Assembly: GCA_013697785.1 (NCBI GenBank) | Contig: JACCWE010000059.1 | Location: forward strand, 1 to 58,734 | DNA from: Gemmatimonadaceae bacterium | GTDB lineage: Bacteria > Gemmatimonadota > Gemmatimonadetes > Gemmatimonadales > Gemmatimonadaceae | DNA length: 58,734 bases | Reading direction: 5' to 3' | Part shown: one piece after another, positions 1 to 58,734 of the stretch | Position numbering within the stretch: the stretch's first letter is position 1 | Layout: each line of letters opens with the position of its first letter | The notes under the pieces: generated by a model | The model's database searches: none | The model's input: only the letters and a program-made list of their open reading frames with translations | What the model was told of the DNA's origin: nothing | Translations under genes and position numbers: made by a program

Positions 1-1270
1 CTGCCGGATCGTGCCAGCCGAGGGCGAGGAGGTCACTCTGCTCGCTCGTGGCGGGCGCGGTGGATGTGATCGCGACGGCGAGTCCGCACACGGGCGCGGT
101 GAGCGTCCACGTGTCGAGGAGTGCGCGACAGTGCTCGACGAGTGGAGCAGCGCGCGCGACGGGACGCGGAAGATGCACTTGCCGCGTGACCGTATGCGGC
201 GCGGCGCCGGACGGCAGCGCACTGCGGCGATCGTCGAGCGTGAGAGTGATCGCGATCGTCGCGGCCGCGCGTCCCTCGGCTGCGAGTGCGGATGCGAGGC
301 GCTCGATCGCGGGACGGAGGAGAAAGAGCACCGGCTCCATCGTCGTCGCGGGCGATGCGAGCTCCACCTCGGCCGCATGTCGTGCGGAGACGGATGCGAG
401 CACCGGGCGGCGCACGTCGTGGCCGCGCGCGAGCCGCCAGGCGGCGAGCCCAGTCGCGCCCCAGCGCCGCTCGATGTCTTCGCTGTCGAGTGCGGCGAAG
501 GCGCCGGCAGATGCAATGCCGAGCGCGGCGAGCGTTGCGCGGAGCTCACCTTCCATCGGGATGAGCGCGAGCGGAGCGGGCGCGAGATACGCCGCGTCGC
601 CGCCGGTGGGAACGATGAACGCCGCTTCGACACTCGTGCGACGGCCGGGTGCGGCCCACGTCGCCGCGCGCGCGACGACGCACGAGCTCGCGATCGCGAC
701 GCGCGCGCGCGGATGCCACGCGCCGGCGATCTCCGCGAGCGCGCGCACGAGCATCCGCTCGCCGCCCATTGCCTCGAGTCCGTGCGCGCCGATCCACCAG
801 AGTCCCGGCTCGTGCGCGGCCGGCGTCACTTGGGGGCTCGCCACGAGGAAGTGCGCCGAGAGCTCGGCGATCGCGCTCGCGATGGCCGTGTCGTCCCAGT
901 CGAGGATCTCGAGCGCGGCGCAGCGTGCGCGCGATTCGAGCGCCGTCATCCCGCTGCGCACGCCTTCGCGCGCGGCTGCGCCGGAGACTGCGCGCAGCTT
1001 GCCGCCATCGAGCAACGCGACCAGCGCGTCATCCCACGAAGGCGGAGCTGCGCTTACGGCGTGGAGCTGTGGATGCGACGGAGTTTTTCGCGGCGGCGTT
1101 GGTCGCAGCGGATTTTCCCGCGACGGATTTTTCTGCGGCGGATTTGTCCGGGTAGGAGGTGATGATGGGAGTTGATGGAGCCGGGACGTATGGGCGTTCC
1201 GGGTGCGCCACACCGCGGCGATCGGGAACCTCGGGATGCGCACACAAGCGACGCGCCACTGCTCGGCCAT
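1..1270 (-). CDS. imuB: ImuB-type Y-family polymerase-like protein, partial (C-terminus beyond the window)
   Basis: The reading frame is open from an ATG at 1270 to the left edge (about 423 codons). It has the ImuB pattern: an opening strand RIPRFPIAAV (residues 11-20), then GGKLRAVSGAAAREGVRSG, then a palm/thumb region with WWIGAHGLEAMGGER. ImuB proteins are relatives of DinB that lack the catalytic acidic residues and act as adaptors between ImuA, DnaE2 and the sliding clamp in error-prone SOS repair. Here the strand that carries the metal-binding Asp in DinB has none, in line with that. The start lies inside imuA, giving a 242-bp out-of-frame overlap. A Pro/Thr/Lys-rich stretch (about residues 28-73) encoded in the overlap looks like an insertion after the first strand. 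dnaE2 would be expected beyond the left edge. Confidence 0.8.
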   Translation of the reverse strand, partial: MAEQWRVACVRIPRFPIAAVWRTRNAHTSRLHQLPSSPPTRTNPPQKNPSRENPLRPTPPRKTPSHPQLHAVSAAPPSWDDALVALLDGGKLRAVSGAAAREGVRSGMTALESRARCAALEILDWDDTAIASAIAELSAHFLVASPQVTPAAHEPGLWWIGAHGLEAMGGERMLVRALAEIAGAWHPRARVAIASSCVVARAATWAAPGRRTSVEAAFIVPTGGDAAYLAPAPLALIPMEGELRATLAALGIASAGAFAALDSEDIERRWGATGLAAWRLARGHDVRRPVLASVSARHAAEVELASPATTMEPVLFLLRPAIERLASALAAEGRAAATIAITLTLDDRRSALPSGAAPHTVTRQVHLPRPVARAAPLVEHCRALLDTWTLTAPVCGLAVAITSTAPATSEQSDLLALGWHDPA

Positions 1271-1907
1271 AACTCACCTCAATCGTCCGGCGTTTACCAC
1301 CCTTCTCCAGCGTGATCGTGGTCGTGCGTTCGGAGCGCGCGTTTCTCCGGGCGAGTCGTATTCGAACCGAGCTTCCAGTCGCATCGCCGCCGCGCTCGCC
1401 GGTGACGACGAAGGCGGCGCCGACATCGCGCGCGAGCCGTGTGAGTCGCACCCCGAGCACGCGCGCGAGCGGCGGTGCGCCGTCCATCACCACGAGTGAG
1501 AAGGCACCGGAGCGGAGGAGGAGATCGGCGCACCACGTCGCGCGTGCGGCGTTGGTGGGACGGATGATCCAGAGCGGCGCGCGCTCGCTGCCGACGTGCG
1601 CCCAGTCGCGCGGTGCGAGCGTGCGCGTCGCGTCGATGTACGCGACCCATCGCCCGCCGCTCGCGGCGGCGGTGACGAGTGTGCGGAGCATAGAGGTGCG
1701 GCCGCTGCCGCTCGCGCCCGTGATCTCGGTGAGCCGCCCGCGTGGAATGCCGCGATCGACGAGAAGCGCGTCGAGCTCGGCGATGCCCGTGGGGAGCGGC
1801 GCGCGATCGGGGCGAACGCTCTCCTGGATGGCGCCGAGCTGAAGCTTCAACTCCCGAACAGAAGCCGAAAGGCCAGGAGACGCGAGGACGCGCGCGGGGG
1901 CGGTCAT
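1029..1907 (-). CDS. imuA: ImuA, RecA-like mutasome ATPase
   Basis: A 292-residue RecA-fold protein expected to act with ImuB and DnaE2 in damage-induced mutagenic translesion synthesis. A P-loop-like segment GASGSGRT lies at residues 64-71, with Arg where Walker A normally has Lys. It is followed by a RecA-like core with LVVMDGA (Walker B-like) and VVTGER. The last 60 residues are Ala/Lys/Ser-rich and probably disordered; that part of the DNA also encodes the start of imuB in another frame. The ATG at 1907 is 7 nt after the stop of the upstream gene, so it is probably co-transcribed with it. I could not recognise a LexA box. Confidence 0.8.
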   Translation of the reverse strand: MTAPARVLASPGLSASVRELKLQLGAIQESVRPDRAPLPTGIAELDALLVDRGIPRGRLTEITGASGSGRTSMLRTLVTAAASGGRWVAYIDATRTLAPRDWAHVGSERAPLWIIRPTNAARATWCADLLLRSGAFSLVVMDGAPPLARVLGVRLTRLARDVGAAFVVTGERGGDATGSSVRIRLARRNARSERTTTITLEKGGKRRTIEVSYGRAVARRLCAHPEVPDRRGVAHPERPYVPAPSTPIITSYPDKSAAEKSVAGKSAATNAAAKNSVASTAPRRKRSSAFVG

Positions 1908-1914
1908 GGTGTGC

Positions 1915-2748
1915 TCAGCGCTCGCTTACGAGGTCATTCGCATCGGCGAACGGAAGCGCATCGTTCGCGAAGCCGAAGGTGCCGTGCTCCCTGATCTCGT
2001 TCGCCGCACGGACGAAGGCGCCGAGTGCGGCGCGGCTGAGCGACGATCCAACGCTGATGCGTTTGATGCCGAGCGCGGCGAGCTGGGAAACGGAGAAGGG
2101 CGCGCCCTTGATCCCCATGATGACGTTGACGGGCTTGCTCACGGATGAGCAGACCGCGCGGATGTGATCGGCCTTGACGATCCCCGGTGCGTAGAGGACG
2201 TCGGCGCCCGCGGCCTCGAAAGCCTGGAGACGACGGATCGTGTCGTCGAGGTCCGGCTTGCCGTGCAGAAAGTTTTCGGCGCGCGCGACGAACATGAACG
2301 GGAAGGGAAGCGCGTGCGCGGCCTCGGCCGCAGCGGTGACGCGCTCGGCCGCGTGCGCGACGTCGTAGATGGGATTGCGCGAATCGCCGGTGGAGTCCTC
2401 GATCGATGCGCCGACGAGACCGACCAGCGCCGCGAGGCGGATGGTTTCCGCGGCGGACTCGGGCGCGTCGCCGTAGCCGTTCTCGAGGTCGGCGGCGACG
2501 GGGAGATCGGTGGCGTCGACGATCGCCTTGGCGTTGATGAGCGCGTCGTCGCGCGTGACGGAGCCATCGCCGTCGCGGCGGCCGAGGACGAAGGCGAGGC
2601 CGGCGCTGGTGGTGGTGAGCGCTTCGAAACCGAGTCGGGTGAGGATGCGCGCGGTGCCGGCGTCCCAGGGATTCGGGATGACGAATGCGCCGGCGCGCGC
2701 GTGCAGCGCCTGGAAGATCTTCGCTTTGTCGGCTTGCGTTGGGCGCAT
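1915..2748 (-). CDS. Isocitrate lyase/PEP mutase family protein
   Basis: A 277-residue TIM-barrel enzyme of the PEP mutase/isocitrate lyase superfamily. Visible signatures are PNPWDAGTA (26-34), TTSAG (47-51), the metal-site segment DLENGYG (87-93) and SIEDS (115-119). The KKCGH catalytic loop of true isocitrate and methylisocitrate lyases is absent, so it is better placed with the broad PF13714-type group acting on alpha-keto or phosphonate substrates; the reaction cannot be named. The ATG at 2748 is preferred. An in-frame GTG at 2754 overlaps the upstream radical SAM stop codon. It lies between the radical SAM gene and imuA in a tight same-strand run. Confidence 0.75.
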   Translation of the reverse strand: MRPTQADKAKIFQALHARAGAFVIPNPWDAGTARILTRLGFEALTTTSAGLAFVLGRRDGDGSVTRDDALINAKAIVDATDLPVAADLENGYGDAPESAAETIRLAALVGLVGASIEDSTGDSRNPIYDVAHAAERVTAAAEAAHALPFPFMFVARAENFLHGKPDLDDTIRRLQAFEAAGADVLYAPGIVKADHIRAVCSSVSKPVNVIMGIKGAPFSVSQLAALGIKRISVGSSLSRAALGAFVRAANEIREHGTFGFANDALPFADANDLVSER

Positions 2749-2750
2749 GG

Positions 2751-3866
2751 TCACGTGGTGGCGGTTGAGAAGGCGAGGTCGAGCTGGACGGTGGCGGTTG
2801 CGGCTTCGAGCATCGAGGGATCGTCGTCGGCATCGTCGCGCATGCTGCGGCTTCCGGAGTTGATGCCGTAGCGCTTGCAGAGCATGTCGAAGAATCGCGC
2901 GAGTCCCGCGCGATAGCGATCGCCTGCGTGATTGCCGCGCGAATAGGTGGCGCGATAGCGGCCGGCGAGGTGCGGAAACTCCTGCTCGATGAACGGGAGA
3001 TAGCGCTTGCGTGCCTCGTGCTGCAAGCGGAGCGCGCACGCGCCGACATATGTGGCGCCGGCTTCGGAGACGCGCTTCACGAGGGCTTCGAGATCCGAGG
3101 GATTGTCGGTGATGCCGGGGAGGACGGGCATGCAGTTGATCCCCGCGTCGATCCCCGTTTCGCGGAGGCGCGCGAGCGCACGGACGCGCGCCTCGGGCGT
3201 TGGCGCGCGCGGCTCGATGCGGCGGGCGAGCGCGCGGTCGAGCGTGATGAGGGAGAGATGCACCGTGAGCTCGGAGATGCGCGCGATGCGCGATAGCACG
3301 TCGATGTCGCGCGTGATGAGCGCGCTCTTGGTGATGATCACGATGCGCAGCCCCGGATGCTCGGCGAGCACCTCGAGGATGCTCCGTGTCACCTTGAAGT
3401 GACGCTCGGCCGGCTGGTACGGATCGGTGGCAGTGCCGATGACGATCGACTCGCCTTTGAGAAGCGCGAGATGTTTGTCGCTGCCGAAGCGGAGGGTGCG
3501 CGCGAGGATGTCGGCGGCGTTGCGCTTGACGAAGATGTGGCGCTCGAAGGCGAGCCAGGGCGGGATGCGCTCGACTTCGACGGCGGTGTCATCGACGAGC
3601 CGGTCGGCGGCGGATGCGCGCTCCATGACGTAGCGATGTGCGTAGCGTGCGTAGCAGTACGCGCAGCCGAAGGCGCATCCGATGTACGGGTTGATCGACC
3701 AGTAGGCCATTCCCGTTGCGCGGGTGTCGTTGAGGATGGAGCGCGCGTGGGTGGAGTAGTAGGTGATGTCGCTCTGGGCGCCGATGACGGGGAGCTGGCG
3801 GAGCGAGCGCTGGACGGCCTCGGGGAAGAGGGGGAGGGTGTGCGAGGCGGCGAGCGAAAGGGGCAT
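2751..3866 (-). CDS. Radical SAM protein (Rv2578c/SplB-like)
   Basis: A 371-residue radical SAM enzyme with the 4Fe-4S ligating motif CAFGCAYC (C64, C68, C71; Cx3Cx2C) preceded by SINPYIGC. It also has TATDPYQPAE, typical of the SplB-like/Rv2578c branch, and barrel strands ITKSALITRD and LSLITLD. Members cleave S-adenosylmethionine reductively; spore photoproduct lyase is the characterised relative, but the substrate of this branch is unknown. The start ATG at 3866 (MPLSLAAS) follows a 169-bp gap with no gene, so this is probably the first gene of a run continuing into imuAB. A DNA-repair role is suggested only by this context. Confidence 0.8.
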   Translation of the reverse strand: MPLSLAASHTLPLFPEAVQRSLRQLPVIGAQSDITYYSTHARSILNDTRATGMAYWSINPYIGCAFGCAYCYARYAHRYVMERASAADRLVDDTAVEVERIPPWLAFERHIFVKRNAADILARTLRFGSDKHLALLKGESIVIGTATDPYQPAERHFKVTRSILEVLAEHPGLRIVIITKSALITRDIDVLSRIARISELTVHLSLITLDRALARRIEPRAPTPEARVRALARLRETGIDAGINCMPVLPGITDNPSDLEALVKRVSEAGATYVGACALRLQHEARKRYLPFIEQEFPHLAGRYRATYSRGNHAGDRYRAGLARFFDMLCKRYGINSGSRSMRDDADDDPSMLEAATATVQLDLAFSTATT

Positions 3867-4035
3867 CGAATCGGTTCCAACCGGAATGGAAAGGTGCGGG
3901 GAACTGAGGATACCGAAAAAAACCCGAAGAGGCAAGGCGACAGAATTGCCGGGGTAGGGGATGGGGTTTAGGTGGCTCAGGGAGGGCGGAAATGGCAGGG
4001 AAACCGAGTGTGATCTGCCGAGCTCGGCTGACGCT

Positions 4036-4965
4036 CTACGAATTAGCGAGCGGCGCGAGCGCGACTCGCTCATACCTGCGAAGCACCCGCAGCGCACGCA
4101 GCGTATTCCATTTGCTCGGCTCACCCACTCGCTCGTTGAACGGGAAGGCGAGCGACTCGTCGTTCGCCCAATCGAGCAGCCATCGACCGTCAGCCTGTCG
4201 CCGGCTCTCGACGAGACGGAGCGCCTCGTCGATGCGCGCGTCGTGCTGCACGCCGGCGTCGCGGAGATAGTCGAGCGCGCGAAGGACGTCGTAGTGGTAG
4301 CGCGGCGGATACGCGAACGACAGGAACGCGGGGTGCGCGACGTCGCCCGTCGAGCGACGGCGGAAGAGCGAGCGCTCGAGCAGATACTCTTCGCCTCGAC
4401 GTCTGGCCGCTGCGATCTCCGGCGCCGAGCCGACAGCGCGCTCGTACTCGAGCAGCCCCTCGAGCACGCAGATCGTGGTGTGAAACGACGAGCGCGTGCT
4501 CTTTGGCGCTTCACAGTTCCAGCCGCCGTCAGCGAGTTGCTCGCCGAGGAGACGACGCGCGAGACTCTCGCACGGGTGCCCGAAGTAGCCGCCGAGCGCG
4601 AGTGCGCCGCCGTTGATGCATGGCTCGACCTCGCCTTCGAAGAACGGCTTCTTGCCGAATGATTCGTCCCAGCGAAAGCCTGCTTCGAGTCGCGACACCA
4701 TCGAGCGAATGGAAGGGTCGGTGCGATCGACGCCGGTCGCGCGGAGGAGCTGCAACGTGAAGAGAGTCGGGAGCCAGTCGGGAGCGCCGTCGCGATGCCA
4801 CGCGCCATCCTTTCCCTGATGCGCGAGAATCTCTGCGGCGAGTCCCTCGTGCGCGACGCGAGCGCGCTCTTTCGCGATCGACGCCGGCGATGCGTCGGTG
4901 AGATCGCGCATCGTCTGCCAGCGGATGGTTGGATCGGAGTCGAGCAGCCATGCGATAGTATCCAT
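4036..4965 (-). CDS. Squalene cyclase-like alpha/alpha-toroid protein
   Basis: A 309-residue soluble protein built from helical repeats with QW-like motifs: KDGAWHRD (about 52-59), ADGGWN (about 145) and QADGRWLLDW (about 255-265). These fit the prenyltransferase/squalene-oxidase repeat fold. It is about half the length of genuine squalene-hopene cyclases, and I do not see the catalytic DXDD motif, so cyclase activity is not supported. Such short homologues are common and uncharacterised. It ends 169 bp from the radical SAM start and begins 9 bp downstream of the response regulator stop, so it may be co-transcribed with the two-component system. Confidence 0.65.
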   Translation of the reverse strand: MDTIAWLLDSDPTIRWQTMRDLTDASPASIAKERARVAHEGLAAEILAHQGKDGAWHRDGAPDWLPTLFTLQLLRATGVDRTDPSIRSMVSRLEAGFRWDESFGKKPFFEGEVEPCINGGALALGGYFGHPCESLARRLLGEQLADGGWNCEAPKSTRSSFHTTICVLEGLLEYERAVGSAPEIAAARRRGEEYLLERSLFRRRSTGDVAHPAFLSFAYPPRYHYDVLRALDYLRDAGVQHDARIDEALRLVESRRQADGRWLLDWANDESLAFPFNERVGEPSKWNTLRALRVLRRYERVALAPLANS

Positions 4966-4974
4966 GCTGCGAAA

Positions 4975-5703
4975 TTATCCCGTGTTGGCCACTTCCGTCG
5001 ACGACTCCTCATTCCCCAGCGCCAGCCGATATCCCTGCTTCGGAATCGTGAGGATATGCCGCGGCCGGTGCGGATCGCGCTCGAGCTTCCGTCGCAGCTC
5101 GGCCAGATGCGTGTCGAGCGTCCGGCTCACGACGCCCGGATCGTAGCCCCACACCTCGCGCAACAGCTCGTCGCGCTCGACCACCGCGCTGTTCCGCGCG
5201 ATGAGCGCCGCGAGCAGCGCGTACTCCTTCGGTGTGAGCTGCACGACCACGCCGGCGCGCGTCACCTTCCGGTGATCGCGATCGACCTCGACGTCGCCGA
5301 AGCGCACGGGGGGCAGTCGCACCACCGCGAAGCTGCCGCTCGCCGATCTGCGCAACAATGTCTCGACGCGCGCGAGCAGCTCGAGCAGTCCGAACGGCTT
5401 CGTGACGTAGTCGTCCGCGCCGAGGCGGAAGCCGCGCACCTTGTGCGCCTCCTCGGCGAGTGCGGTCAACAGCAGCACCGGCGTGACCGAGTCGCGCTCG
5501 CGAATCGTGCGCAGCACGTCGTAGCCATTGCCGTCGGGGAGCATGAGGTCGAGGATGATGAGATCGGGCGCATCCGCAGCGATCGCGCGCGCGGACGCGG
5601 CGACATCGCCCGCGACAGTCACTCGATAACCATCGAATTCGAGATTCTGGCGCAGTCCTTCGGCAAAGCCGGGGTTGTCCTCGATCAGAAGAATGTGCGT
5701 CAC
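4975..5703 (-). CDS. OmpR/PhoB-family response regulator
   Basis: 242 residues: an N-terminal receiver domain (acid pocket E8-D9, phosphoacceptor D52 in LDLMLPD, switch T80, K102 in TKPF) and a C-terminal winged-helix DNA-binding domain (about 135-232, with LTPKEYALLAAL, WGYDP and ILTIPKQGYRL). It should bind DNA as a dimer after phosphorylation by the kinase encoded directly upstream. The two genes overlap by 4 nt (ATGA), indicating translational coupling. The regulon is unknown. Confidence 0.93.
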   Translation of the reverse strand: MTHILLIEDNPGFAEGLRQNLEFDGYRVTVAGDVAASARAIAADAPDLIILDLMLPDGNGYDVLRTIRERDSVTPVLLLTALAEEAHKVRGFRLGADDYVTKPFGLLELLARVETLLRRSASGSFAVVRLPPVRFGDVEVDRDHRKVTRAGVVVQLTPKEYALLAALIARNSAVVERDELLREVWGYDPGVVSRTLDTHLAELRRKLERDPHRPRHILTIPKQGYRLALGNEESSTEVANTG

Positions 5704-7247
5704 GAGTCGTCCGCCGCTGGGAGATCGAGCACGATGCGAGCGCCGCCGCTCGCTGCTTCGGCGCGCACGCAGCCGCCCGCCTGCACCACAATATCACGCA
5801 CGACCCACAGCCCGATACCCGCACCCTCCGCGTCCGCGACATCGCTCGCGCGGAAGTATCTGTCGAACACCTGCTCGCGCAGCATTGGCGCGATGCCAGG
5901 GCCCTCGTCCTCGACCGCGATGCGCACGAGCGCACCCGCGCGCGCGGCCGAGACGAGCACCGTCTGCGTGGGCGGCCCGAACTTGAGCGCGTTGTCGAGC
6001 ACGTTGGTGAGCGCCTGCAGCAGCACCGATTCAGCGACGCGCACCCGCGGCGCGCCCGACACGCTGACGGCGATCTTCGCACGCGCGTCGCTGAGCGCGC
6101 GGACACGCGTGATCGCGGTCTCGATCACCGAGGCTACCGGTGTTATCGGAGTAGCGGCGACGGGCGACGCGCGCTCCGGGCGCGTGAGCCCGACGACGTT
6201 GCTCACGGTCTCGATGAGGCGATGCGCCTCGTCGACGATGCGCTGCGCCGCGGCACGCTTCGCATCGTCGCCGCGCACGCGGTCGAGGGCGAGCGTCTCC
6301 GAATACAGGAGAATCTGCGCCAGCGGCGTGCGCAGCTCGTGGGAGATAGTAATGACGAGCTCCGCCTGCCGCCGCACGGCGCGCCGGTCGCGCACGAGCT
6401 GAAGCACCGCCATCGCCGCGAGCGCGATGGTGCCAAGGAACATGAGGGCGAGGGCGAAGGACGGGACGCCGCTGCGTTCGATCACGACGCCCGAGAAAGG
6501 CCGCGCGAAGAGTGGGTAGGCGGTGAGCTGGATACCCGCTACATCTTCGCGCGCGAGAACGCGTCGCTCGGGCGCCGCGGATGCGACGAGTGTGTCGGCG
6601 CCGACCATGACCCCGAGCGAAATGACGGAGTCCGCGGCTCCGCGCGCGCGTGCGCGCGAAACGAGCGCGACGAGCGCGGGTGCGCAGGTGACGAGTCCGT
6701 ACACCGCTACCGGCGCGTTGTACGGCGCGTACTTCACGCCGTAGATCACCGCGCGATCGCGTGACAACGCCGTCGCGAACGTCCCGGCGGCGAGCGGCGC
6801 CGATCGCATCTCCGATGCGACAACGTCACGCACCCACGCGACGGTGCTCGAGTCGGCACCGGGCGAGCCGAGCAACGCCTGATTGCGGAGGTCGAGGCGA
6901 AAGTAGGATGGCGGCGATCCTGCCGAATTCGGACAGCGCAACTCGCTCGATGCATCGCGCGGTGCCGGCGGCGGCAGCTCCTCGTAGACCGAACCCATGG
7001 TTCCGCCCACCTGCGCGCCGAGGTCGCTCGCGATCATCGTTCGAAGCGCGCTCGCCGCGGCGCCGGTTCGCTCGCGCGCGAGAAGCGCGACATAATCCTC
7101 CGTCACCTTTTCCGCCGTGCGCTGCTGGTAGCGCAGCTCGACCACGACTGCCCACGCGAGCGCAGCGCCGAGGACGAGCGCCAGCGCGATCGTGATCCGC
7201 GAGAGCGATGATGGCGGCCGTGGCGTGAGGAGCGGGAGCTGACGCAT
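5700..7247 (-). CDS. Membrane sensor histidine kinase
   Basis: 515 residues: a first membrane segment (about 18-38), an extracytoplasmic sensor region of about 220 residues with no recognised fold, and a second membrane segment (about 264-284). These are followed by the HisKA dimerisation domain with phosphoacceptor H303 in ISHELRTPL, then the HATPase domain (N-box around 415-424, DEGPGI 447-452, GAGIGLWV 475-482). It autophosphorylates and passes phosphate to the response regulator, whose start codon overlaps its stop. The start at 7247 faces the permease gene across a 117-bp divergent intergenic region that probably holds both promoters. Sensor ligand unknown. Confidence 0.92.
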   Translation of the reverse strand: MRQLPLLTPRPPSSLSRITIALALVLGAALAWAVVVELRYQQRTAEKVTEDYVALLARERTGAAASALRTMIASDLGAQVGGTMGSVYEELPPPAPRDASSELRCPNSAGSPPSYFRLDLRNQALLGSPGADSSTVAWVRDVVASEMRSAPLAAGTFATALSRDRAVIYGVKYAPYNAPVAVYGLVTCAPALVALVSRARARGAADSVISLGVMVGADTLVASAAPERRVLAREDVAGIQLTAYPLFARPFSGVVIERSGVPSFALALMFLGTIALAAMAVLQLVRDRRAVRRQAELVITISHELRTPLAQILLYSETLALDRVRGDDAKRAAAQRIVDEAHRLIETVSNVVGLTRPERASPVAATPITPVASVIETAITRVRALSDARAKIAVSVSGAPRVRVAESVLLQALTNVLDNALKFGPPTQTVLVSAARAGALVRIAVEDEGPGIAPMLREQVFDRYFRASDVADAEGAGIGLWVVRDIVVQAGGCVRAEAASGGARIVLDLPAADDS

Positions 7248-7364
7248 CGAGAGGATATAACGCGGATCGCACGCATGCGCCCGACCGGCGCCGTCAGGAA
7301 AGCCTTACCTTCTCCTGACGACGCCCTGAGCGCGCCGCGCAGAGGACCGCGCTATGCTCGACGC

Positions 7365-8810
7365 ATGAATCTCTTCGCGAAAAAATCGCTCGCCCAGCTC
7401 GACCAGGAATCGGAGCGCAATCCGCTCCGTCGATCGCTCGGCCGCGTCCAGCTCATCGCGCTCGGCGTCGGGTCGATCATCGGCACCGGCATCTTCGTAA
7501 TGACAGGGACGGCAGCATCGCAGAATGCCGGCCCCGCGCTCGTCCTCTCGATGATCCTCACGACGATCGGCTGCGCGTTCTCGGGGCTGTGCTACGCCGA
7601 GTTCGCATCCATGGTGCCGATCGCCGGGAGCGCGTACACGTATGCGTACGCGACGATCGGAGAGCTCATCGCATGGATCATCGGCTGGGACCTCATTCTC
7701 GAGTATGCGTTGAGCGTGTCGACCGTCGCAGTGGGATGGAGCGGATACTTCGTGAGCTTCACGCACGATGTCGGCATCAACCTTCCACTCGCGCTCACGA
7801 TGCCGCTCGGGAAGGTCGTCACCGACCAGAGCGGAGCGACGGTCGTCGGCATCTTCAACCTGCCTGCTGTGTGCATCGTGATCTTCGTCTCGGCGCTCCT
7901 GATCAGCGGGATCAGGCAATCGGCGAACGCGAACACGGTGCTCGTGTTCATCAAGGCGATCGTGCTCGTGGTGTTCGTCGTGGCGGGGGCGTCGTACGTG
8001 CAGCGCGCGAATCTCACGCCGTTCATTCCGCCGAATACGGGAGAGTTCGGCCATTTCGGACCGAGCGGCATTCTGCGCGGCGCCGGCGTCATGTTCTTCG
8101 CATACATCGGCTTCGACGCGGTCACGACCGCGGCGCAGGAATCGAAGAATCCGCAGCGCGACATGCCATGGGGAATCCTCGGCTCACTCGCGATCTGTAC
8201 GGTGCTCTACATCGCGGTGGCGATCGTGCTCACCGGAATCGTGCACTACTCGAAGCTCAACGTCGCCGATCCGCTCGCGGTGGGGATCGATGCGACGGGA
8301 CTGCGCTGGCTGAGTCCCGTGATCAAGGTGAGCGCGCTGTTCGGCCTCTTCAGCACAATGCTCGTACAGCTGCTCGGGCAGACGCGAATCTTCTTCTCGA
8401 TGGCGCGCGACGGGCTGCTCCCGCGCGTGTTCGGGAGAGTGCACTCGCGCTATCAGACGCCGCACGTGAGTACGCTGGTGACGGGCACCGTGTGCGCGTT
8501 CGTCGCGGGACTCACTCCAATCGAAGTGCTCGGTCAGCTGGTGAGCATTGGGACGCTGCTCGCGTTCGTGTTGGTGTGCATCGGCATCGTGATTCTGCGG
8601 AAAACGGCGCCGAACAATCGGCGCCCGTTCCGTACACCGTGGGTGCCGCTCGTCCCGATACTCGGCGCGGTGATCTGCCTCGCGCAAATGGTCGGCCTTC
8701 CCGGAGAGACGTGGGTGCGGCTCGTGATCTGGCTCGCGTTGGGGCTCGCAATCTACTTCCTGTACGGACACTCGCACGCACAAGCGGCGAGGGTGGCCAG
8801 GAGAGACTAG
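7365..8810 (+). CDS. APC-superfamily amino acid permease
   Basis: 481 residues and about 12 membrane segments. The APC signature ALGVGSIIGTGIFVMTG is at residues 32-48, with unwound-helix glycines in TM1; later come FFAYIGFDAVTTAAQE (TM6-type substrate/sodium segment) and QTRIFFSMARDGLLP. It resembles the cationic amino acid transporter branch (YfnA/CAT-like), proton- or sodium-coupled at the inner membrane. The ATG at 7365 (MNLFAKKSLAQLD) is chosen over an upstream in-frame ATG because the family N-terminus begins here. It is divergent from the two-component system, a possible regulator. Confidence 0.9.
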   Translation: MNLFAKKSLAQLDQESERNPLRRSLGRVQLIALGVGSIIGTGIFVMTGTAASQNAGPALVLSMILTTIGCAFSGLCYAEFASMVPIAGSAYTYAYATIGELIAWIIGWDLILEYALSVSTVAVGWSGYFVSFTHDVGINLPLALTMPLGKVVTDQSGATVVGIFNLPAVCIVIFVSALLISGIRQSANANTVLVFIKAIVLVVFVVAGASYVQRANLTPFIPPNTGEFGHFGPSGILRGAGVMFFAYIGFDAVTTAAQESKNPQRDMPWGILGSLAICTVLYIAVAIVLTGIVHYSKLNVADPLAVGIDATGLRWLSPVIKVSALFGLFSTMLVQLLGQTRIFFSMARDGLLPRVFGRVHSRYQTPHVSTLVTGTVCAFVAGLTPIEVLGQLVSIGTLLAFVLVCIGIVILRKTAPNNRRPFRTPWVPLVPILGAVICLAQMVGLPGETWVRLVIWLALGLAIYFLYGHSHAQAARVARRD

Positions 8811-8849
8811 AGCGCGCACTTCGGAAAGACACTCACCTGTGTCGAACGA

Positions 8850-9416
8850 TCAATGGTGAGTGAGCCCGCCGAGAATCTGCCCTAGCACTCCGCCAACTTG
8901 CGACGAGCCGCCGCTGTTCTTCTGCGCCGCGGACGCCGCCTGCTGAAGGATGCTGCCGAGCCCACCCGACGAGCTCGTCGACGACGGCTGCGACGCGGCG
9001 TGCTGGGCGAGCGCGGCCATCACGATCGGCGCGAGAATCGCGAGAAGACTCTTTACCTTCGCCGCATCGAGCCCCGAGGCCGTCTGCACTCCGTTCTGCA
9101 CCGTGTCGGTGTGCTGCCCAAGGATGCTGCCGAGAATGCCACCGATTCCGCCCCCGCTGTTCGATGCACCACCCAACATGCCCGCGAGTCCGCCGAGGCT
9201 GCCGAGGATTCCACCCGCGCTATGCTGATCGACGGCGCTCTGGATCGCCGCCGCGCCGCCGGGCTGCTGCGCGGTGTGCGCCATGCCGCCGACGATCATC
9301 GGGAGCGCCGCAGCGATCGCATTGCTCGTCGTAGCGGGATCAGTGCCGAGGTGCTGGCTGATCTGCTGAATCTGTTCGGGGCCGAGGTGCTGCTGCACGA
9401 TGTCGAGTAGAGACAT
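8850..9416 (-). CDS. DUF937-domain (YidB-like) protein
   Basis: 188 residues. The N-terminal half matches the DUF937 pattern (LLDIVQQHLGPEQIQQISQHLG, then a poly-Gly/Ala helix-rich middle). The middle and C-terminus are glycine/serine-rich low complexity (GGILGSLGGLAG, STSSSGGLGS). It has no signal peptide or membrane segment. The family is uncharacterised. It is convergent with the permease gene, with only 39 bp between stops. Confidence 0.75.
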   Translation of the reverse strand: MSLLDIVQQHLGPEQIQQISQHLGTDPATTSNAIAAALPMIVGGMAHTAQQPGGAAAIQSAVDQHSAGGILGSLGGLAGMLGGASNSGGGIGGILGSILGQHTDTVQNGVQTASGLDAAKVKSLLAILAPIVMAALAQHAASQPSSTSSSGGLGSILQQAASAAQKNSGGSSQVGGVLGQILGGLTHH

Positions 9417-9471
9417 GAATCGCCTGCGTCAGGGAAATCGTTAGCGTTCGCGAAGTAACGTATGGAGGTCG

Positions 9472-9936
9472 CTAGCTGTTCTTCAATCTCGACACGTGTC
9501 CTGCGACGAGCTTCCACCGGCCGCCGATCCTGACGACGGTGTCGGTGAACTGGACGACGACATCGACCTTCGAGCCATCCTTCGCCGTGCCTTGCACGAT
9601 CGTCTTGCCGCGCACGATTGCGGTGGCGAGGCCGTACATGGTCACCTGCATGTCCTCGTTGCGGAAGGCGGTGAACCTTACTGCCTGGTTGCGTGCATCG
9701 CGAAGATCATCGGACTTCTTCGTGAGCGAGCCGTTGCTCTCGGTGAGCACGTAGCCGTCGGCGACGAGTGAGTCGATCGCCGCGGCATCGTTGCGCTCGT
9801 AGGCGGCACAGACGGCGCGCTCGTACTTCAGCACGTCGCTCGCGGCGTCTGCGCTCGCCGCCTCTAGCCGCGCAGCGCACAGAGCGCTCGCGAGCGAGAT
9901 CACGACCACGAGCGTTGGGGAGATGCGCGCGCTCAT
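9472..9936 (-). CDS. Secreted NTF2-like (DUF4440/SnoaL-type) protein
   Basis: 154 residues: an N-terminal signal peptide (about 1-26, hydrophobic VVVISLASALCAA) and then an NTF2-like cone fold (VLKYERAVCAAYERNDAAAI, VRGKTIVQGTAKDG, IGGRWKLVAGHVS). The ATG at 9936 is chosen because it overlaps the stop of the upstream gene by 4 nt (ATGA). These domains bind small hydrophobic ligands or act as isomerases; nothing visible fixes a substrate. Confidence 0.75.
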   Translation of the reverse strand: MSARISPTLVVVISLASALCAARLEAASADAASDVLKYERAVCAAYERNDAAAIDSLVADGYVLTESNGSLTKKSDDLRDARNQAVRFTAFRNEDMQVTMYGLATAIVRGKTIVQGTAKDGSKVDVVVQFTDTVVRIGGRWKLVAGHVSRLKNS

Positions 9937-10679
9937 TGCGCCCTCGCGCCAGTCACTTTGCAGCACTTCCCGCCGCAGTATGCCCAGATCGACTCGTCGT
10001 CATCCTCCCAGTTGAAGCGGGCGCCGATCACGGGCTCGACCTTGTCCTCCATCGCGATCGAGATGTTCATCGGCTGCTGGTCGACCTTTCCGTCGACGAG
10101 CCGCACGAGCGCCGCTTCCCACTTCGATGCCGATTCCTCGCGGACGTAGATCCAGCTCGTCCCGCCGCGCAAGGCGAGCTTCGGATACGCGACCGCCCCC
10201 GCCCGGAAGGTGTCCGGGAGGACGACGATCGCGAGAGGGAGCCATCCTTTTCGAAAGCTTCCCTCGCTCTTGTACTCGCTTCCCTTCACGAGCGTGATCT
10301 GCGCGACGATGCCCGACGACTGAACATTCCTCCGGTCGCCGAGTATCGAGAGCATGCGCTTGTCGGTCGCGCCGTGCCGCTCGCTTGCCTTGAGCGACGC
10401 GAGCATGTCGCGCGCGTCGCCCCGGAACGGCACCGTCGACGAATGCTTGTCATCCGCCGGGATCGGCTGAATACGCTCCCCCTCCGCCGCGATCTCCCGC
10501 TCGTTCGCATCCCAACGCGCGGCCGTCGCCTGATCGACGTGAATCCGCGCATGAGAGTAGAGGATCTCGTCGTGAGTCGGACCCGCGTGCGCGCATCCCC
10601 ACGCGCTTGCGCCGAGCGTCAGCATCAGCGCGAAACGCTGCGCCAGATCGCGCGCGCGAGTCGCGTTCGGCAGTCTCAT
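9933..10679 (-). CDS. Hypothetical secreted protein
   Basis: 248 residues, not recognised. A Shine-Dalgarno AAGGAG sits just before the ATG at 10679. The N-terminus looks exported (hydrophobic FALMLTLGASAWG followed by Cys; a weak lipobox). The mature part is mixed alpha/beta with a C-terminal tail holding three cysteines (CGGKCC), which might bind metal or form a disulfide. It follows a Ser/Thr kinase gene by 44 bp on the same strand and is coupled to the NTF2-like gene, so the three may form one operon. Confidence 0.7.
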   Translation of the reverse strand: MRLPNATRARDLAQRFALMLTLGASAWGCAHAGPTHDEILYSHARIHVDQATAARWDANEREIAAEGERIQPIPADDKHSSTVPFRGDARDMLASLKASERHGATDKRMLSILGDRRNVQSSGIVAQITLVKGSEYKSEGSFRKGWLPLAIVVLPDTFRAGAVAYPKLALRGGTSWIYVREESASKWEAALVRLVDGKVDQQPMNISIAMEDKVEPVIGARFNWEDDDESIWAYCGGKCCKVTGARAQ

Positions 10680-10723
10680 TTCTTCTCCTTGTCGAGAGTA
10701 TTCCGCACGCGCGACTCGATGCA

Positions 10724-13700
10724 TCAGTGTGCTCCACTCGAGGCTCGCGATCGCATCCGTGTCACCACATCCTGAAGCGGTGCATCCGCGCCCGACCACA
10801 GCTGGGACACTGCCGTCGCCCAATGCTCCGCGGTTCTCGCATCGTTGGCGCTCGCGGCCAGATCGCTGCGGAGCGCCATCGCCCGCACCAGGAATGCGGC
10901 GTCCTGCACGTAGTCCAGTACATACGGCCCGAGCGCGGGGAGCGCTGTGAGCGACGCATCCAGCTGACGCGTTGCGGCAGCCGTGTCGCCCACTTGCAGC
11001 AGAAGCCACGCTTCCTGGTAGGTCAGATAGATCGATAGCTCGCCCGGCCGATCGAGTGCGCGAAGGCGTCCGACCGCGCGAAGCTGCTCGTGCACCGATG
11101 CGGAATCGTGTTTCGCAGCTGCCCGCTGAATGTCGAGGAGGTAGTCACCGTTGCCGCCCGCGCGCTGGAGTGAAAGCGCGGGCACGATCGGATACGCGAG
11201 CGTGAGCGGAATATTCAGCACTGCCTCGCGCACGGCTTCGCGGTTGTCGATCCCGACGTAGCTGACGACCGTTCGCTCGACGCGCTGCTTCGCGGCCTCG
11301 ATGCTGTCGGCGGAGGTGCCGAGCGACACGTAGCCGAGCATCGTCAGTGCGGACTCCGCAACGGGTACCGGAGGCTGTACGATGTGGTTGGCCGGCGAAA
11401 GGAATCGAGCCGATGGCGCTTCCACACGCTGCAGCTCGACGGTTCTGCTCACGCGCCCGGTGAGCGCCGCGAGCGCCTTCAGCACGTCGCCCTCGGCTGG
11501 CGTCACGACGGCTGCGGCACCGAGAATGGAGTCCGCGAGTGTGCGTGCTCCGGCAAAGTCACCGGTCATCACGAGAAGTCGAGTGCGCATCACACCGAGC
11601 CGGAGGACGTCTGCTCGATCGGTCGCGAGCGATCGCGCGCGGTCGAGCGCAGCGAGCGCAGAGCTGTTGGGAGCTCCCGATCCGGTGATGCGTCCTTCGA
11701 TCTCCAGCGAGTGCGCCAACGCTTCGAATGCTGCAGAGCTCCGCGGAAATTCCTGCGTCCATTCCGAGGCGAGGCGTTCGAGCAGCGCGCGATTGCGCGC
11801 GATTGCGGCGGCCGTCGAACGCGGGCGCGGCACGGTGCCGACGGTGATTTGCGCGAGCGGATATGGAACGAAGGCGAGCGTATCGTTCGCGAGGGAGGGG
11901 AAGGCCGCCCATACAGCGCTGTCGCCATCGACGGCGCCGCTCCGCACCTGGTTGCTCTGCGTGAAGAGCCTGACGGAGAGACGTTCGAAGCCGATGCCGG
12001 CGAACGCGAGGTGCGACGAGGGGACGAGCGTCAGCGCCTTCGTGTACGCCCTGATCGCACTCTCGTAGCCACTTCGGAATTTGTAGCCCGACGGACTCGA
12101 TGCGGACCTCACCACCACCGTATCGCGCGCGCGACAATCGCCCAACCCATACCACACGGTGAAGTCGAGCGAGTCGCGCGTCGATCGTAGATGCTCGTAC
12201 TTTGCGCACGCGTCGGAGAATCGTCCCTCGCTCATGTCGAGCAGCGCGGCCGCGAGCGTGCTGTCGCGCATGGATAGCCGCGACGCCTTCGCGACCGCGC
12301 GCTGCGCCGCCGGCTGCCACTCCGCGGGATCTGCATCGCCGCGCCACGACATCACCTGCGCGAGCCAATAGTTCGCGTGCGGATAATCCGGATCCAGATC
12401 GATGGCCTCGCGGAACAGCGCCTCGGCGCTGTCGAGCTTCCACGCGGCAAGCGCCTCGTGCGCGCGAAAGTACGTCGTCAACGCAGGGATCGAGCGCGAG
12501 CCGCGCACACCTTCGGCGCTCGCCGGAAGCGTCGCCCGCCCCGACGCCGCGACGGGGACGAGCAGCGTGTCGGCCAGCTCGTCGAAGCGGCGCTCGGCAT
12601 CGCCAAGGTCGGAGCGCAGAGTCACGGTATACTGCTTCACCGGTTTCTCGGTGCGCACATCATAGATGAGGCCGCGCACGGCTATATCTCCGCGCGCCTG
12701 CCACACCTCGCCCCACGCCATCCGTCCCGCGCGCAGTGAGCGCGCCGTGCGCAGCGCATCCTTGAGCGACAGCGGCGCCGCATTCACGCGCGCGCGCGCG
12801 TCGTGGGCGCGCATGTCGTCGACCAGTGTGATGCCGTTCCACCGTCCGAAGGCTTCGTAGAGCAGCTGTTGGCAGTTGTCGCCGTCGAGCAGCTGAGGAG
12901 CCGCGTTCGCGCGATGTACGAAGGGGAGCACGACGTACAGATCGGGGTCGAGCGGGGCGGGCTTGAACGCGAAGAACAGCGCTGCGAGCGCGCCGAGCCC
13001 GACGACGGCGGCGGTCCAGCGCCAGAGCAGCGCGATCTTTGGACGTCCACTCGTGCCGGACGATGCGCGCTCGGCGCTGCCGAGCGCGGATGCAAACGCC
13101 GTCATGTTCTGAAAGCGATTCGCGGGCACCGGTGCGAGCGCCTTGAGCACCGCAGCATCGACGGCCGGCGGAACCTCCGGACGCTTCTGGCGAATCGAAG
13201 CGGCTGGCTCGCCGAAACGCTGCGCGAGAATCGCGAGCGCCGTCGGTCCGCTGAACGGCACCTTGCCGCTCAGCATCTCGTAGACGACGCAGCCCAGACT
13301 ATAGAGATCGCTGCGCCCGTCGATCGGATCCGCGGAGCCCTGTTCGGGGCTCATGTACGAGATCGTACCGATCGCGAAGCCAGCGTCGGTAAGGCGGCGC
13401 GCGCCCGCGCGACTCACCGCGTGCGCGATGCCGAAGTCGCCGACGAGTGCGTGGCCTTCGGAGAGGAGGATGTTCTCGGGCTTGATGTCGCGGTGAATGA
13501 TGTCGCGCGCGTGCGCATACGCGAGCGCGTCCGCGACCTCGCGCGCGAGGCGGATCGCCTCATCCACCGGAAGCCGGCCTTCGCGCTTGATGCGGCCGCG
13601 CAGCGTCTCGCCCGCGATGAAGGGCATCACGTAGAAGAGCGCGCCCTGCCACTCGCCCGAATCGTAGAGCGGGAGGATGTGCGGATGCTGGAGACGCGCG

Positions 13701-13927
13701 AGCAGCGCGATCTCGCGGCGAAAGCGCTCGGTCGCCTGGCCGTCCGCCACTTCTGCGTGGATGAACTTGAGCGCGACCTCGCGATCGTGCCGAATGTCGC
13801 GCGCGAGGTAGACGGTCGCCATTCCACCGCGGCCTATCTCACGCTGGATCTGATAGCGTCCGGCAATGACCGCTCCGCTCTCGCGCGACGAGTTGAGCTG
13901 GTCTGCCGACTCCGCGTCGTCGGACAA
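10724..13927 (-). CDS. Membrane Ser/Thr protein kinase with TPR-rich extracytoplasmic region
   Basis: 1067 residues. The N-terminal Hanks-type kinase is complete: glycine loop GRGGMATV (32-39), catalytic Lys54, HRDIKPEN (145-152), DFG (164-166), MSPEQ (192-196). A single membrane segment lies at about 302-321. The remaining 740 residues are helical with TPR-like repeats (LDPDYPHANYWLAQVMSW and similar), suggesting a peptide or protein sensor outside the membrane. Large PknB-type kinases with TPR or propeller tails are abundant in Gemmatimonadota and Acidobacteriota. No substrates can be inferred. It is divergent from the GT-C-like gene across a 139-bp spacer. Confidence 0.9.
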   Translation of the reverse strand: MSDDAESADQLNSSRESGAVIAGRYQIQREIGRGGMATVYLARDIRHDREVALKFIHAEVADGQATERFRREIALLARLQHPHILPLYDSGEWQGALFYVMPFIAGETLRGRIKREGRLPVDEAIRLAREVADALAYAHARDIIHRDIKPENILLSEGHALVGDFGIAHAVSRAGARRLTDAGFAIGTISYMSPEQGSADPIDGRSDLYSLGCVVYEMLSGKVPFSGPTALAILAQRFGEPAASIRQKRPEVPPAVDAAVLKALAPVPANRFQNMTAFASALGSAERASSGTSGRPKIALLWRWTAAVVGLGALAALFFAFKPAPLDPDLYVVLPFVHRANAAPQLLDGDNCQQLLYEAFGRWNGITLVDDMRAHDARARVNAAPLSLKDALRTARSLRAGRMAWGEVWQARGDIAVRGLIYDVRTEKPVKQYTVTLRSDLGDAERRFDELADTLLVPVAASGRATLPASAEGVRGSRSIPALTTYFRAHEALAAWKLDSAEALFREAIDLDPDYPHANYWLAQVMSWRGDADPAEWQPAAQRAVAKASRLSMRDSTLAAALLDMSEGRFSDACAKYEHLRSTRDSLDFTVWYGLGDCRARDTVVVRSASSPSGYKFRSGYESAIRAYTKALTLVPSSHLAFAGIGFERLSVRLFTQSNQVRSGAVDGDSAVWAAFPSLANDTLAFVPYPLAQITVGTVPRPRSTAAAIARNRALLERLASEWTQEFPRSSAAFEALAHSLEIEGRITGSGAPNSSALAALDRARSLATDRADVLRLGVMRTRLLVMTGDFAGARTLADSILGAAAVVTPAEGDVLKALAALTGRVSRTVELQRVEAPSARFLSPANHIVQPPVPVAESALTMLGYVSLGTSADSIEAAKQRVERTVVSYVGIDNREAVREAVLNIPLTLAYPIVPALSLQRAGGNGDYLLDIQRAAAKHDSASVHEQLRAVGRLRALDRPGELSIYLTYQEAWLLLQVGDTAAATRQLDASLTALPALGPYVLDYVQDAAFLVRAMALRSDLAASANDARTAEHWATAVSQLWSGADAPLQDVVTRMRSRASSGAH

Positions 13928-14066
13928 GTGAGCCGGCCTTGCGAGAGACGGATGAAGTGACTCGCTATCTTAGGCCCGGCGAAGGGGCGCGGCAAGCGTT
14001 TCCGGCAGATTCGAACGTATGCAATGCGAGTGTGACGGGGCCGCTCGGCTCGCGTATCATTCCCTA

Positions 14067-15566
14067 ATGCGGATGAGGCGGACTTTACCTGCGCTGGCGC
14101 TCGGCTTTGTCGCCTTCGCGGGTGTGCTTCGAATCACATCCGGGCTCGGCCCCGGGCTCGATCCCGACAGCATGTCGTATCTCTACGCGGCGACGACGTT
14201 CGCGCACGGCGCCGGCCTTCGCGATGTGCAGCGTGACTGGGCGAGCGCCGACAGCACGATGCCTTTAGCGCACTGGCCGCCGGGGTATCCGGTGGTGATC
14301 GCCGGCGCGGAGCTCGTTGGCGGCGGCGCGATCCAGAGCGCGAGGATCATCCAGGCGATCGCGGCGCTCGTGACGATCGCGATCGTCGTGGGTCTCGTGG
14401 CCAGCGCTGCGGGAATGGGCGCTGGACTCGTCGCCGGGCTGCTCGTGATGGTGACGCCCGCAGTGGTGCAGGTACACGAGAACGTGCTGAGCGAGCCGCT
14501 CTTCATCGCGCTCATGGCGTTCACGCTCGCGACGATGGTTCGCGCGCCGAGCAGGCCGATCGTGTCCGGCGCGCTCGCGGCCATCGCGAGCATCGTTCGC
14601 TACGCTGGTGTGTCGCTCATTGCCGGCGTCGTGCTCTGGCAGCTCACGCGTGCCGGCACTCTGCGACAGCGCATTTCTCGCGCGGTCGTGGCCGCACTCC
14701 CGGCGATCGTGCTCCAGGGCGCGTGGGTGCTGCGCACGATGCACCGCGCGGGGCCGAGCGCGATTCGACGGATCAGTTTGTACGGAGAGATCACGTCGAC
14801 GCTGCGCGAGGGGTGGCGTACGACGTCCGCGTGGCTCGTGCCGGGAATGGGCGAGCTGTGGGGGATCTTCGTGGCGGCGGGAGTTGCGGTGCTCGTCGTG
14901 ATCGCGCTTTGGGAATCGCGGCCGCTGCGCGCGCGGCAGAATCCCGCCATTGCCGCTGCGCTTCTCGCGGCCTGCTACCTCGGCCTCGTGCTCGCATCAC
15001 GACTCGGTGCAGATCCGGGAATTCCGCTCGACGACAGACTGATGGCGCCGCTGCTTCTGTTGCTCGAGGTGGCGATAGTGCTGATCATCGCGCCGGCGTG
15101 GACCCGCTGGCCTGCGGTCGCGAAGGGTGGAGTTGGCCTTCTCGTGCTACTCTGGTGGGGCGCAGCGATTCGCGTGAGCGCCGCCAGCGTGGAGTACGCC
15201 AGGCAGACGGGGAATGATTTCGCGGAGGACTGCTGGCGCAACTCTCCGCTAACTGCCTGGGTGCGCGCGAATTCCGCCGGACGTCCACTCTACACCAACG
15301 TCCCCGAGGCGCTCTACTTCCACTCGGCGCGGCTCTCCCACGAGTTTCCGGACGAGACGGATGCGTTCACGATTCGCGCCTTCACGGGCACGCTCGCGCG
15401 CCGCGGTGCGCTTCTCATCGATTTCGACGAGACATGTGGCACCGTGAACAATTCCGATTCGGTGCTGACGCATTTGCCCCTGCGCGTCGTGGCGTCGATG
15501 CCGACGGGGCGTGTTCTGGAGAGCATTCCAGACTCCGGACGGCTCGCGGGGGCGGTTCCGCGATAG
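14067..15566 (+). CDS. Polytopic GT-C-type glycosyltransferase-like protein
   Basis: 499 residues with about 9-11 membrane segments in the N-terminal 370 residues and a soluble C-terminal domain. The first periplasmic loop carries PGLDPDSMSYLYAA, in the place where PMT/ArnT-like GT-C enzymes have their catalytic acidic residue. The layout fits a lipid-linked sugar transferase acting on the outer face of the inner membrane. Assignment is by topology and loop motif only. Start: the ATG at 14067 (a second in-frame ATG lies at 14073). The upstream extension lacks membrane character. Confidence 0.6.
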   Translation: MRMRRTLPALALGFVAFAGVLRITSGLGPGLDPDSMSYLYAATTFAHGAGLRDVQRDWASADSTMPLAHWPPGYPVVIAGAELVGGGAIQSARIIQAIAALVTIAIVVGLVASAAGMGAGLVAGLLVMVTPAVVQVHENVLSEPLFIALMAFTLATMVRAPSRPIVSGALAAIASIVRYAGVSLIAGVVLWQLTRAGTLRQRISRAVVAALPAIVLQGAWVLRTMHRAGPSAIRRISLYGEITSTLREGWRTTSAWLVPGMGELWGIFVAAGVAVLVVIALWESRPLRARQNPAIAAALLAACYLGLVLASRLGADPGIPLDDRLMAPLLLLLEVAIVLIIAPAWTRWPAVAKGGVGLLVLLWWGAAIRVSAASVEYARQTGNDFAEDCWRNSPLTAWVRANSAGRPLYTNVPEALYFHSARLSHEFPDETDAFTIRAFTGTLARRGALLIDFDETCGTVNNSDSVLTHLPLRVVASMPTGRVLESIPDSGRLAGAVPR

Positions 15567-15666
15567 CGATCTCGGCCGACACCTTCCGGCGCCGCTCGAC
15601 GTATGAGAGCTTAGGCACGAGCAGCGGCTCCGTTCATCAATCCGATCCAACGCAGGTATTTTACGC

Positions 15667-15951
15667 ATGTTCATTCCCGTCGAAGCGTTCGTCATTCCCA
15701 TTGTGTTCGGAATTCCGGGCGCGGTGATCAGCATGAAGATGTGGTTCAGCCATAAGGAGAAGATGGCCGGACTCGGTGGACCAAAGACGGGTACTGCGCT
15801 ACTCGATGCGCGCCTCGCGCGGGTGGAACAGGCGGTGGAGTCGATCGCCATCGAGATGGAGCGCGTGAGCGAGGGGCAGCGCTTCGTGACGAAGCTCTTG
15901 ATCGATCGCGCGCCGCCGGCGCAGCTGCCGCCGGGGCAGCAGGCGAAGTAG
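15667..15951 (+). CDS. Small membrane protein with SIAIE-ER coiled-coil motif
   Basis: 94 residues: one N-terminal membrane segment (about 4-24), a short basic linker (HKEKMAGL), then an amphipathic helix containing RVEQAVESIAIEMERVSEGQ and a Pro/Gln tail. The same helix motif recurs in the small protein at 31472-31747, so the two are paralogues. The architecture (N-terminal anchor plus cytoplasmic coiled coil) recalls PspB, but sequence similarity is too low to assign it. Function unknown. Followed 21 bp later by the acetyltransferase gene. Confidence 0.7.
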   Translation: MFIPVEAFVIPIVFGIPGAVISMKMWFSHKEKMAGLGGPKTGTALLDARLARVEQAVESIAIEMERVSEGQRFVTKLLIDRAPPAQLPPGQQAK

Positions 15952-15972
15952 GCGCCCGACTCGATCCCTCCG

Positions 15973-16506
15973 ATGGCGATCCGTGTGGTGCGACTTACTT
16001 CGCATGATGTCGAGCGCTTTCGAGAGATTCGTCTCGAGGGGCTCCGAAGTGATCCGAACGGCTTTCGCTACAGCGAGCGCGACGACGCAGCAATAGCCAC
16101 GAGCGTGTGGGCCACCCGGCTCGATCAGGACTTCGTGGTCGCAGCGGTCGACGACGGAAACGACGAGATGCTCGGTGTCGGGGGCTTCGGTCGCTTCTCC
16201 GGCGCCAAGCTTTCGCACAAAGGTTTGATCTGGGGGATGTACGTTCGCTCGTCGGCTCGCGGCTCGGGCGCATCGAATGCGATAATGGAGGGGCTCATCG
16301 CGCACGCGCGAAGTGAAGTGCGCCAGTTGCAGCTCACGGTGATGGCGGACAACGATCGCGCCAGAAGATTCTACGAGCGCCACGGTTTCGTTGCGTATGG
16401 GCTCGAGCCGCAGGCGGTGCGACAAGGGGACGACTATCGCGACGAGCTGTCGATGTGGCTCTCGTTCGAAGTCACCGCGGAACACAAGCGTCAACGATTG
16501 GACTAG
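15973..16506 (+). CDS. GNAT-family N-acetyltransferase
   Basis: 177 residues with the GNAT fold. The acetyl-CoA pyrophosphate loop is in GMYVRSSARGSGAS (around residues 84-98), followed by the helix AIMEGLIAHA, the strand LQLTVMADNDRARRFYERHGF (typical motif B) and the final YRDELSMWLSF. It transfers acetyl from acetyl-CoA to an amine, but substrate cannot be deduced. Same direction as the small membrane protein upstream; convergent with the next gene (20 bp). Confidence 0.88.
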   Translation: MAIRVVRLTSHDVERFREIRLEGLRSDPNGFRYSERDDAAIATSVWATRLDQDFVVAAVDDGNDEMLGVGGFGRFSGAKLSHKGLIWGMYVRSSARGSGASNAIMEGLIAHARSEVRQLQLTVMADNDRARRFYERHGFVAYGLEPQAVRQGDDYRDELSMWLSFEVTAEHKRQRLD

Positions 16507-16525
16507 CGACAAAACGAAGGTCAGT

Positions 16526-17182
16526 CTAGTCCGGCGCGAGGCTCATCCCCACACGCAGGTGCCCGCTGCCGTCGGGGACCGTAAAGAAGTGCGCGTAGCG
16601 ATCCTTGAAGTGGATGCGGACGACGTGCAGCGCGGCTATGCCGCCGTAGATCAGCGAGATCTGTGTCTTCGACAGCGATGACGTTCTCGCCATGAAGGTC
16701 ACGTCGCTGACGTTGGCGGAGCGGCCGAGCGAGATGTAGAAGAGGACCGTGCCGATGCCGCCGGCGAGGAGGCCGCGCTCGAAGGGGCCAGCGATGCTGC
16801 CGCGTGCATGCGGCCAGTCGAGCAACGCCTCATCGAGGAGCGTCTGCACGTTGAGCCCGGCGCTCGAAAAGATGAACTGCTTGTGCGGTTCGATGCGCGA
16901 GTCGATACCGGAGTAGATCGTCGGTCGCCACTTGTTGAAGCCGAACGAGGGGTGTCCTCCCACCGCATACGAGGCTATCACATGTCCGCTCTCGTGCGCG
17001 AGAATGCTCGCGACGAATCCGAGTGCGAAACGCAGCTTGTAGTGCGGCTGCGGAACGGGAGCGACCGACGGATGGCTGCTATCGGCAGCGCTCGTCTGCG
17101 CGCTGCTTTTCGGAGAGGCGACGCCGAGCATGACCAGCGTTCCCGCTGTGCAGGCGATGCGGGAGATCGATCGAGTGAGCAT
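16526..17182 (-). CDS. Membrane protein with HExxH motif (putative M50-like zinc protease)
   Basis: 218 residues: an N-terminal signal or anchor, then a hydrophobic helix containing AHESGHVIASYAVGGHPS, with HESGH at 63-67. This is the zinc-binding motif position of site-2-protease-like enzymes, where the motif lies inside a membrane helix. Further hydrophobic segments are at about 130-155 and 175-192. The usual second ligand motif (NxxPxxxLDG) is not evident, so catalytic activity is uncertain. It may be an M50-related protein of unknown role. Confidence 0.5.
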   Translation of the reverse strand: MLTRSISRIACTAGTLVMLGVASPKSSAQTSAADSSHPSVAPVPQPHYKLRFALGFVASILAHESGHVIASYAVGGHPSFGFNKWRPTIYSGIDSRIEPHKQFIFSSAGLNVQTLLDEALLDWPHARGSIAGPFERGLLAGGIGTVLFYISLGRSANVSDVTFMARTSSLSKTQISLIYGGIAALHVVRIHFKDRYAHFFTVPDGSGHLRVGMSLAPD

Positions 17183-17287
17183 CGGCGAGAGATAACCACC
17201 CGCAACATCGCACGTAACCCATTCCCCCGGTTGCGCGCGCGACCTTCAGAACATTGTTTATGTGAGCGCACTCAACGGGGGAGCCGC

Positions 17288-17608
17288 ATGTCACGAGCAC
17301 TCGTTCTACAGGCCCTGGAAGAACGCCGAGTCCTGCGGCTCGTTTACGAGACCGGCGGAACGCGTATGATCCAGCCCCACGCGATCGTCAGGAAAACGGA
17401 CGGAAGCGAACAGCTCGAGGCATTTCAGGTCCAGGGACATGCCGAGGGCGGCGTCGAACATGGCTGGAAAAACTTCGACCTGTCGCGGCTGCAACAGGTC
17501 GAGTTGGGTGAAGAGCGGTTCGAGCCGAGGCGGGATTTCAAGCGCGTGAGCAACGCCTTCGGTATCGTGATTGCGGGCGTTCGCGCCATGGATCAGCGCG
17601 AGCCGTAA
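17288..17608 (+). CDS. Small stand-alone WYL-domain-like protein
   Basis: 106 residues. The pattern of ALEERRVLRLVYETGG, IQPHAIVRK, LEAFQVQGH and HGWKNFDLSRLQQVEL matches the beta-rich WYL fold usually found as the ligand-sensing half of transcription regulators; here it has no DNA-binding half. GGGGGA precedes the ATG at 17288. WYL domains may sense nucleic acids or nucleotides, but no partner gene is evident. It is convergent with the DUF4097 cluster, with 2 bp between stops. Confidence 0.6.
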   Translation: MSRALVLQALEERRVLRLVYETGGTRMIQPHAIVRKTDGSEQLEAFQVQGHAEGGVEHGWKNFDLSRLQQVELGEERFEPRRDFKRVSNAFGIVIAGVRAMDQREP

Positions 17609-17610
17609 CC

Positions 17611-18444
17611 TCAGTTCAGAAGCGAGACCGCCGCGGTTTTCACGTACTTCGTGAGATTCACGGAGCCGTTCACCGTCTCCAAATGCACGCGCCGCGCGCC
17701 GTCGTCGAGCTTGAAGCGCATGTGGTGCTTGTCGGTATTCGCGCTGTCCGCGCCGGCGTGAGGATAGTTCGCGATGATCGACCCGTTCGCATTCTCGAGG
17801 TCGATCGCACCGCCGATTCCCTCGGGGATCACCGTCGTGATCGAGCCGTTCACCGTCTCGAGGTGCACATCCCCTGAATCCGGGAGCTGCGCCATACTGG
17901 CGATGATCGACCCGTTCACCGTCTCCGCGTTGACCGTCCCCTTCGTCGTCGAGGCGACGACGTCGCCGTTCACCGTAACGGCCTTCAGGTTGCCGCCGAT
18001 GTTCTGAGCGACGACTTTGCCGTTCACCGTTTCGACCCCGATGTTCACGCCCTCGGGAAGGTGAACCGTGTAGCGCACGGTGATCGGATGGCGGCGGCTG
18101 AAGAACGAGAAGGGTGAGAACGATGTGCTGTGCTGGTGCTTCCCGGGAGCGCAGCTCGCGGCGGCGGATGAGTTGAAGAGCGTGCAGAAGAAAATATCGT
18201 TTCCGCTCATCGCCTGCTTCACCTGAACCGCGGTCGGCGACGCATTCACGATCACCGCGTCGACAGTGAGCTTGTTCGTCGTCGACGCGAGCACCGCGAT
18301 CGGCCCGTCGACGTTGTTCACTCTCACCGTGGCGCCGGGCGCTACGTCCCCGGTCCAGCTGAAGTTGCGGGTCGGATAGTCGGCATGCCGAGTACACGAC
18401 GAAGCGATGACGGTGACCGCGAGAACGCAGAGAATGTTGCGCAT
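17611..18444 (-). CDS. DUF4097 beta-repeat protein, third of three; probable lipoprotein
   Basis: 277 residues: a signal sequence with a possible lipobox Cys (VIASSC) and then DUF4097-type repeats, each containing a VNG turn (NNVDG, ETVNGK, TVNGDV, ETVNGSI, ENANGSI), typical of a stacked beta-solenoid adhesin-like fold. The ATG at 18444 is preceded by GGAG. It is the last gene of a run led by an ECF sigma/anti-sigma pair, suggesting an envelope-located product made under that sigma factor. Molecular function unknown. Confidence 0.75.
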   Translation of the reverse strand: MRNILCVLAVTVIASSCTRHADYPTRNFSWTGDVAPGATVRVNNVDGPIAVLASTTNKLTVDAVIVNASPTAVQVKQAMSGNDIFFCTLFNSSAAASCAPGKHQHSTSFSPFSFFSRRHPITVRYTVHLPEGVNIGVETVNGKVVAQNIGGNLKAVTVNGDVVASTTKGTVNAETVNGSIIASMAQLPDSGDVHLETVNGSITTVIPEGIGGAIDLENANGSIIANYPHAGADSANTDKHHMRFKLDDGARRVHLETVNGSVNLTKYVKTAAVSLLN

Positions 18445-18501
18445 GATGAGCTCCGGGACGGGCAAGTCGGGATGACCTTTCCCGTCCCTACGCGGAACGG
18501 C

Positions 18502-19317
18502 TCACCCAAGTTTCCGAAGCCTCACCGAGCCGTTCGTGGTATGGAGCTCGACGCGCCTCCCACCCTGGCCGACCGTAGCATGCACATGCCTGCCGACGAG
18601 TCCTTTACTGATCGTGAGCGGGAAGTCGGTCTCGATGCTGCCATTCGTCGTCTCGGCGTCGACATCGGCGCTCAGATCCGCGGGCGCCTCGAGCTGGACC
18701 GAGCCGTTCGTCGTGCTGAGCTCCAGCGGCTCATCGGACTTCACGAGATGTTCGATGCTCGCGCGCACGTCGCCATTTACGGTACGGGCATTCACCGGCC
18801 CGCCGAGCGTCGCGACGCGCACACGGCCGTTCACCGTCTCGGCGTCGACCGCTGCGGTCGCGCCTTCGACTTCGACCGAGCCGTTGACCGTATTGAGGTC
18901 GACCTTCACGCCCTTCGCGACGTGCACCGTGAAGCGAACGGAGACGTCGTTGTGGCGATCGTTGTCATGATGATGAGAATGACTCCCGCGATCGTTGCAG
19001 TCCTTCTCCTCGCCCCACAGCGCGCAGACCGTGACGCCGTTGTTGCCCGGCTCGAGCAGGATACGAACCATCGAGGGGTCGCCGCGGCGCCACTGCTTGA
19101 TTGCTGAGATGGTCGTCGAGCCGTTGTCCGAGGCGACGACATCGATGCTGCCGTTGAGGTTTTGCACATGCACGGTGCCCCCGGCCGCGATCGTCTGCTT
19201 CGTCGAGAACGAGCTGTCGGCCTCGTAATCGCGATCGTAATCGCTCTGTGCCCGGGCGGATGCGGCGTTCGAGACGAGTGCCATCGCGGCAAGGGAGGTG
19301 CAAAGGATGCGGCGCAT
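18502..19317 (-). CDS. DUF4097 beta-repeat protein, second of three
   Basis: 271 residues: a cleavable signal peptide (ends near ASARAQ), a His/Asp-rich stretch (GSHSHHHDNDRHND, possibly metal-binding), then repeats with NTVNGSV, ETVNGRV, TVNGDV, STTNGSV, ETTNGSI and HTTNGSV. It is paralogous to its two neighbours. The ATG at 19317 comes 1 nt after the stop of the upstream gene. Probably periplasmic or surface; function unknown. Confidence 0.78.
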   Translation of the reverse strand: MRRILCTSLAAMALVSNAASARAQSDYDRDYEADSSFSTKQTIAAGGTVHVQNLNGSIDVVASDNGSTTISAIKQWRRGDPSMVRILLEPGNNGVTVCALWGEEKDCNDRGSHSHHHDNDRHNDVSVRFTVHVAKGVKVDLNTVNGSVEVEGATAAVDAETVNGRVRVATLGGPVNARTVNGDVRASIEHLVKSDEPLELSTTNGSVQLEAPADLSADVDAETTNGSIETDFPLTISKGLVGRHVHATVGQGGRRVELHTTNGSVRLRKLG

Positions 19318-19318
19318 G

Positions 19319-20311
19319 TTAGGTGTCTCCGTGTGAGCGGCAGCCCGAGATGCGAACATCGCCGCTGAAAGTCTTGAGAATGAAGTGGGCACCGCCGCCA
19401 TGCCCGATCGTGTACGTACCGCGCTTGCCCATGCGGGAGCCACTGCTGTTCGGCTGCATCGTGATCGAGCAGGATGTGTCGAGATCGCCGCTGTACGTCT
19501 CGACGTCGAGCGTGGCGTCGCTTCCACCTCCGGCGATGTTCACGTCGACGTCGCCCGAGTGCGAGTGGAATTCGTAGCGTCCCTTGGGATCGACCGGCCC
19601 CGAGAAATGCACCTCCCCCGAAACGGTCTCCGAGCGGACGTACGAGCTGGTGATGTCATCGAGAGTCACGTCACCGCTCACGCTCTGTGCCGCAACCTCG
19701 CCGGCGATCTGCTTGGCGCTGATGTCGCCGCTCACCGTGTTGATGCGAACGCCGGCGCTCACGTGAGTCACGGTCGCGTCGCCGGAGATCGTCTCGAGAA
19801 CTGCGTGACTCGCGACATTGGTCACATCGATACCGCCACTCACCGAATGTGCCTCGACGTCGGCGACGTCGCGGAGCTTGATGTCGCCGGAGAGCGAGCG
19901 CACGAGGAGCCGCGCCGACTTCGGCATGCTCACCTCGACTCTATTGTGGCCCGAACCGCTGTCGTCCTCATCATCGTCGTCGCTGTAGCTGTTGTGCTCC
20001 GGCGACTCGACGAGCGACACGCGTGATGACGAGGACTCGAAGGTGAGGCGGCTGTGGGACTTCGCGCGGATCTTCACCTGATCGCCGTCGGTACCGACTA
20101 CGTTGATGTCGCCGGAAAAGCTTTGCAGGTCTACGGTGCCCGCCGCACTCAGCGAAACGGTCGTGTCGATGCGCGACTCTGCGGCGTCGTCGCGTTCGTG
20201 GCGATCGTAGTGCCGGGGCGGCTTCGGCGGTTTCGGTGCGGAGTGCTGCGCGTAAACCGGCAGCGCGATCGCGAGACAGGCGAGTAGGGCAAGGCGCCAG
20301 GGGGCGTGCAT
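19319..20311 (-). CDS. DUF4097 beta-repeat protein, first of three
   Basis: 330 residues: a signal peptide (to about VYAQ), a basic/acidic linker, an Asp/Glu-rich insertion (YSDDDDEDDSG), then repeats built on SGD rather than VNG turns (SFSGDI, SLSGDI, SVSGGI, TISGDA, TVSGDI, SVSGDV, TYSGDL). The ATG at 20311 has GGAG six nt upstream; another ATG at 20323 overlaps the anti-sigma stop. The first DUF4097 gene after the anti-sigma factor, so likely in the same transcript. Confidence 0.78.
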   Translation of the reverse strand: MHAPWRLALLACLAIALPVYAQHSAPKPPKPPRHYDRHERDDAAESRIDTTVSLSAAGTVDLQSFSGDINVVGTDGDQVKIRAKSHSRLTFESSSSRVSLVESPEHNSYSDDDDEDDSGSGHNRVEVSMPKSARLLVRSLSGDIKLRDVADVEAHSVSGGIDVTNVASHAVLETISGDATVTHVSAGVRINTVSGDISAKQIAGEVAAQSVSGDVTLDDITSSYVRSETVSGEVHFSGPVDPKGRYEFHSHSGDVDVNIAGGGSDATLDVETYSGDLDTSCSITMQPNSSGSRMGKRGTYTIGHGGGAHFILKTFSGDVRISGCRSHGDT

Positions 20312-20322
20312 GATCGGCTCCA

Positions 20323-21117
20323 TCAGCTTTGAGTAGGAAGAAACGCGACAGTACGAAGCAGCTCGACTTTGCTGCCGAGCACGTTGTCGAGCTGGTTCGA
20401 GAGCAGCGGGCTCTTCGGATCCTTGGCGAGCGCAGCCCGGCTTTCGAGAATTGCCTTGTTGATGATCTTCAGATTCTGCTCGATGACCGCGATCGTTTTC
20501 GGGTCGAGTGATTCGCGGCGGGTGTGAACGACGCTGTCGAGCATCGTGATCTCGTTGTCGTAGACGCGTGCGGCGCTCATCTCGCGCTTCGGGCGAGAGA
20601 CGAGTGTGGCGCCCGTGATCTGTGCCGGTGCGGGAGTGGCGCGCGGTGCGGCCGTGATCGCGGGTGGAGTTACGGGTGCTGTTGCCGCTAGCGAGTCGTT
20701 GTGCTCCGTCGCCGGCTGCTGCGCGACGGTGACCGGCGGAGCGCCAGCACCATTGTGACGAGTCCCGACCAGGTGCGCGGTGCCCGCGCCCGCTGCGATC
20801 AGCGCCGCCGCAGCGATCGCGTACTGCCATCGGCGACTCGGCGCGCGTTGCACCGCGGCGGGTGCGCTGTCGAACGAAGTCACCGGCGTGGCGATCCGCG
20901 CCTCGATCCCCGACCATAGATCGCGCGAGGGTGTGAGCAGTGGCAGCGACTGAGCCTGCGCCGAGATCGCGCGAAGCTCCGCGAGCACCCCTCGGCAGGA
21001 CGCGCACTCCGCGAGATGCTGCTCGGCCGTCGCCAGATCGGCGGGCGCGAGATCACCCTCGAGGTATGTGGCGAGCCGCTCGCACATCAAATCGCAATCG
21101 TGCTTGTCGTAAGTCAT
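20323..21117 (-). CDS. Zinc-finger anti-sigma factor (membrane)
   Basis: 264 residues: an N-terminal ZAS-type zinc finger (HLAECASC, the H-x3-C-x2-C motif, about residues 29-36) that would clamp the sigma factor; a membrane segment (YAIAAAALIAAGAGTAHLVG); an Ala/Pro-rich linker; and a periplasmic helical domain. Its start overlaps the sigma gene stop by 4 nt (ATGA), ensuring stoichiometric synthesis. Release probably follows an envelope signal sensed outside the membrane. Confidence 0.88.
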   Translation of the reverse strand: MTYDKHDCDLMCERLATYLEGDLAPADLATAEQHLAECASCRGVLAELRAISAQAQSLPLLTPSRDLWSGIEARIATPVTSFDSAPAAVQRAPSRRWQYAIAAAALIAAGAGTAHLVGTRHNGAGAPPVTVAQQPATEHNDSLAATAPVTPPAITAAPRATPAPAQITGATLVSRPKREMSAARVYDNEITMLDSVVHTRRESLDPKTIAVIEQNLKIINKAILESRAALAKDPKSPLLSNQLDNVLGSKVELLRTVAFLPTQS

Positions 21118-21698
21118 CGTGTCAGAGCCTCCCGTAAGAGCAGCCGCGCGCGATGCAGCTGCGCCTTGCACCCACCTGCCGTAACACCGAGCATCGATCC
21201 GATCTCTTCGTGCGTAAATCCTTCGACATCGTGCAGGACGAACACTTTGCGGGCGCCCTTGGGCAGCTTCGCGATCGCCCGTTCGATGTCCATCTTCTCG
21301 GCGTGCATCGGCTGCGACGTCGATGATGCCGGTGGTGCGCTCTCCTCTTCGTCGTCCGACGATACCGTGCGCCCTCGCTCGCGAACATCCACGCGCCGCT
21401 CGTTGAGCACGACATTGATCGTCAGGCGATGCAGCCAGGTCGAGAAGGCGCTCTCGCCCCTGAACGTGGGGAGCTTTTCCCACGCTCGCACGAACACATC
21501 CTGCGTCAGCTCTTCGGCGCGGGCGCGATCACTCGTCATCCGCACGCAGAGCGAGTAGACGTGATTCAAATGCGTGCGGTAGACGTGCTCGAACGCACGC
21601 CTGTCTCCGCTCGCGGCGCGGGCGACCCAGGTGCCGCTGTCTTCGGTGGCTTGAGCTGGAGCTTGAATTGGAACCACCTCGGTCGCCGTCGCCGTCAT
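21114..21698 (-). CDS. ECF RNA polymerase sigma factor (RpoE-like)
   Basis: 194 residues: sigma region 2 (about 33-100, with HVYSLCVRMTSDRARAEE, LTQDVFVRAWEKL and FSTWLHRLTINVVLN) and sigma region 4 (about 138-190, with LPKGARKVFVLHDVEGFTHE and IGSMLGVTAGGCKAQLHRAR), joined by an acidic Ser-rich linker. It directs core RNA polymerase to a specific promoter set, held inactive by the anti-sigma factor encoded next. Likely autoregulates this cluster; no promoter motif was assigned. Confidence 0.92.
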   Translation of the reverse strand: MTATATEVVPIQAPAQATEDSGTWVARAASGDRRAFEHVYRTHLNHVYSLCVRMTSDRARAEELTQDVFVRAWEKLPTFRGESAFSTWLHRLTINVVLNERRVDVRERGRTVSSDDEEESAPPASSTSQPMHAEKMDIERAIAKLPKGARKVFVLHDVEGFTHEEIGSMLGVTAGGCKAQLHRARLLLREALTR

Positions 21699-21762
21699 CC
21701 AAATCGACCCTCTGGTCTCGTTGGGTGATGAGACGACACGAACGACGGAAAGGTTTGAACGC

Positions 21763-22440
21763 CTAGGTGCTTCTGGCGGCGTCCAACCGGCTTATCAGCG
21801 CCGGGAGCTCACGGATGTGCTCGAGGAGATGGGCCGGGTGCGCCTGTTCCAGCACCGTACGAGAGAAGGGCCCCCAAAGTGCCGCGACGCTCGTGACACC
21901 GGCGGCGTTTCCGGCGGCGATGTCGTGCGGGGAGTCGCCGAGGAAGAGCGCGTCCGCCGGTTTGGCGCCGAGTGCGGCGAGAGCGAAGAGCACGGGCTCG
22001 GGCTCGGGTTTGTGGCGCTCGGTGGAGTCCATGCCGACGACGACGTCGATGCTGTCGGTGAGATGCAGCCAGTCGAGCGCACGATGGGCGAGATCGTTGG
22101 ACTTGCTCGTGACGAGCGCGGTGGGATGGCCGCGCGATTTGAGCAGCGCGAGCGTTTCGCCCACCCCCTCGAACTCGTTGAGCATCTCGTCGTGGCGTGT
22201 ACGCTGGAACTCGCGATAGGTCAGGATCATCTGCTGCGCATCGTCTTCGCTCGGAACGAAGCCACGCATCTGCGAGATCAGCGGCGTGCCGATTCCGGCG
22301 ATCCACTCCTGGTCGGTCGGCGTGTCCTGCGGCCGATGCGTCGCGAAGGTGTGACGGAAGGCGGCGAGTAGAAGCGCGATGGAATCGGCGAGGGTACCGT
22401 CGAGATCGAAGAGGAGGGCGCGTGGGGTGTACGAGTGCAT
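21763..22440 (-). CDS. HAD-superfamily phosphatase (phosphoglycolate phosphatase-like)
   Basis: 225 residues with all HAD motifs: FDLDGTLADS (nucleophile D12, acid D14), the Thr motif in ALVTSK, the Lys in RHKPEPEPVLFAL, and FLGDSPHDIAAGNAAG. The cap is the helical C1 type of the phosphoglycolate phosphatase/PpaX group. It hydrolyses a small phosphomonoester or pyrophosphate; the exact substrate is not deducible. Confidence 0.88.
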   Translation of the reverse strand: MHSYTPRALLFDLDGTLADSIALLLAAFRHTFATHRPQDTPTDQEWIAGIGTPLISQMRGFVPSEDDAQQMILTYREFQRTRHDEMLNEFEGVGETLALLKSRGHPTALVTSKSNDLAHRALDWLHLTDSIDVVVGMDSTERHKPEPEPVLFALAALGAKPADALFLGDSPHDIAAGNAAGVTSVAALWGPFSRTVLEQAHPAHLLEHIRELPALISRLDAARST

Positions 22441-22552
22441 GCGGGAAAGTTAGTGTGAAGGTGCAGCGCGTTCGGAAGTAGCGAATGTGTCGGCACGAAC
22501 GTCGCGTGACCTTCGCTCATCGGTTCTTCGACTCACTCAAATCCGAATCCGC

Positions 22553-23083
22553 ATGCCTCCGCTGACATGGCCCTACGTGCACCTGCTGGTCAATCACTTC
22601 CCGGTCGTGCTCGCGACCATGGGATTCTTCGCGGTGCTCGGCGCGCTCGTCACGGGGCGCCGCGGCCTCTGGCTCTACGCTATGGGGACGTTGACGATTG
22701 CCGGACTGATCGTGTATCCCGTGCACTTCAGCGGCGACGAGGCGTCGCACGCGCTCCGAGGAACGTGGTACATCCAGCGCGACGCGATCCACGTGCACGA
22801 TGACGCCGCCGGGCTCACGATGCTGTCGACGCTGCTCGTCGGGGTGATCTGCGCCTACGGATGGTGGCGCGCCCTCAAGCGGCGCGACGAGATCATCCCC
22901 GCGTGGGTCCGCGCGGCGGTTTCGATCGGTGCGCTCGTCGCGATGGGCGGTGCATCGTATACGTCCTACCTCGGCGGGAAGATCATCCACAACGCTCCGA
23001 TCCTCGAGCTGCCCACGGCGCCGGCGGGGTTGCCCGCGGGCGTGGTGGCCCCGGCGCGCGACTCCATGCCTGGGCCGGAGTAG
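22553..23083 (+). CDS. DUF2231-like four-helix membrane protein
   Basis: 176 residues with four membrane segments. It begins with HLLVNHFPVVLATMGFFAVL, the conserved His-containing first helix seen in DUF2231 and related putative haem- or redox-linked membrane proteins. Further histidines in VYPVHFSGDEASH and DAIHVHDDAAG could be metal or haem ligands. The ATG at 22553 starts just before the first helix. Function unknown. Convergent with the large propeller gene. Confidence 0.6.
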   Translation: MPPLTWPYVHLLVNHFPVVLATMGFFAVLGALVTGRRGLWLYAMGTLTIAGLIVYPVHFSGDEASHALRGTWYIQRDAIHVHDDAAGLTMLSTLLVGVICAYGWWRALKRRDEIIPAWVRAAVSIGALVAMGGASYTSYLGGKIIHNAPILELPTAPAGLPAGVVAPARDSMPGPE

Positions 23084-23105
23084 TCGCCGGGATCATCGCG
23101 CACGG

Positions 23106-26100
23106 CTACATCACCGTCTTCGGCGCCTTCACCGTTACCGCCGGCACATCGAGCTCCTTCATCATCCGGTTGAACGCGCCGACATCTCCGGTTTCCAGGG
23201 CGTGGAGCTTCTGCAACTGCGCATCGACCTTCCCGGCGAGCTCTTTGAGCGATGCGAGCTGCGACTGCGTCGGCGCTGCGTCGCCGGTGAGCAGCTGCCC
23301 ATTCAGCGTCAGCAACATGTTGTAGAGTTTGACGGGGTAGTGCAGCGTGATCTCGTCGGCGTGCGAGTGGACCTCGATGAGCGCCTCGCGAATCTCCTCC
23401 ATCTTCGCGCGCAGCGGCTTCCCGGCGTTCTTCACGCGCGATGCGTACGCCGCGTCCTTCGCCTGCGTGATTCGCGCATCGATCTGCTCCTGCATCGTCT
23501 CGATGTCCTTCGCCGCGCTCACGGTGGAGTCGAGGCGGTCGCGGAGCTCCAGCCATGCCGTGATCTGCGCCTGCTGCGCGACGGCTTTGACCGTGGTGCG
23601 CGGATCGTTCACGACGATGAACGGCTGCGAATACGACTTCCCTGCAACCGTGAGACGAACGGTGTAGCTGCCGGGGAGCACCTGCATGCCGGTCGTCGTT
23701 CCGTAGTCGACGACGATATTGGCGATGTGCTTGACATCTGGGTAGCGCAGATTCCACACGAAGCGATTGACGCCGACGCGCGTGGGCACGAGCGAGTCGC
23801 TCGGCGCGTACGACGTGCTGTCTGCGCCCTCGATTTTTTTCTTGCGACCCATCGCGGCCGTGGTATCTCGCTGCGCCTTCGCGATCGAGTCCTTGGCGAC
23901 GGAGTCACTCGCGGCGCTGTCGGGCGCGGGCGCTCCGGCTGACGAAAAGGTGCGGATAATTTTTCCCTCGCGATCGAGGAAGGCGAGCGTGACGGGGCCG
24001 GTCGCTTTTTCGCGAAGCCAAAAGTCTACGGTCACGCCACCGCGCGGATTCTGTCCTGCGCTCGCCTCGCGGCGTCCGGATCCGGCGTCCCACCGAATCG
24101 CGGTATCGGGAACGAAGACGTGTGCCGTCTCGCGGCGCACCGCGTCTGTGATTTGTCTCAGCACCGAGACATGGTCCAATACCCAGAACGAGCGACCGTG
24201 CGTGGCGACGATCAGATCGTTGTCGTGCACGATGAGGTCGCGCGCCGAGGTGCGCGGAAGCCCGACTTGGAGCGACTGCCAGTGGGCGCCGTCATCGAAC
24301 GAGACGTAGACGCCGCTCTCCGTCCCCGCGTAGAGCAACCCGCGGGCGACGGGATCCTCGCGGATCACGCGCGTGTAGGCGAGCTCGGGGATGCCGGTGT
24401 CGATGCGCGTCCACATCTTTCCGTAGTCTGCGGTGCGATAGAGATAGGGATGGAGGTCATCCTGTTGATAGCGATTCGCCGCGAGGTACGCGGTGCCGGC
24501 ATCGTGGTGCCCGGCGTCTATTATGCTCACCCGTGTGAACTTTCCCGGAAAGTGCGGCGTGACATCCTGCCACGTCGCCCCGTTGTCGCGCGAGATGTGT
24601 ACGAGCCCATCATCCGAGCCTGCCCATAGCACTCCCGCCTTCACCGGCGACTCCGCGAATGCGAAGATCGTGGCGTAGATCTCGGTTCCGGTTTCGTCGC
24701 GCGTGATCGGACCGCCCACGTGGCCGAGAGTAGCGGGATCGTGGAGGGTGAGATCCGCGGAGATTGCGGTCCAGCTCTCACCCTCATCCGTGGTGCGAAA
24801 CACCTTCTGCGCCGTCGCGTACATCGTTCCGGGCGCGCTCGGCGAGAGGAGAAGGGGGAAGGTCCACTGAAAGCGGAGCGGAACATCCTTCGCTGCGTAG
24901 CCGTCGTAGTTCGGGAGCGCGATGCTGATGTCGCGCAGCTCGTTCGCCTTCTCGTCGAGGCGCTGCAGCTGGCCCCAGTACGATGCGCCGTACGTGATGT
25001 CGGGGTTGCGCGGATCGACGGCCAGATAGCCGGACTCGCCGAACGGAAGCGCATCCCAGTCCTGACGGGTGATCGCTCCCTCATCGGAGCGGCTCTTGAT
25101 TCGCACACTCGAATTGTCCTGCTGCGCGCCGTAGAGCCGATACGGAAACTGATTGTCGGCGAGAACGTGGTAGAACTGCGACGTCGGCTGATTGTCCTGC
25201 GAAGACCAGCTCTCACCGCCATCGAGCGACAGCGTCGCGCCGCCGTCGTTTCCTTCGATCATCCGCTTCGAATCCTCGGGATCGATCCAGAGCTCGTGGT
25301 CGTCGCCGTGCGGCACACGAACGCGCTGAAAGGTGTGGCCACCGTCGATGGACTTGTACGTGCCGAGATTCATCACCCACACGACGTTCGGATCCTGCGG
25401 GTCCGCCGAGATGAGGCCGTAGTACCACGGGCGCACCATGAAGGCCTGGTCGCCGTTCACGCGCTTCCAGTTGGCCCCGGAATTTTCGGAGCGATAGATG
25501 CCTCCGAGCGAGTCGTCGGGGGATGTCTCGACGTAGGCGTAGATGCGATTCGGCATCGACGCGGAGACTGATACGCCGATGCGGCCGATGGGAACGTGCG
25601 GCATTCCCGGATTGTCGGTGAGCTCCGTCCACGTGTCGCCGCCGTCGGTGCTCTTCCACAGGCCGCTCTTGCCGCCGCCCGCACTGAAGCCCCACGGGAA
25701 CCGCTGGAAGCGCCACATCGATGCGTAGAGGATGCGCGGGTTCGTCGGATCCATCGCGAGGTCTATCGCGCCGGTGCTGTCGTCGACGAAGAGCACGCGC
25801 TTCCACGTCGTTCCGCCATCGCGTGAGCGGTAGACGCCGCGATCCGGATTCGGTCCGAATGCATGGCCATACGCGGCGACGAAGAGATCATCCGGATCCC
25901 TGGGATTGACGCGGATGGCGGCGATCTGCTCGGTCTTCTCGAGTCCGATGTGCTTCCAGCTCTGGCCACCGTCGGTCGAGCGATACATCCCGTCGCCAAC
26001 GGTGAGGTCTTCGCGGAAGTCCGTCTCGCCGGTGCCCACGTAGATGACGTTGCGATCCGACGGCGCGACGGCGATCGCGCCAACGGAGGCGATGCTCGAC

Positions 26101-26420
26101 GTCCCATCGGTGAGGCTCCGCCACGTCGCGCCCGCATCGACCGTTTTCCAGACACCGCCGTCTACGGCACCGAAATAAAAGGTACGCTTCTCGACGGGAT
26201 CGCCCGTGACAGCGACCGCGCGCCCTCCGCGGAACGGGCCGACGGGACGCCACTGCAGCGAGCGCAGCACCGGGTCGGACGAAATGTGTGCGCTCGAGTC
26301 GGTGGCGAGCGCCGACGCGGTCTTTCTCGCATCCGCGGCCGACGGCTTCTTCTGTTTGCCCTGTGCAAATGCGGGCGATGCCAGGACGATGACGAGCGCG
26401 CTAATGAGCAACTGTCGCAT
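23106..26420 (-). CDS. Large secreted VPS10/sortilin-type beta-propeller protein
   Basis: 1104 residues: a Sec signal peptide (MRQLLISALVIVLASPAFAQ), then two propeller-like regions rich in Asp-box/BNR repeats (STDGGQSW, SRDGGTTW, STDGGDTW, TTDEGESW, SRDNGATW), as in VPS10/sortilin-like glycosyl-hydrolase-annotated proteins. The last 300 residues are a beta-sandwich plus helical tail. Such proteins are frequent in Gemmatimonadota, Acidobacteriota and Bacteroidota exoproteomes. They may bind peptides or glycans; hydrolase activity is unproven. The ATG at 26420 has CCGGAG upstream. Confidence 0.82.
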   Translation of the reverse strand: MRQLLISALVIVLASPAFAQGKQKKPSAADARKTASALATDSSAHISSDPVLRSLQWRPVGPFRGGRAVAVTGDPVEKRTFYFGAVDGGVWKTVDAGATWRSLTDGTSSIASVGAIAVAPSDRNVIYVGTGETDFREDLTVGDGMYRSTDGGQSWKHIGLEKTEQIAAIRVNPRDPDDLFVAAYGHAFGPNPDRGVYRSRDGGTTWKRVLFVDDSTGAIDLAMDPTNPRILYASMWRFQRFPWGFSAGGGKSGLWKSTDGGDTWTELTDNPGMPHVPIGRIGVSVSASMPNRIYAYVETSPDDSLGGIYRSENSGANWKRVNGDQAFMVRPWYYGLISADPQDPNVVWVMNLGTYKSIDGGHTFQRVRVPHGDDHELWIDPEDSKRMIEGNDGGATLSLDGGESWSSQDNQPTSQFYHVLADNQFPYRLYGAQQDNSSVRIKSRSDEGAITRQDWDALPFGESGYLAVDPRNPDITYGASYWGQLQRLDEKANELRDISIALPNYDGYAAKDVPLRFQWTFPLLLSPSAPGTMYATAQKVFRTTDEGESWTAISADLTLHDPATLGHVGGPITRDETGTEIYATIFAFAESPVKAGVLWAGSDDGLVHISRDNGATWQDVTPHFPGKFTRVSIIDAGHHDAGTAYLAANRYQQDDLHPYLYRTADYGKMWTRIDTGIPELAYTRVIREDPVARGLLYAGTESGVYVSFDDGAHWQSLQVGLPRTSARDLIVHDNDLIVATHGRSFWVLDHVSVLRQITDAVRRETAHVFVPDTAIRWDAGSGRREASAGQNPRGGVTVDFWLREKATGPVTLAFLDREGKIIRTFSSAGAPAPDSAASDSVAKDSIAKAQRDTTAAMGRKKKIEGADSTSYAPSDSLVPTRVGVNRFVWNLRYPDVKHIANIVVDYGTTTGMQVLPGSYTVRLTVAGKSYSQPFIVVNDPRTTVKAVAQQAQITAWLELRDRLDSTVSAAKDIETMQEQIDARITQAKDAAYASRVKNAGKPLRAKMEEIREALIEVHSHADEITLHYPVKLYNMLLTLNGQLLTGDAAPTQSQLASLKELAGKVDAQLQKLHALETGDVGAFNRMMKELDVPAVTVKAPKTVM

Positions 26421-26487
26421 GACTACACTCCGGAACGTCGGGAATTTAGGTAAGGCCGGCAGATTCGCCGGCAATTCAGAGAAGGGA

Positions 26488-29142
26488 TCAGTGCTCGGCG
26501 CGCGCTTTCAGCTCGTCGAACCAGTGCTCACTCACGATGAGCAATCCCGCATCGCCCGCTGCGACCTCGCGCATCATCAGGAATCGCTTGTCGGGCGCGA
26601 CGGCGTACGGCGCGGTCTGCCCCGAGAAAGCGAAGGGTTTGAGAATGAACAGGCTGCGTTGAACGTCCGCTCGAAATGTGGGAGTCGTCTGCACCGAGCT
26701 CGCGACGAGGTAGTTCGCCTTGTTTCGGAAGAAGAGCTCCTTCCCATCGCGTGACCACTGCGGGTAGATCCCGCCTGCGGTCGACACCTGCCAGCGTGCG
26801 GACGATGCATTGGGAAAGGGTCGTACGTAGACCTCGAATGTACCCGATTCATCGGATGAGTAGGCGAGCCATTTGCTATCGGGAGAGAGTGCAGGCACTC
26901 CTTCATTCGCGGGCGACTTCACCAGCGGCACGATCGTCGTGTCGCCCATCCGCGCGGTCACGATGTCGCCCGAGCCCAGAGTGTCTTCGCGGAGAACGAG
27001 CCACTGCCCGTCCGGAGACTGCGTGACCTGGCCGAAGCCGTGGTTGACCGGAAGAAGATTCGTCGCGTCCCCAATGCCATCAGCACGGCGCGACTGCGCG
27101 ACGCCGGTGCCATCGCCGCGATCGCTCAGATAAAGCACTCTGCTTCCGTCCGCGGACCAGGACGGACGCACGTGGACCGTGTCGCTGAAGGTGAGACGAG
27201 AGAAGGGTCCTCCGGGGAGCACCTTCACCCAGATATCCGATTTTCCCGCCTGCGCCATCTCGACCGCTATCGCACGCCCATTCGGAGATAGCGCTGGAGA
27301 GCCAATGTTGCCACCGGGCGCCCACTGCGAGTCCACCGGCGAAGCGAGCCCCTCGCGAGTCACCCACACCATTTCGCGCGCGGACAGTCGCCCGGCGGTT
27401 TGATAGATGAGGGTGCCGCCGTCGGAGAGGGCGACCTGACAATGGAACGGCGCTGACGACAGCCCCTCGTAGAGCGCGACCGGCGGGCCCGTCAACGTGA
27501 GCTTTCCGAGGTCGAAGGGGATGAGGAGCAATTTGCCATCGGACGTCACGACCAGTAGGTGGCCCGTTGGTGCATAGCGCGCGCACACCCCTCGAGTGAG
27601 CACTCGCGGCTCTCCCTTTGGCAGCGTCTGCACGACGATCTCATAGTCTGCAACCGCCTGCCCCTCGCGGCGCACGCGATAGAGGAGGGCTTTCGCACCC
27701 GGGAGCACGACGGGCCATTCGGTGCCGACGAGGTGCGCGCCCTTGGGCATCGCGTAGACGGTGTCCGTCGGGCCGCCTGTCGCGCGTATCCGGCCTATGC
27801 CGAAGTCGGTTTCGAAATAGACGTAGTTGTCGCTCCCCCAGTCGCCGGCGGTGGTGTTGGCCTTGTCCGTGAGTGTGAGCGGAGAGCCTGCATCGAGCGG
27901 CAGGACGCGCACGGTCGTACCGTTGACGATGAAACCCAGTTGGCGTCCGTCGGGAGAGAAAAACGGATTCGTAGCATTCTCGGTCCCTTGAAGCACGACC
28001 GGATCGATCTGACCGGCCTCCTTCATCATGAGGCGCGTAGCTGCGTCGCCACGGCCCACATATACGATTCGCCGACCGTCCGGGGAGATCGCGACGTGTC
28101 CGCCATTCGCGCCTCCGGACACTGCCTCGTCCGGGCGCAGAAAGAGCACGAAGCGATTCATGAAGGTCTGCGCGCGCGGGCGCATCCAACCCCACGTAGC
28201 GAGCGCTATCGCGAGGAGCAGCGCGACTGCGAGGATGCCCACGAGTTTCGTGTTCGGCTTGCGCGCCGCGCTCACGAAGCCGGGCATCGACGCCATCGTC
28301 GCGCTCGTCATCGGCTCGCTCAGCGCTTTGCTGAACGCGTCTGCGGTCGCGAATCGATCGGCCGGAATTTTCGAGAGAGCCTTGTGCACCGCGTACTCGA
28401 CGTTCGCGGGAACCGATGGCCGGCGCGCACCGAGCCGCTCGGGCTCCTTCGTCACCACCGCCGCGATCACCGCCTGGATCGATGGCCCCGTGTGCGGAGG
28501 CTCGCCGACGAGCATCTCGTAGAGAAGGCAGCCGAGCGAGTAGACATCTGCGCGCGCGTCGAGCGTGCGCTCGCCCGTGGCCTGCTCGGGGCTCATGTAG
28601 CTCGGCGTGCCGAGCGAGAGTCCGGTCTCCGTCATGCGGCTCGCGCCGGCCTGCGTGACCGCGAGCGAGATGCCGAAGTCGGCGACGAGGGCCTGCCCGT
28701 CCTGGAGCAGGATGTTCTCGGGTTTGATGTCGCGATGGATGACGCCGTGCCGATGCGCGTAGTCGAGCGCGGACGCGACTTCCTTGGCGAGGCGCACGGC
28801 CTCGTCGACGGGCAGCTCGCGCTCGCGCTTGAGCCGATCGCGAAGGCTCTCGCCGTCGACGAAGGGCATGACGTAGAACAGGAAGCCGTCCGCCTGTCCC
28901 GAATCGAAGAGGGGGAGGATGTGCGAGTGCTGGAGCGCCGCCGTCGTCTTGATCTCCGCCAGAAAGCGCTCGGCGCCGATAACAGCGGCGAGCTCGGGGC
29001 GGAGCACCTTGACCGCGACTTTGCGATCGTGCTTGAGATCGTGCGCGAGATATACCGTCGCCATTCCGCCGGCGCCAAGCTCTCGTTCGAGCCGGTACCG
29101 ATCGACGAGCGCTTCGGCGAGACGTGGCGGAATGTCGTTCAT
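26488..29142 (-). CDS. Membrane Ser/Thr protein kinase with TolB/WD40-like propeller
   Basis: 884 residues from the ATG at 29142 (a TTG at 29184 would add 14). Complete kinase: GAGGMATV (23-30), Lys45, HRDIKPEN (136-143), DFG (155-157), MSPEQ. Membrane helix about 299-320. The C-terminal 550 residues carry propeller blades marked by SPDGR-type turns (ISPDGRRIVY, FSPDGRQLGF, LSPNGRAIAV, WSADGSRVLY, QSPDGQWLVL, LSPDSKWLAY). It may sense an extracytoplasmic ligand. It precedes the VPS10-type gene by 67 bp on the same strand. Confidence 0.9.
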   Translation of the reverse strand: MNDIPPRLAEALVDRYRLERELGAGGMATVYLAHDLKHDRKVAVKVLRPELAAVIGAERFLAEIKTTAALQHSHILPLFDSGQADGFLFYVMPFVDGESLRDRLKRERELPVDEAVRLAKEVASALDYAHRHGVIHRDIKPENILLQDGQALVADFGISLAVTQAGASRMTETGLSLGTPSYMSPEQATGERTLDARADVYSLGCLLYEMLVGEPPHTGPSIQAVIAAVVTKEPERLGARRPSVPANVEYAVHKALSKIPADRFATADAFSKALSEPMTSATMASMPGFVSAARKPNTKLVGILAVALLLAIALATWGWMRPRAQTFMNRFVLFLRPDEAVSGGANGGHVAISPDGRRIVYVGRGDAATRLMMKEAGQIDPVVLQGTENATNPFFSPDGRQLGFIVNGTTVRVLPLDAGSPLTLTDKANTTAGDWGSDNYVYFETDFGIGRIRATGGPTDTVYAMPKGAHLVGTEWPVVLPGAKALLYRVRREGQAVADYEIVVQTLPKGEPRVLTRGVCARYAPTGHLLVVTSDGKLLLIPFDLGKLTLTGPPVALYEGLSSAPFHCQVALSDGGTLIYQTAGRLSAREMVWVTREGLASPVDSQWAPGGNIGSPALSPNGRAIAVEMAQAGKSDIWVKVLPGGPFSRLTFSDTVHVRPSWSADGSRVLYLSDRGDGTGVAQSRRADGIGDATNLLPVNHGFGQVTQSPDGQWLVLREDTLGSGDIVTARMGDTTIVPLVKSPANEGVPALSPDSKWLAYSSDESGTFEVYVRPFPNASSARWQVSTAGGIYPQWSRDGKELFFRNKANYLVASSVQTTPTFRADVQRSLFILKPFAFSGQTAPYAVAPDKRFLMMREVAAGDAGLLIVSEHWFDELKARAEH

Positions 29143-29340
29143 GAGGTTCGCAGGGGAGGGAAGCTCGGGCTCGCGCTCGTACAAGGTGGCACCTGTGGGG
29201 CAGCTACACCAGCACGGTCACGCATTGGCGTGCGACGCCTCGCAAAGTACCACTGCGAGACGGGAGGTCGGCGCCTAGGCTCGTCGCGACGGACTCGCTG
29301 GAAGGGCGAGGCTTTTTTTCGAACAGTCCCGAGTGATGCG

Positions 29341-31401
29341 CTACTCGTGCGCGCGCATTCCCCGAGGCGTAGTCCACAGCTGATTGGTTCGATCGACATC
29401 CGGAAACCAGCCGTCCGGATCGATCTCGACTCTCATTACCGGTGACCCGCGCGGTACTCGCGCGACGTAACTGCGCGCGCCCGTGAGCCACACGCTGGCC
29501 GGAATGTGCACGCGTTCGGTCTTTCCATCCGCGCGCGTGACCGCGAGCTCGACGGGCATCGGCGCCAGGCCGCGATCCTCGATCGTGATCGCGACGGACG
29601 TACCTTCGTTCTTCACGCTCGCGATCGCCTGATCGAGGGGCCACGGCTCGTAGAACCACGAGCTCCAGAACCAGCTCAGATCCCGCTTCGAGACATCTTC
29701 GATCGTGTTGAAGAAGTCGTACGGATATGGATGGCGTCCGCTCCATCTGCGTCCGTACTCGCGGAATGCGCGGTGAAAGATCTCCTCGCCGAGGACGCCG
29801 CGGAGCGCGGAGAGAATCTGCGCGGTCTTGTCGTAGTACATCACGTTGTAGAGATCCGCAGGGAAGAGATCGCCCGGCGTCATCAGGATCTGGTCCTGTC
29901 CCGCGAGAGCGCGTCGGATGTAGAGTGCGCGCTGCCCCGGCTCCTGATCCGCGATTCGTCCTCCCTTCCGCGGCTCGCCGTAGAGCTGACGCATCCCCTG
30001 CGCAGCATCGAACTGCGTGAAGCCCTCGTCCATCCACGGGAAGCGAGTCTCGCTCGAGCCGACCTGCATCGGGAACCACATATGCCCCGTCTCGTGCATC
30101 AGGTCGCCCGCGAGCGAGAGCGTGTCGGCCCACGGCTGCATGAAGGTCATGCGCGGATACTCCATGCCGCCACCCGTGAGCACGCCCTCCATCGACGTCA
30201 TCGTGGGCCATGGATATTCCCAGAGATACGACGAGAGCTGCTCGACCGCATCACGCGTGTAGCGGGCACCGCCCGCGGCCCACGCGGACGCGCGTGCATC
30301 GAGGCGGAAGAACGAGTACACATCGACGGTGTCCGGCTTTCCGCTCGTGCGCTCGATCAGCGCGCGCGTCGCATCCCACTGATAGCGGTCGCTCGTTCCC
30401 CACGCGAAGTCGCGCACGTTGGGCGCGGTGAAGTGCCAGGTGACCGTCGGCGCTTGCGACGCGAACGCCGATCCGCCATCGCCCGGCCTGCTGATCGTCA
30501 CCACGGCTCCGGAGCTGCGCGCCCGCGCGAGCTTCGCGCGCGCGGCAGCGCTCAGCACAGCGTCGGGATTCTCGAGAGAGCCCGTCGCGCCAACCACCCA
30601 TCCGCGCGGCGCCGAGATGCGGACGTCGTAGTCCGCGTGATCCATGTAGAACTCTGCCTCGAGCAGATATGGGTCTGCCACCCAGCCGTTCACGTCATCG
30701 TAGACGGCGATTTGCGGATACCAGTATCCCATGAGGTAGAGATGATCATCGCGCCCCTCACGGCCATCGGAGGGAGTGAGCGGAGGGATGAACGACCAGG
30801 TGATCTCGAGCGTCGTCGAGTCGTGAGGAAGAAGGGGCGTGCGCGGCGAGAGCCACATGACGGTCCCGTCGACGACGTAACCGGGATGCTTCGCCGGTGG
30901 CTCCGTGTCATCGTGCGAGGATAGTTTAATGAGCGTCAAACCATTCGCGACAACCTTGCCGAGCGTGATGCCGTCGGTGAGCGGCGCGTTGTCGCGGCGC
31001 GGGCTCTCGGCGCGAAAGACGTTCTGCCGCAGATACATCGCGAGCTGGGCGAGCGTATCGGGCGAGCTGTTGACGTACACCACGCGCTCGCGCCCCGTGA
31101 GCGTGTTGGTCGCAGGATCGATCGACGCATCGATCGAGTAGCGCGCGTGCTGTACCCACGCGCGCGGGCCCGGCTCGCCGGTGCGTGTGCGCGTGCCGCT
31201 TGCTATCGCGCGGGCGAAGGCTGGAGGAACGATGACGGCGCCGGGGACCGGGCGTCTGCGCGCCGCGCTGTCAGCATGCGCGGCGGGAGCTCGGCGCCCC
31301 TGCGCGCTCGCGGTAAGCGGCGCAGCAGGAAGCGCGAGAAGGAGAGCGAGCGAGAGCGCGCGTCGTACGGGGCGCAGCGAGCGACTTGCGAGCACGAACA
31401 C
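29341..31401 (-). CDS. Secreted M1-family (gluzincin) metallopeptidase
   Basis: 686 residues from a GTG at 31401: a signal peptide (LSLALLLALPAAPLTASAQ), an M1-type N-terminal beta saddle, then the catalytic domain with GGGMEYP (411-417, in place of GAMEN) and the zinc motif HETGH (436-440) with the third ligand E459 (HExxH-x18-E). It then has VMYYDKTAQILSALR and DLSWFWSSWFYEPW. It should be a periplasmic or secreted aminopeptidase-like enzyme feeding peptide uptake. A TTG- or ATG-type start further upstream is possible, but the signal peptide favours this one. Confidence 0.87.
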   Translation of the reverse strand: MFVLASRSLRPVRRALSLALLLALPAAPLTASAQGRRAPAAHADSAARRRPVPGAVIVPPAFARAIASGTRTRTGEPGPRAWVQHARYSIDASIDPATNTLTGRERVVYVNSSPDTLAQLAMYLRQNVFRAESPRRDNAPLTDGITLGKVVANGLTLIKLSSHDDTEPPAKHPGYVVDGTVMWLSPRTPLLPHDSTTLEITWSFIPPLTPSDGREGRDDHLYLMGYWYPQIAVYDDVNGWVADPYLLEAEFYMDHADYDVRISAPRGWVVGATGSLENPDAVLSAAARAKLARARSSGAVVTISRPGDGGSAFASQAPTVTWHFTAPNVRDFAWGTSDRYQWDATRALIERTSGKPDTVDVYSFFRLDARASAWAAGGARYTRDAVEQLSSYLWEYPWPTMTSMEGVLTGGGMEYPRMTFMQPWADTLSLAGDLMHETGHMWFPMQVGSSETRFPWMDEGFTQFDAAQGMRQLYGEPRKGGRIADQEPGQRALYIRRALAGQDQILMTPGDLFPADLYNVMYYDKTAQILSALRGVLGEEIFHRAFREYGRRWSGRHPYPYDFFNTIEDVSKRDLSWFWSSWFYEPWPLDQAIASVKNEGTSVAITIEDRGLAPMPVELAVTRADGKTERVHIPASVWLTGARSYVARVPRGSPVMRVEIDPDGWFPDVDRTNQLWTTPRGMRAHE

Positions 31402-31471
31402 TCCGGGTGATGAGCCAACGTAATGTTGGCCGGCGCCGGCGCGCCGACAATGCTGCCGCGCACGCGGCACG

Positions 31472-31747
31472 CTAGCTCGGCAGCTGCTTCGCCTCGCTCC
31501 GCTCCGCCGCCAGCTTCGCCGTGAACCGCTGCGCCTCGGCGATCCGCTCCACCTCGATCGCGATCGAGTCTACCGATTGCTGGAGCTGCACGAGCTTCCC
31601 CGAGTCGAGCGTCGATGGGCCGCGCTCGGCCTTCTTCGCGGAAGCAAGCGCAAATCTCGCGGCGACGTAGATGATCGTGCCCGCGGCAACCGTAGCGACG
31701 ATCGTGAGCATCACGCCCGCGAAGCTGATCACATCCGGATCCACCAT
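31472..31747 (-). CDS. Small membrane protein with SIAIE-ER coiled-coil motif (paralogue)
   Basis: 91 residues from the ATG at 31747 (AGGAG upstream): an N-terminal membrane segment (about 8-32) and a cytoplasmic helix containing QQSVDSIAIEVERIAEAQRFTAKLAAE. That helix is clearly related to the one in the protein at 15667-15951. It lies 70 bp upstream of the peptidase start. Function unknown. Confidence 0.7.
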   Translation of the reverse strand: MVDPDVISFAGVMLTIVATVAAGTIIYVAARFALASAKKAERGPSTLDSGKLVQLQQSVDSIAIEVERIAEAQRFTAKLAAERSEAKQLPS

Positions 31748-31836
31748 TCCCGTCGCTCCTGGCTGGAGGGCGCACTTCACCCGTGCCTAAACATACGAGC
31801 GATCTCAGGCGGTGGTTTCGATTCGTGTGCGAGCGC

Positions 31837-32775
31837 TCAGATCGCCGCGTCCACGCTCTGCAGCGGCTCGCGCGCTTCGGCGGTGGCGGCGGCCCGCCGG
31901 CGATTGGCGAGCCAGACGCCGGCGAGAATAATTGCGAAGCCGAGCGCGTGGATCGCGGTGATCCGCTCGTGCAGCACGATCCCCCAGAGCACGGCGACGA
32001 TCGGAATCGTGTACGTCACCGACGTCGCGAAGATGATGGTGCCCGCCTGCAGCAGCTGATTGAAGAGCAGCACGCTGATCGCCGTGCCGAAGGCACCGAG
32101 GATGGCGATGTAGCCGAGGGCGGCTGGGGCGGCGGGGTTGGTGCGAAGGGTGGAGACGAAGCTCGTTCCCGCGAGGAGATAGAGAAGTGAAGGGATGCCG
32201 ACCGTCGTGAGTGCGACGGATGTCACGAGCACGGGGCTTCGTTTCGCGAAGAAGCCCTTCACGAGATTCACGTTGGTGCCGTACGACAATGTCGCGACGA
32301 GCACGAGGCCGGCGTATGCGAGATTCGTCGAACGATCGGCCTCGGGGCTCCCGGCCATCGCGAGGATCGCTGCTCCAACGATACCGATGACGATCCCGAT
32401 CACGTTCGCCAGCGGAAAGCGCTGTCGGAAAAACAGCCACGCGAGGATCAGCGCGAAGATCGGAACCATCGACGTGAGCACGCCAACGACGGCGGACGGC
32501 AGAACCGTCTCCGACTTCGCGTAGAGAAAAGCGGGAAGCGCATTTCCCGTGAGCCCGACAACGAACAGCAGCCCGATCTCACTGGTGCGGAGATCGCGGA
32601 GATGCCGGAGCGCGAAAGGGAGGAAGCAGAGCGCGGCAACGCTCATGCGGATGAGCGCGAGCTCGAGCGGGTCGAAGCCCTTGAGCCCCTCCTTCATCAG
32701 GATGAACGAGCTTCCCCAGATGATGGAGAGGAGAATGAGCACCATCCACGCGCGGGCGCCGTTGCGCGAGCTCAC
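31837..32775 (-). CDS. EamA/DMT-family drug-metabolite transporter
   Basis: 312 residues, ten predicted membrane helices forming two EamA repeats (the first opening with IWGSSFILMKEGL, the second with TLSYGTNVNLVKGF). Members export amino acids, nucleobases or related metabolites across the inner membrane. A GTG start at 32775 overlaps the stop of the DoxX-like gene (GTGA), marking an operon. Upstream in the same run is a cupin, and a MocR regulator is divergent; MocR proteins often control adjacent transport genes. Confidence 0.82.
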   Translation of the reverse strand: MSSRNGARAWMVLILLSIIWGSSFILMKEGLKGFDPLELALIRMSVAALCFLPFALRHLRDLRTSEIGLLFVVGLTGNALPAFLYAKSETVLPSAVVGVLTSMVPIFALILAWLFFRQRFPLANVIGIVIGIVGAAILAMAGSPEADRSTNLAYAGLVLVATLSYGTNVNLVKGFFAKRSPVLVTSVALTTVGIPSLLYLLAGTSFVSTLRTNPAAPAALGYIAILGAFGTAISVLLFNQLLQAGTIIFATSVTYTIPIVAVLWGIVLHERITAIHALGFAIILAGVWLANRRRAAATAEAREPLQSVDAAI

Positions 32776-33416
32776 GCTGCGCGAAGCTGCGGTGCGCGAA
32801 GGAGCGAGTCGACGCTCAGCGCCGATGCGTCGACCGTTGCGAGTGCCCATGACGCCACGGACATGAGGTAGACGCCGTACTGCATCTGCGAGAGTCCCGA
32901 AAGCACCATGGCCGTTGCAAAGGTACAGAACAGCAGCGCCGATCCCACACTCGCCAGCCTCACGCGCGCGCCCAGGAGCATCGTGACGCCCAACGTCCCC
33001 TCGGCGATGGTCGCCAGCACGGCGAGGGTCGGAATGATCGCCGCCGGTGCGAAGGCGTTGACCACCGCGGTGTAGGTGATGAAGTGCTGGAAGTCGCCCC
33101 ACGATACGCCGGGCGCGCCCGGTGGACCGAGAAAGCCGAGGCGGTCGATGACGTTCTCGAAGAAGGCGAGGCCGATGATCAGTCGTGCGAGCGTCGCGAT
33201 CCAACGAACGCGGCCCGCGGTGAGCGCGAGCGCCGCGGCGATGGGTGTGAAGATCACCGGGTAGTAGATGTTCGCGAACGAGGGACGTGTGCGCACGCAG
33301 AAGATCACCGTCCAGATGATCTGCACGATCACGAGCGCCCACAGCGCGAGAAATGCAGCGCGCCTCGTGCGGACAATGTCATCCTCCGCCCGAGTCACGA
33401 GCGCGCGCAACGTCAT
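32772..33416 (-). CDS. DoxX-like integral membrane protein
   Basis: 214 residues with about five membrane segments (LWALVIVQIIWTVIF, LARLIIGLAFFENVIDRLGF, TLAVLATIAEGTLGVTMLLG, LLFCTFATAMVLSGL and others). The pattern ENVIDRLGFLGP and EGTLGVTMLLGARVR resembles DoxX/DoxD-type membrane proteins, which are associated with redox functions. Its start overlaps the cupin stop (ATGA), and its own stop overlaps the EamA start. Role uncertain. Confidence 0.6.
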   Translation of the reverse strand: MTLRALVTRAEDDIVRTRRAAFLALWALVIVQIIWTVIFCVRTRPSFANIYYPVIFTPIAAALALTAGRVRWIATLARLIIGLAFFENVIDRLGFLGPPGAPGVSWGDFQHFITYTAVVNAFAPAAIIPTLAVLATIAEGTLGVTMLLGARVRLASVGSALLFCTFATAMVLSGLSQMQYGVYLMSVASWALATVDASALSVDSLLRAPQLRAA

Positions 33417-33856
33417 ACAGGAACCGTCAGCGGCGTGCTCTTGCCGGCGAAGACCATGGCGAGGAAGCGGACTGGTTTGGACGTGCTCGCGTTCGCGGAA
33501 ACGCGGTGCACCGTGCCCGGCGGCTCGTAGAACATCGCGCCAGCGTGATACACCGTCTCCTCGCCGCCGTCAGCCTTGAAGCGGAGAGCGCCTTCGATGA
33601 CGAAACCGAAGACGAAACCGATGTGGCGATGCGCGTGATCGACCTCTCCGGGCGCGTACGTGATGTCGAGCGCGGTCATCTTCCAGCCGTCGAGTGAGAC
33701 GGGGGGCAGCTCCTGCGTGAAAATCGGCGCCTTCCTCCGTGCGCTCGGCGTGGGCGACGTCGCGGACGCGATCGCCGGAGTGAGCAGCACCGCGGCGCCG
33801 GCGCGCGCGAGCGTCTCGATCATGTCGCGGCGGCTCAACTGTGTAATCGAGGTCAT
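33413..33856 (-). CDS. Exported cupin-domain protein
   Basis: 147 residues: a Tat-like signal (LSRRDMIETLARAGAAVLLTPA) and then one cupin barrel with metal-ligand candidates HAHRH (motif 1) and PPGTVHRV (motif 2). It is the first gene of a three-gene overlapping operon (cupin, DoxX-like, EamA) transcribed away from the MocR gene. Small cupins can be dioxygenases, isomerases or sensors; no activity assigned. Confidence 0.8.
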   Translation of the reverse strand: MTSITQLSRRDMIETLARAGAAVLLTPAIASATSPTPSARRKAPIFTQELPPVSLDGWKMTALDITYAPGEVDHAHRHIGFVFGFVIEGALRFKADGGEETVYHAGAMFYEPPGTVHRVSANASTSKPVRFLAMVFAGKSTPLTVPV

Positions 33857-33942
33857 GGCACGGGTGGGTTTGTGTTATGAGCTGGGTGCGAGGAGAGATT
33901 ACCCCTCGCATGGAGCCTCAGCAAGCGCCAAATTCCACTAAT
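33857..33942. promoter_or_regulatory. Divergent regulatory region between cupin operon and MocR gene
   Basis: An 86-bp spacer between two outward-facing genes. Its right half turns AT-rich near 33930-33965 (AATTCCACTAATATGACTGG), running into the MocR start. MocR-type regulators commonly bind in the spacer between themselves and their target. I could not identify an unambiguous operator. Confidence 0.35.
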
Positions 33943-35508
33943 ATGACTGGTCCAAAAAGAGATACGTCCGGCGACAAGCGCGTCTCGGCAGCCGCGCCGC
34001 TCCTCGTCGCGCTCGACAGCTCCGCGCGCGGACCACTGCACCGCCAGATCTACGAGGGTGTGCGCGCGGGGATCATCGCTGGCCGCTTCGCCGCCGGGAT
34101 GCGTCTTCCATCCACACGCGTGTTGGCGACCGAGCTCGGCGTCGCACGCAACACCGTGGTGCTCGCCTTCGATCAGCTGCGCGCCGAGGGATACCTGAAT
34201 GCGCGAGGAAGTGCGGGCACGCGCGTGCGCGCGTTGCTGCCGGACTCGCTGATCAGCGTGAATGCGACGCGCCGAGGCGCGCGAGCAGCGCGCGCCGCAG
34301 CGACAGCGCCGGCGACAGACACTCGGCGCGCATCCGCGTCGCTTTCGCCGCGGTGGGCGCAGTTGGTCGCACGCGTGCCCGACATCGGCTCGCTTCGGGA
34401 CTTAGCGCCCGCGCCCTTTGCGCTCGGCATGCCGGCGATCGACGCGTTTCCGAGCGCACTCTGGGCGCGCATCACGACTCGACGCTGGCGGAGTGGTGCC
34501 GTCTTCCTCGGCCACGCCGCAACCTCCGGCGACGAGTCGCTGCGCAACGCGATCGCGGACTACGTGACGAGTGCGCGCGGCGTGCGCTGCACCTCCGATC
34601 AGATTCTCATCGTGAGTGGCGCGCAGCAGGCGCTCGATCTCGCGGCGCGCGTGCTCGTCGAGCCCGGCGATGCCGTGTGGATGGAAGATCCCGGGTATCC
34701 GGGCGCGCGCGCCGCGCTCGTCGGTGCGGGCGCCCGTGTGATCCCCGTGCCGGTGGATGAAGAAGGAATGAGCGTGGAGTGGGGCGAACGACTCGCGCCA
34801 CGTGCGCGCCTCGCGTACGTCACGCCGTCGCATCAGTTTCCGCTCGGCACCATCATGAGCGCGTCGCGCAGACTTGCGCTGCTCGACTGGGCGCGACGCG
34901 TTGGCGGCTGGGTGCTCGAGGACGACTACGACAGCGAGTTTCGCTATGCCGGGCGGCCGATTCCGTGTCTGCAGGGGCTCGACACGGAGCGCGGCGGCGC
35001 GGCGCACGTGCTGTACATCGGAACTTTCAGCAAGACGCTCGCACCGGCGCTTCGGCTCGGTTACATCATCGTCCCCGACGAGCTCGTGGATGCATTTCGC
35101 GCCGCGCGCGCGATCTCGGGCGGTCATTCACCGACGCTCGATCAGGGAGTGCTCGCGGACTTCATTGGCGAGGGACATTACGTGCGACACGTGCGCCGCG
35201 TGCGCGCACTGTGCGCGGAGCGGCAGCAGGCGCTGCTCGCATATGCCGCCAGCGAGATCGGAGATGCGCTCGAGCTCGCACCCGATGCCGCGGGGCTGCA
35301 CATGGTCGGATGGCTGCCTTCGCGCGCGAGCGATGAGAAGGCGACGAGCGCAGCGGCGCGCGAGGGAGTGAACGTCATCCCGCTGTCGCGCTATTCGGCG
35401 GTGGCACCCAGGCGAGGAGCGCTACTGCTCGGCTACGCGGCGTTCGACGAAGGCGAGATTCGCGAGGGAGCGCGGAGACTCGCGCGGGCGCTTGGTGCGA
35501 GCCCGTGA
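33943..35508 (+). CDS. MocR/PdxR-family regulator: GntR wHTH fused to aminotransferase-like domain
   Basis: 521 residues from the ATG at 33943. N-terminal GntR winged helix (PLHRQIYEGVRAGIIAGRFA, LPSTRVLATELGVARNTVV) and a fold-type I aminotransferase domain with the PLP-lysine segment GTFSKTLAPALRLGYI and LEDDYDSEFRY. MocR proteins use PLP or an amino-acid adduct as effector to control vitamin B6, GABA, taurine or D-amino-acid genes. Alternative in-frame starts are 33877 and 33910; the later one leaves room for a divergent promoter. The likely target is the cupin-DoxX-EamA operon. Confidence 0.88.
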   Translation: MTGPKRDTSGDKRVSAAAPLLVALDSSARGPLHRQIYEGVRAGIIAGRFAAGMRLPSTRVLATELGVARNTVVLAFDQLRAEGYLNARGSAGTRVRALLPDSLISVNATRRGARAARAAATAPATDTRRASASLSPRWAQLVARVPDIGSLRDLAPAPFALGMPAIDAFPSALWARITTRRWRSGAVFLGHAATSGDESLRNAIADYVTSARGVRCTSDQILIVSGAQQALDLAARVLVEPGDAVWMEDPGYPGARAALVGAGARVIPVPVDEEGMSVEWGERLAPRARLAYVTPSHQFPLGTIMSASRRLALLDWARRVGGWVLEDDYDSEFRYAGRPIPCLQGLDTERGGAAHVLYIGTFSKTLAPALRLGYIIVPDELVDAFRAARAISGGHSPTLDQGVLADFIGEGHYVRHVRRVRALCAERQQALLAYAASEIGDALELAPDAAGLHMVGWLPSRASDEKATSAAAREGVNVIPLSRYSAVAPRRGALLLGYAAFDEGEIREGARRLARALGASP

Positions 35509-35512
35509 ACGC

Positions 35513-36226
35513 TCAGTGGACCGGTGTCAGCCCCTTCAGCATTCCCTTCGCGGCATCGGTTGCGGCAGCGTCAACGCGCTCCACGTTGGGGCAGTGCCAG
35601 CTCAACGAGCCCGCGAAGCTCTTCTCCTTCGTGTGCGGGTGGCGCCTGATCTCAATGTCCTCCATGGCGATCGGCGACGTCAGCCCCGAGAACTCGGCTG
35701 TGCCGCGCGAGCCGCTGTCGGAGATGGTGATCGTGAGATGCGACTCGGGGCGCGTGATCACGGGAAGCGGCACGGTGGAGTTCTCGCGCCCGATGAACAT
35801 CGCGAGCGGACCGCTGAGGCCCTTCTTGCCGGCGCCCGAGGCTTTCCCCGTATCGACGGCGGGCGTGAACGAGCCATCGCGCTCGTAGCTCTTCACGGCG
35901 AGTGACAAAAGCTGCAGCGTGCCGCGCGCCGACTTCGAGCTCATGTGGTAGCCGTTGAGCGGCCCGTCGCCGGCGGGACCGATCGAGCACTGTTCGACCG
36001 CGAAGTCCGTGTCGACGGTCGCATCGCCGGTGAGCTGTATGTGACCGCGGCTTGTTTTCGCCTGCGACTCCGGGCCCTCGACGGACGACGCGCTCTCGCC
36101 GGACGAGGACGAGTCGCGCCCGCCGCATGCGACCGCGGACAGGATCGCGAGTATTGCGGCCGTTCGTCTCGCGGAAGTAGACACGGCGCGGTGCGATAAA
36201 TGGCGGCGAAACCCGAGGCCCGTCAT
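35513..36226 (-). CDS. Hypothetical lipoprotein-like secreted protein
   Basis: 237 residues: a basic N-region, a hydrophobic stretch AAILAILSAVACGG with a Cys fitting a relaxed lipobox, a Ser/Glu-rich linker, then a beta-rich domain (GHIQLTGDATVDTDFAVEQC, HLTITISDSG). Not matched to a family I know. A later GTG start (VSTSARRT) is possible and gives a more typical lipoprotein signal. Convergent with the MocR gene, with 4 bp between stops. Confidence 0.6.
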   Translation of the reverse strand: MTGLGFRRHLSHRAVSTSARRTAAILAILSAVACGGRDSSSSGESASSVEGPESQAKTSRGHIQLTGDATVDTDFAVEQCSIGPAGDGPLNGYHMSSKSARGTLQLLSLAVKSYERDGSFTPAVDTGKASGAGKKGLSGPLAMFIGRENSTVPLPVITRPESHLTITISDSGSRGTAEFSGLTSPIAMEDIEIRRHPHTKEKSFAGSLSWHCPNVERVDAAATDAAKGMLKGLTPVH

Positions 36227-36319
36227 CCCATCTTCTCCGGTTTGCGTGCTGCGGCCGAGCCCGGCCGGCTAGTGTAGCAAATAGCTTCTCCTGCGAACCG
36301 CCGCAAGGCAAGGCGCCAG

Positions 36320-37366
36320 TCAGCTCCGGTCGAGCTCCTTCAGATGTAGTGCCTCGTGGAGGATCTTCACAATAACATCCATACCGCGCTCGCCGTTGCT
36401 GAAGATCACGAGGCCGCGTTTCGACTTCGGAAGCAGCAGGATCATCGTCTTGATACCGTCGTCGGAGCCCGTGTGGAGGAGGAGAATTGGATCCTCCGGT
36501 GGCCCTTTCATGACTTCCCAGCCGAGTCCCATGGCTTCGCCCGGCTTGCCCGACAGCTGCACCTGTGGCTTGATCATTTCCGCGTAGAGGGTGGGAGAGA
36601 GTCCGGCGCCGTCGAGTACGAGCTGGGCGAATTTCGAGTAGTCGCTGATCGTGGTGACGAGCCAGTCGGCGGCGCTCGGGTGGTCGGTCGTGCGCACTCC
36701 TCCGTTGATGATCGCGCCGACCGTGTCGTGGCCAATCGCGAAACGAAGGGTGTCCATCGCCGGATTCCATCCGAACGTCGTCTCCTTCATGCCGAGCGGC
36801 TCGAAGATGATCGAGTCGGCGAGATGGGGGAGCGTGGTGTGGAGGTGATTGCCGAGCGCAACGCGCAGGTATTCATATCCCTCGCCGGAGTAGCCGAATT
36901 TCGTGCCGGGGTCGAAGGTGAAGACGAGCTTCTTCGACGGGAGCATGTGGCGCCAGGTCGGAAAGCCCGTTTGGTGGCTGAGGACGATGCGCGCGGTGAG
37001 CTTCGAGTGCCGGGGATCGTCGCGAATGTCGGGATCGATCCAGTCGGGATCGAGCGGGGCATCGAGCGACAGCTTGTCGGCGCTTGCGAGGCGGAGCGCG
37101 GTGACGGCGGTGACGGGCTTCGTGAGCGACGCGACGTTGAAGAGCGCGCGAGGGGTGAGCGGGATGCCGGGGCGAAGCTCACCGAACGTCCTGATCGAGG
37201 TGACCATTCCGTTCTCGAGCACAGCGACGGCCAGGCCGGGTACGTGAGCCGATGCGAGCCACGCCGGAACGGAATCGTGGAAGGCGAGGGGAATTCCGGG
37301 TTGCGCGGGGACCGCGGTTGCGAGGAGAAAAGCGACTGCGGGCAGTGCGGGTAGCGGAAGCTTCAT
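36320..37366 (-). CDS. Secreted serine hydrolase, beta-lactamase/class C-PBP fold
   Basis: 348 residues: a signal peptide (to about VPAQ), then the class C-type active-site set: SLTK (SxxK nucleophile, in NVASLTKPV), YSG (YxN-like, in FGYSGEGY) and HTGSDDG (KTG-like). These proteins are esterases or D-aminopeptidases as often as beta-lactamases, so resistance should not be assumed. It starts 5 bp after the SNF2 helicase stop on the same strand, so read-through from the methylase-helicase pair is possible. Confidence 0.85.
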   Translation of the reverse strand: MKLPLPALPAVAFLLATAVPAQPGIPLAFHDSVPAWLASAHVPGLAVAVLENGMVTSIRTFGELRPGIPLTPRALFNVASLTKPVTAVTALRLASADKLSLDAPLDPDWIDPDIRDDPRHSKLTARIVLSHQTGFPTWRHMLPSKKLVFTFDPGTKFGYSGEGYEYLRVALGNHLHTTLPHLADSIIFEPLGMKETTFGWNPAMDTLRFAIGHDTVGAIINGGVRTTDHPSAADWLVTTISDYSKFAQLVLDGAGLSPTLYAEMIKPQVQLSGKPGEAMGLGWEVMKGPPEDPILLLHTGSDDGIKTMILLLPKSKRGLVIFSNGERGMDVIVKILHEALHLKELDRS

Positions 37367-37371
37367 CTCTC

Positions 37372-39687
37372 TCAGACTCCAGTGTACGGCTCGATGGCAT
37401 CCCTGCGGCGTGGCTGTTGGACAGTACGAGAGTGAAGGACGTTTGTTTCCGTCGATGGAACCGACAGCTGTTGGCCCGCGACGATGATCGCGACGAGCGT
37501 CGCTGCTCCGTGTTGGTGCTCGCCCGCGCCGTGCATCGCACCGAACGATGCGAGCGCGCGGAGCCACGCCTCATCGGGGAGCGAAGCGCTCGCGAGCTCG
37601 TCGAGCACTCGCTCGGCGCCCAGCGCGTAGGGCGCGCTCACCACTCGCCGAGCGACGATCGCGAGCGGAGCGATGAGCGCACGGCGGTGATGTGGTGCGC
37701 GAGAAGCGAGCCCGGCGATTCTTCGAAGCGCGCTGCGGCGCGAGGCACCTCGCCACGCGAGGGCGCCGCCCGACTGCGCTCCCGCGCGCCGCGCGAGCCA
37801 GCGCTCCGCGCATTGCAGCGCTGCGGCGCGCACGCGATCATCGGGAACGGCATCGTCGCCGGCGACGAGCTCGATGGCCGCGAGCACGAGCACGGGGTCT
37901 TCGCTCAGATCCGGGTCATCGAAGGCGGCGGCGAGTGTTGGCTGCACGCCGTCGAGTGCAAGCGCGAGAATTGCGCGACGCGGGGCGGAGACGATAGCGA
38001 TGGCGGGTGCATCGGCCGTCGCTGGCGTCGGCGCGACAAGCGTGTGAGCGTTGCGCCACGCCGTGAGCGCACGCTGAATTTGCTCCCGCGTCTGTGCGCC
38101 GCTTGCTTCGGCGCGATGGGCACTCTCGCCGCTCGGCTCGCCGCTCGCATTTATCACCGGAAGCAGCGCGCCCGTGGTGCCAATTACCTCCTCCATTGTC
38201 CGCAGCTTCTGGCGCAACCGTCGCTCCACCGCGAGCACCCGCTCCGTGCTCGCTGGCGGCGCGAGCGCATAGCTCCACGTGCGCGCATGCAGTGCGCCAA
38301 GCCTGCGCGAGCGAGCGACGCGCTGCTCGAGTCGCGCCGGCGTCCACGGAAGATCGAGATGCACGACCACGGAAGCGTCATGCAGATTGAGTCCTTCGCT
38401 TGCGAGGTCCGTCGTCAGCAGAATGTCGATGCGATCGGCAGCCGCGGGCGCCGGTGACGCCATTGCGCGAGGCGCAAATCGTGAGAGTGCCTCCTGGCGC
38501 GAGAGACGTCCGCCAGCGATGCGCGCGCCGCGCGAGGTGAGCGCGGCGACTGCGCCCTTATCGCGCAGGAGCTCGTACATCGCGTGCACGGTGTCGGCGT
38601 ACTGTGAGAACGCGAGCACCTTCTCACCGCGATGGCGCGTGCAGATCTCGCGCAGCGCCCGCGCGCGCGACTCGTCGACCTCCACGCCCTCGCGCACGCG
38701 ATTCAGCAGCGCGCGCACTGCATCGAGATGGGCGCGCACCAGAGCGAGCAGCGCGTGCGGCTCGGACGTCGGCCCCGCCACGAGCTGCGGAAACGCGAGC
38801 TGAATCGCATCGTCGGCGCAGCTCCACGCACGAAGCTCGCGGCGGTCGGGGTAACGCCCCTCCTCCAGCGCACTCTCGAGCGCGATCCCTCTCGCGATGC
38901 GACGCTTGAGCGCGCCCGCGAGCGCACCGCGGCTCGACGCCCACTGCCGAAGCAGGCTCCACACGAGCAGGACGCCGCCGACGCCTCCGTCCGCGGGAGG
39001 GACCGGCGGGGGTAGCGCCAGCACAGCGTCGAGGAGCGCCGCGTCGTCGCGCACCTCGATCCGCACGGGCGCTGGCGCATCAGGGAGTGGCACCGCGGCC
39101 GCGACATCCTCGCGCGCTCTCCGCACTATCAGTCGCGCGGATTCGGCATCCGTCAGCGAGTAGGCGCGGGCGCCGAGAAAGAGCGCGAAGAGCGCCGCAA
39201 GCTCGGCGCGCCTGTTGTGCACCGGCGTCGCAGTGATCAGTAGCACACGCGAGCGTGCAGTCAGCGAAGCGAGCACCGCATAGCGCAGAGTCGACGAGGT
39301 GCGTGCGTGATGCGCCTCGTCGAGTACGATCAGGTCGAAGTCGCCATCGGGCACGGTGCCGCGCGAGAGCGCGCTGTACGTCACCATCGTGGCTCTCACT
39401 CCAGACGCGTGAAGCGAAGCGCGCCACATCGAGCGGAGTGCGGCCGGGAGCACGAGCAGTGGTCGCCCGGCCTCGCGCATCATTGCGGCGGCGACGTACG
39501 TCTTGCCGAGTCCGGCCTCGTCCGCGAGCAGCGCGCCGTGGTGCTCGCGAAGGAGCGCATTCAGTCGGCCGATCGCGCTCCGCTGATGCGCGTGCAATGT
39601 GATCGAGCCGAGCTCGCTGCTCTGCTCCGCATCCCGGAGCCAGTGCGCCGCGATGAGCGCCCGAGCCTCGACCGCGCCCACGATCAT
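37372..39687 (-). CDS. SNF2-like helicase (DrmD-like)
   Basis: 771 residues. SF2 helicase motifs: Q-like LHAHQ (31-35), Walker A DEAGLGKT (56-63), DEAH (123-126), ITATP (151-155), motif V TTDLASEGLNL (425-435), motif VI EQRVARSRRLG (454-464, with Ala replacing the usual Gly). The last 270 residues are helical, Ala/Arg-rich and unassigned; no nuclease motif is visible. It overlaps the methylase stop by 4 nt. In class 1 DISARM, a SNF2 helicase (DrmD) and an adenine methylase (DrmMI) are paired, but DrmA, DrmB and DrmC are absent here. Probably a DNA translocase in a restriction-like defence pair. Confidence 0.75.
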   Translation of the reverse strand: MIVGAVEARALIAAHWLRDAEQSSELGSITLHAHQRSAIGRLNALLREHHGALLADEAGLGKTYVAAAMMREAGRPLLVLPAALRSMWRASLHASGVRATMVTYSALSRGTVPDGDFDLIVLDEAHHARTSSTLRYAVLASLTARSRVLLITATPVHNRRAELAALFALFLGARAYSLTDAESARLIVRRAREDVAAAVPLPDAPAPVRIEVRDDAALLDAVLALPPPVPPADGGVGGVLLVWSLLRQWASSRGALAGALKRRIARGIALESALEEGRYPDRRELRAWSCADDAIQLAFPQLVAGPTSEPHALLALVRAHLDAVRALLNRVREGVEVDESRARALREICTRHRGEKVLAFSQYADTVHAMYELLRDKGAVAALTSRGARIAGGRLSRQEALSRFAPRAMASPAPAAADRIDILLTTDLASEGLNLHDASVVVHLDLPWTPARLEQRVARSRRLGALHARTWSYALAPPASTERVLAVERRLRQKLRTMEEVIGTTGALLPVINASGEPSGESAHRAEASGAQTREQIQRALTAWRNAHTLVAPTPATADAPAIAIVSAPRRAILALALDGVQPTLAAAFDDPDLSEDPVLVLAAIELVAGDDAVPDDRVRAAALQCAERWLARRAGAQSGGALAWRGASRRSALRRIAGLASRAPHHRRALIAPLAIVARRVVSAPYALGAERVLDELASASLPDEAWLRALASFGAMHGAGEHQHGAATLVAIIVAGQQLSVPSTETNVLHSRTVQQPRRRDAIEPYTGV

Positions 39688-41930
39688 CGCGCTGCCCAGC
39701 CGATGAGAGGCGCGACATCCGACGCGCGCAGGCGATAGGCGCGCGTCGCCGACTCGAGCAGCTCGCACGTCGTGGGTACATCGCCGGCCATCGCGCGCGT
39801 CGTGAGTGGCGCGAGGATGTCCCGCGCGTATGCCCAATCGCGCGGCAAAGGGAGGAGCGCCATCGTCCACCCGAGGTAGCGGTGATATCCACCGCGCGCC
39901 GGCTCGGCCAACACGTGGAGCCACGCGGCCGCGAGTGAGGAGTTGAGCAGCGAGATGAGCGCGAGCGCGTCGGTCTCCTCGGCGCAGGGCACGACGTAGC
40001 AGCTATTGAGCGGCACCGTCGGATCGCCAGCGGCGAGCAGAAGCGCGCGCGGTGTACGCCCCATATCCGCCCAAACGACGCGGGTGCGCGTACTCGAGGC
40101 GGCGGGAGTGCGGAAGAGCGTCCACCATGCGCTGCCTGCGCGTGCATCGCTTCGAGTAGCGAGACGTCTGCGCCAGCGGGCGAGCCAGCGGGCTGCGTGG
40201 GGCGGGAGCGTGCTGCGCACGTTGCCTACGGCATCATGCGTCCAGATGAGATGTTCGGCGTTGGGCAACGCGCGCCACGGCGCTGTGCTTTCACCGCGGA
40301 GGAGAGGACGGAGCATCTCGCGCTCGATGGTCGCGCTGCGCCCGCCCGAGCGTACTATGATGTGCTCCGGCAGCTCGTCAGCGGCGGCCGGGTGCCGCGC
40401 CGCGAGCTCTGTCTCGCGGGCGAGCTCGTGCTCATCGCGCGTGACGACGAACGCCTCGTTGCACCCGCACTTCACGCCGAGCATCGGCGCGCCGAACGCG
40501 CTGTCTCCGATCGCAGTGCCGGCGCGCGAAACGCGGTCGAACGCATCGCGCACCGGCGGCGGGATTGCAACCCAGGGGCTCGCGGGATCCGCGTCGAGCG
40601 CGAGTCGAGTGGGCGCGACGCTCCAACGCAGCACGTCGCGCTTGCGGTGCAGCGAGGCGAGGATCGCAGGCGCGGGCGTTTCATCGTCAGCACCCTTGCG
40701 CGCGATGACGAGCGACGGGTACACCGCGGCGTCGAAGGCTGCCGGCGATTCGCTCCAATCGTCGAGCGCGATCACGCGCGCGCCGGTGCGGAGCAATCGT
40801 CGAGCGCCACCGCCCGCCAGCGCACGCCACATCTTCGCGGGAAGGAGCAGCGCGAGCGAGCCGTCGTCGCGCGTGAGCGCCAGAGATCGCTCGAGAAAGA
40901 GTGCGCCGAGGTCGACCTGGGCGGCGAAACCGGCTCCGGCGTTGGCCGCTCGTGCGCCGCGCTCCCACGCCGCACCGCCGAACACCGAATAGCGCGTGCG
41001 GAGTGCGGCCCGCATGTCGGCGGGGATGTGGTGCAGTCGCACCCAGGGCGGATTGCCAATGACGAGTTCGAAGCCGCCGCGCAGCGCGACGTCGGGGAAG
41101 TGCGTCGCCCAGGCGAAGGGAAGGGCACCTCCGGACTTGAGCGTGCGCCGGCGCGTGGCGAGCTCCCGCGCGCGTGTGCGCTCGCGCGCGAGGAGCGCGA
41201 TCTCGGTTGTGCCGAGACGCACACGCTCGCCGAATAGATCGCGGCCGCGCATCGCGGCGAGGAGATCGCGACGGCGAGCTGCGCAGCGCTGGATCTGCTC
41301 GCCCACATGTGCGAGAGCGAAGGCGCGCTCACTCCGCTGCATCGCGCGCTCGAGCGTCCGCTTGCGCGCACCCGTCGCCCGCGCGTATCGCTGGCGCATC
41401 CGCGCAATCGTGCTGCCTCCCGCACCGCGAAGCTCCTCGAACGCGTCACCCGAGAGCGAGTCGCCGACGCGGATGTGTCGGTCGAGATTCGGCAGCGGTG
41501 TCACGCGCATGCCATTGGTCTCCTCGCTTTCGATCACCACCGACAGCCAGAGGCGAAGCTCGCAGAGCCACACGGCGGTGGGGTTCACGTCGACGCCGAA
41601 GATCGATCGCGTGAGCAGGTCGCGGCGCAGCGTCGCGAGTGGGCGTGCGTCGCCCGCGCGAGATTGAAGCGAGGCAAGCGTCTCGAGCGTGTGCACGAGG
41701 AAGGCGCCGGAGCCGCACGCGGGGTCGAGCACGCGCAGCTCGGCGATGCGTGCGCGGAGAATCGGCGCGACTTCCGGGGGAATCGCCTCGCCTGCGAGCG
41801 AACGCTCTACTGAGTCGCGCGAGAGCGGCGTGTGCATCAGCGCGCTGGTCAACGCGGACCGCGTGACCTCGCCGACGAGCGATTGCGGGGTGTAAAACGC
41901 ACCGCTCGATTTGCGCTCGCGCGAGGCCAT
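39684..41930 (-). CDS. N6-adenine DNA methyltransferase (Eco57I/DrmMI-like)
   Basis: 748 residues. N-terminal GAFYTP (10-15), AdoMet motif I LDPACGSGAF (68-77), FGVDVNPTAVWLCELRLWL, and catalytic NPPW (293-296) after a roughly 130-residue helical insertion, then a C-terminal target-recognition-like region ending in SLLNSSLAAAWLHVL and YLGWTMALLPLP. It is of the size and order of Eco57I/PglX/DrmMI methylases. No nuclease domain is visible, so it is not a single-chain type IIG enzyme. Its start codon abuts the GC drop at 41931. Composition matches the chromosome to its left, not the low-GC island. Confidence 0.82.
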   Translation of the reverse strand: MASRERKSSGAFYTPQSLVGEVTRSALTSALMHTPLSRDSVERSLAGEAIPPEVAPILRARIAELRVLDPACGSGAFLVHTLETLASLQSRAGDARPLATLRRDLLTRSIFGVDVNPTAVWLCELRLWLSVVIESEETNGMRVTPLPNLDRHIRVGDSLSGDAFEELRGAGGSTIARMRQRYARATGARKRTLERAMQRSERAFALAHVGEQIQRCAARRRDLLAAMRGRDLFGERVRLGTTEIALLARERTRARELATRRRTLKSGGALPFAWATHFPDVALRGGFELVIGNPPWVRLHHIPADMRAALRTRYSVFGGAAWERGARAANAGAGFAAQVDLGALFLERSLALTRDDGSLALLLPAKMWRALAGGGARRLLRTGARVIALDDWSESPAAFDAAVYPSLVIARKGADDETPAPAILASLHRKRDVLRWSVAPTRLALDADPASPWVAIPPPVRDAFDRVSRAGTAIGDSAFGAPMLGVKCGCNEAFVVTRDEHELARETELAARHPAAADELPEHIIVRSGGRSATIEREMLRPLLRGESTAPWRALPNAEHLIWTHDAVGNVRSTLPPHAARWLARWRRRLATRSDARAGSAWWTLFRTPAASSTRTRVVWADMGRTPRALLLAAGDPTVPLNSCYVVPCAEETDALALISLLNSSLAAAWLHVLAEPARGGYHRYLGWTMALLPLPRDWAYARDILAPLTTRAMAGDVPTTCELLESATRAYRLRASDVAPLIGWAAR

Positions 41931-41962
41931 TAAGGGTTATATGATATCCCGGCGAACTTCAC
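41931..41962. repeat. Repeat R1 (pairs with R2 at 44603)
   Basis: Begins TAAGGGTTATATGATATCCC and ends CTTCAC. A related sequence at 44603-44635 shares TAAGGGTT, TATGA, TATCC and CTTCAC in the same order. Read on the minus strand it abuts the methylase start codon and contains TATAAC 5 nt before it, so it could also be a promoter of a leaderless transcript. Confidence 0.45.
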
Positions 41963-42265
41963 CCCCCCGTGACAGGGTCAGCCGAGATCGAGCCGATATT
42001 ATGCGCCCCCCTCAGCTAGTCTCGCGCGTTTTCAGTTGAAATTCTTGTGCAATTATCGGCGACATTCTACGTGAAATGAGCGAGAAATCGTGTCGGGAGA
42101 CCGAGGACAATAGCAACAAAAAAAACGACTACCATTTCAGTATTCGGCTTGCATTGAAATAATTAGGTGTGCGAAGCGACAGCGATGATATTGCAGCGCC
42201 GACGCCCAGCGAGTTAGTATCGTGTGCAGGTGAATGAGTAGTTAGCCAGACCTGGAGGCTTCGAG
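41963..42265. other. Low-GC intergenic region, no gene
   Basis: With R1 this forms a 335-bp gene-free stretch. Composition falls sharply from the methylase gene, with an A-run near 42117-42125 and an imperfect inverted repeat ATTTCA/TGAAAT (42134-42160). Its right part holds one copy of the 50-bp inverted repeat (42187-42236) and the leader of the first cassette-like gene. No tRNA or open frame with coding character. Confidence 0.6.
42187..42236 (+). repeat. 50-bp inverted repeat, left copy
   Basis: Begins GATATTGCAGCGC and contains GAGTTAGTATCGTGTG. It matches the reverse complement of 58561-58610 at 42 of 50 positions with no gap. The two copies bound 16.4 kb and both point inward. The GCAGC...GTTAG part resembles the 3' half of an integron attC site. 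Candidate terminal inverted repeat or shared recombination site. Confidence 0.75.
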
Positions 42266-42703
42266 GTGAATGCATGTGAGTTTCTCGAGCACGGTCGCGC
42301 CATTCTCGACTCGGTGCTTCTCCCGCACGGCTTCGTGTTCGAACCGGGGCTCGCAGGCGTCGGTAGCGGCGGAGCGTTTGCGCGCGGCTCCTACGTCCGA
42401 GGTTCTCACCGTTTGGAGTTCAGTGTTCGCGAGCATCTCGGCGAGGTCGTATATCGGGTCGGTGGGACGCTCATTTGTCACGAAGATTTGATGCGCGTGA
42501 TCGCCGGTCCACGACGCGCAAGGTATCCGGGATTCTCAGACGATCCGCTTGATGGATTCCGGGGTCTCAGCGACGATCTCGAGCGATACGGCAAGGTGTT
42601 TCTCCGAACCATGGACGAAGACTTTCACGCATTCGCCGAGCGCGCGGCGGCCACTCAACCGCGCAGCGGGTTCGGGCGCCTCTTCGATGTGGAAGCTGGC
42701 TAA
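42266..42703 (+). CDS. Hypothetical protein in cassette-like unit
   Basis: 145 residues, acidic, soluble, not recognised. GTG start at 42266 with GGAGG 8 nt upstream. Central pattern GGAFARGSYVRGSHRLEFSVRE suggests a small alpha/beta domain. The stop codon TAA is embedded in the left core of an attC-like site, a typical gene-cassette arrangement. Same slot in the mirrored right arm is occupied by an alpha/beta hydrolase. Confidence 0.65.
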   Translation: MNACEFLEHGRAILDSVLLPHGFVFEPGLAGVGSGGAFARGSYVRGSHRLEFSVREHLGEVVYRVGGTLICHEDLMRVIAGPRRARYPGFSDDPLDGFRGLSDDLERYGKVFLRTMDEDFHAFAERAAATQPRSGFGRLFDVEAG

Positions 42704-42795
42704 CCCGCCGTTGCAGCAGTCGAACGCACCAACTATCGTGTTCGCATTCTGATCGTCGTCCGGTGCGTTCGCAGCTGAACGCCAGGACGTTAGGC
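42698..42795 (+). other. attC: attC-like integron recombination site
   Basis: 98 bp. Left core GGCTAAC (42698-42704; consensus RYYYAAC with one mismatch) and right core GTTAGGC (42789-42795; matches GTTRRRY). Between them is a 10-bp perfect stem CGAACGCACC (42721-42730)/GGTGCGTTCG (42762-42771), then GCAGCTGAACGCC, typical of the attC 3' half. Folding of the bottom strand would give the imperfect hairpin used by IntI recombinases. Confidence 0.65.
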
Positions 42796-42821
42796 CACCA
42801 TAGAGTTCACGCGAGGTTCCA

Positions 42822-43397
42822 ATGCTCGATCCTGACGCCAACTCCATACTCGCCGATCGCATTACACTGCTTGAGCGACGTATCGGGCGAGCGCATGCAT
42901 TCGTGATGGCGTTGGCAGGTGCCATTCTAGGATTGGGGAGTCTGGCATTTGCGTTTCCGTCGAAGACGCCCGACGTTGTGCGGACTCGCCAACTCATCAT
43001 CGAAGATGCGAGTGGGCACGCTAGAGTGATCCTGGGCGCGCCGGTTCGTGATAATTTCGATCGAGTGTCACCTACGAGCGGGATGGTGATACGCGACTCG
43101 CTCGGAGCGGAACGATTTGGAGTGGGTCTCGACGCTCGCGGCAACATGGGTCTCGGACTAGACGCGCCGCGATGCACGAGCGCGCCGTGCAATACAGAAC
43201 GCATCAATTTGGACGCCGATGCAGAGGGCGGCGCACAGTTGAGATTCTTGGATAGGCAGACGGGCGTTGCGGCGAGAATGATTCTCGACACAGATGATCG
43301 AGTCTATCTCGACTTTGTGAAAGTACTGCCCGATAGTGTCAGGTTGCGCCGGCTCGGATTGCGTACTGATACAAGTTCTATTATGGCGCGTAAATAG
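42822..43397 (+). CDS. Membrane-anchored beta-rich protein, paralogue of 56801-57370
   Basis: 191 residues: a short cytoplasmic N-terminus with ERRIGRAHAF, one membrane helix (about 26-46), then an exposed domain with VVRTRQLIIEDASGHARVILG and NMGLGLDAPRCTSAPC. From about residue 50 on it is nearly identical to the protein encoded at 56801-57370, while the N-terminal third diverges. Its leader (CGCGAGGTTCCAATG) is also shared. Not a known enzyme; probably a membrane-tethered binding domain. Confidence 0.72.
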   Translation: MLDPDANSILADRITLLERRIGRAHAFVMALAGAILGLGSLAFAFPSKTPDVVRTRQLIIEDASGHARVILGAPVRDNFDRVSPTSGMVIRDSLGAERFGVGLDARGNMGLGLDAPRCTSAPCNTERINLDADAEGGAQLRFLDRQTGVAARMILDTDDRVYLDFVKVLPDSVRLRRLGLRTDTSSIMARK

Positions 43398-43413
43398 ACG
43401 CTTGAGGTGATGC

Positions 43414-43557
43414 ATGCCGTCCAACTGGTTCACCCGCGACTTGATGATCGCGGCGCGAACATTCGCACGTCAACGGGCTCTCGCTTTCGCGGCTTTGGCG
43501 GACATCACGCTGGGCGTCGGCTGCACCCCCCGACGGCGCACAATCAATAGTCCATGA
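43414..43557 (+). pseudogene. Remnant of an ADOP (MacB/FtsX-like) permease N-terminus
   Basis: A 47-codon frame reads NWFTRDLMIAARTFARQRA then LAFAALADITLGVGC before running into PRRRTINSP and a stop. This is the first amphipathic/membrane segment of ADOP permeases (compare FRFAWRAIRRSPGFSLTVVL and LALGIGATATIFS in the intact gene at 44862-47549). The remaining 800 or so residues are missing, so it is a deletion remnant. Confidence 0.6.
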
Positions 43558-43570
43558 GGAGGTCTAATCG

Positions 43571-44605
43571 ATGCTGACGATCCCGCTTCAGGTGACGCTG
43601 ATCGCGCTACTCCGCGTCCTCTTCACAACCCCCAACGCCGTATGCTCTGCGCCAGTAGGCGGACGTCCGGTCCCGGCAGACTTCGTCGGCGACAGAGTAT
43701 TCGTTCGATGGGCTGCACCCGGGAACCAATCGCTCCGGCTCTACACCGATACTGGTGGCGGGCTGCTATCGCTATTCCCCAAAGCTGTCCAACGCCTCTC
43801 GTTACCGCTCGACACCCTGACCTGGACGAATGGTGCGGACCACGGAGACTATATGATGGCGCACGTTCCCAGCGCCCTCAACGAAGCGCTCGTGCCGCCC
43901 GTTCCAAGTGCTCTTTCGATCGGATTCAACATGAAGTCGGAGGACTCCACGACGGTGCTGCTCGCCGTGGAGTCGGAATCACCACCAGATGATGAGTTTG
44001 GCTACGAATGGGATGGCCGACTCGGGGCGGGTTGGTTCGCCGATCGGGTGTGGACGATAGACTATCCCAACAGACGGTTCTACTTCGACGGCACGAAGAC
44101 CGTAGCTCCGACCGACCCAGCCTGTTGGGTGCCGCTCGGATTCAAGACCGACTCAACAGGCCACCGGACGAATAGCTTTCCGCGGATCACAGCTCGGATC
44201 GACGGAGAAAACATCCAATTCCTCGTGGATACGGGAGCGCGAATAGAACTGACAGACAACGCGTGGCGGATCGTCGGCTCGAACGAACCTCGGCACCGCG
44301 CCACGAGCTTTATTACGAGGGAGCGTTTCGAGCAATGGCACAAGAAGCATTCGGAATGGATCATCGTGCCCAACGCTGAGAAGACGGTTGGCGCAGCAAT
44401 GATACGCGTCCCGACGATTGAAGTCGGTGGACGGCGGCTCGGTCCAGTGTGGTTCACCGAACGCCCTGATGGGAATTTCCGCGACTTCATGTCCCAGTAC
44501 ATGGACAAGCCGATCGAAGGTGCCCTTGGCGGGTCGGCATGGCGCTACGTCACACTTGTCCTTGACTACCCGGGGGCCAAGGCGGCTCTTCTCACGTCAC
44601 CGTAA
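43571..44605 (+). CDS. Secreted retropepsin/pepsin-like aspartic protease homologue
   Basis: 344 residues: a signal peptide (about 1-26), then two lobes each carrying a DTG catalytic motif, YTDTGGG (D59-G62 region) and FLVDTGAR (D220-G222). A single chain with two DTG motifs resembles bilobal pepsins or fused retropepsin-like domains. A strong Shine-Dalgarno GAGGAGG precedes the ATG at 43571. Between the lobes, GAGWFADRVWTIDYPNRRFYF is typical of bacterial aspartyl protease families. Composition is well below the chromosome on the left. Confidence 0.7.
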   Translation: MLTIPLQVTLIALLRVLFTTPNAVCSAPVGGRPVPADFVGDRVFVRWAAPGNQSLRLYTDTGGGLLSLFPKAVQRLSLPLDTLTWTNGADHGDYMMAHVPSALNEALVPPVPSALSIGFNMKSEDSTTVLLAVESESPPDDEFGYEWDGRLGAGWFADRVWTIDYPNRRFYFDGTKTVAPTDPACWVPLGFKTDSTGHRTNSFPRITARIDGENIQFLVDTGARIELTDNAWRIVGSNEPRHRATSFITRERFEQWHKKHSEWIIVPNAEKTVGAAMIRVPTIEVGGRRLGPVWFTERPDGNFRDFMSQYMDKPIEGALGGSAWRYVTLVLDYPGAKAALLTSP

Positions 44606-44635
44606 GGGTTTATGAGATATCCTTCGTATCTTCAC
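44603..44635. repeat. Repeat R2 (pairs with R1 at 41931)
   Basis: TAAGGGTTTATGAGATATCC followed by TTCGTATCTTCAC, overlapping the stop of the aspartic protease gene. Same orientation as R1, 2.67 kb away. The 226 bp from here to the ADOP permease hold no credible gene. Confidence 0.45.
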
Positions 44636-44861
44636 TCCACTCCGATCTTGGATGCCCGAAACCCAACCGCGTTTCCGCTCTCAGGTTCTCGGGCTGAAGG
44701 TATCACGTTTCTGCGGAACTCAAAGCACGCTTCGGTTTCGACCTCACCTCAGCGAAACCACTCCGACCTTCACCCCCACCCCCTAGATGCACGTGGGTGT
44801 TTCGCGCAACTATGATCGCGAGCAGTAGACTCACTGCTCGTTGCCGTTCCGAGAGAAGTAC

Positions 44862-47549
44862 CTAGTCGGAAGCGAGCGCTATCGCCGGATCCACGCGGCC
44901 CGCGCGACGAGCGGGGAAATAGCACGCGACAAACCCTACGGCGAGGAGCAGAATCGACGAGGTCAAGAACACCAGCGGATCGGTGGGCGAAGTGTCGAAC
45001 AACAGATGTTCGACGAGTCGAACCAGGGCGAGAGCTCCCGCGATTCCAAGTGCACATCCCACAAGCGCCGGGGCCATCGTCCGCACCAGGACCGCCCGAA
45101 CGATCGTACGCGGTGTCGCACCCAGTGCCAATCGCAAACCTAGTTCCCGCGTCCCTCGCGCAACGGTGTAGCTTGTCACACCGAAGATGCCGATTGCCGC
45201 GAGAAGGATCGCGCAAGAGCCGAATGCTCCAACAATACCGATGACGTACCGGCGTGGCGCAAGTGCAGTCGAGAGCGAGTTTGCGACGGGTACGAATCCC
45301 AAGCCCTCGCGCGGATCGCCGACGACGAACGCCGGTTCGACTTCGCCCAACGCGCGTTGAAGCGAGGCAGCTATCACTGGGCTCGCCGAGTGCACGCGGA
45401 CAACAAGCGATAGCCAAGGCCACGGCTCCGCGGATAGCGGCACGTACACTGCCGGATCGAGGTCAGTGTCTACACCATACTGCCGCACGTCGCCGACCAC
45501 TCCAATTACGGTGGAAGGAATTGGCTGGCCAAATCCCGGACGTCCTTGTGATGAACGAAAAATCGTAATCGGCTTGCCGACTGCGTCCGCGCCAGGCCAG
45601 TATTTCCGTGCGACAGTCTCGCTGATAACTACAGTATTGGTAGGCGAGCGCATCTCATCCGGAGAAAACCATCTGCCCGCTTTCAACGGAATCCGCATTG
45701 CGCGCAGGTAGTCCTCCGTCGCTGTGACGTAGGTCGCGATGTCCTGGCTCGATGGAACTCTATCGGGAAGCTCGATATTGGTGGCCACTCCTGCTCGACC
45801 GAGCGGAAAGAAGTTGACGGCAGCTGCGTCAGTAACTCCCGGTACTGCGCGAAGGCGCTCCACGATGCGCAGATACAACGAAAGCGCATCCTGCTCAGCA
45901 GCGTACTTGGGCTTCGGAGGAAAAATCGTCCGCGACAACACATCGCGTGAATCGAAGCCGAGCTTCACGTTCTCCAGCCGTTGGTAGCTATGAATCAGCA
46001 AACCGGTTCCAACTACCATAATGATCGCGAGCGCAAACTGAACGCACGTTAGCAATGATCTCGCTCGACTCTGTTTCAACGAAGTCCCAGTGTCGGAGCG
46101 GGAGCCAAGCAGTTCTCTGTTTGCGCTTCCACGCAGTCCCGCCGCGCGTACGGCCGGAAGCACGGTAAAGACTATCGCCGTGAACGCCGTTACGGCCATC
46201 GCGACAAGTAATGAGCGCGCATCTATAGTCATCTCAGAGGCGCGCGGAAGATCGAAAGGCGCGGTGGCTCGGAGCCATTTGACGGCACCAATCGATGCCA
46301 GCACCCCTATCGTTCCTCCTACCAGGCACAGCGTAAGCATTTCTACGAGCACCTGCCGCATGACTTGCAGCCTGCTGGCTCCGAGGGAAACACGAATCGC
46401 CATCTCACGACCACGTAGTGCACCGCGAACTGCGGAAAGATTCGCGAGATTGACGCACGCGATGAGCAACATGAGCACGACAGCTGCACCAAGTGCCCAA
46501 AGCGCGGCCCGTACGCCACCCACAAGGTTTTCCCCGAGAGAATCGACATCGACACCAATCCACTGCCCTTCTTCTCGGGGGTAGTCCTGTGATATTCGGC
46601 GTTGCGTTGCTGAAAGGAGTCGCGCCGCTTGTGCAGTGCTGACTACAGGAAGCAGTCGACCGATGATGCGGCTGTCGGTATGGAAGTCGCGACTCTTGAG
46701 CGCGGGATCCCTGTCGAGAATCTGTCCGAGTGGGCGCCAGAGCTGCGCGAAATCGGGAATTGAGAAGGTGGACGGCATTACGCCGATGATCGTTGCTCTC
46801 CCGCTATCGACCGTCACTACTCGTCCAATGACGTGAGGATCGGATCCGAACATGCTTGCCCAAAGTGAATGAGAGAGCACGATGACATCTGTTCCCGACG
46901 GCAATTCTTCTTCAGCGGCAAACGTTCGTCCGAGCTCGGGCCTTGTTCCAATCAACTTGAAAAACCCCAATGATACGTATCCGGCTGCAGCCGTCTTTGC
47001 ACCGTCACGAGTCTCGATTTTTATCAGATCTCCTCGGACATACGCCATTCCCGTGAGCCCCGACGGCGACCGCGCCCAATCCTGAAACGTGGGCAGCGAA
47101 GGCATCCTCCAGTTGCCCTCGCTTCCGTGTTCAAAGAGTTCCACCAACCGGCCCGCATCGGGATACGCCAAGGGCCGCAACAATACGTGATCGATTACGC
47201 TGAAAATGGTGGCCGTCGCGCCGATGCCCAGTGCGAGCGTAAGCACTACGGTGAGAGAGAACCCCGGGCTCCTTCTTATTGCACGCCAGGCAAATCGAAA
47301 CTCACGAATGAGCGTGTCGACTGCGCCGAAGCCCAGCGCGTCCCAGCTCGCCTCCGCAATGCGCGTACGATTGCCAAGTCGCTGCGCGCTAGCGTCGCTC
47401 GCCTCCGCGTGGGATAACCCGGTAGCGCGAAAATCTCTCGCCAGAAGCTCACTGTGGAATGCAAGCTCCTGCTCGATCTCCCGCGCACGATGCGCACGAC
47501 TCATTCGCGCGATCACGCGTCGCGCCAGAGTGTAGAATCGCTCGCTCAT
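44862..47549 (-). CDS. ADOP-family ABC-type permease (MacB_PCD/FtsX, two repeats)
   Basis: 895 residues. N-terminal ADOP helical region (REIEQELAFHSELLARDF), the first membrane helix with LTLALGIGATATIFSVIDHVLL, a periplasmic MacB-type core domain, FtsX helices, then a duplicated second half ending in LRLALGATPRTIVRAVLVRT and a C-terminal membrane pair (ILLLAVGFVACYFPARRAGRVDPAIALASD). ADOPs lack their own ATPase and presumably work with an unlinked MacB-like ATPase in efflux or envelope transport. The start is 10 bp downstream of the PadR stop, so they form an operon. Confidence 0.9.
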   Translation of the reverse strand: MSERFYTLARRVIARMSRAHRAREIEQELAFHSELLARDFRATGLSHAEASDASAQRLGNRTRIAEASWDALGFGAVDTLIREFRFAWRAIRRSPGFSLTVVLTLALGIGATATIFSVIDHVLLRPLAYPDAGRLVELFEHGSEGNWRMPSLPTFQDWARSPSGLTGMAYVRGDLIKIETRDGAKTAAAGYVSLGFFKLIGTRPELGRTFAAEEELPSGTDVIVLSHSLWASMFGSDPHVIGRVVTVDSGRATIIGVMPSTFSIPDFAQLWRPLGQILDRDPALKSRDFHTDSRIIGRLLPVVSTAQAARLLSATQRRISQDYPREEGQWIGVDVDSLGENLVGGVRAALWALGAAVVLMLLIACVNLANLSAVRGALRGREMAIRVSLGASRLQVMRQVLVEMLTLCLVGGTIGVLASIGAVKWLRATAPFDLPRASEMTIDARSLLVAMAVTAFTAIVFTVLPAVRAAGLRGSANRELLGSRSDTGTSLKQSRARSLLTCVQFALAIIMVVGTGLLIHSYQRLENVKLGFDSRDVLSRTIFPPKPKYAAEQDALSLYLRIVERLRAVPGVTDAAAVNFFPLGRAGVATNIELPDRVPSSQDIATYVTATEDYLRAMRIPLKAGRWFSPDEMRSPTNTVVISETVARKYWPGADAVGKPITIFRSSQGRPGFGQPIPSTVIGVVGDVRQYGVDTDLDPAVYVPLSAEPWPWLSLVVRVHSASPVIAASLQRALGEVEPAFVVGDPREGLGFVPVANSLSTALAPRRYVIGIVGAFGSCAILLAAIGIFGVTSYTVARGTRELGLRLALGATPRTIVRAVLVRTMAPALVGCALGIAGALALVRLVEHLLFDTSPTDPLVFLTSSILLLAVGFVACYFPARRAGRVDPAIALASD

Positions 47550-47559
47550 CGGCGGGCGC

Positions 47560-47898
47560 TCACGGCTCGCTGTTCATGACGAGCGCGATCGCATCCGCGA
47601 GCCGTCCGAACGTGCTTTGCTCGATGCCGAGCTGCTTGCGTCCCGCGGCTGTCAACGTATAGTATCGCGCCCTACGCTTCGTCGGAGTAAGTTTCCACTC
47701 GGCGCGAACCAACCCCTTGAGCTCCATGCGCTGCAATGCGGGGTAGAGCGATCCCTCCTCGACCTGGAGCACGTCATTTGAGAGCTGGCGAATGTGCGCA
47801 GCGATCCCGTATCCGTGAAGTGCGCCAAGGGATAGGGTCTTAAGCACTAACATCTTTAGCGTACCGGGAAGTAGCTCGTCCTTCGAATCTTTGCCCAT
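47560..47898 (-). CDS. PadR-family transcriptional regulator
   Basis: 112 residues from the ATG at 47898: a winged helix (GTLKMLVLKTLSLGALHGYGIA, EGSLYPALQRMELKGLV, KRRARYYTLTAAGRKQL) plus a short dimerisation helix. PadR-ADOP pairs are a stereotyped arrangement in Acidobacteriota and Gemmatimonadota. It likely represses its own operon through the repeats directly upstream of its start codon. Confidence 0.92.
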   Translation of the reverse strand: MGKDSKDELLPGTLKMLVLKTLSLGALHGYGIAAHIRQLSNDVLQVEEGSLYPALQRMELKGLVRAEWKLTPTKRRARYYTLTAAGRKQLGIEQSTFGRLADAIALVMNSEP

Positions 47899-47930
47899 AC
47901 ATAGATCACCTATGCGTAGATAACCTATGG
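47899..47930 (-). promoter_or_regulatory. Tandem operator-like repeats upstream of padR
   Basis: Two 13-bp direct repeats, TAGATCACCTATG (47902-47914) and TAGATAACCTATG (47917-47929), 12/13 identical and 2 bp apart (15-bp period), directly upstream of the PadR start codon at 47898. AT-rich and placed over the expected promoter: a likely PadR autoregulatory site. Confidence 0.6.
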
Positions 47931-48286
47931 TAAATCGAGGCACGTCCGGTTGTCAAGTGTTTACCATTTGTAATACGGAATCACTCAGCCGAATCGAGTG
48001 CCGATACAGAAGGTGAAGGACCAGAGGCGCCGCGTCATTCGGAGATCGGCTGAACAGTGTGGTCTTCTGCATTCAAGCTGTGGATTTCTCGAAGTTGTTC
48101 GCTGTCGCACTTACCGTTTTCGTTCGCGCTGCAGTTGCTCCCGCCTTCCGGCCTATCGCGAAGTGCGAATGGCCTCGCGACGGAAAACTCTCTGATTGCG
48201 GCAACATCTCTTCCGCGAAAGAATTCAGGCCATTCGTCCCAGATGTACATGCGGCCACGCTATCGGCGAGCGTGGCCGCTTTGACA
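47931..48286. other. Intergenic region between padR and the Cas1 gene
   Basis: About 356 bp without a convincing gene; short frames here lack coding character. Holds the start-side flank of the padR operon and, at its right end, a strong hairpin (48251-48279). If the casposon-like element has its own terminal repeat on this side it should lie here, but I could not find a matching inverted sequence in 55039-55233. Confidence 0.5.
48251..48279. terminator. Perfect 11-bp hairpin downstream of the Cas1 gene
   Basis: GCGGCCACGCT (48251-48261), a 7-nt loop, AGCGTGGCCGC (48269-48279). It begins 7 bp past the Cas1 stop. On the plus strand it is followed by TTTGACATCATTT; on the Cas1 strand there is no T-run, so it may stop incoming transcription or act as a bidirectional or structural element. 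Confidence 0.5.
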
Positions 48287-49849
48287 TCATTTCTTCGCGA
48301 TCGATCGCGATCCGTCCCGCGATAACGCCCTGATTGCGTCCCAGTGCATCGGATGGGGGATGTACTGGCCGCGCAAGATTCGTCCGCAGTACGACCTACA
48401 CAATCCCGTCGCGGCTCGAACATCTGGCGCGCGCAGGTTCGCGAGGGTTGGGAAAATCTCCGTCGCGAAGACGTGAGCTGCTGGTATGGCTGGATGCTTC
48501 GCTTCCCACTCACGAATAGCCGCTGCTCGTTGACTACGCGCATCCCCCATCAACGCGCGAGTCTCCTCTGACGGCCCAGCGCCGCTGTCTTCACGCTGCC
48601 GACGGCGAAGCGCCGTGCGGGCATATGCCGACGCCATCGCCGGCAAGGTGGCGATGCACGCCGCGCAATAGACTCCGGTTTTCTTCTGAAATGCAGCTCC
48701 GCACCTGCGACATCGACGACCACGGGTGGAGCCGCTCGTTTTCGACAGCGGCGGCTTCTGTCGGACCGAGCTGAGAATCGGCGGAAGTCGAACGTGTCGA
48801 ACTTCGGCCTCATGCGCGGAATCGGAAGACACATTACCCGCCGCACCCGCGCGCTCGAATCGTCGAGCTACTCGGCTCGCGATCGGGTGAAGCAGCTTGG
48901 CCCACTGACTTGCGGTTTCTGAGAGCCGGTGCGCAATAGGCGGCATGAGACGGCACACGCCTTGATTTGTTTCGAAGAAATCATCGCTCGAGAACGTATG
49001 CTCCCGCGCAAGTCGAAGCACAAATGCATCCACGTAGGGTCTTACGGGTTCAAGCACATCGTACGCAAGTGAATCCCTTCCGGCGCGATCCGCGTGCAGG
49101 ATGCCGAGGCCCGGGTCGCAACCCGCCGCGAGAACCGCAATACGTGCCTCAGCGCCTGCGATGCCATAGCAATAGTTGAGGATCGCGTTGAGCGGAGTTA
49201 CTCCTTTGCGAGCGCTGTCGGTCAGCGGAGACCGGCGTTCCCCGAAGGTGCGCCAATGTTTCGGAATGCGTCCGACGTGCTTCGAAGGGAAGCGCAGCTC
49301 GACCGACTCCCATGCGTGCCAGTAGGCGTAGGCCGCGCGTGCCTCGACGTAACGCACCCGGTCCAATGTTCGTGCCTGCTGCACATGCGGCAACGCATCG
49401 CGAAGCGCCTTGGCGATCGGAGCGGAGTTCGGGATAGCATCGAGCGCATCGGCCTGTCCCGCGATCTTGGCTGCGATCAACTCGCGACTCAATTCCAGCG
49501 CGACGCCTGATGTGAGTGCGAGCGCTTGGGCGCGCCGGAGTCGCGCGTCATCGAGTCGGCACGTAGCTGTGACAGCGACTAAGTGACCATCATGGTCGAG
49601 CTGCACGACGTGCGCTCCGATTGCTTCGAGCCAGCTCAGGGCATCGAGCGACACCGTTCCCGACGTCGCATGAATAATCAAACGCTTGAGCTGCGGCGCG
49701 ACGCGTGAGAAGCGCCCGTGCCGGCGAAAGCGGCCTGCGCCGTCCGTGATCGTGAGGTGGCCTCTCTCCACGGCGATGCGAAGTCCGTATCCACTCAGCG
49801 CGAGGACGCCGCGCCGAGGCCGCATCTCACTCGAGGGGGCGATCGGCAT
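48287..49849 (-). CDS. cas1: Cas1-family integrase/endonuclease with C-terminal zinc ribbon and HTH (casposase-like)
   Basis: 520 residues. Residues about 13-330 have the Cas1 fold: N-terminal beta domain (GVLALSGYGLRIAVERGHLTI, VSLDALSWLEAIGAHVVQLD) and helical catalytic domain with EARAAYAYW (E169), CDPGLGILH (H252) and SLAYDVLEPVRPYVD (D264, E267), so the metal site looks intact. A long extension follows: zinc ribbon C380-x2-C383-x11-C395-x2-C398 and an HTH near 470-495. CRISPR Cas1 proteins are about 300-340 residues and lack this. With no CRISPR array or cas2 nearby but PolB and HNH genes adjacent, it is best read as a casposon-type integrase. Start 49849 overlaps the MerR-like stop; ATG 49825 is an alternative. 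Confidence 0.85.
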   Translation of the reverse strand: MPIAPSSEMRPRRGVLALSGYGLRIAVERGHLTITDGAGRFRRHGRFSRVAPQLKRLIIHATSGTVSLDALSWLEAIGAHVVQLDHDGHLVAVTATCRLDDARLRRAQALALTSGVALELSRELIAAKIAGQADALDAIPNSAPIAKALRDALPHVQQARTLDRVRYVEARAAYAYWHAWESVELRFPSKHVGRIPKHWRTFGERRSPLTDSARKGVTPLNAILNYCYGIAGAEARIAVLAAGCDPGLGILHADRAGRDSLAYDVLEPVRPYVDAFVLRLAREHTFSSDDFFETNQGVCRLMPPIAHRLSETASQWAKLLHPIASRVARRFERAGAAGNVSSDSAHEAEVRHVRLPPILSSVRQKPPLSKTSGSTRGRRCRRCGAAFQKKTGVYCAACIATLPAMASAYARTALRRRQREDSGAGPSEETRALMGDARSQRAAAIREWEAKHPAIPAAHVFATEIFPTLANLRAPDVRAATGLCRSYCGRILRGQYIPHPMHWDAIRALSRDGSRSIAKK

Positions 49850-50756
49850 TGGGCGTGATGGGGGTGAAAGGATTGAGTTCGGCGTGGAGCGCCGTCAGTG
49901 CGAGGCGGATCTGCGGATTCTCTCGATAACGCAACCAATACAGAAAGAGAATTGGCCAAGGCCACGAAGAATCGCGTTCCGCTTCGAGGGCTATGGCGGG
50001 TCCGAGTCCGAGGGACATGTCTAGAGCTCGACGCAACACCTCGGCGACCTGCGGCAGCTCATCGCGAGCGAGGAGCAGAGTTGCCTCATCCGCCTTGTGA
50101 AACGCGGCGGCGACAGGTCCAGGGTCAACTAGTTGGCTAAACGTCGCGAGCGCACCTGCGTGTATAAGTCCCGCCGCTTCCAGCTGCGGAAAGGCGCGTG
50201 ACAGTATCTCTCGATCGTTCGGCTCTAGGTCTGTGTAGGCGCCAGTCCCAAGCCTCTCCGCGAGATCAAGAGAATTTGTAATCGGAATTCGCCCGAGGAG
50301 TTCACGTAGGCGACGAAACCCGGGTGACCCTCCCCGTGCGCGCGCCTTTCGTGTGAGCCTAGCCCGATACCGCTCCGCTGTCTCGTCGGCCTCCTCCGAT
50401 GGATCGGACGCCGTGAGAACTTCTTCCTTCTCACCGATGAGGCGCGCAACCTCCACGCCCAGCTGGTCCCGTAGCGACTGCATCGAAACCGGGAACGCCT
50501 TCACGAAGAGTCTCCAGCGCACTACGTCGAGATCACGCGTATGCGTGAGGATAGTGCCGATCATGAGCGCCTGATCGAGTGCGATCGATGGATAGATCGA
50601 CTCTGTTCCGAGCCGCCCGTGGTGGCGGGATTTGGGCGATGGCATCACGCCCGCTTTCCGCCATCGATGGAGCTTTTCCGCAGTGAGGTCGATGCCTTGA
50701 GCAGCAGCCTCCTCGAGCAACTCGGCCATCGAAAAGGTCCCTGTAGGATCGCGCAT
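49827..50756 (-). CDS. MerR-like HTH protein of the casposon-like element
   Basis: 309 residues from the ATG at 50756. N-terminal MerR-type helix-turn-helix (FSMAELLEEAAAQGIDLTAE then KLHRWRKAGVMPSP, about 8-38), then a helical region of unknown fold. It is immediately upstream of, and overlaps, the Cas1 gene by 23 nt, so the two are co-translated. It may regulate the divergent promoter region or help Cas1 recognise ends. A longer form from a TTG at 50792 is less likely. Confidence 0.7.
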   Translation of the reverse strand: MRDPTGTFSMAELLEEAAAQGIDLTAEKLHRWRKAGVMPSPKSRHHGRLGTESIYPSIALDQALMIGTILTHTRDLDVVRWRLFVKAFPVSMQSLRDQLGVEVARLIGEKEEVLTASDPSEEADETAERYRARLTRKARARGGSPGFRRLRELLGRIPITNSLDLAERLGTGAYTDLEPNDREILSRAFPQLEAAGLIHAGALATFSQLVDPGPVAAAFHKADEATLLLARDELPQVAEVLRRALDMSLGLGPAIALEAERDSSWPWPILFLYWLRYRENPQIRLALTALHAELNPFTPITPNADRPLE

Positions 50757-50888
50757 CCTACACACTCTATAGCTGGGCGCGATCAAGAGCAAGTGTTTCC
50801 ATCAAGCATCGTATAATATCAATGCACCCGCTTGGCGAGCCTTTTCGTTACAGCTGGGCGCGAGAATGCCAACTATTTTGGAGGGCCT
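50757..50888. promoter_or_regulatory. Divergent promoter region with paired 12-bp repeats
   Basis: Separates the Cas1/MerR arm from the PolB arm. AGCTGGGCGCGA occurs twice in the same orientation (50771-50782 and 50851-50862), exactly 80 bp apart. A consensus TATAAT sits at 50812-50817 for rightward transcription, and TATAGA next to the first repeat suits leftward transcription. GGAGG precedes the rightward start codon. The repeats are candidate operators for one of the element's HTH proteins. Confidence 0.55.
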
Positions 50889-51140
50889 ATGTCAGAACCG
50901 AAATATCTCACCGCCGCAGATGTCGCCCGGATCCTGCGGGTCACCCCCGGGGCTGTGCGCATGATGCACAAGCGCGGGGCACTCACTGTGGCCGAACAGA
51001 CGGTCGGGGGAATCCACCTCTTCTTGAGGGCGGAGATTGATCGGGTGGCGCTGCTCCGAGAGAAGCCTCGAGCGAGGATCGACCATCGGAAGCCAAGGCT
51101 AGAAAGTGCGCCCGCACGCCGCGCGGGCGGTGGGCGGTAA
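50889..51140 (+). CDS. Small excisionase/MerR-like HTH protein
   Basis: 83 residues: an HTH_17-type domain (YLTAADVARILRVTPGAVRM, then MHKRGALTVAEQTVGGIHLFL) with a basic C-terminal tail. Start ATG at 50889, preceded by TTGGAGGGCC. First gene of the rightward arm; its fold matches excisionases and MerR-type winged HTHs, so it could be a repressor or a recombination directionality-like factor. Confidence 0.75.
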   Translation: MSEPKYLTAADVARILRVTPGAVRMMHKRGALTVAEQTVGGIHLFLRAEIDRVALLREKPRARIDHRKPRLESAPARRAGGGR

Positions 51141-51143
51141 TGC

Positions 51144-51692
51144 GTGCCTCGGAAGCGCCGCGCCAGTTCGAAAGGCGCGAAGAAGCCAACGAAGCGCGGA
51201 TCGCCGCACCGATCATCGGCTGCGAGTCTCCGCGCGGAGAAAGCCAAACAAGACAGCCTGGAAGTGCTAAACATTTTGCGCGCGCAAGGACTCGTGTTTT
51301 CGCAAGTGGTGCGCGAAGTCGGCACTACCTCGCGTACGGTGCGCCGGCACGTCGGCGAAGCACTGAAAACCGATACTCGTGGTCGGGTGGTCGCCATGCC
51401 ACATGACCGCATTCCGCGCACGATGCGCTTCATCACGCCACGCGGGTTGATTGCGGTGACCGTTCACGACTCGCGAATCGCGAGTGAGATCGGACGCCAC
51501 ATGTCCGCTGTCAATCGCTTCCTCGAGACGGGAGACGAGGGCCCGCTGCAGCCATTCGTTGACGAGGGAATCCGTGCGGGGCAGCTGTTCCATCCCTATG
51601 TCACCGATCCGGACACGCTTGTGCGCCTCGCCCATGCGGGCGAGGTGTCCTTCGAAGATCTCTACGCTCTCACGACAGGAGAACACAAATGA
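51144..51692 (+). CDS. HTH-containing DNA-binding protein of the element
   Basis: 182 residues from a GTG 3 nt after the preceding stop. A very basic N-terminus (RKRRASSKGAKKPTKRG), a resolvase-like HTH (FSQVVREVGTTSRTVRRHVG, about 52-71), then a mixed alpha/beta domain (ITPRGLIAVTVHDSRIASEI, MSAVNRFLETGD) and a helical end. No recognised enzyme motif. Its stop overlaps the HNH start (ATGA), so it is co-translated with the nuclease. Confidence 0.65.
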   Translation: MPRKRRASSKGAKKPTKRGSPHRSSAASLRAEKAKQDSLEVLNILRAQGLVFSQVVREVGTTSRTVRRHVGEALKTDTRGRVVAMPHDRIPRTMRFITPRGLIAVTVHDSRIASEIGRHMSAVNRFLETGDEGPLQPFVDEGIRAGQLFHPYVTDPDTLVRLAHAGEVSFEDLYALTTGEHK

Positions 51693-52126
51693 CAAACACC
51701 TCAGGAATTCCTGACCTCGATCCGATCGGCATTGAAATGCGGCGCCTCCGGCGCGAAGAACAGTTCGGCGCGTGTGCGAGCTGCGCGCTCTGCGGGATGG
51801 CCAACATCGACGTGCTCACCCCTGCGCCTCGGAGCTTCTTGGAATCGCACCACGCCGTCGGGCGCGCCAATGACAACGGCTTGACGGTGCCGCTGTGTAG
51901 GAACTGTCACGCCGAGGTGACGGAGGGTTATCGCAACGCGGGTGTTCCGCTCAATCTGCCGCCCACGTTCCTGCACAAGCTCGTTGCCGTGCTGCGCGCG
52001 CTCGGAGCATTTCTCGCGATCCTCGGACAGCGGCTGGCGACGTGGGCAGAGGCGCTCATTCGCCTCCTGGTCCGACTTGACGCGACCGTTCCATCGTGGC
52101 GGAGCTGGGAGGAAGCGAAGCCATGA
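51689..52126 (+). CDS. HNH endonuclease
   Basis: 145 residues. Zinc knuckle C32-x2-C35 and C70-x2-C73 around the HNH core: H54-H55 in LESHHAVGRANDNGL, N61/N63, and H74 in LCRNCHAEV. The last 60 residues are hydrophobic/amphipathic (FLHKLVAVLRALGAFLAILG). HNH nucleases are a regular component of casposons beside Cas1 and PolB. It overlaps both neighbours by 4 nt (ATGA at both ends), so the arm is one translationally coupled unit. Confidence 0.82.
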   Translation: MTNTSGIPDLDPIGIEMRRLRREEQFGACASCALCGMANIDVLTPAPRSFLESHHAVGRANDNGLTVPLCRNCHAEVTEGYRNAGVPLNLPPTFLHKLVAVLRALGAFLAILGQRLATWAEALIRLLVRLDATVPSWRSWEEAKP

Positions 52127-55038
52127 AACCGGCACGCGTTCCCATCGCGCTCCGCGCGTACACAGTTCGGACGGAGGCCGAAGAGGCCACGCCCAGTGTA
52201 CCGAGTCCCTCAGAGAGGAATCGAGGCCGTTGGCAACCCACATGGCCCAAATACGTCCTTGTCTTCGACACAGAAACGACGCCTGAGCAATCGCAGCGAT
52301 TGATGTTCGGGAGCTATCGCGTTGGGAGGTGGAACTCAACCGGAACTCTGGAGCTGATCCAAGAAGGACTGTTTCACGCCGACGATCTTGGAGAATGGTA
52401 TCCCGAGGGGCTCGCCGTCCTACGGGAGTACGCAGCTCGCGAATCCATTCCGCTCAGGTCGCGTCGCAAGTTTATGGACACGACGTTCTACCAGGTCGCA
52501 GCTCAGATGCGAGCTCTGGTCGTGGGATTCAATCTTCCGTTCGACCTCTCGCGTCTGGCCGTTGACGCGGGTGAGGCACGGGGTTGGTACTACGGAGGAT
52601 TCTCATTCACCCTCTGGGACTACCGGGACAAATCCACCGAGAAATACCGGCCGAATCTGTATCGGCCAAGCCTCCGTATCAAGCATGCACACAACAAGGC
52701 GGCCTTTATCGGATTCGCGAATCCGATGCGATCGGACGACAAAACAACCAAGATCGGTCACGGAAATTTTCTCGATCTTCGGACTATTGCCTACGCGCTG
52801 AGCGCCGAAGGGCACAGCCTCGCATCGGCCTGCGTGGCGTTCGGTGTCAGGCATGGAAAACTCGAGATGGAAGAACACGGACGCATTACGTGTGAATACA
52901 TCGACTACAATCGCCGCGATGTACTTGCCTCTCAGGAGTTATTGGAACGTGTGAGAGTCGAGTTTGATAAACTCAGCCTGCCTCTGCGACCCACCAAAGC
53001 ATTTTCGCCGGCCTCCATTGCGAAAGCGACACTTCGCGCTATGGGAATCAAGCCACCGATAACCAAAGCACCATCGTTTACGCCCAGTCAGATGGGCGAC
53101 GCGATGACCGCATTCTACGGAGGTCGAGCCGAGTGTCGGGTGCGACGAACCCCGGTATCTGTCGTGACGGTCGATTTTCGGTCGATGTATCCGACGGTCG
53201 ACTGCCTCATGGGGGTGTCGCGTCTCTTGAGTGCCGAGACGATCCGCTGGGAGGACTACGCGGAGCAGTTTCGCCTGCTGCTGCAACGCGCGTCGATGGA
53301 CGCGGCCTTCACGCGTGAACTCTGGCCGCAGCTCATGGGATTCGTAGAGATCGAGCCAGACGATGATATACTCCCGGTACGTGCGAAGTATTCCGAGACG
53401 AGCGACGGACTCAACATCGGCGTCAACCATCTGACTTCGTCGGTGCCATTTGTGTACGCGGCACCCGACGTGTACGCGTCGGCATTGCTTACGGGGAAAC
53501 CCGCACGGGTGAGACGCGCGTGGCGAATGGTTGGCGAAGGGCAACAAGCGGGGATGAAGCCCATCAACCTGGGCGGAACGATTGAGATAGATCCGTACAC
53601 GGATGATCTCTTTCGCTTGCTGATTGAAGAGCGCGTTCGCGTCAAGACCTCCGCCGAGCTGCCACGGGAGGAGATCGCCAGGGTCGAACTGCTACTCAAG
53701 ATCATAGCGAATAGCGGTGGCTACGGCATCTTCGCCGAGTTGAACCGAGAGGATCTCCCGAGCGACAAGAGTGCGAGCATCACTGTCTTTTCAAACGGTG
53801 GGTCGTTCGAGCAAATGACCGAAGCGCCGGAGGACGCGGGCGAATTTTGCTTCGCGCCGATCGCAGCTATGATCGCGGCAGCTGCGCGACTCATGCTTGC
53901 AATCTTGGAACGTTGCGTCACCGACCTCGGTGGCACATACGCGTTCTGTGACACGGACTCGATGGCCATCGTTGCAAGCGAGACGGGAGGTCTCCTCGCA
54001 TGCGAGGGTGGGCCACTCAGGACGAGCGATGGCGCTCCTGCAATCCAAGCGCTGTCCTGGCGCGAGGTCCAAGCTATCCAATCCCGCTTCGATGCACTCA
54101 GTCCGTACGACCTCGCTGTCATTCCGTCGATCTTGAACGTTGAGAAGGTGAACTTCGCGAAAGGGGGCGGACAGCGAGAGATCATGGCATACGTCGTCTC
54201 CGCCAAACGCTACGTCCTTTATCACTTCGATGATGACGGCTCGCTCGTTCTCGACAAGTGTTCGAAACACGGACTTGGCCATCTCCTAAGTCCACTGCCG
54301 ACAGACAGCACGGAGAGATGGCCCGAAGTGCTCTGGCGCCTGATTCTTTGCGAGGCCTTGGGAATTCCACACGAGGCGCCGGAGTGGCTGAAGCTCCCCG
54401 CCATCACGAGAGTCTCCGTCAGATCACCCTCGTACTTCCGTGGATTCCTACGACGGCACGCTGACATGCCATACGCCGAGCGCATCAAACCATTTGGTTT
54501 TTTGATAGCGTGCCAAGTCGCACGCTTTGGCCATCCAGAGGGTGCGAATCCTAAAGCCTTTCATTTGCTATCGCCGTACTCGGTTACTCCGTCTGACTGG
54601 GCTTCGCAGCTCTGGACGGATACCTATTCGGGCAACGAGTACGCTGTCACCACTGCGCTCAGCTATCAGCCAGGAGTCGTGCGCGTTCGCTCGATTGCGG
54701 ACATCAAAGCGGAATTTCTTGCGCACGGCGAGGTAAAAAGCGCTACGGCTGATGGTGAACCGGCGGGCGCGAGTTCACGAGGACTGCTGCAACGCCGACA
54801 CGTGACGCCGTCGGAAATCCGGCTCATTGGAAAGGAGTCGAACAGCTTCGAGTTGGTTGAGGCTGGACTGATCGGTGATTGGCGCGAGATCCTGAGCAGC
54901 TACACAGACAACGAGAACCGACCTTCGGAGGAGCAACTGATGACGGAACCTGCAGTGGTGATCGCGCGAAGGTGGAATGTCAGCGTGCGGACGGTGCGCG
55001 CGTGGAGACGGCGTGTGCGCGAATCGCGCTACCAATAG
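52123..55038 (+). CDS. polB: Family-B DNA polymerase with proofreading exonuclease and C-terminal HTH
   Basis: 971 residues from the ATG at 52123 (GGGAGG upstream, ATGA overlap with HNH). Exonuclease motifs FDTET (D49, E51), FNLPFD (N137, D141) and YNRRD (Y262, D266) are intact. Polymerase motif A VDFRSMYPT (D351), motif B KIIANSGGYG (K526, N530, Y534; one residue longer than the usual KxxxNSxYG), motif C FCDTDS (D610, D612), and KRY in SAKRYVLY. The C-terminal 30 residues form an HTH (VVIARRWNVSVRTVRAWRRR). Expected to replicate the element, as in self-synthesising transposons. Not a chromosomal Pol II: context, size and tail differ. Confidence 0.88.
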   Translation: MKPARVPIALRAYTVRTEAEEATPSVPSPSERNRGRWQPTWPKYVLVFDTETTPEQSQRLMFGSYRVGRWNSTGTLELIQEGLFHADDLGEWYPEGLAVLREYAARESIPLRSRRKFMDTTFYQVAAQMRALVVGFNLPFDLSRLAVDAGEARGWYYGGFSFTLWDYRDKSTEKYRPNLYRPSLRIKHAHNKAAFIGFANPMRSDDKTTKIGHGNFLDLRTIAYALSAEGHSLASACVAFGVRHGKLEMEEHGRITCEYIDYNRRDVLASQELLERVRVEFDKLSLPLRPTKAFSPASIAKATLRAMGIKPPITKAPSFTPSQMGDAMTAFYGGRAECRVRRTPVSVVTVDFRSMYPTVDCLMGVSRLLSAETIRWEDYAEQFRLLLQRASMDAAFTRELWPQLMGFVEIEPDDDILPVRAKYSETSDGLNIGVNHLTSSVPFVYAAPDVYASALLTGKPARVRRAWRMVGEGQQAGMKPINLGGTIEIDPYTDDLFRLLIEERVRVKTSAELPREEIARVELLLKIIANSGGYGIFAELNREDLPSDKSASITVFSNGGSFEQMTEAPEDAGEFCFAPIAAMIAAAARLMLAILERCVTDLGGTYAFCDTDSMAIVASETGGLLACEGGPLRTSDGAPAIQALSWREVQAIQSRFDALSPYDLAVIPSILNVEKVNFAKGGGQREIMAYVVSAKRYVLYHFDDDGSLVLDKCSKHGLGHLLSPLPTDSTERWPEVLWRLILCEALGIPHEAPEWLKLPAITRVSVRSPSYFRGFLRRHADMPYAERIKPFGFLIACQVARFGHPEGANPKAFHLLSPYSVTPSDWASQLWTDTYSGNEYAVTTALSYQPGVVRVRSIADIKAEFLAHGEVKSATADGEPAGASSRGLLQRRHVTPSEIRLIGKESNSFELVEAGLIGDWREILSSYTDNENRPSEEQLMTEPAVVIARRWNVSVRTVRAWRRRVRESRYQ

Positions 55039-55107
55039 TCAGTACGGTAATCTTCGAACTGCTCGCACCGCTCGACTTGCAGTTGTTTTGTAAGACTACG
55101 ATAACGC

Positions 55108-55126
55108 GGGCGGCGATGCGCCGCCC
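55108..55126. terminator. GC-rich hairpin downstream of the polymerase gene
   Basis: GGGCGGCG, loop ATG, CGCCGCCC: a perfect 8-bp stem 70 bp past the PolB stop. No T-run follows on the plus strand. It may end the rightward transcript or be part of the element's end. The interval 55039-55233 otherwise holds no gene. Confidence 0.45.
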
Positions 55127-55228
55127 ACTAAGACTCCGACGAGATGCGGATCGAGTTCACTTCGATATGTGCCTTCAGGCGGCAACAATGAGGCGACTAC
55201 CGCCCCGTTCCGCACGAAGGGCACCGAG

Positions 55229-55235
55229 TAGCGTT
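55229..55235 (-). other. attC left-core-like sequence after the DUF3800 gene
   Basis: Reading on the minus strand, GGCTAAC overlaps the DUF3800 stop codon exactly as at 42698. A stem GTGCC(C)TTC/GAAGGCAC with GGCGG/CCGCC inside follows, but no convincing right core within about 100 bp, so only a partial site is supported. Confidence 0.35.
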
Positions 55236-55956
55236 AGCCCACGGAAAGCCAACTATCGTTCGTCGGCCAATTCTTGTATTTAGTCGGGAAAAGTAGACGC
55301 CTCTTCCCTCGTGCGTGGGCGGATATTTCTCGGCGAAAATAAGTCGTGCAATCGCCAGCAACCATGGCGAGTGTGTACACAAAAATATCCGCGAGTTGAA
55401 GTAGGCGACTATGATCAGAGCGCGTGTGATGAATAGTGTCCACAATTCGGTTAATTGCACGGCCGAATATGAAATCAGTACCACGTGCCTTGTATTCGCT
55501 TAAGCTTGCGACGTTCGTACCTGCGATTTCTTTGTCATCGTCTGCGATTAACAGCGCGAGCGATTGTTCATGTTTCATGTAGTCTTGTACTTTCTCGATC
55601 AAGAACATGAACGCGATGTTCTCATGCTTTGCCGCAACCATCTTAGATGGATCAAGGCGTATCACTATCCGACCGAGGCCTTCTGTCTCATCTATCGCGT
55701 CAAGTAACTCCTTGTAGAGCGCGATACGCTCTGCGATAGCACGACCCTTGTACGCTCCCTTTCCATGAACGATCTCGTTCCCGTGAAACTCGTTCTTGGG
55801 ATTGAGAACTGAAGTCCCAAAGTACTTCGTTGCAATTGTGGACAGGGTTTCATCGATGGACTGCACCGAGCGCTCCGGAAATGCGAGCGCGCACAGCCAG
55901 TGAAAAGGCTGCGTGGGTGGTGCATGCTTGACTTCGTCTATGTAGACGAGATGCAC
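55234..55956 (-). CDS. DUF3800-domain protein
   Basis: 240 residues from a GTG at 55956. It opens with LVYIDEV (the YxDE signature of DUF3800, an RNase H-like fold), then GRIVIRLDPSKM, LALLIADDDKEIA with further acids that would complete a metal site, and RLLQLADIFVYTLA. DUF3800 proteins are widespread on mobile elements and in defence islands and may be nucleases. It stands alone between the polymerase and the DinB-like gene, with 200 bp of non-coding sequence upstream (55957-56156), and has low GC. Confidence 0.78.
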   Translation of the reverse strand: MHLVYIDEVKHAPPTQPFHWLCALAFPERSVQSIDETLSTIATKYFGTSVLNPKNEFHGNEIVHGKGAYKGRAIAERIALYKELLDAIDETEGLGRIVIRLDPSKMVAAKHENIAFMFLIEKVQDYMKHEQSLALLIADDDKEIAGTNVASLSEYKARGTDFIFGRAINRIVDTIHHTRSDHSRLLQLADIFVYTLAMVAGDCTTYFRREISAHARGKRRLLFPTKYKNWPTNDSWLSVG

Positions 55957-56156
55957 GTCTCAAAGCATTTGGCAGTACATAGCTACTTTTGCCCAATTGC
56001 GCTTCGTTCTCTGTGAAGCCCGGCCCGGTACTTCACGCTCCGTTTGACGAACAACGCAAGACTGATTGATCAAAGGTAGATATTTCCGGTGAGGTACGGG
56101 GTACTGCTGTGATGTTAGCCGGTAGTATCGCAGTTGCGTACCCGAACTCCTGGAAC

Positions 56157-56738
56157 TCAATGATCTGGTCGTCGCAGAGCAGAGGGCGGTACCAACCCCA
56201 TGAACCGCATGTAACTCGCGACCTGACTGTAGTGCTCAGCGAGATCTGTCGTGAAGAATAGGAGCGCGCGCACGCGTGTAACTGAGTCGCTTGACGAACT
56301 ACCCAGCGCGACCGTCTCCGTGAGCTGGGCGTCGTTCACCTGTGCGAATGCTCGGGCGCAGAACTGCAGCGACGCGCGGAGTCGGGCTACGAGCGTGTCC
56401 TTCGGCCAAGCAGACTTGATCGTGTCGGATATTGAATCCTTGGGTCCGATTGGTGCGCGCAGCCCACCGATGCCGGCGCACAGCGCGTAGTTAGCGTGCT
56501 CGAGGTGCTGGGCGATGTATCCGACGGTCTGCTGGACTGGTGTAGGCCGAAAGTCGTATTTGCGAGCTGGGATCGAATCGAAGGCCGCGAGCAATAGTCC
56601 TCCGTAGTGTCCGCCGAAATCCCGAAAAGACCCGAGGACCGTGGTGTTCGGCGGCGGAGAGGGCACTCCTTGCTGGGCGGCTAGCGTGATCGGCACGATC
56701 ACGATTGTGATGCCAAGTTTCCAGAATCGCTTCATCAT
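56157..56738 (-). CDS. Secreted DinB-superfamily protein
   Basis: 193 residues: a signal peptide (GITIVIVPITLAAQ) and a four-helix DinB/YfiT-type bundle with putative metal-ligand histidines in GYIAQHLEHANYALC and DLAEHYSQVASYMR. Members include bacillithiol and mycothiol transferases (not the polymerase DinB); activity here unknown. Cassette-like: a single gene followed on the minus strand by GGCTAAC (near 56112-56118). A second Met directly after the first could be the start. Confidence 0.75.
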   Translation of the reverse strand: MMKRFWKLGITIVIVPITLAAQQGVPSPPPNTTVLGSFRDFGGHYGGLLLAAFDSIPARKYDFRPTPVQQTVGYIAQHLEHANYALCAGIGGLRAPIGPKDSISDTIKSAWPKDTLVARLRASLQFCARAFAQVNDAQLTETVALGSSSSDSVTRVRALLFFTTDLAEHYSQVASYMRFMGLVPPSALRRPDH

Positions 56739-56800
56739 CTCAGAGGTAGGGTGGCCGACGCGGCTCCGTAAACTGCATCGGGTTGTTAGGTCACAGGCGT

Positions 56801-57370
56801 CTATTTGCGCACCACAACAAAACTGGTATCGGCAGCCAATCCGAGTCGATGCAGTTTGACGCTATCTTGCAGTACTCTCACAAAGTCCAGATATACTCGA
56901 TCATCAATGTCGAGAAGCATTCTCGCCGCAACGCCGGTCTGTCTATCCAAAAATCGCAACTGTGCGCCGCCCTCAGCATCAGCGTCCAAGTTGATGCGCT
57001 CTATGTTGCACGGAGTGCTCGTGCATCGCGGCGCATCCAATCCGAGCCCCATGTTGCCGTGAGCGTCGAGACCCACTCCAAACCGCTCCCGTCCGAGAGA
57101 GTCGCGTATAACCATTCCCGTCGCAGGTGAAACTCGATCGAAATTATCAAGAACGGGTGCGCCCAAGATCACTCTGGCGCGCCCACTCGCGTCCTCGATG
57201 ATGAGTTGCCGAGTTCGCACTACGCTGGACGCCTTCGACGGAAACGAAAATGCCAGTATTCCGAATACTAGAATCGCTCCTACCCATGCGGTGGCAAACA
57301 CATACACACGCTGAAGCCGCCGCTCGGGCTGGCCTATGCGATCGGTGAGTGAGACGTCAAGAGCGACCAT
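56801..57370 (-). CDS. Membrane-anchored beta-rich protein, paralogue of 42822-43397
   Basis: 189 residues with the same plan as its paralogue: N-terminal ERRLQRVYVF, a membrane helix (about 26-46), then an extracytoplasmic domain with RQLIIEDASGRARVILGAPV and GLGLDAPRCTSTPC. Only scattered substitutions distinguish the two after residue 50. Followed on the minus strand by ACCTAAC, a perfect attC left core, but the rest of the site is not clear. Encoded in the opposite orientation to its copy. Confidence 0.72.
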   Translation of the reverse strand: MVALDVSLTDRIGQPERRLQRVYVFATAWVGAILVFGILAFSFPSKASSVVRTRQLIIEDASGRARVILGAPVLDNFDRVSPATGMVIRDSLGRERFGVGLDAHGNMGLGLDAPRCTSTPCNIERINLDADAEGGAQLRFLDRQTGVAARMLLDIDDRVYLDFVRVLQDSVKLHRLGLAADTSFVVVRK

Positions 57371-57392
57371 TGGTACCTCGCGAGGATGCTAT

Positions 57393-57493
57393 TGTGAACG
57401 GACGCCAGATTTCAGCTGCGAAGGCGCACACGTGATCTATGCCGCCGGTCCGGGGCGGTGCGCGCCTTCCTCGGCTGCAGCGATCCGTTGGGC
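57393..57493 (-). other. attC: attC-like site between hydrolase and paralogue genes
   Basis: On the minus strand: left core GCCCAAC (57487-57493; matches RYYYAAC), stem GAAGGCG(C)GCAC paired with GTGCGCCTTC, then GCAGCTGAA as in the 42698-42795 site, and a degenerate right core GTTCACA (57393-57399). It lies between the hydrolase stop and the paralogue leader, the same relative place as the left-arm attC. Confidence 0.5.
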
Positions 57494-57502
57494 AACAGCG
57501 CA

Positions 57503-58525
57503 TCAGCGGTCGGTCGCGCGCCGCAGGAATGCATCGACGGCCGGGAGCACGAACTCCGGTCGTTCGGCATGGGCGAAATGCCCGCCGGCGGCGACCCGCA
57601 AGCGGGTGACCCGCGACAGCACCGCCGCCCATTCGTCAACCGCCGCCGTGGGGGTCGGGTCACGCAGACCCTCCACGAGCAGGACCGGTCCGGTGATCGC
57701 GGCCGCACTGGAACGGAGGTCCCCGCCGGCTAGAGACGCGACGGCCGCCGGCACGGTGTACGCTTGCACCGCACGGTACGCCTCGGCGGACATAGCGCAC
57801 GGATTACCCCGCACGCGGGCGCGCACCGAGTCTGCGCCACCCCACAAATGCATCAGGATCTGCATGCGCGCATGACAGCTCGCCAGTGGCGCAGCTTGCC
57901 AGCGTGCCGGGGCGCTCGCCGTGGCGAACGCCTTGAGTTCCTGCGGTGTGGCACGCGCAACGAGGGCTTCGTTGAACTGCGCAAAGTACGGCACCAACCG
58001 CGGAACAATCGGCTCAAGGAGGACGACCGCCCCGACACCTCTCGGATGCGCCGCCGCGTAGCGAACGACGAGCCCCGCTCCCCACGAGTGGCCGATCAGC
58101 GCAGGGCGCGCGAGCCGGAAGTGCGCAATCACCGCACCGAGATCGGCGACGTGCTCGGCAACGGTGAGGCGCGTCGAGTCCGTCAAAAGAGTCGAGCGAC
58201 CCGTCCCGCGCTGGTCGTAGAAGATCAGGACCCGGTCGCGCGCGAGTGGCGCAAGGTCGGCCGCGAGGCTTTCCAGGCCGAATCCTGGGCCACCGTGCAC
58301 CACAACCGCGGTGTCCGGCCCCTCACCGACCGCGCGATAGAACAACTCGACGCCGCGGCCAGCGGGCACGAACCCTTCATGCACGGCGACGGCGCGGTCC
58401 TCGGACGTGCGAGGCACGGCACTGCCATGAGGTGTGCAGGCAACGTTGAGACTCGCCCCTGACAAGCCGACGAACATCAACGTGCCACACAGACGTCGAC
58501 GATGGATCCGGACACGATCGCTCAT
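57503..58525 (-). CDS. Exported alpha/beta hydrolase (prolyl iminopeptidase-like, S33)
   Basis: 340 residues from the ATG at 58525. Lipobox-like LNVAC (Cys30) suggests a lipoprotein. Hydrolase signatures: HGGPG (77-81, oxyanion, typical of proline iminopeptidases), DQRGTGRS (104-111), nucleophile elbow GHSWG (S147), VEGLRDPT (acid) and GGHFAH (His). GC is higher than in neighbouring cassettes, suggesting a separate origin. First gene of the right arm, pointing inward from the 50-bp repeat. Confidence 0.82.
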   Translation of the reverse strand: MSDRVRIHRRRLCGTLMFVGLSGASLNVACTPHGSAVPRTSEDRAVAVHEGFVPAGRGVELFYRAVGEGPDTAVVVHGGPGFGLESLAADLAPLARDRVLIFYDQRGTGRSTLLTDSTRLTVAEHVADLGAVIAHFRLARPALIGHSWGAGLVVRYAAAHPRGVGAVVLLEPIVPRLVPYFAQFNEALVARATPQELKAFATASAPARWQAAPLASCHARMQILMHLWGGADSVRARVRGNPCAMSAEAYRAVQAYTVPAAVASLAGGDLRSSAAAITGPVLLVEGLRDPTPTAAVDEWAAVLSRVTRLRVAAGGHFAHAERPEFVLPAVDAFLRRATDR

Positions 58526-58560
58526 GTGGTACAGTAATCCGTCTTTGACTGCCAACTTCC

Positions 58561-58610
58561 CATTCGCCTACACACGATACTAACTCCCAGTTCGTTAGCG
58601 CTGCAATATC
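58561..58610 (-). repeat. 50-bp inverted repeat, right copy
   Basis: Reverse complement begins GATATTGCAGCGC and contains GAGTTAGTATCGTGTG; 42/50 identical to 42187-42236. Its outer end is abutted exactly by the IS3-type terminus at 58611, so the original repeat may have been longer. Confidence 0.75.
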
Positions 58611-58734
58611 TGAACCGCCCCGGGTTTCTCGGAGACTCAGTTAGTTGAGTGTCCCAGCAGTTGCTGGTGCTGTTTCGAGTTGAGCAAACTGCGCCTCATA
58701 TGCTACTGGGGGAAGATAGCCGAGCGGTTCGAGC
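58611..58734 (-). mobile_element. IS3-family insertion sequence, one end (continues past the window)
   Basis: Starts with TGAACCGCCCCGGGTTTCTC, the terminal inverted repeat type of many IS3-family elements, followed by GGAGACTC and the 3' end of the transposase gene. The other end, and so the target duplication, lies outside the window. Confidence 0.8.
58641..58734 (-). CDS. IS3-family transposase (OrfB), C-terminal fragment
   Basis: The last 30 codons are visible: LEPLGYLPPVAYEAQFAQL and a short tail before TAA (58641-58643). The LGYLPPVAYEAQ stretch is the conserved end of the IS3 rve-type integrase domain (the usual form is LGYLSPAEYE). The gene runs on beyond the right edge; DDE residues are not in view. 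Confidence 0.75.
   Translation of the reverse strand, partial: LEPLGYLPPVAYEAQFAQLETAPATAGTLN

Follow-up and report, generated by a model that had tools for sequence, protein, structure and literature searches.

Does a cas1 gene that sits beside genes for a DNA polymerase, an HNH nuclease and helix-turn-helix (HTH) proteins in a Gemmatimonadaceae bacterium come from a CRISPR system, or does it belong to a casposon, a DNA transposon that encodes Cas1? The machinery that integrates CRISPR spacers is proposed to derive from casposons, and to our knowledge few bacterial casposons have well-delimited ends. We examined this question in a stretch of 58,734 nucleotides (hereafter the window) and in two other contigs, C112 and C13, of the same draft genome assembly (3.8 Mb). 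We put the probability that the window element is a casposon at roughly 0.95. This reading is carried by its gene set, both of its ends, a target-site duplication (TSD), a target reading frame that is restored when the element is removed, intact sister copies of the target gene and the recurrence of this pattern in other, independent elements.

The preliminary description had reported six genes in two divergent, translationally coupled arms, and we recovered all six at the places given. The minus-strand arm contains cas1 (48287..49849, −), whose predicted product is a casposase of 520 aa with a Cas1 domain (Pfam PF01867, E = 1.5e-36) that every profile library used recognised as a true Cas1. 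Past this domain, the protein has a CxxC...CxxC zinc-ribbon-like segment and then a conserved HTH-like C-terminal stretch ending in PHPxHW. The catalytic set previously read from the window (E169, H252, D264 and E267) is kept and is invariant in 9/9 aligned family members. The second gene of this arm (49827..50792, −; start codon uncertain) encodes a putative DNA-binding protein with a MerR-like N-terminus and an all-helical C-terminus, and it is conserved beside cas1 in seven other loci (L021, L043, L142, L143, L144, L146 and L149). PDB matches to its AlphaFold model (pLDDT 75.6) include MerR proteins, none of them significant, and the all-helical C-terminal half is likewise without a significant PDB match.

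The plus-strand arm comprises a small MerR/excisionase-like HTH protein of 83 aa (50889..51140, +; HTH_17, 2.5e-4; PHROG excisionase family, 2.7e-5), an HTH protein of 182 aa that was also found in L021, L043, L045, L142, L144 and L146 (51144..51692, +), a putative HNH-type nuclease (51689..52126, +) and a family-B DNA polymerase, PolB, of 980 aa (52096..55038, +). The nuclease was assigned from weak HNH matches in PHROGs and PADLOC and a C..C/HH/C..CH motif, and it is conserved in L021, L043, L142 and L146. PolB was assigned from its motifs and has CDTDS as motif C and a C-terminal HTH (HTH_23 at residues 955-977). The exonuclease and polymerase motifs that it was said to retain could all be located in the sequence (DTE, NLPFD, YNRRD, DFRSMYP, K..NSG.YG, CDTDS and KRY). 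PolB is barely detected by Pfam (PF03175, E = 0.016), and its profile yielded no significant match in the PDB; its low-confidence AlphaFold model (pLDDT 50.8), which we used for fold class only, gave B-family polymerases as the top listed structure matches (E = 7.5e-8). Both PolB and HNH have diverged too far to give strong profile matches. Neighboring genes overlap by 23 bp (HTH/cas1), 4 bp (HTH/HNH) and 31 bp (HNH/PolB), which would be consistent with translational coupling, and the divergent gene order is retained in L142 and L146.

The element as a whole is larger than this module of Cas1-HTH and HTH-HTH-HNH-PolB. The interval first proposed for it, 48251-55126 (6.9 kb), proved to be the core only: the left end is at 41935 and the right end lies off the window, at base 383 of C112. 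This gives an element of 17-18 kb, about 2.5 times larger (by calculation, ~16.9 kb without and ~18.2 kb with an insertion sequence, IS, described below). A simple inverted-repeat search around the core had detected no terminal inverted repeat (TIR), the real ends being 6 kb to the left and on C112. An imperfect palindrome at the cas1 stop codon (48242..48288), detected by repeat search and kept on comparison with the sister elements, was ruled out as an element end, since all three elements have it in their interior, with the real TIRs outside it. When 47000-48280 and 55100-57500, the flanks of the core, were searched as DNA in relatives, only scattered paralogues came back, because both stretches are inside the element.

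The two ends are near-identical, inverted repeats with the terminal sequence GGGTTATATGATATCC. The left TIR (41935..42245, +) matches the right end on C112 perfectly over its outer 84 bp (counted from 41934, a G common to TIR and TSD), and the homology decays over ~310 bp. Specifically, the first 267 bp of the left TIR align with C112, while its positions 252-312, again counted from 41934, pair with the inner part of the right TIR at 58551-58610 (−) in the window. Across the 3.8 Mb of the genome, the 18-bp core of the end has just two copies, one at 41933 and the other, oppositely oriented, at C112:366-383, and each adjoins one of the two halves of a single gene. Each end is flanked by an identical 14-bp TSD, GCGAGGCCATTAAG (41921..41934 and C112:384-397).

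The right TIR is interrupted at the contig break. The last 124 bases of the window (58611..58734, −) and the first 123 of C112 (C112:1-123) represent opposite ends of a single IS3-family element, both 100% identical to a full 1309-bp copy on contig C13, and a 3-bp duplication, ATC, is present on both sides of it. The inner part of the left TIR pairs with 58551-58610, directly left of the IS, exactly where the share of C112 stops, and the homology is in register across the IS. These IS ends, the ATC duplication and the register of the TIR therefore indicate that the contig break arose from insertion of the IS into the right TIR. The junction between the window and C112 is supported in three ways, though in this draft assembly the right end belongs to a different contig.

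The gene divided by the element encodes an Eco57I/type IIG-like N6-DNA methylase. Its C-terminal 748 codons lie just outside the left end (39684..41930, −; PF07669, 5.6e-18; PADLOC DrmMI, 2e-30), the frame is cut at 41930 and the N-terminal part continues at C112:394-1401 (−). When the flanks were joined with one copy of the TSD, we obtained an uninterrupted methylase frame of 1093 codons, reading AFESLMASRERKSSGAFYTP. In addition to the DrmMI-like score of the methylase, a neighboring SNF2-family helicase was scored as DrmD-like. The methylase is present in 90 of the 119 relatives searched, with many best matches in open frames of ~1000-1100 codons. In two genomes of the same genus, G001 and G002, it is intact at the very site of insertion (KAFESLM and KSFESLM; 81% and 79% identity). 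Four same-genus genomes are without any Cas1, hence without the module, so the module does not occupy one syntenic site in all relatives, an outcome named beforehand as contrary to a mobile element. The TIRs, the 14-bp TSD and the empty site, which the preliminary description had proposed to look for, bear out its identification of a casposon.

We next turned to other genomes. Two Gemmatimonadetes metagenome-assembled genomes (MAGs), L043 and L044, proved in a genome-wide scan to contain the module, and L051 a deleted copy of it. The same gene set was found at different loci in related genomes, a check that the preliminary description had suggested. Comparison of these three yielded a TIR of GGGTTAAGAGAnAAGC...CTTCACCCCCC, of which the window end repeat at 41933, AGGGTTATATGATATCCC, is a variant. 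Duplications of 14 bp were found in L044 (GCGATGGCGTTGAG) and L051 (CTCATGGCATCGCG), and the flanks of the L044 element map side by side, with a 14-15-bp overlap, onto uninterrupted L051 DNA. In our samples, PolB occurred in 4 of 395 Gemmatimonadota genomes, and Cas1 of this long type occurred in 7 of 396 Actinomycetota genomes and one Acidobacteriaceae MAG. The earlier view of casposons as mainly archaeal with a few in bacteria undersells bacteria, given these Actinomycetota counts.

Two Actinomycetota elements, L142 (4690-18564) and L145 (751-14468), could be delimited: their TIRs start with GGGATAGGAGATAGG and GGGAAGAGAGATAGG, respectively, their 15-bp TSDs are perfect, and the TIR-TSD search scored 36-37 for them compared with 10-11 in shuffled controls. 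TIR/TSD pairs in L143, L144, L146, L147, L149, L150 and L151, which are mostly short contigs or locus stretches, did not score clearly above shuffled controls. Viral contigs gave no PolB or Cas1 alignments. Plasmids, considered as carriers of this Cas1, gave partial, low-identity matches only, and those listed were CRISPR Cas1. The gene set recurs in both Gemmatimonadota and Actinomycetota, and its co-occurrence is therefore not due to chance.

Between the ends and the core, the element carries further genes. On the left (42266..47943) gene calls and Pfam identified proteins of 145 aa and 191 aa, an aspartyl-protease-like protein, a MacB/FtsX permease and a PadR regulator; on the right (56157..58555, −) they identified a DinB-like protein, a paralogue of the 191-aa protein and an alpha/beta hydrolase. 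The bulk of this cargo (permease, hydrolase, DinB) resembles ordinary chromosomal genes, an observation that we count against the casposon reading. A variable slot beside polB is occupied in the window by a DUF3800 protein (55234..55956, −; PF12686, 9.2e-16; PADLOC candidate-defence model, 7.9e-6) and elsewhere by DUF2971 (L021; weak, 0.001), a putative abortive-infection domain, putAbiC (L043; 4e-23), or an nSTAND NTPase with an Mrr-like domain (L145). Judging by these matches, the genes in this slot look defence-related.

Could the window Cas1 instead be a stray or relict CRISPR adaptation gene, with PolB, HNH and HTH genes adjacent by chance? CRISPR systems are present elsewhere in Gemmatimonadota, the protein is a true Cas1 by profile, and it is homologous to the integrase of the CRISPR-Cas adaptation module (Cas1-Cas2), with the same catalytic residues. 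In a Cas1 phylogeny, however, it formed one clade with 14 other module Cas1s (support 100/99), outside all 38 CRISPR Cas1s, which include type I-E. In contrast to the adaptation module, the window is without Cas2, array or effector. With Pfam models we found no second Cas1 and no Cas2 in the whole genome (a control search for Cas2 was positive in 7/14 genomes), and a scan of the window and of the initial 6 kb of C112 detected no CRISPR-like array; beyond these stretches, the absence of CRISPR is based on the Cas1 and Cas2 searches. The preliminary description was therefore right that cas2 and a repeat array are missing, and the finding it had named as fatal, a Cas1 within a CRISPR clade and an array nearby, did not appear in the searches run: what we found is a stand-alone Cas1 with intact catalytic residues, as in casposons. 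PolB accompanies this Cas1 type in three phyla, and the TIRs and TSD enclose the whole conserved gene set, which we count as already refuting a chance neighborhood. A CRISPR relict is accordingly an explanation to which we give almost no weight. The tree argues firmly that the window Cas1 is not a CRISPR Cas1, and suggests only weakly that it is kin to archaeal casposases: the Methanosarcina mazei casposase, the sole published casposase included, adjoins the module clade with a support of 65/6, i.e., unsupported. The better case for kinship with archaeal casposases comes from gene content, ends and TSD length, and descent from archaeal casposons is not given by the tree alone.

A second explanation accepts that the DNA moved but makes the core a passenger of another recombinase, be it the transposase of the IS3-family copy at the right end or an integrase that went unseen. 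The position of the IS inside the right TIR and the length and varied cargo of the element would suit this account. Yet the IS has its own ends and its ATC duplication nested in the casposon TIR and therefore arrived later; no integrase was found among the cargo genes tested with Pfam, where the nested IS3-family copy is the sole other transposase; and L044, L142 and L145 have a common TIR type and TSD length, with cas1 and polB as the genes common to all. We thus consider transport by another recombinase very unlikely. It is also conceivable that this is a genuine casposon that inserted once and has been immobile since the IS split its right TIR, which would qualify the main reading rather than replace it. 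Relatives are indeed damaged, with the L051 element internally deleted and the L043 cas1 shortened, apparently by an IS21-like insertion. Against this, both TIRs retain their outermost 84 bp complete and without a mismatch between them, and the six core genes are open; these features, together with the open frames of both target halves, point to a recent insertion. We regard a dead element as rather improbable, though worth bearing in mind.

Read as a casposon, the element can be compared with those already published. Casposon families 2 and 3 have a solo Cas1, PolB, HNH and HTH proteins, TIRs and TSDs with a median of 15 bp (Krupovic et al. 2014, PMC4046053), all of which the window element shares, its HNH matches being weak. 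In family 2, Cas1 and PolB carry a C-terminal HTH and one HTH protein has C-terminal HEAT repeats (PMC4046053); both Cas1 and PolB of the window likewise end in an HTH. The bacterial family-3 casposon AceAut-C1 has a zinc-binding domain and an HTH fused to the C-terminus of Cas1 (PMC4046053), an arrangement similar to that in the window when likened by description rather than by sequence. Gene content thus appears closest to families 2 and 3, with family placement left between them. Two differences are the target, here the middle of a methylase gene, and the hosts, here Gemmatimonadota, Acidobacteriota and further Actinomycetota, among which PMC4046053 names only Streptomyces albulus. The PolB_CDTDS group of B-family DNA polymerases includes the polymerase of the A. 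boonei casposon (Kazlauskas et al. 2020, PMC7544198), and the window PolB, with CDTDS at residues 618-622, may be placed in this group by motif only.

The best-studied comparison is the casposon of M. mazei, whose Cas1 inserts casposon ends at a specific site with 14-bp TSDs and requires its HTH domain (PMC6977970) and which is reported to move in vivo (PMC10359463). The window Cas1 profile matches the casposase structure PDB 6OPM at 5e-30, and the TSD length is the same. The M. mazei end, written as 5'-TATATCCC (PMC6977970), begins with GGGATATA on the opposite strand when reading starts at the outer end, similar to GGGTTATA in the window. Tandem insertions on one target are reported for M. 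mazei and have a likely counterpart in L051: a second TIR begins downstream of its duplication, which suggests that one target received two elements, and part of the methylase is missing beyond them. The target studied in M. mazei is the 3' end of a tRNA-Leu gene, whereas here it is protein-coding sequence.

By homology and anatomy, we infer that this element transposes as the M. mazei casposon does; the identity of its integrase, the roles of its HNH, PolB and HTH proteins and any present-day activity are likewise inferred. The solo Cas1 would act as the integrase, pairing the two inverted-repeat ends and joining their 3' ends to the two target strands at positions 14 bp apart, and gap repair would then leave a duplication of 14 bp. 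Recognition of the ends and the target probably falls to the small HTH proteins and to the HTH at the C-terminus of Cas1, and copying or completing the element DNA would be the task of PolB, probably assisted by the HNH nuclease.

The element has inserted in the interior of the coding sequence of a methylase gene that is conserved in Gemmatimonadota. L051 carries its insertion in the homologous methylase gene, at the same codons as in the window, FESLMAS, and the L044 insertion lies near the 3' end of the gene, at LNAIAEPARGG. The left end of L043 is outside the gene, as tblastn with the methylase gave no match in the L043 flank. Of the four Gemmatimonadota insertions for which an end was mapped, three are thus in one gene, two of them at the same codons. 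These are too few to prove site specificity, but coincidence within a 4-Mb genome would be unlikely. The Actinomycetota elements are at other sites; for example, one end of L145 is ~60 bp before a tRNA-Trp gene. We tentatively raise the possibility that a casposase lineage evolved to target the conserved coding sequence of a widespread anti-invader methylase gene, such that integration would find a reliable site and silence a host defence while the elements carry their own abortive-infection-type genes beside polB; for the moment we would hold this to be speculative.

This kind of element is already known; what is new for casposons is the host phylum, Gemmatimonadota, and the methylase target gene. 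Among open papers, we found none joining casposons with Gemmatimonadetes or casposase with Gemmatimonadota, with casposon papers of 2016 and 2017 outside that scope. An element with both ends, a TSD and an empty site links to a set that extends across Gemmatimonadota, Actinomycetota and Acidobacteriota. The recurrence of insertions in one gene, and at the same codons, makes the target choice of this casposase testable with short, defined DNA.

The relative locus L051 carries, at 1010-7182, a casposon copy with an internal deletion, in which the C-terminus of cas1 has been fused next to the C-terminus of polB. The terminal inverted repeats (TIRs) of this copy are intact, its cargo includes a DNA methylase gene, and it is followed by a second TIR with the same 14-bp target in common; L051 1010-7182 is a non-autonomous, tandem casposon. 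Damage of another kind was seen in the closest relative, L043, where cas1 is truncated from about 11260 and an IstB-like sequence comes next, apparently the result of an IS21-type insertion.

An imperfect palindrome of about 50 bp directly past cas1 is kept in three elements: that of the window (48242-48288), that of the Gemmatimonadetes locus L044 (around 11485-11543), and the deleted copy in L051 (3762-3827), where it lies about 0.94 kb away from the cas1 remnant. After the palindrome comes a short stretch common to the three, which can be read as [MV][YF]IW[DQ]. This conserved palindrome may be an origin, an operator, or a gene-start remnant.

Within the window element, an inverted duplication of 0.63 kb (42765-43404 and 56794-57425, 80% identity) flanks the core on both sides; its product is a 190-aa protein of unassigned family. 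At 44606-44640 the element holds another TIR-like sequence, GGGTTTATGAGATATCCTTCGTATCTTCAC, in the orientation of the left end; it is possibly a relic of another element or a chance likeness.

Beyond these loci, one Actinomycetes MAG (genome G404) holds two distinct casposases of the window Cas1 family (L073 and L080). The Cas1 proteins of four relatives (L013, L014, L015, and L017) are ordinary type I-E CRISPR proteins with no kinship to the window element. The HTH-like C-terminal stretch of the window Cas1, with its PHPxHW motif, was found without a detected Cas1 domain on contigs of Eremiobacterota, Terriglobia, Thermomicrobiales, and Gemmatimonadetes (L053-L061), and may mark more casposon remnants or PolB/HTH proteins. 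Finally, the N6-DNA methylase gene interrupted by the window element is broken across two frames or contigs in other Gemmatimonadota (G220, G044, G011, G021, and G397), and some of these split genes may hold more insertions.

Follow-up and report, generated by a model that had tools for sequence, protein, structure and literature searches.

The CRISPR adaptation enzyme is proposed to descend from casposases. In the family 3 casposon AceAut-C1, from Ca. Acetothermum autotrophicum, Cas1 carries a zinc-binding domain and a helix-turn-helix (HTH) domain at its C-terminus (Krupovic 2014, PMC4046053), and a review from 2023 gives this arrangement again (PMC9939771). Similar HTH domains on Cas1 and PolB were reported for family 2 in 2014 (PMC4046053). 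The role of the C-terminal HTH in casposases is an open question; the domain is lost in CRISPR Cas1 (PMC6977970). Here a casposase from a Gemmatimonadaceae bacterium was examined together with its relatives. What is new is that most members of a well-supported clade, which spans at least three phyla and always sits outside CRISPR loci, carry the ribbon and HTH tail.

The casposase and its C-terminal tail

The window, the whole 58,734-nucleotide stretch of DNA analysed, contains the casposase gene at 48287..49849 on the minus strand. A first-pass annotation had given these coordinates correctly, without the strand. The 520-aa product consists of a core (residues 12-337), a linker (340-376), the predicted zinc ribbon (380-398), helices (404-451) and an HTH (458-510). 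Pfam Cas_Cas1 matched residues 21-301 (E 1.5e-36), and structural alignment of the model to Cas1 extended to about residue 337. Counted from these two ends, 183-220 residues lie past the Cas1 core, in agreement with the estimate of about 190 made in the annotation. The putative catalytic residues E169, H252 and E267 align with conserved Cas1 residues, and all are invariant in the family.

The cysteine segment, C380-x2-C383-x11-C395-x2-C398 (48653..48712, minus strand, residues 380-399), has its four cysteines exactly where they had been claimed. About 20 relatives, drawn from three phyla and roughly 35-70% identical, share a CxxC-x(9-13)-CxxC/CxxxC pattern. Because it recurs in these proteins while the linker preceding it is unconserved, the pattern is not due to chance. 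The C-terminal HTH bundle (48320..48478, minus strand, residues 458-510) has the motif TGL-x3-YC-x2-I-x2-G-x3-PHPxHW. AlphaFold2 models placed helices at 474-481 and 485-492, which bears out the HTH annotated near 470-495.

The full-length AlphaFold2 model was built from a seven-sequence alignment (mean pLDDT 78.7). The Cas1 fold was confident, the 340-376 linker was disordered, the cysteine segment scored about 69 and the HTH bundle 81-87. When the tail was modelled alone (mean pLDDT 81.0), the HTH region reached about 90 and the cysteine segment 73-79; over both models the 458-510 bundle scored 81-93. C380, C383, C395 and C398 form a predicted zinc ribbon in a segment modelled with only moderate confidence. 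The best structural match of the full model was the M. mazei casposase bound to its integration product (6opm; Z 30.2, 302 residues); A. fulgidus Cas1 ranked below it (Z 27.5). Fold matches of the tail HTH were modest, the best having Z 6.2 over 66 residues, and the domain resembles XRE-type repressors and restriction-modification controller proteins. A fold search with the tail gave no significant match and returned only HTH rows (XRE-type and POU/HNF-1 type, Z 4-6). A PDB profile search with the tail gave only weak matches (E 0.1-0.8), which were ribosomal L37e zinc ribbons and XRE proteins.

The element, its ends and its genes

The gene belongs to a bacterial casposon of roughly 16.9 kb, plus an IS3 copy inside it, and the casposon sits within a host type IIG-like restriction-modification gene. 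The terminal inverted repeats (TIRs) are 313 bp long and imperfect, with the left end at window position 41934 and the right end on contig C112. The left TIR (GGGTTATATGATATCCC...GAACTTCACCCCCCC..., 41934..42246, plus strand) is identical to the right arm over its first 84 bp and alignable over about 267 bp, and a further 60-bp pair lies at 42187-42246 and 58551-58610. The latter interval (minus strand) is the inner part of the right TIR, which is interrupted by an IS3-family insertion. The end of this insertion occupies 58611..58734, and a copy of the IS is on contig C13. The window contig stops inside the IS3-family copy, whose two ends are window position 58611 and the start of C112; from this we infer the join window - IS3 - C112. 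The left copy of the 14-bp target site duplication (TSD), CGCGAGGCCATTAA, is at 41920..41933, and the second copy is on C112 directly after the right TIR. A length of 14 bp agrees with the casposon superfamily, in which the TSD median is about 15 bp, and was likewise found in the other mapped elements of the relatives. A subterminal box, AACTTCACCCCCCC, occurs at window position 41955 and again on C112, where it adjoins the missing N-terminal half of the host gene. These are the only two copies in the genome, and both are at the element ends. Two other placements of the ends were rejected. No inverted repeats were found near cas1/polB (47.9-48.3 kb and 55-56 kb), the true left end being 6.3 kb farther out, and the 42187-42246/58551-58610 pair as the entire TIR was ruled out, as it is the inner part of the 313-bp repeat.

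The C-terminal part of the host gene, with an Eco57I methylase domain, lies at 39684..41930 (minus strand), and its N-terminal part is on C112. Joining the flanks over one TSD copy produced a 1093-codon open frame (...KAFESLMASRERKSSGAFYTPQ...), so the empty site restores the gene. In a relative, G001, the element has inverted repeats (GGGTTAAGAGA...), the AACTTCACCCCCCC subterminal box and a 14-bp duplication, and it too is inserted in a type IIG-like restriction-modification gene (PADLOC match to type IIG restriction-methylation enzymes, E 2e-42). Another insertion, in G009, is at the same place in the host gene as that of the window, and the G001 insertion is elsewhere in that gene; therefore three elements occupy one gene family.

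The casposase gene overlaps by 23 bp at its start with a gene for a 321-aa protein (49827..50792, minus strand), which has no Pfam match and adjoins cas1 also in G131, G001 and G1158. Next come, all on the plus strand, genes for a small MerR/excisionase-like HTH protein (50832..51140; kept in G131, G001 and G436), an HTH protein conserved in most relatives (51144..51692), an HNH endonuclease-like protein conserved in relatives (51689..52126) and a family B DNA polymerase (PolB, 52096..55038). PolB has exonuclease motif residues D58 and E60, conserved polymerase motifs (DFRSMYPT in the motif A region; DTDS, 619-622, as motif C) and a C-terminal HTH. A DUF3800 protein (55234..55956, minus strand) is probable cargo. 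A cargo region at 43571..47943 contains an aspartyl-protease-like gene (43571-44605, plus strand), a MacB-like permease gene called by eye (44862-47549, minus strand) and a PadR regulator gene (47560-47943, minus strand).

Just inside the left end is an integron-type gene cassette with a 145-aa ORF (42266..42797, plus strand; attC at about 42692-42797), and an array of matching attC sites is present on contig C13 (L049). A 190-aa gene, function unassigned, is duplicated in inverted orientation near both element ends (42765-43404 and 56794-57425, 80% identity). Elsewhere the window contains a direct repeat of about 575 bp (13272-13843 and 28511-29085, 72% identity).

Deleted and decayed elements were found among the relatives. 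Some internally deleted elements retain the TSD and both ends. In those of L017 and L107 the tails of Cas1 and PolB meet back to back, and in those of L108, L109 and L110 Cas1 is truncated at the start. At L017 1010-7180 two casposon ends lie in tandem and share a single 14-bp TSD, the second end starting straight after it. The first element carries the internal deletion that brings the tails of PolB and Cas1 together, and the host gene is partly missing after the second. The G131 casposase gene is broken between zinc ribbon and HTH (L014 10907-11699, L015 9801-11303), apparently by an IS21-type insertion, since the flanking frames resemble istA and istB. In G269 a perfect 81-bp tandem duplication (L033 11537-11698) lies next to decayed casposase fragments.

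Relatives of the tailed casposase and their target sites

A scan of genome contigs with the single casposase sequence found no relatives, and a scan with an alignment found six, belonging to the phyla Gemmatimonadota, Acidobacteriota and Chloroflexota. The GTDB family and order of the window's genome are also those of gemmatimonadotal relatives. Searches of about 400 genomes per phylum gave strong matches in 9/396 acidobacterial genomes, 6/400 chloroflexotan genomes and a handful of the 395 gemmatimonadotal genomes. In the two profile searches a wide gap separated these matches (E < 1e-50) from CRISPR-like Cas1 (E > 1e-30). No tailed relative was detected in plasmid, phage and viral-contig collections, and related PolB was also absent where searched; plasmid matches to Cas1 were mostly annotated as CRISPR Cas1. 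PolB is near Cas1 in most relative loci with sufficient flank, and the PolB, HNH and HTH neighbours are conserved across the three phyla.

The cysteine pairs are present in G000, G001, G131, G434, G435, G443, G781, G765, G669 (two), G520 and G530, and also in G599, G524, G1072, G1158 (two), G1176 and G871 (two). They are half present in the G009 fragment. G203 and G436 lack the cysteines, retain the HTH and seem otherwise normal. In the Cas1 core tree a branch with support 98/99 set apart all 20 of the tailed proteins that were included. A pair from G893 adjoins this group, and CRISPR Cas1 and M. mazei lie beyond; family 2 is represented by M. mazei as a single row on a long branch outside the tailed clade. 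G893 has three Cas1 copies (L117, L119, L120) without the tail, and the two in the tree are close to a PolB-like gene. As G203 and G436 pair as sisters there, one ribbon loss explains both, provided that the root is outside the clade. The proposal in the annotation of a separate casposase group is therefore borne out in part. The tailed casposases are one clade, but the ribbon and HTH order is not new by itself, as AceAut-C1 was described in 2014, and the clade includes two members without the ribbon, so the ribbon on its own does not delimit a group.

The gene encodes a Cas1-type protein that, by analogy with studied casposases, would be the integrase of a mobile element. An alternative is that it is an ordinary CRISPR-associated Cas1 with an odd tail, and its score does exceed the NCBIfam general cas1 cut-off. 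The casposase assignment is nonetheless supported by the TIRs, the 14-bp TSD and the PolB and HNH neighbours, with neither Cas2 nor CRISPR context at the locus. The window's genome has a single Cas1 and zero Cas2, so that Cas2 beside Cas1, the mark of CRISPR adaptation, is found nowhere in it. Among 21 genomes of the comparison, this one included, Cas2 was absent in 19 and on a different contig in the other two. Together with the branch that splits the tailed group from CRISPR Cas1, these results leave an ordinary CRISPR Cas1 next to impossible. The same tail within ordinary CRISPR-Cas loci, an outcome that the annotation had named as contrary to its reading, was searched for among the relatives and none was found.

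All 8/8 independent mapped sites in Acidobacteriota and Chloroflexota have TTGAC (once TTGAG) at the TSD end closer to the host gene; 17-18 bp on comes a -10-like hexamer (TACACT, TAAGAT, TATGCT, TACGAT, AATACT, TAGCCT, TACGGT). The promoter-like target sites are in L057, L106, L108-L111, L107, L105 with L123/L124, L113 with L127/L128, and L114 with L129. Insertions in these phyla fall 9 bp upstream of the -35 box, leaving the promoter itself intact on one side, and most TSDs begin GTCAA. With 642 other TTGAC sites from these loci as background, each of the eight ranked in the top 0.6-5.3%. None of 20000 random draws of eight sites reached the observed summed promoter score; the promoter idea came from these eight sites themselves, and spacing and scoring followed the standard promoter model. 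One targeted promoter has tRNA-Gln downstream. By reading of translations, the genes behind others probably include valS, a SufU/IscU-like gene, a radical-SAM gene and an Rrf2-type regulator. The rule does not hold for the sites of the window, G001 and G009; the window's group inserts in coding DNA without promoter-like sequence.

Archaeal casposons adjoin tRNA or aEF-2 genes (PMC4046053), and promoter targeting is unmentioned in the casposon target-site accounts of PMC4046053 and PMC6614799. We tentatively propose, as a possibility on the doubtful side, that across several phyla of the ribbon and HTH clade the tail or the whole integrase recognises sigma-70-type promoters as landing sites, from which the gemmatimonadotal branch, including the window's element, has departed. 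If so, promoter-targeting casposons insert 9 bp upstream of -35 and spare the host promoter on one side.

Role of the tail and comparison with known systems

The explanation that we regard as probable for the locus as a whole is a casposon integrase with a tethered DNA-binding tail, in which the HTH docks on the element ends and the ribbon is optional. By comparison with the structure of the M. mazei casposase, the core would join the element's 3' ends to a staggered target, and subsequent repair would yield the 14-bp duplication. The C-terminal tail would be the tethered DNA-binding unit. Its HTH would dock the integrase onto the ends of the element, and the ribbon, which not every family member has, may add contacts or steady the tether.

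That the tail reads the element ends appears somewhat likely from sequence comparison. Ends are favoured over target because PolB of related elements carries a similar C-terminal HTH, and both enzymes must find the ends. The Cas1 tail profile and the G435 PolB tail share an HTH (hhalign probability 80, E 1.4e-5), and the PolB tails of G765, G669 and others resemble that of G435 by eye. This argument rests on the relatives, since the tail of the window's PolB carries a different, HTH_23-like motif, unlike the Cas1-tail HTH. Removal of the HTH from the M. mazei casposase abolished integration, and the isolated purified HTH domain did not bind DNA (PMC6977970). G436, which has no ribbon, retains the family TIR tip GGGTTAAGAGAGAAG and lacks the AACTTCACCCCCCC box. 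The ribbon is therefore unneeded to read the TIR tip; it could read the AACTTCACCCCCCC box, for which this single case is a hint.

Other roles for the tail were weighed against docking on the ends. The ribbon and HTH might instead recognise a short motif in the target, such as TTGAC and its surroundings, and so place the insertion. The eight acidobacterial and chloroflexotan sites, with their motif and hexamer above background, argue for target reading, as does the sequence-specific target choice of A. boonei (PMC6614799), but the window's group bears the same tail and uses coding DNA, and it is hard to see what a similar HTH on PolB would contribute to choosing a target. Target reading is accordingly considered unlikely. 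It is doubtful, if a little less so, that the cysteines form no DNA-binding ribbon and act only in bracing the tail or in contacts between subunits. The cysteine-free proteins of G203 and G436, with their HTH kept, the TIR tip still present in G436 and the moderate pLDDT of the cysteine segment are all consistent with such bracing; on the other side, conservation of the CxxC pairs across three phyla does not extend to the residues around them. The likeness of the HTH to XRE-type repressors and restriction-modification controller proteins could also mean that the tail mainly autoregulates the divergent casposase and polymerase promoters. This is highly improbable, as the M. mazei HTH is required for integration in vitro by purified protein (PMC6977970).

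Docking on the ends with an optional ribbon thus remains our preferred reading. The relatives constitute a resource of about 20 bacterial casposases that share this tail, with two natural ribbon losses, exact ends and 14-bp TSDs. With a clear target rule in two phyla and this set of tails, the DNA target of the tail is directly testable. Bacterial casposons are also less rare than the handful usually cited.

MqsA (PDB 3gn5) likewise has a zinc-binding part followed by an XRE-type HTH. It differs in being an antitoxin and regulator, and its Foldseek match to the tail was not significant (E 0.13). The M. mazei casposase (family 2, 6opm) shares the Cas1 core fold, catalytic residues and a C-terminal HTH, but a zinc ribbon is unmentioned in the structure paper (PMC6977970) and in the core tree the protein falls, on a long branch, outside the tailed group. 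Family 2 casposons have the same Cas1, PolB, HNH and HTH set, with a similar HTH on Cas1 and PolB (here in acidobacterial relatives); they differ in their archaeal hosts and in targets that include tRNA 3' ends. The window's element and its relatives have bacterial hosts, as family 3 casposons do. Within family 3, NitAL212-C1 also encodes a bacterial casposase joined to an HTH and a zinc-binding domain, the latter at the N-terminus (PMC4046053). AceAut-C1, compared by description, resembles the window's element in its C-terminal zinc-binding domain and HTH on Cas1, its bacterial host and its PolB, and differs in being a single thermophilic example in PMC4046053.
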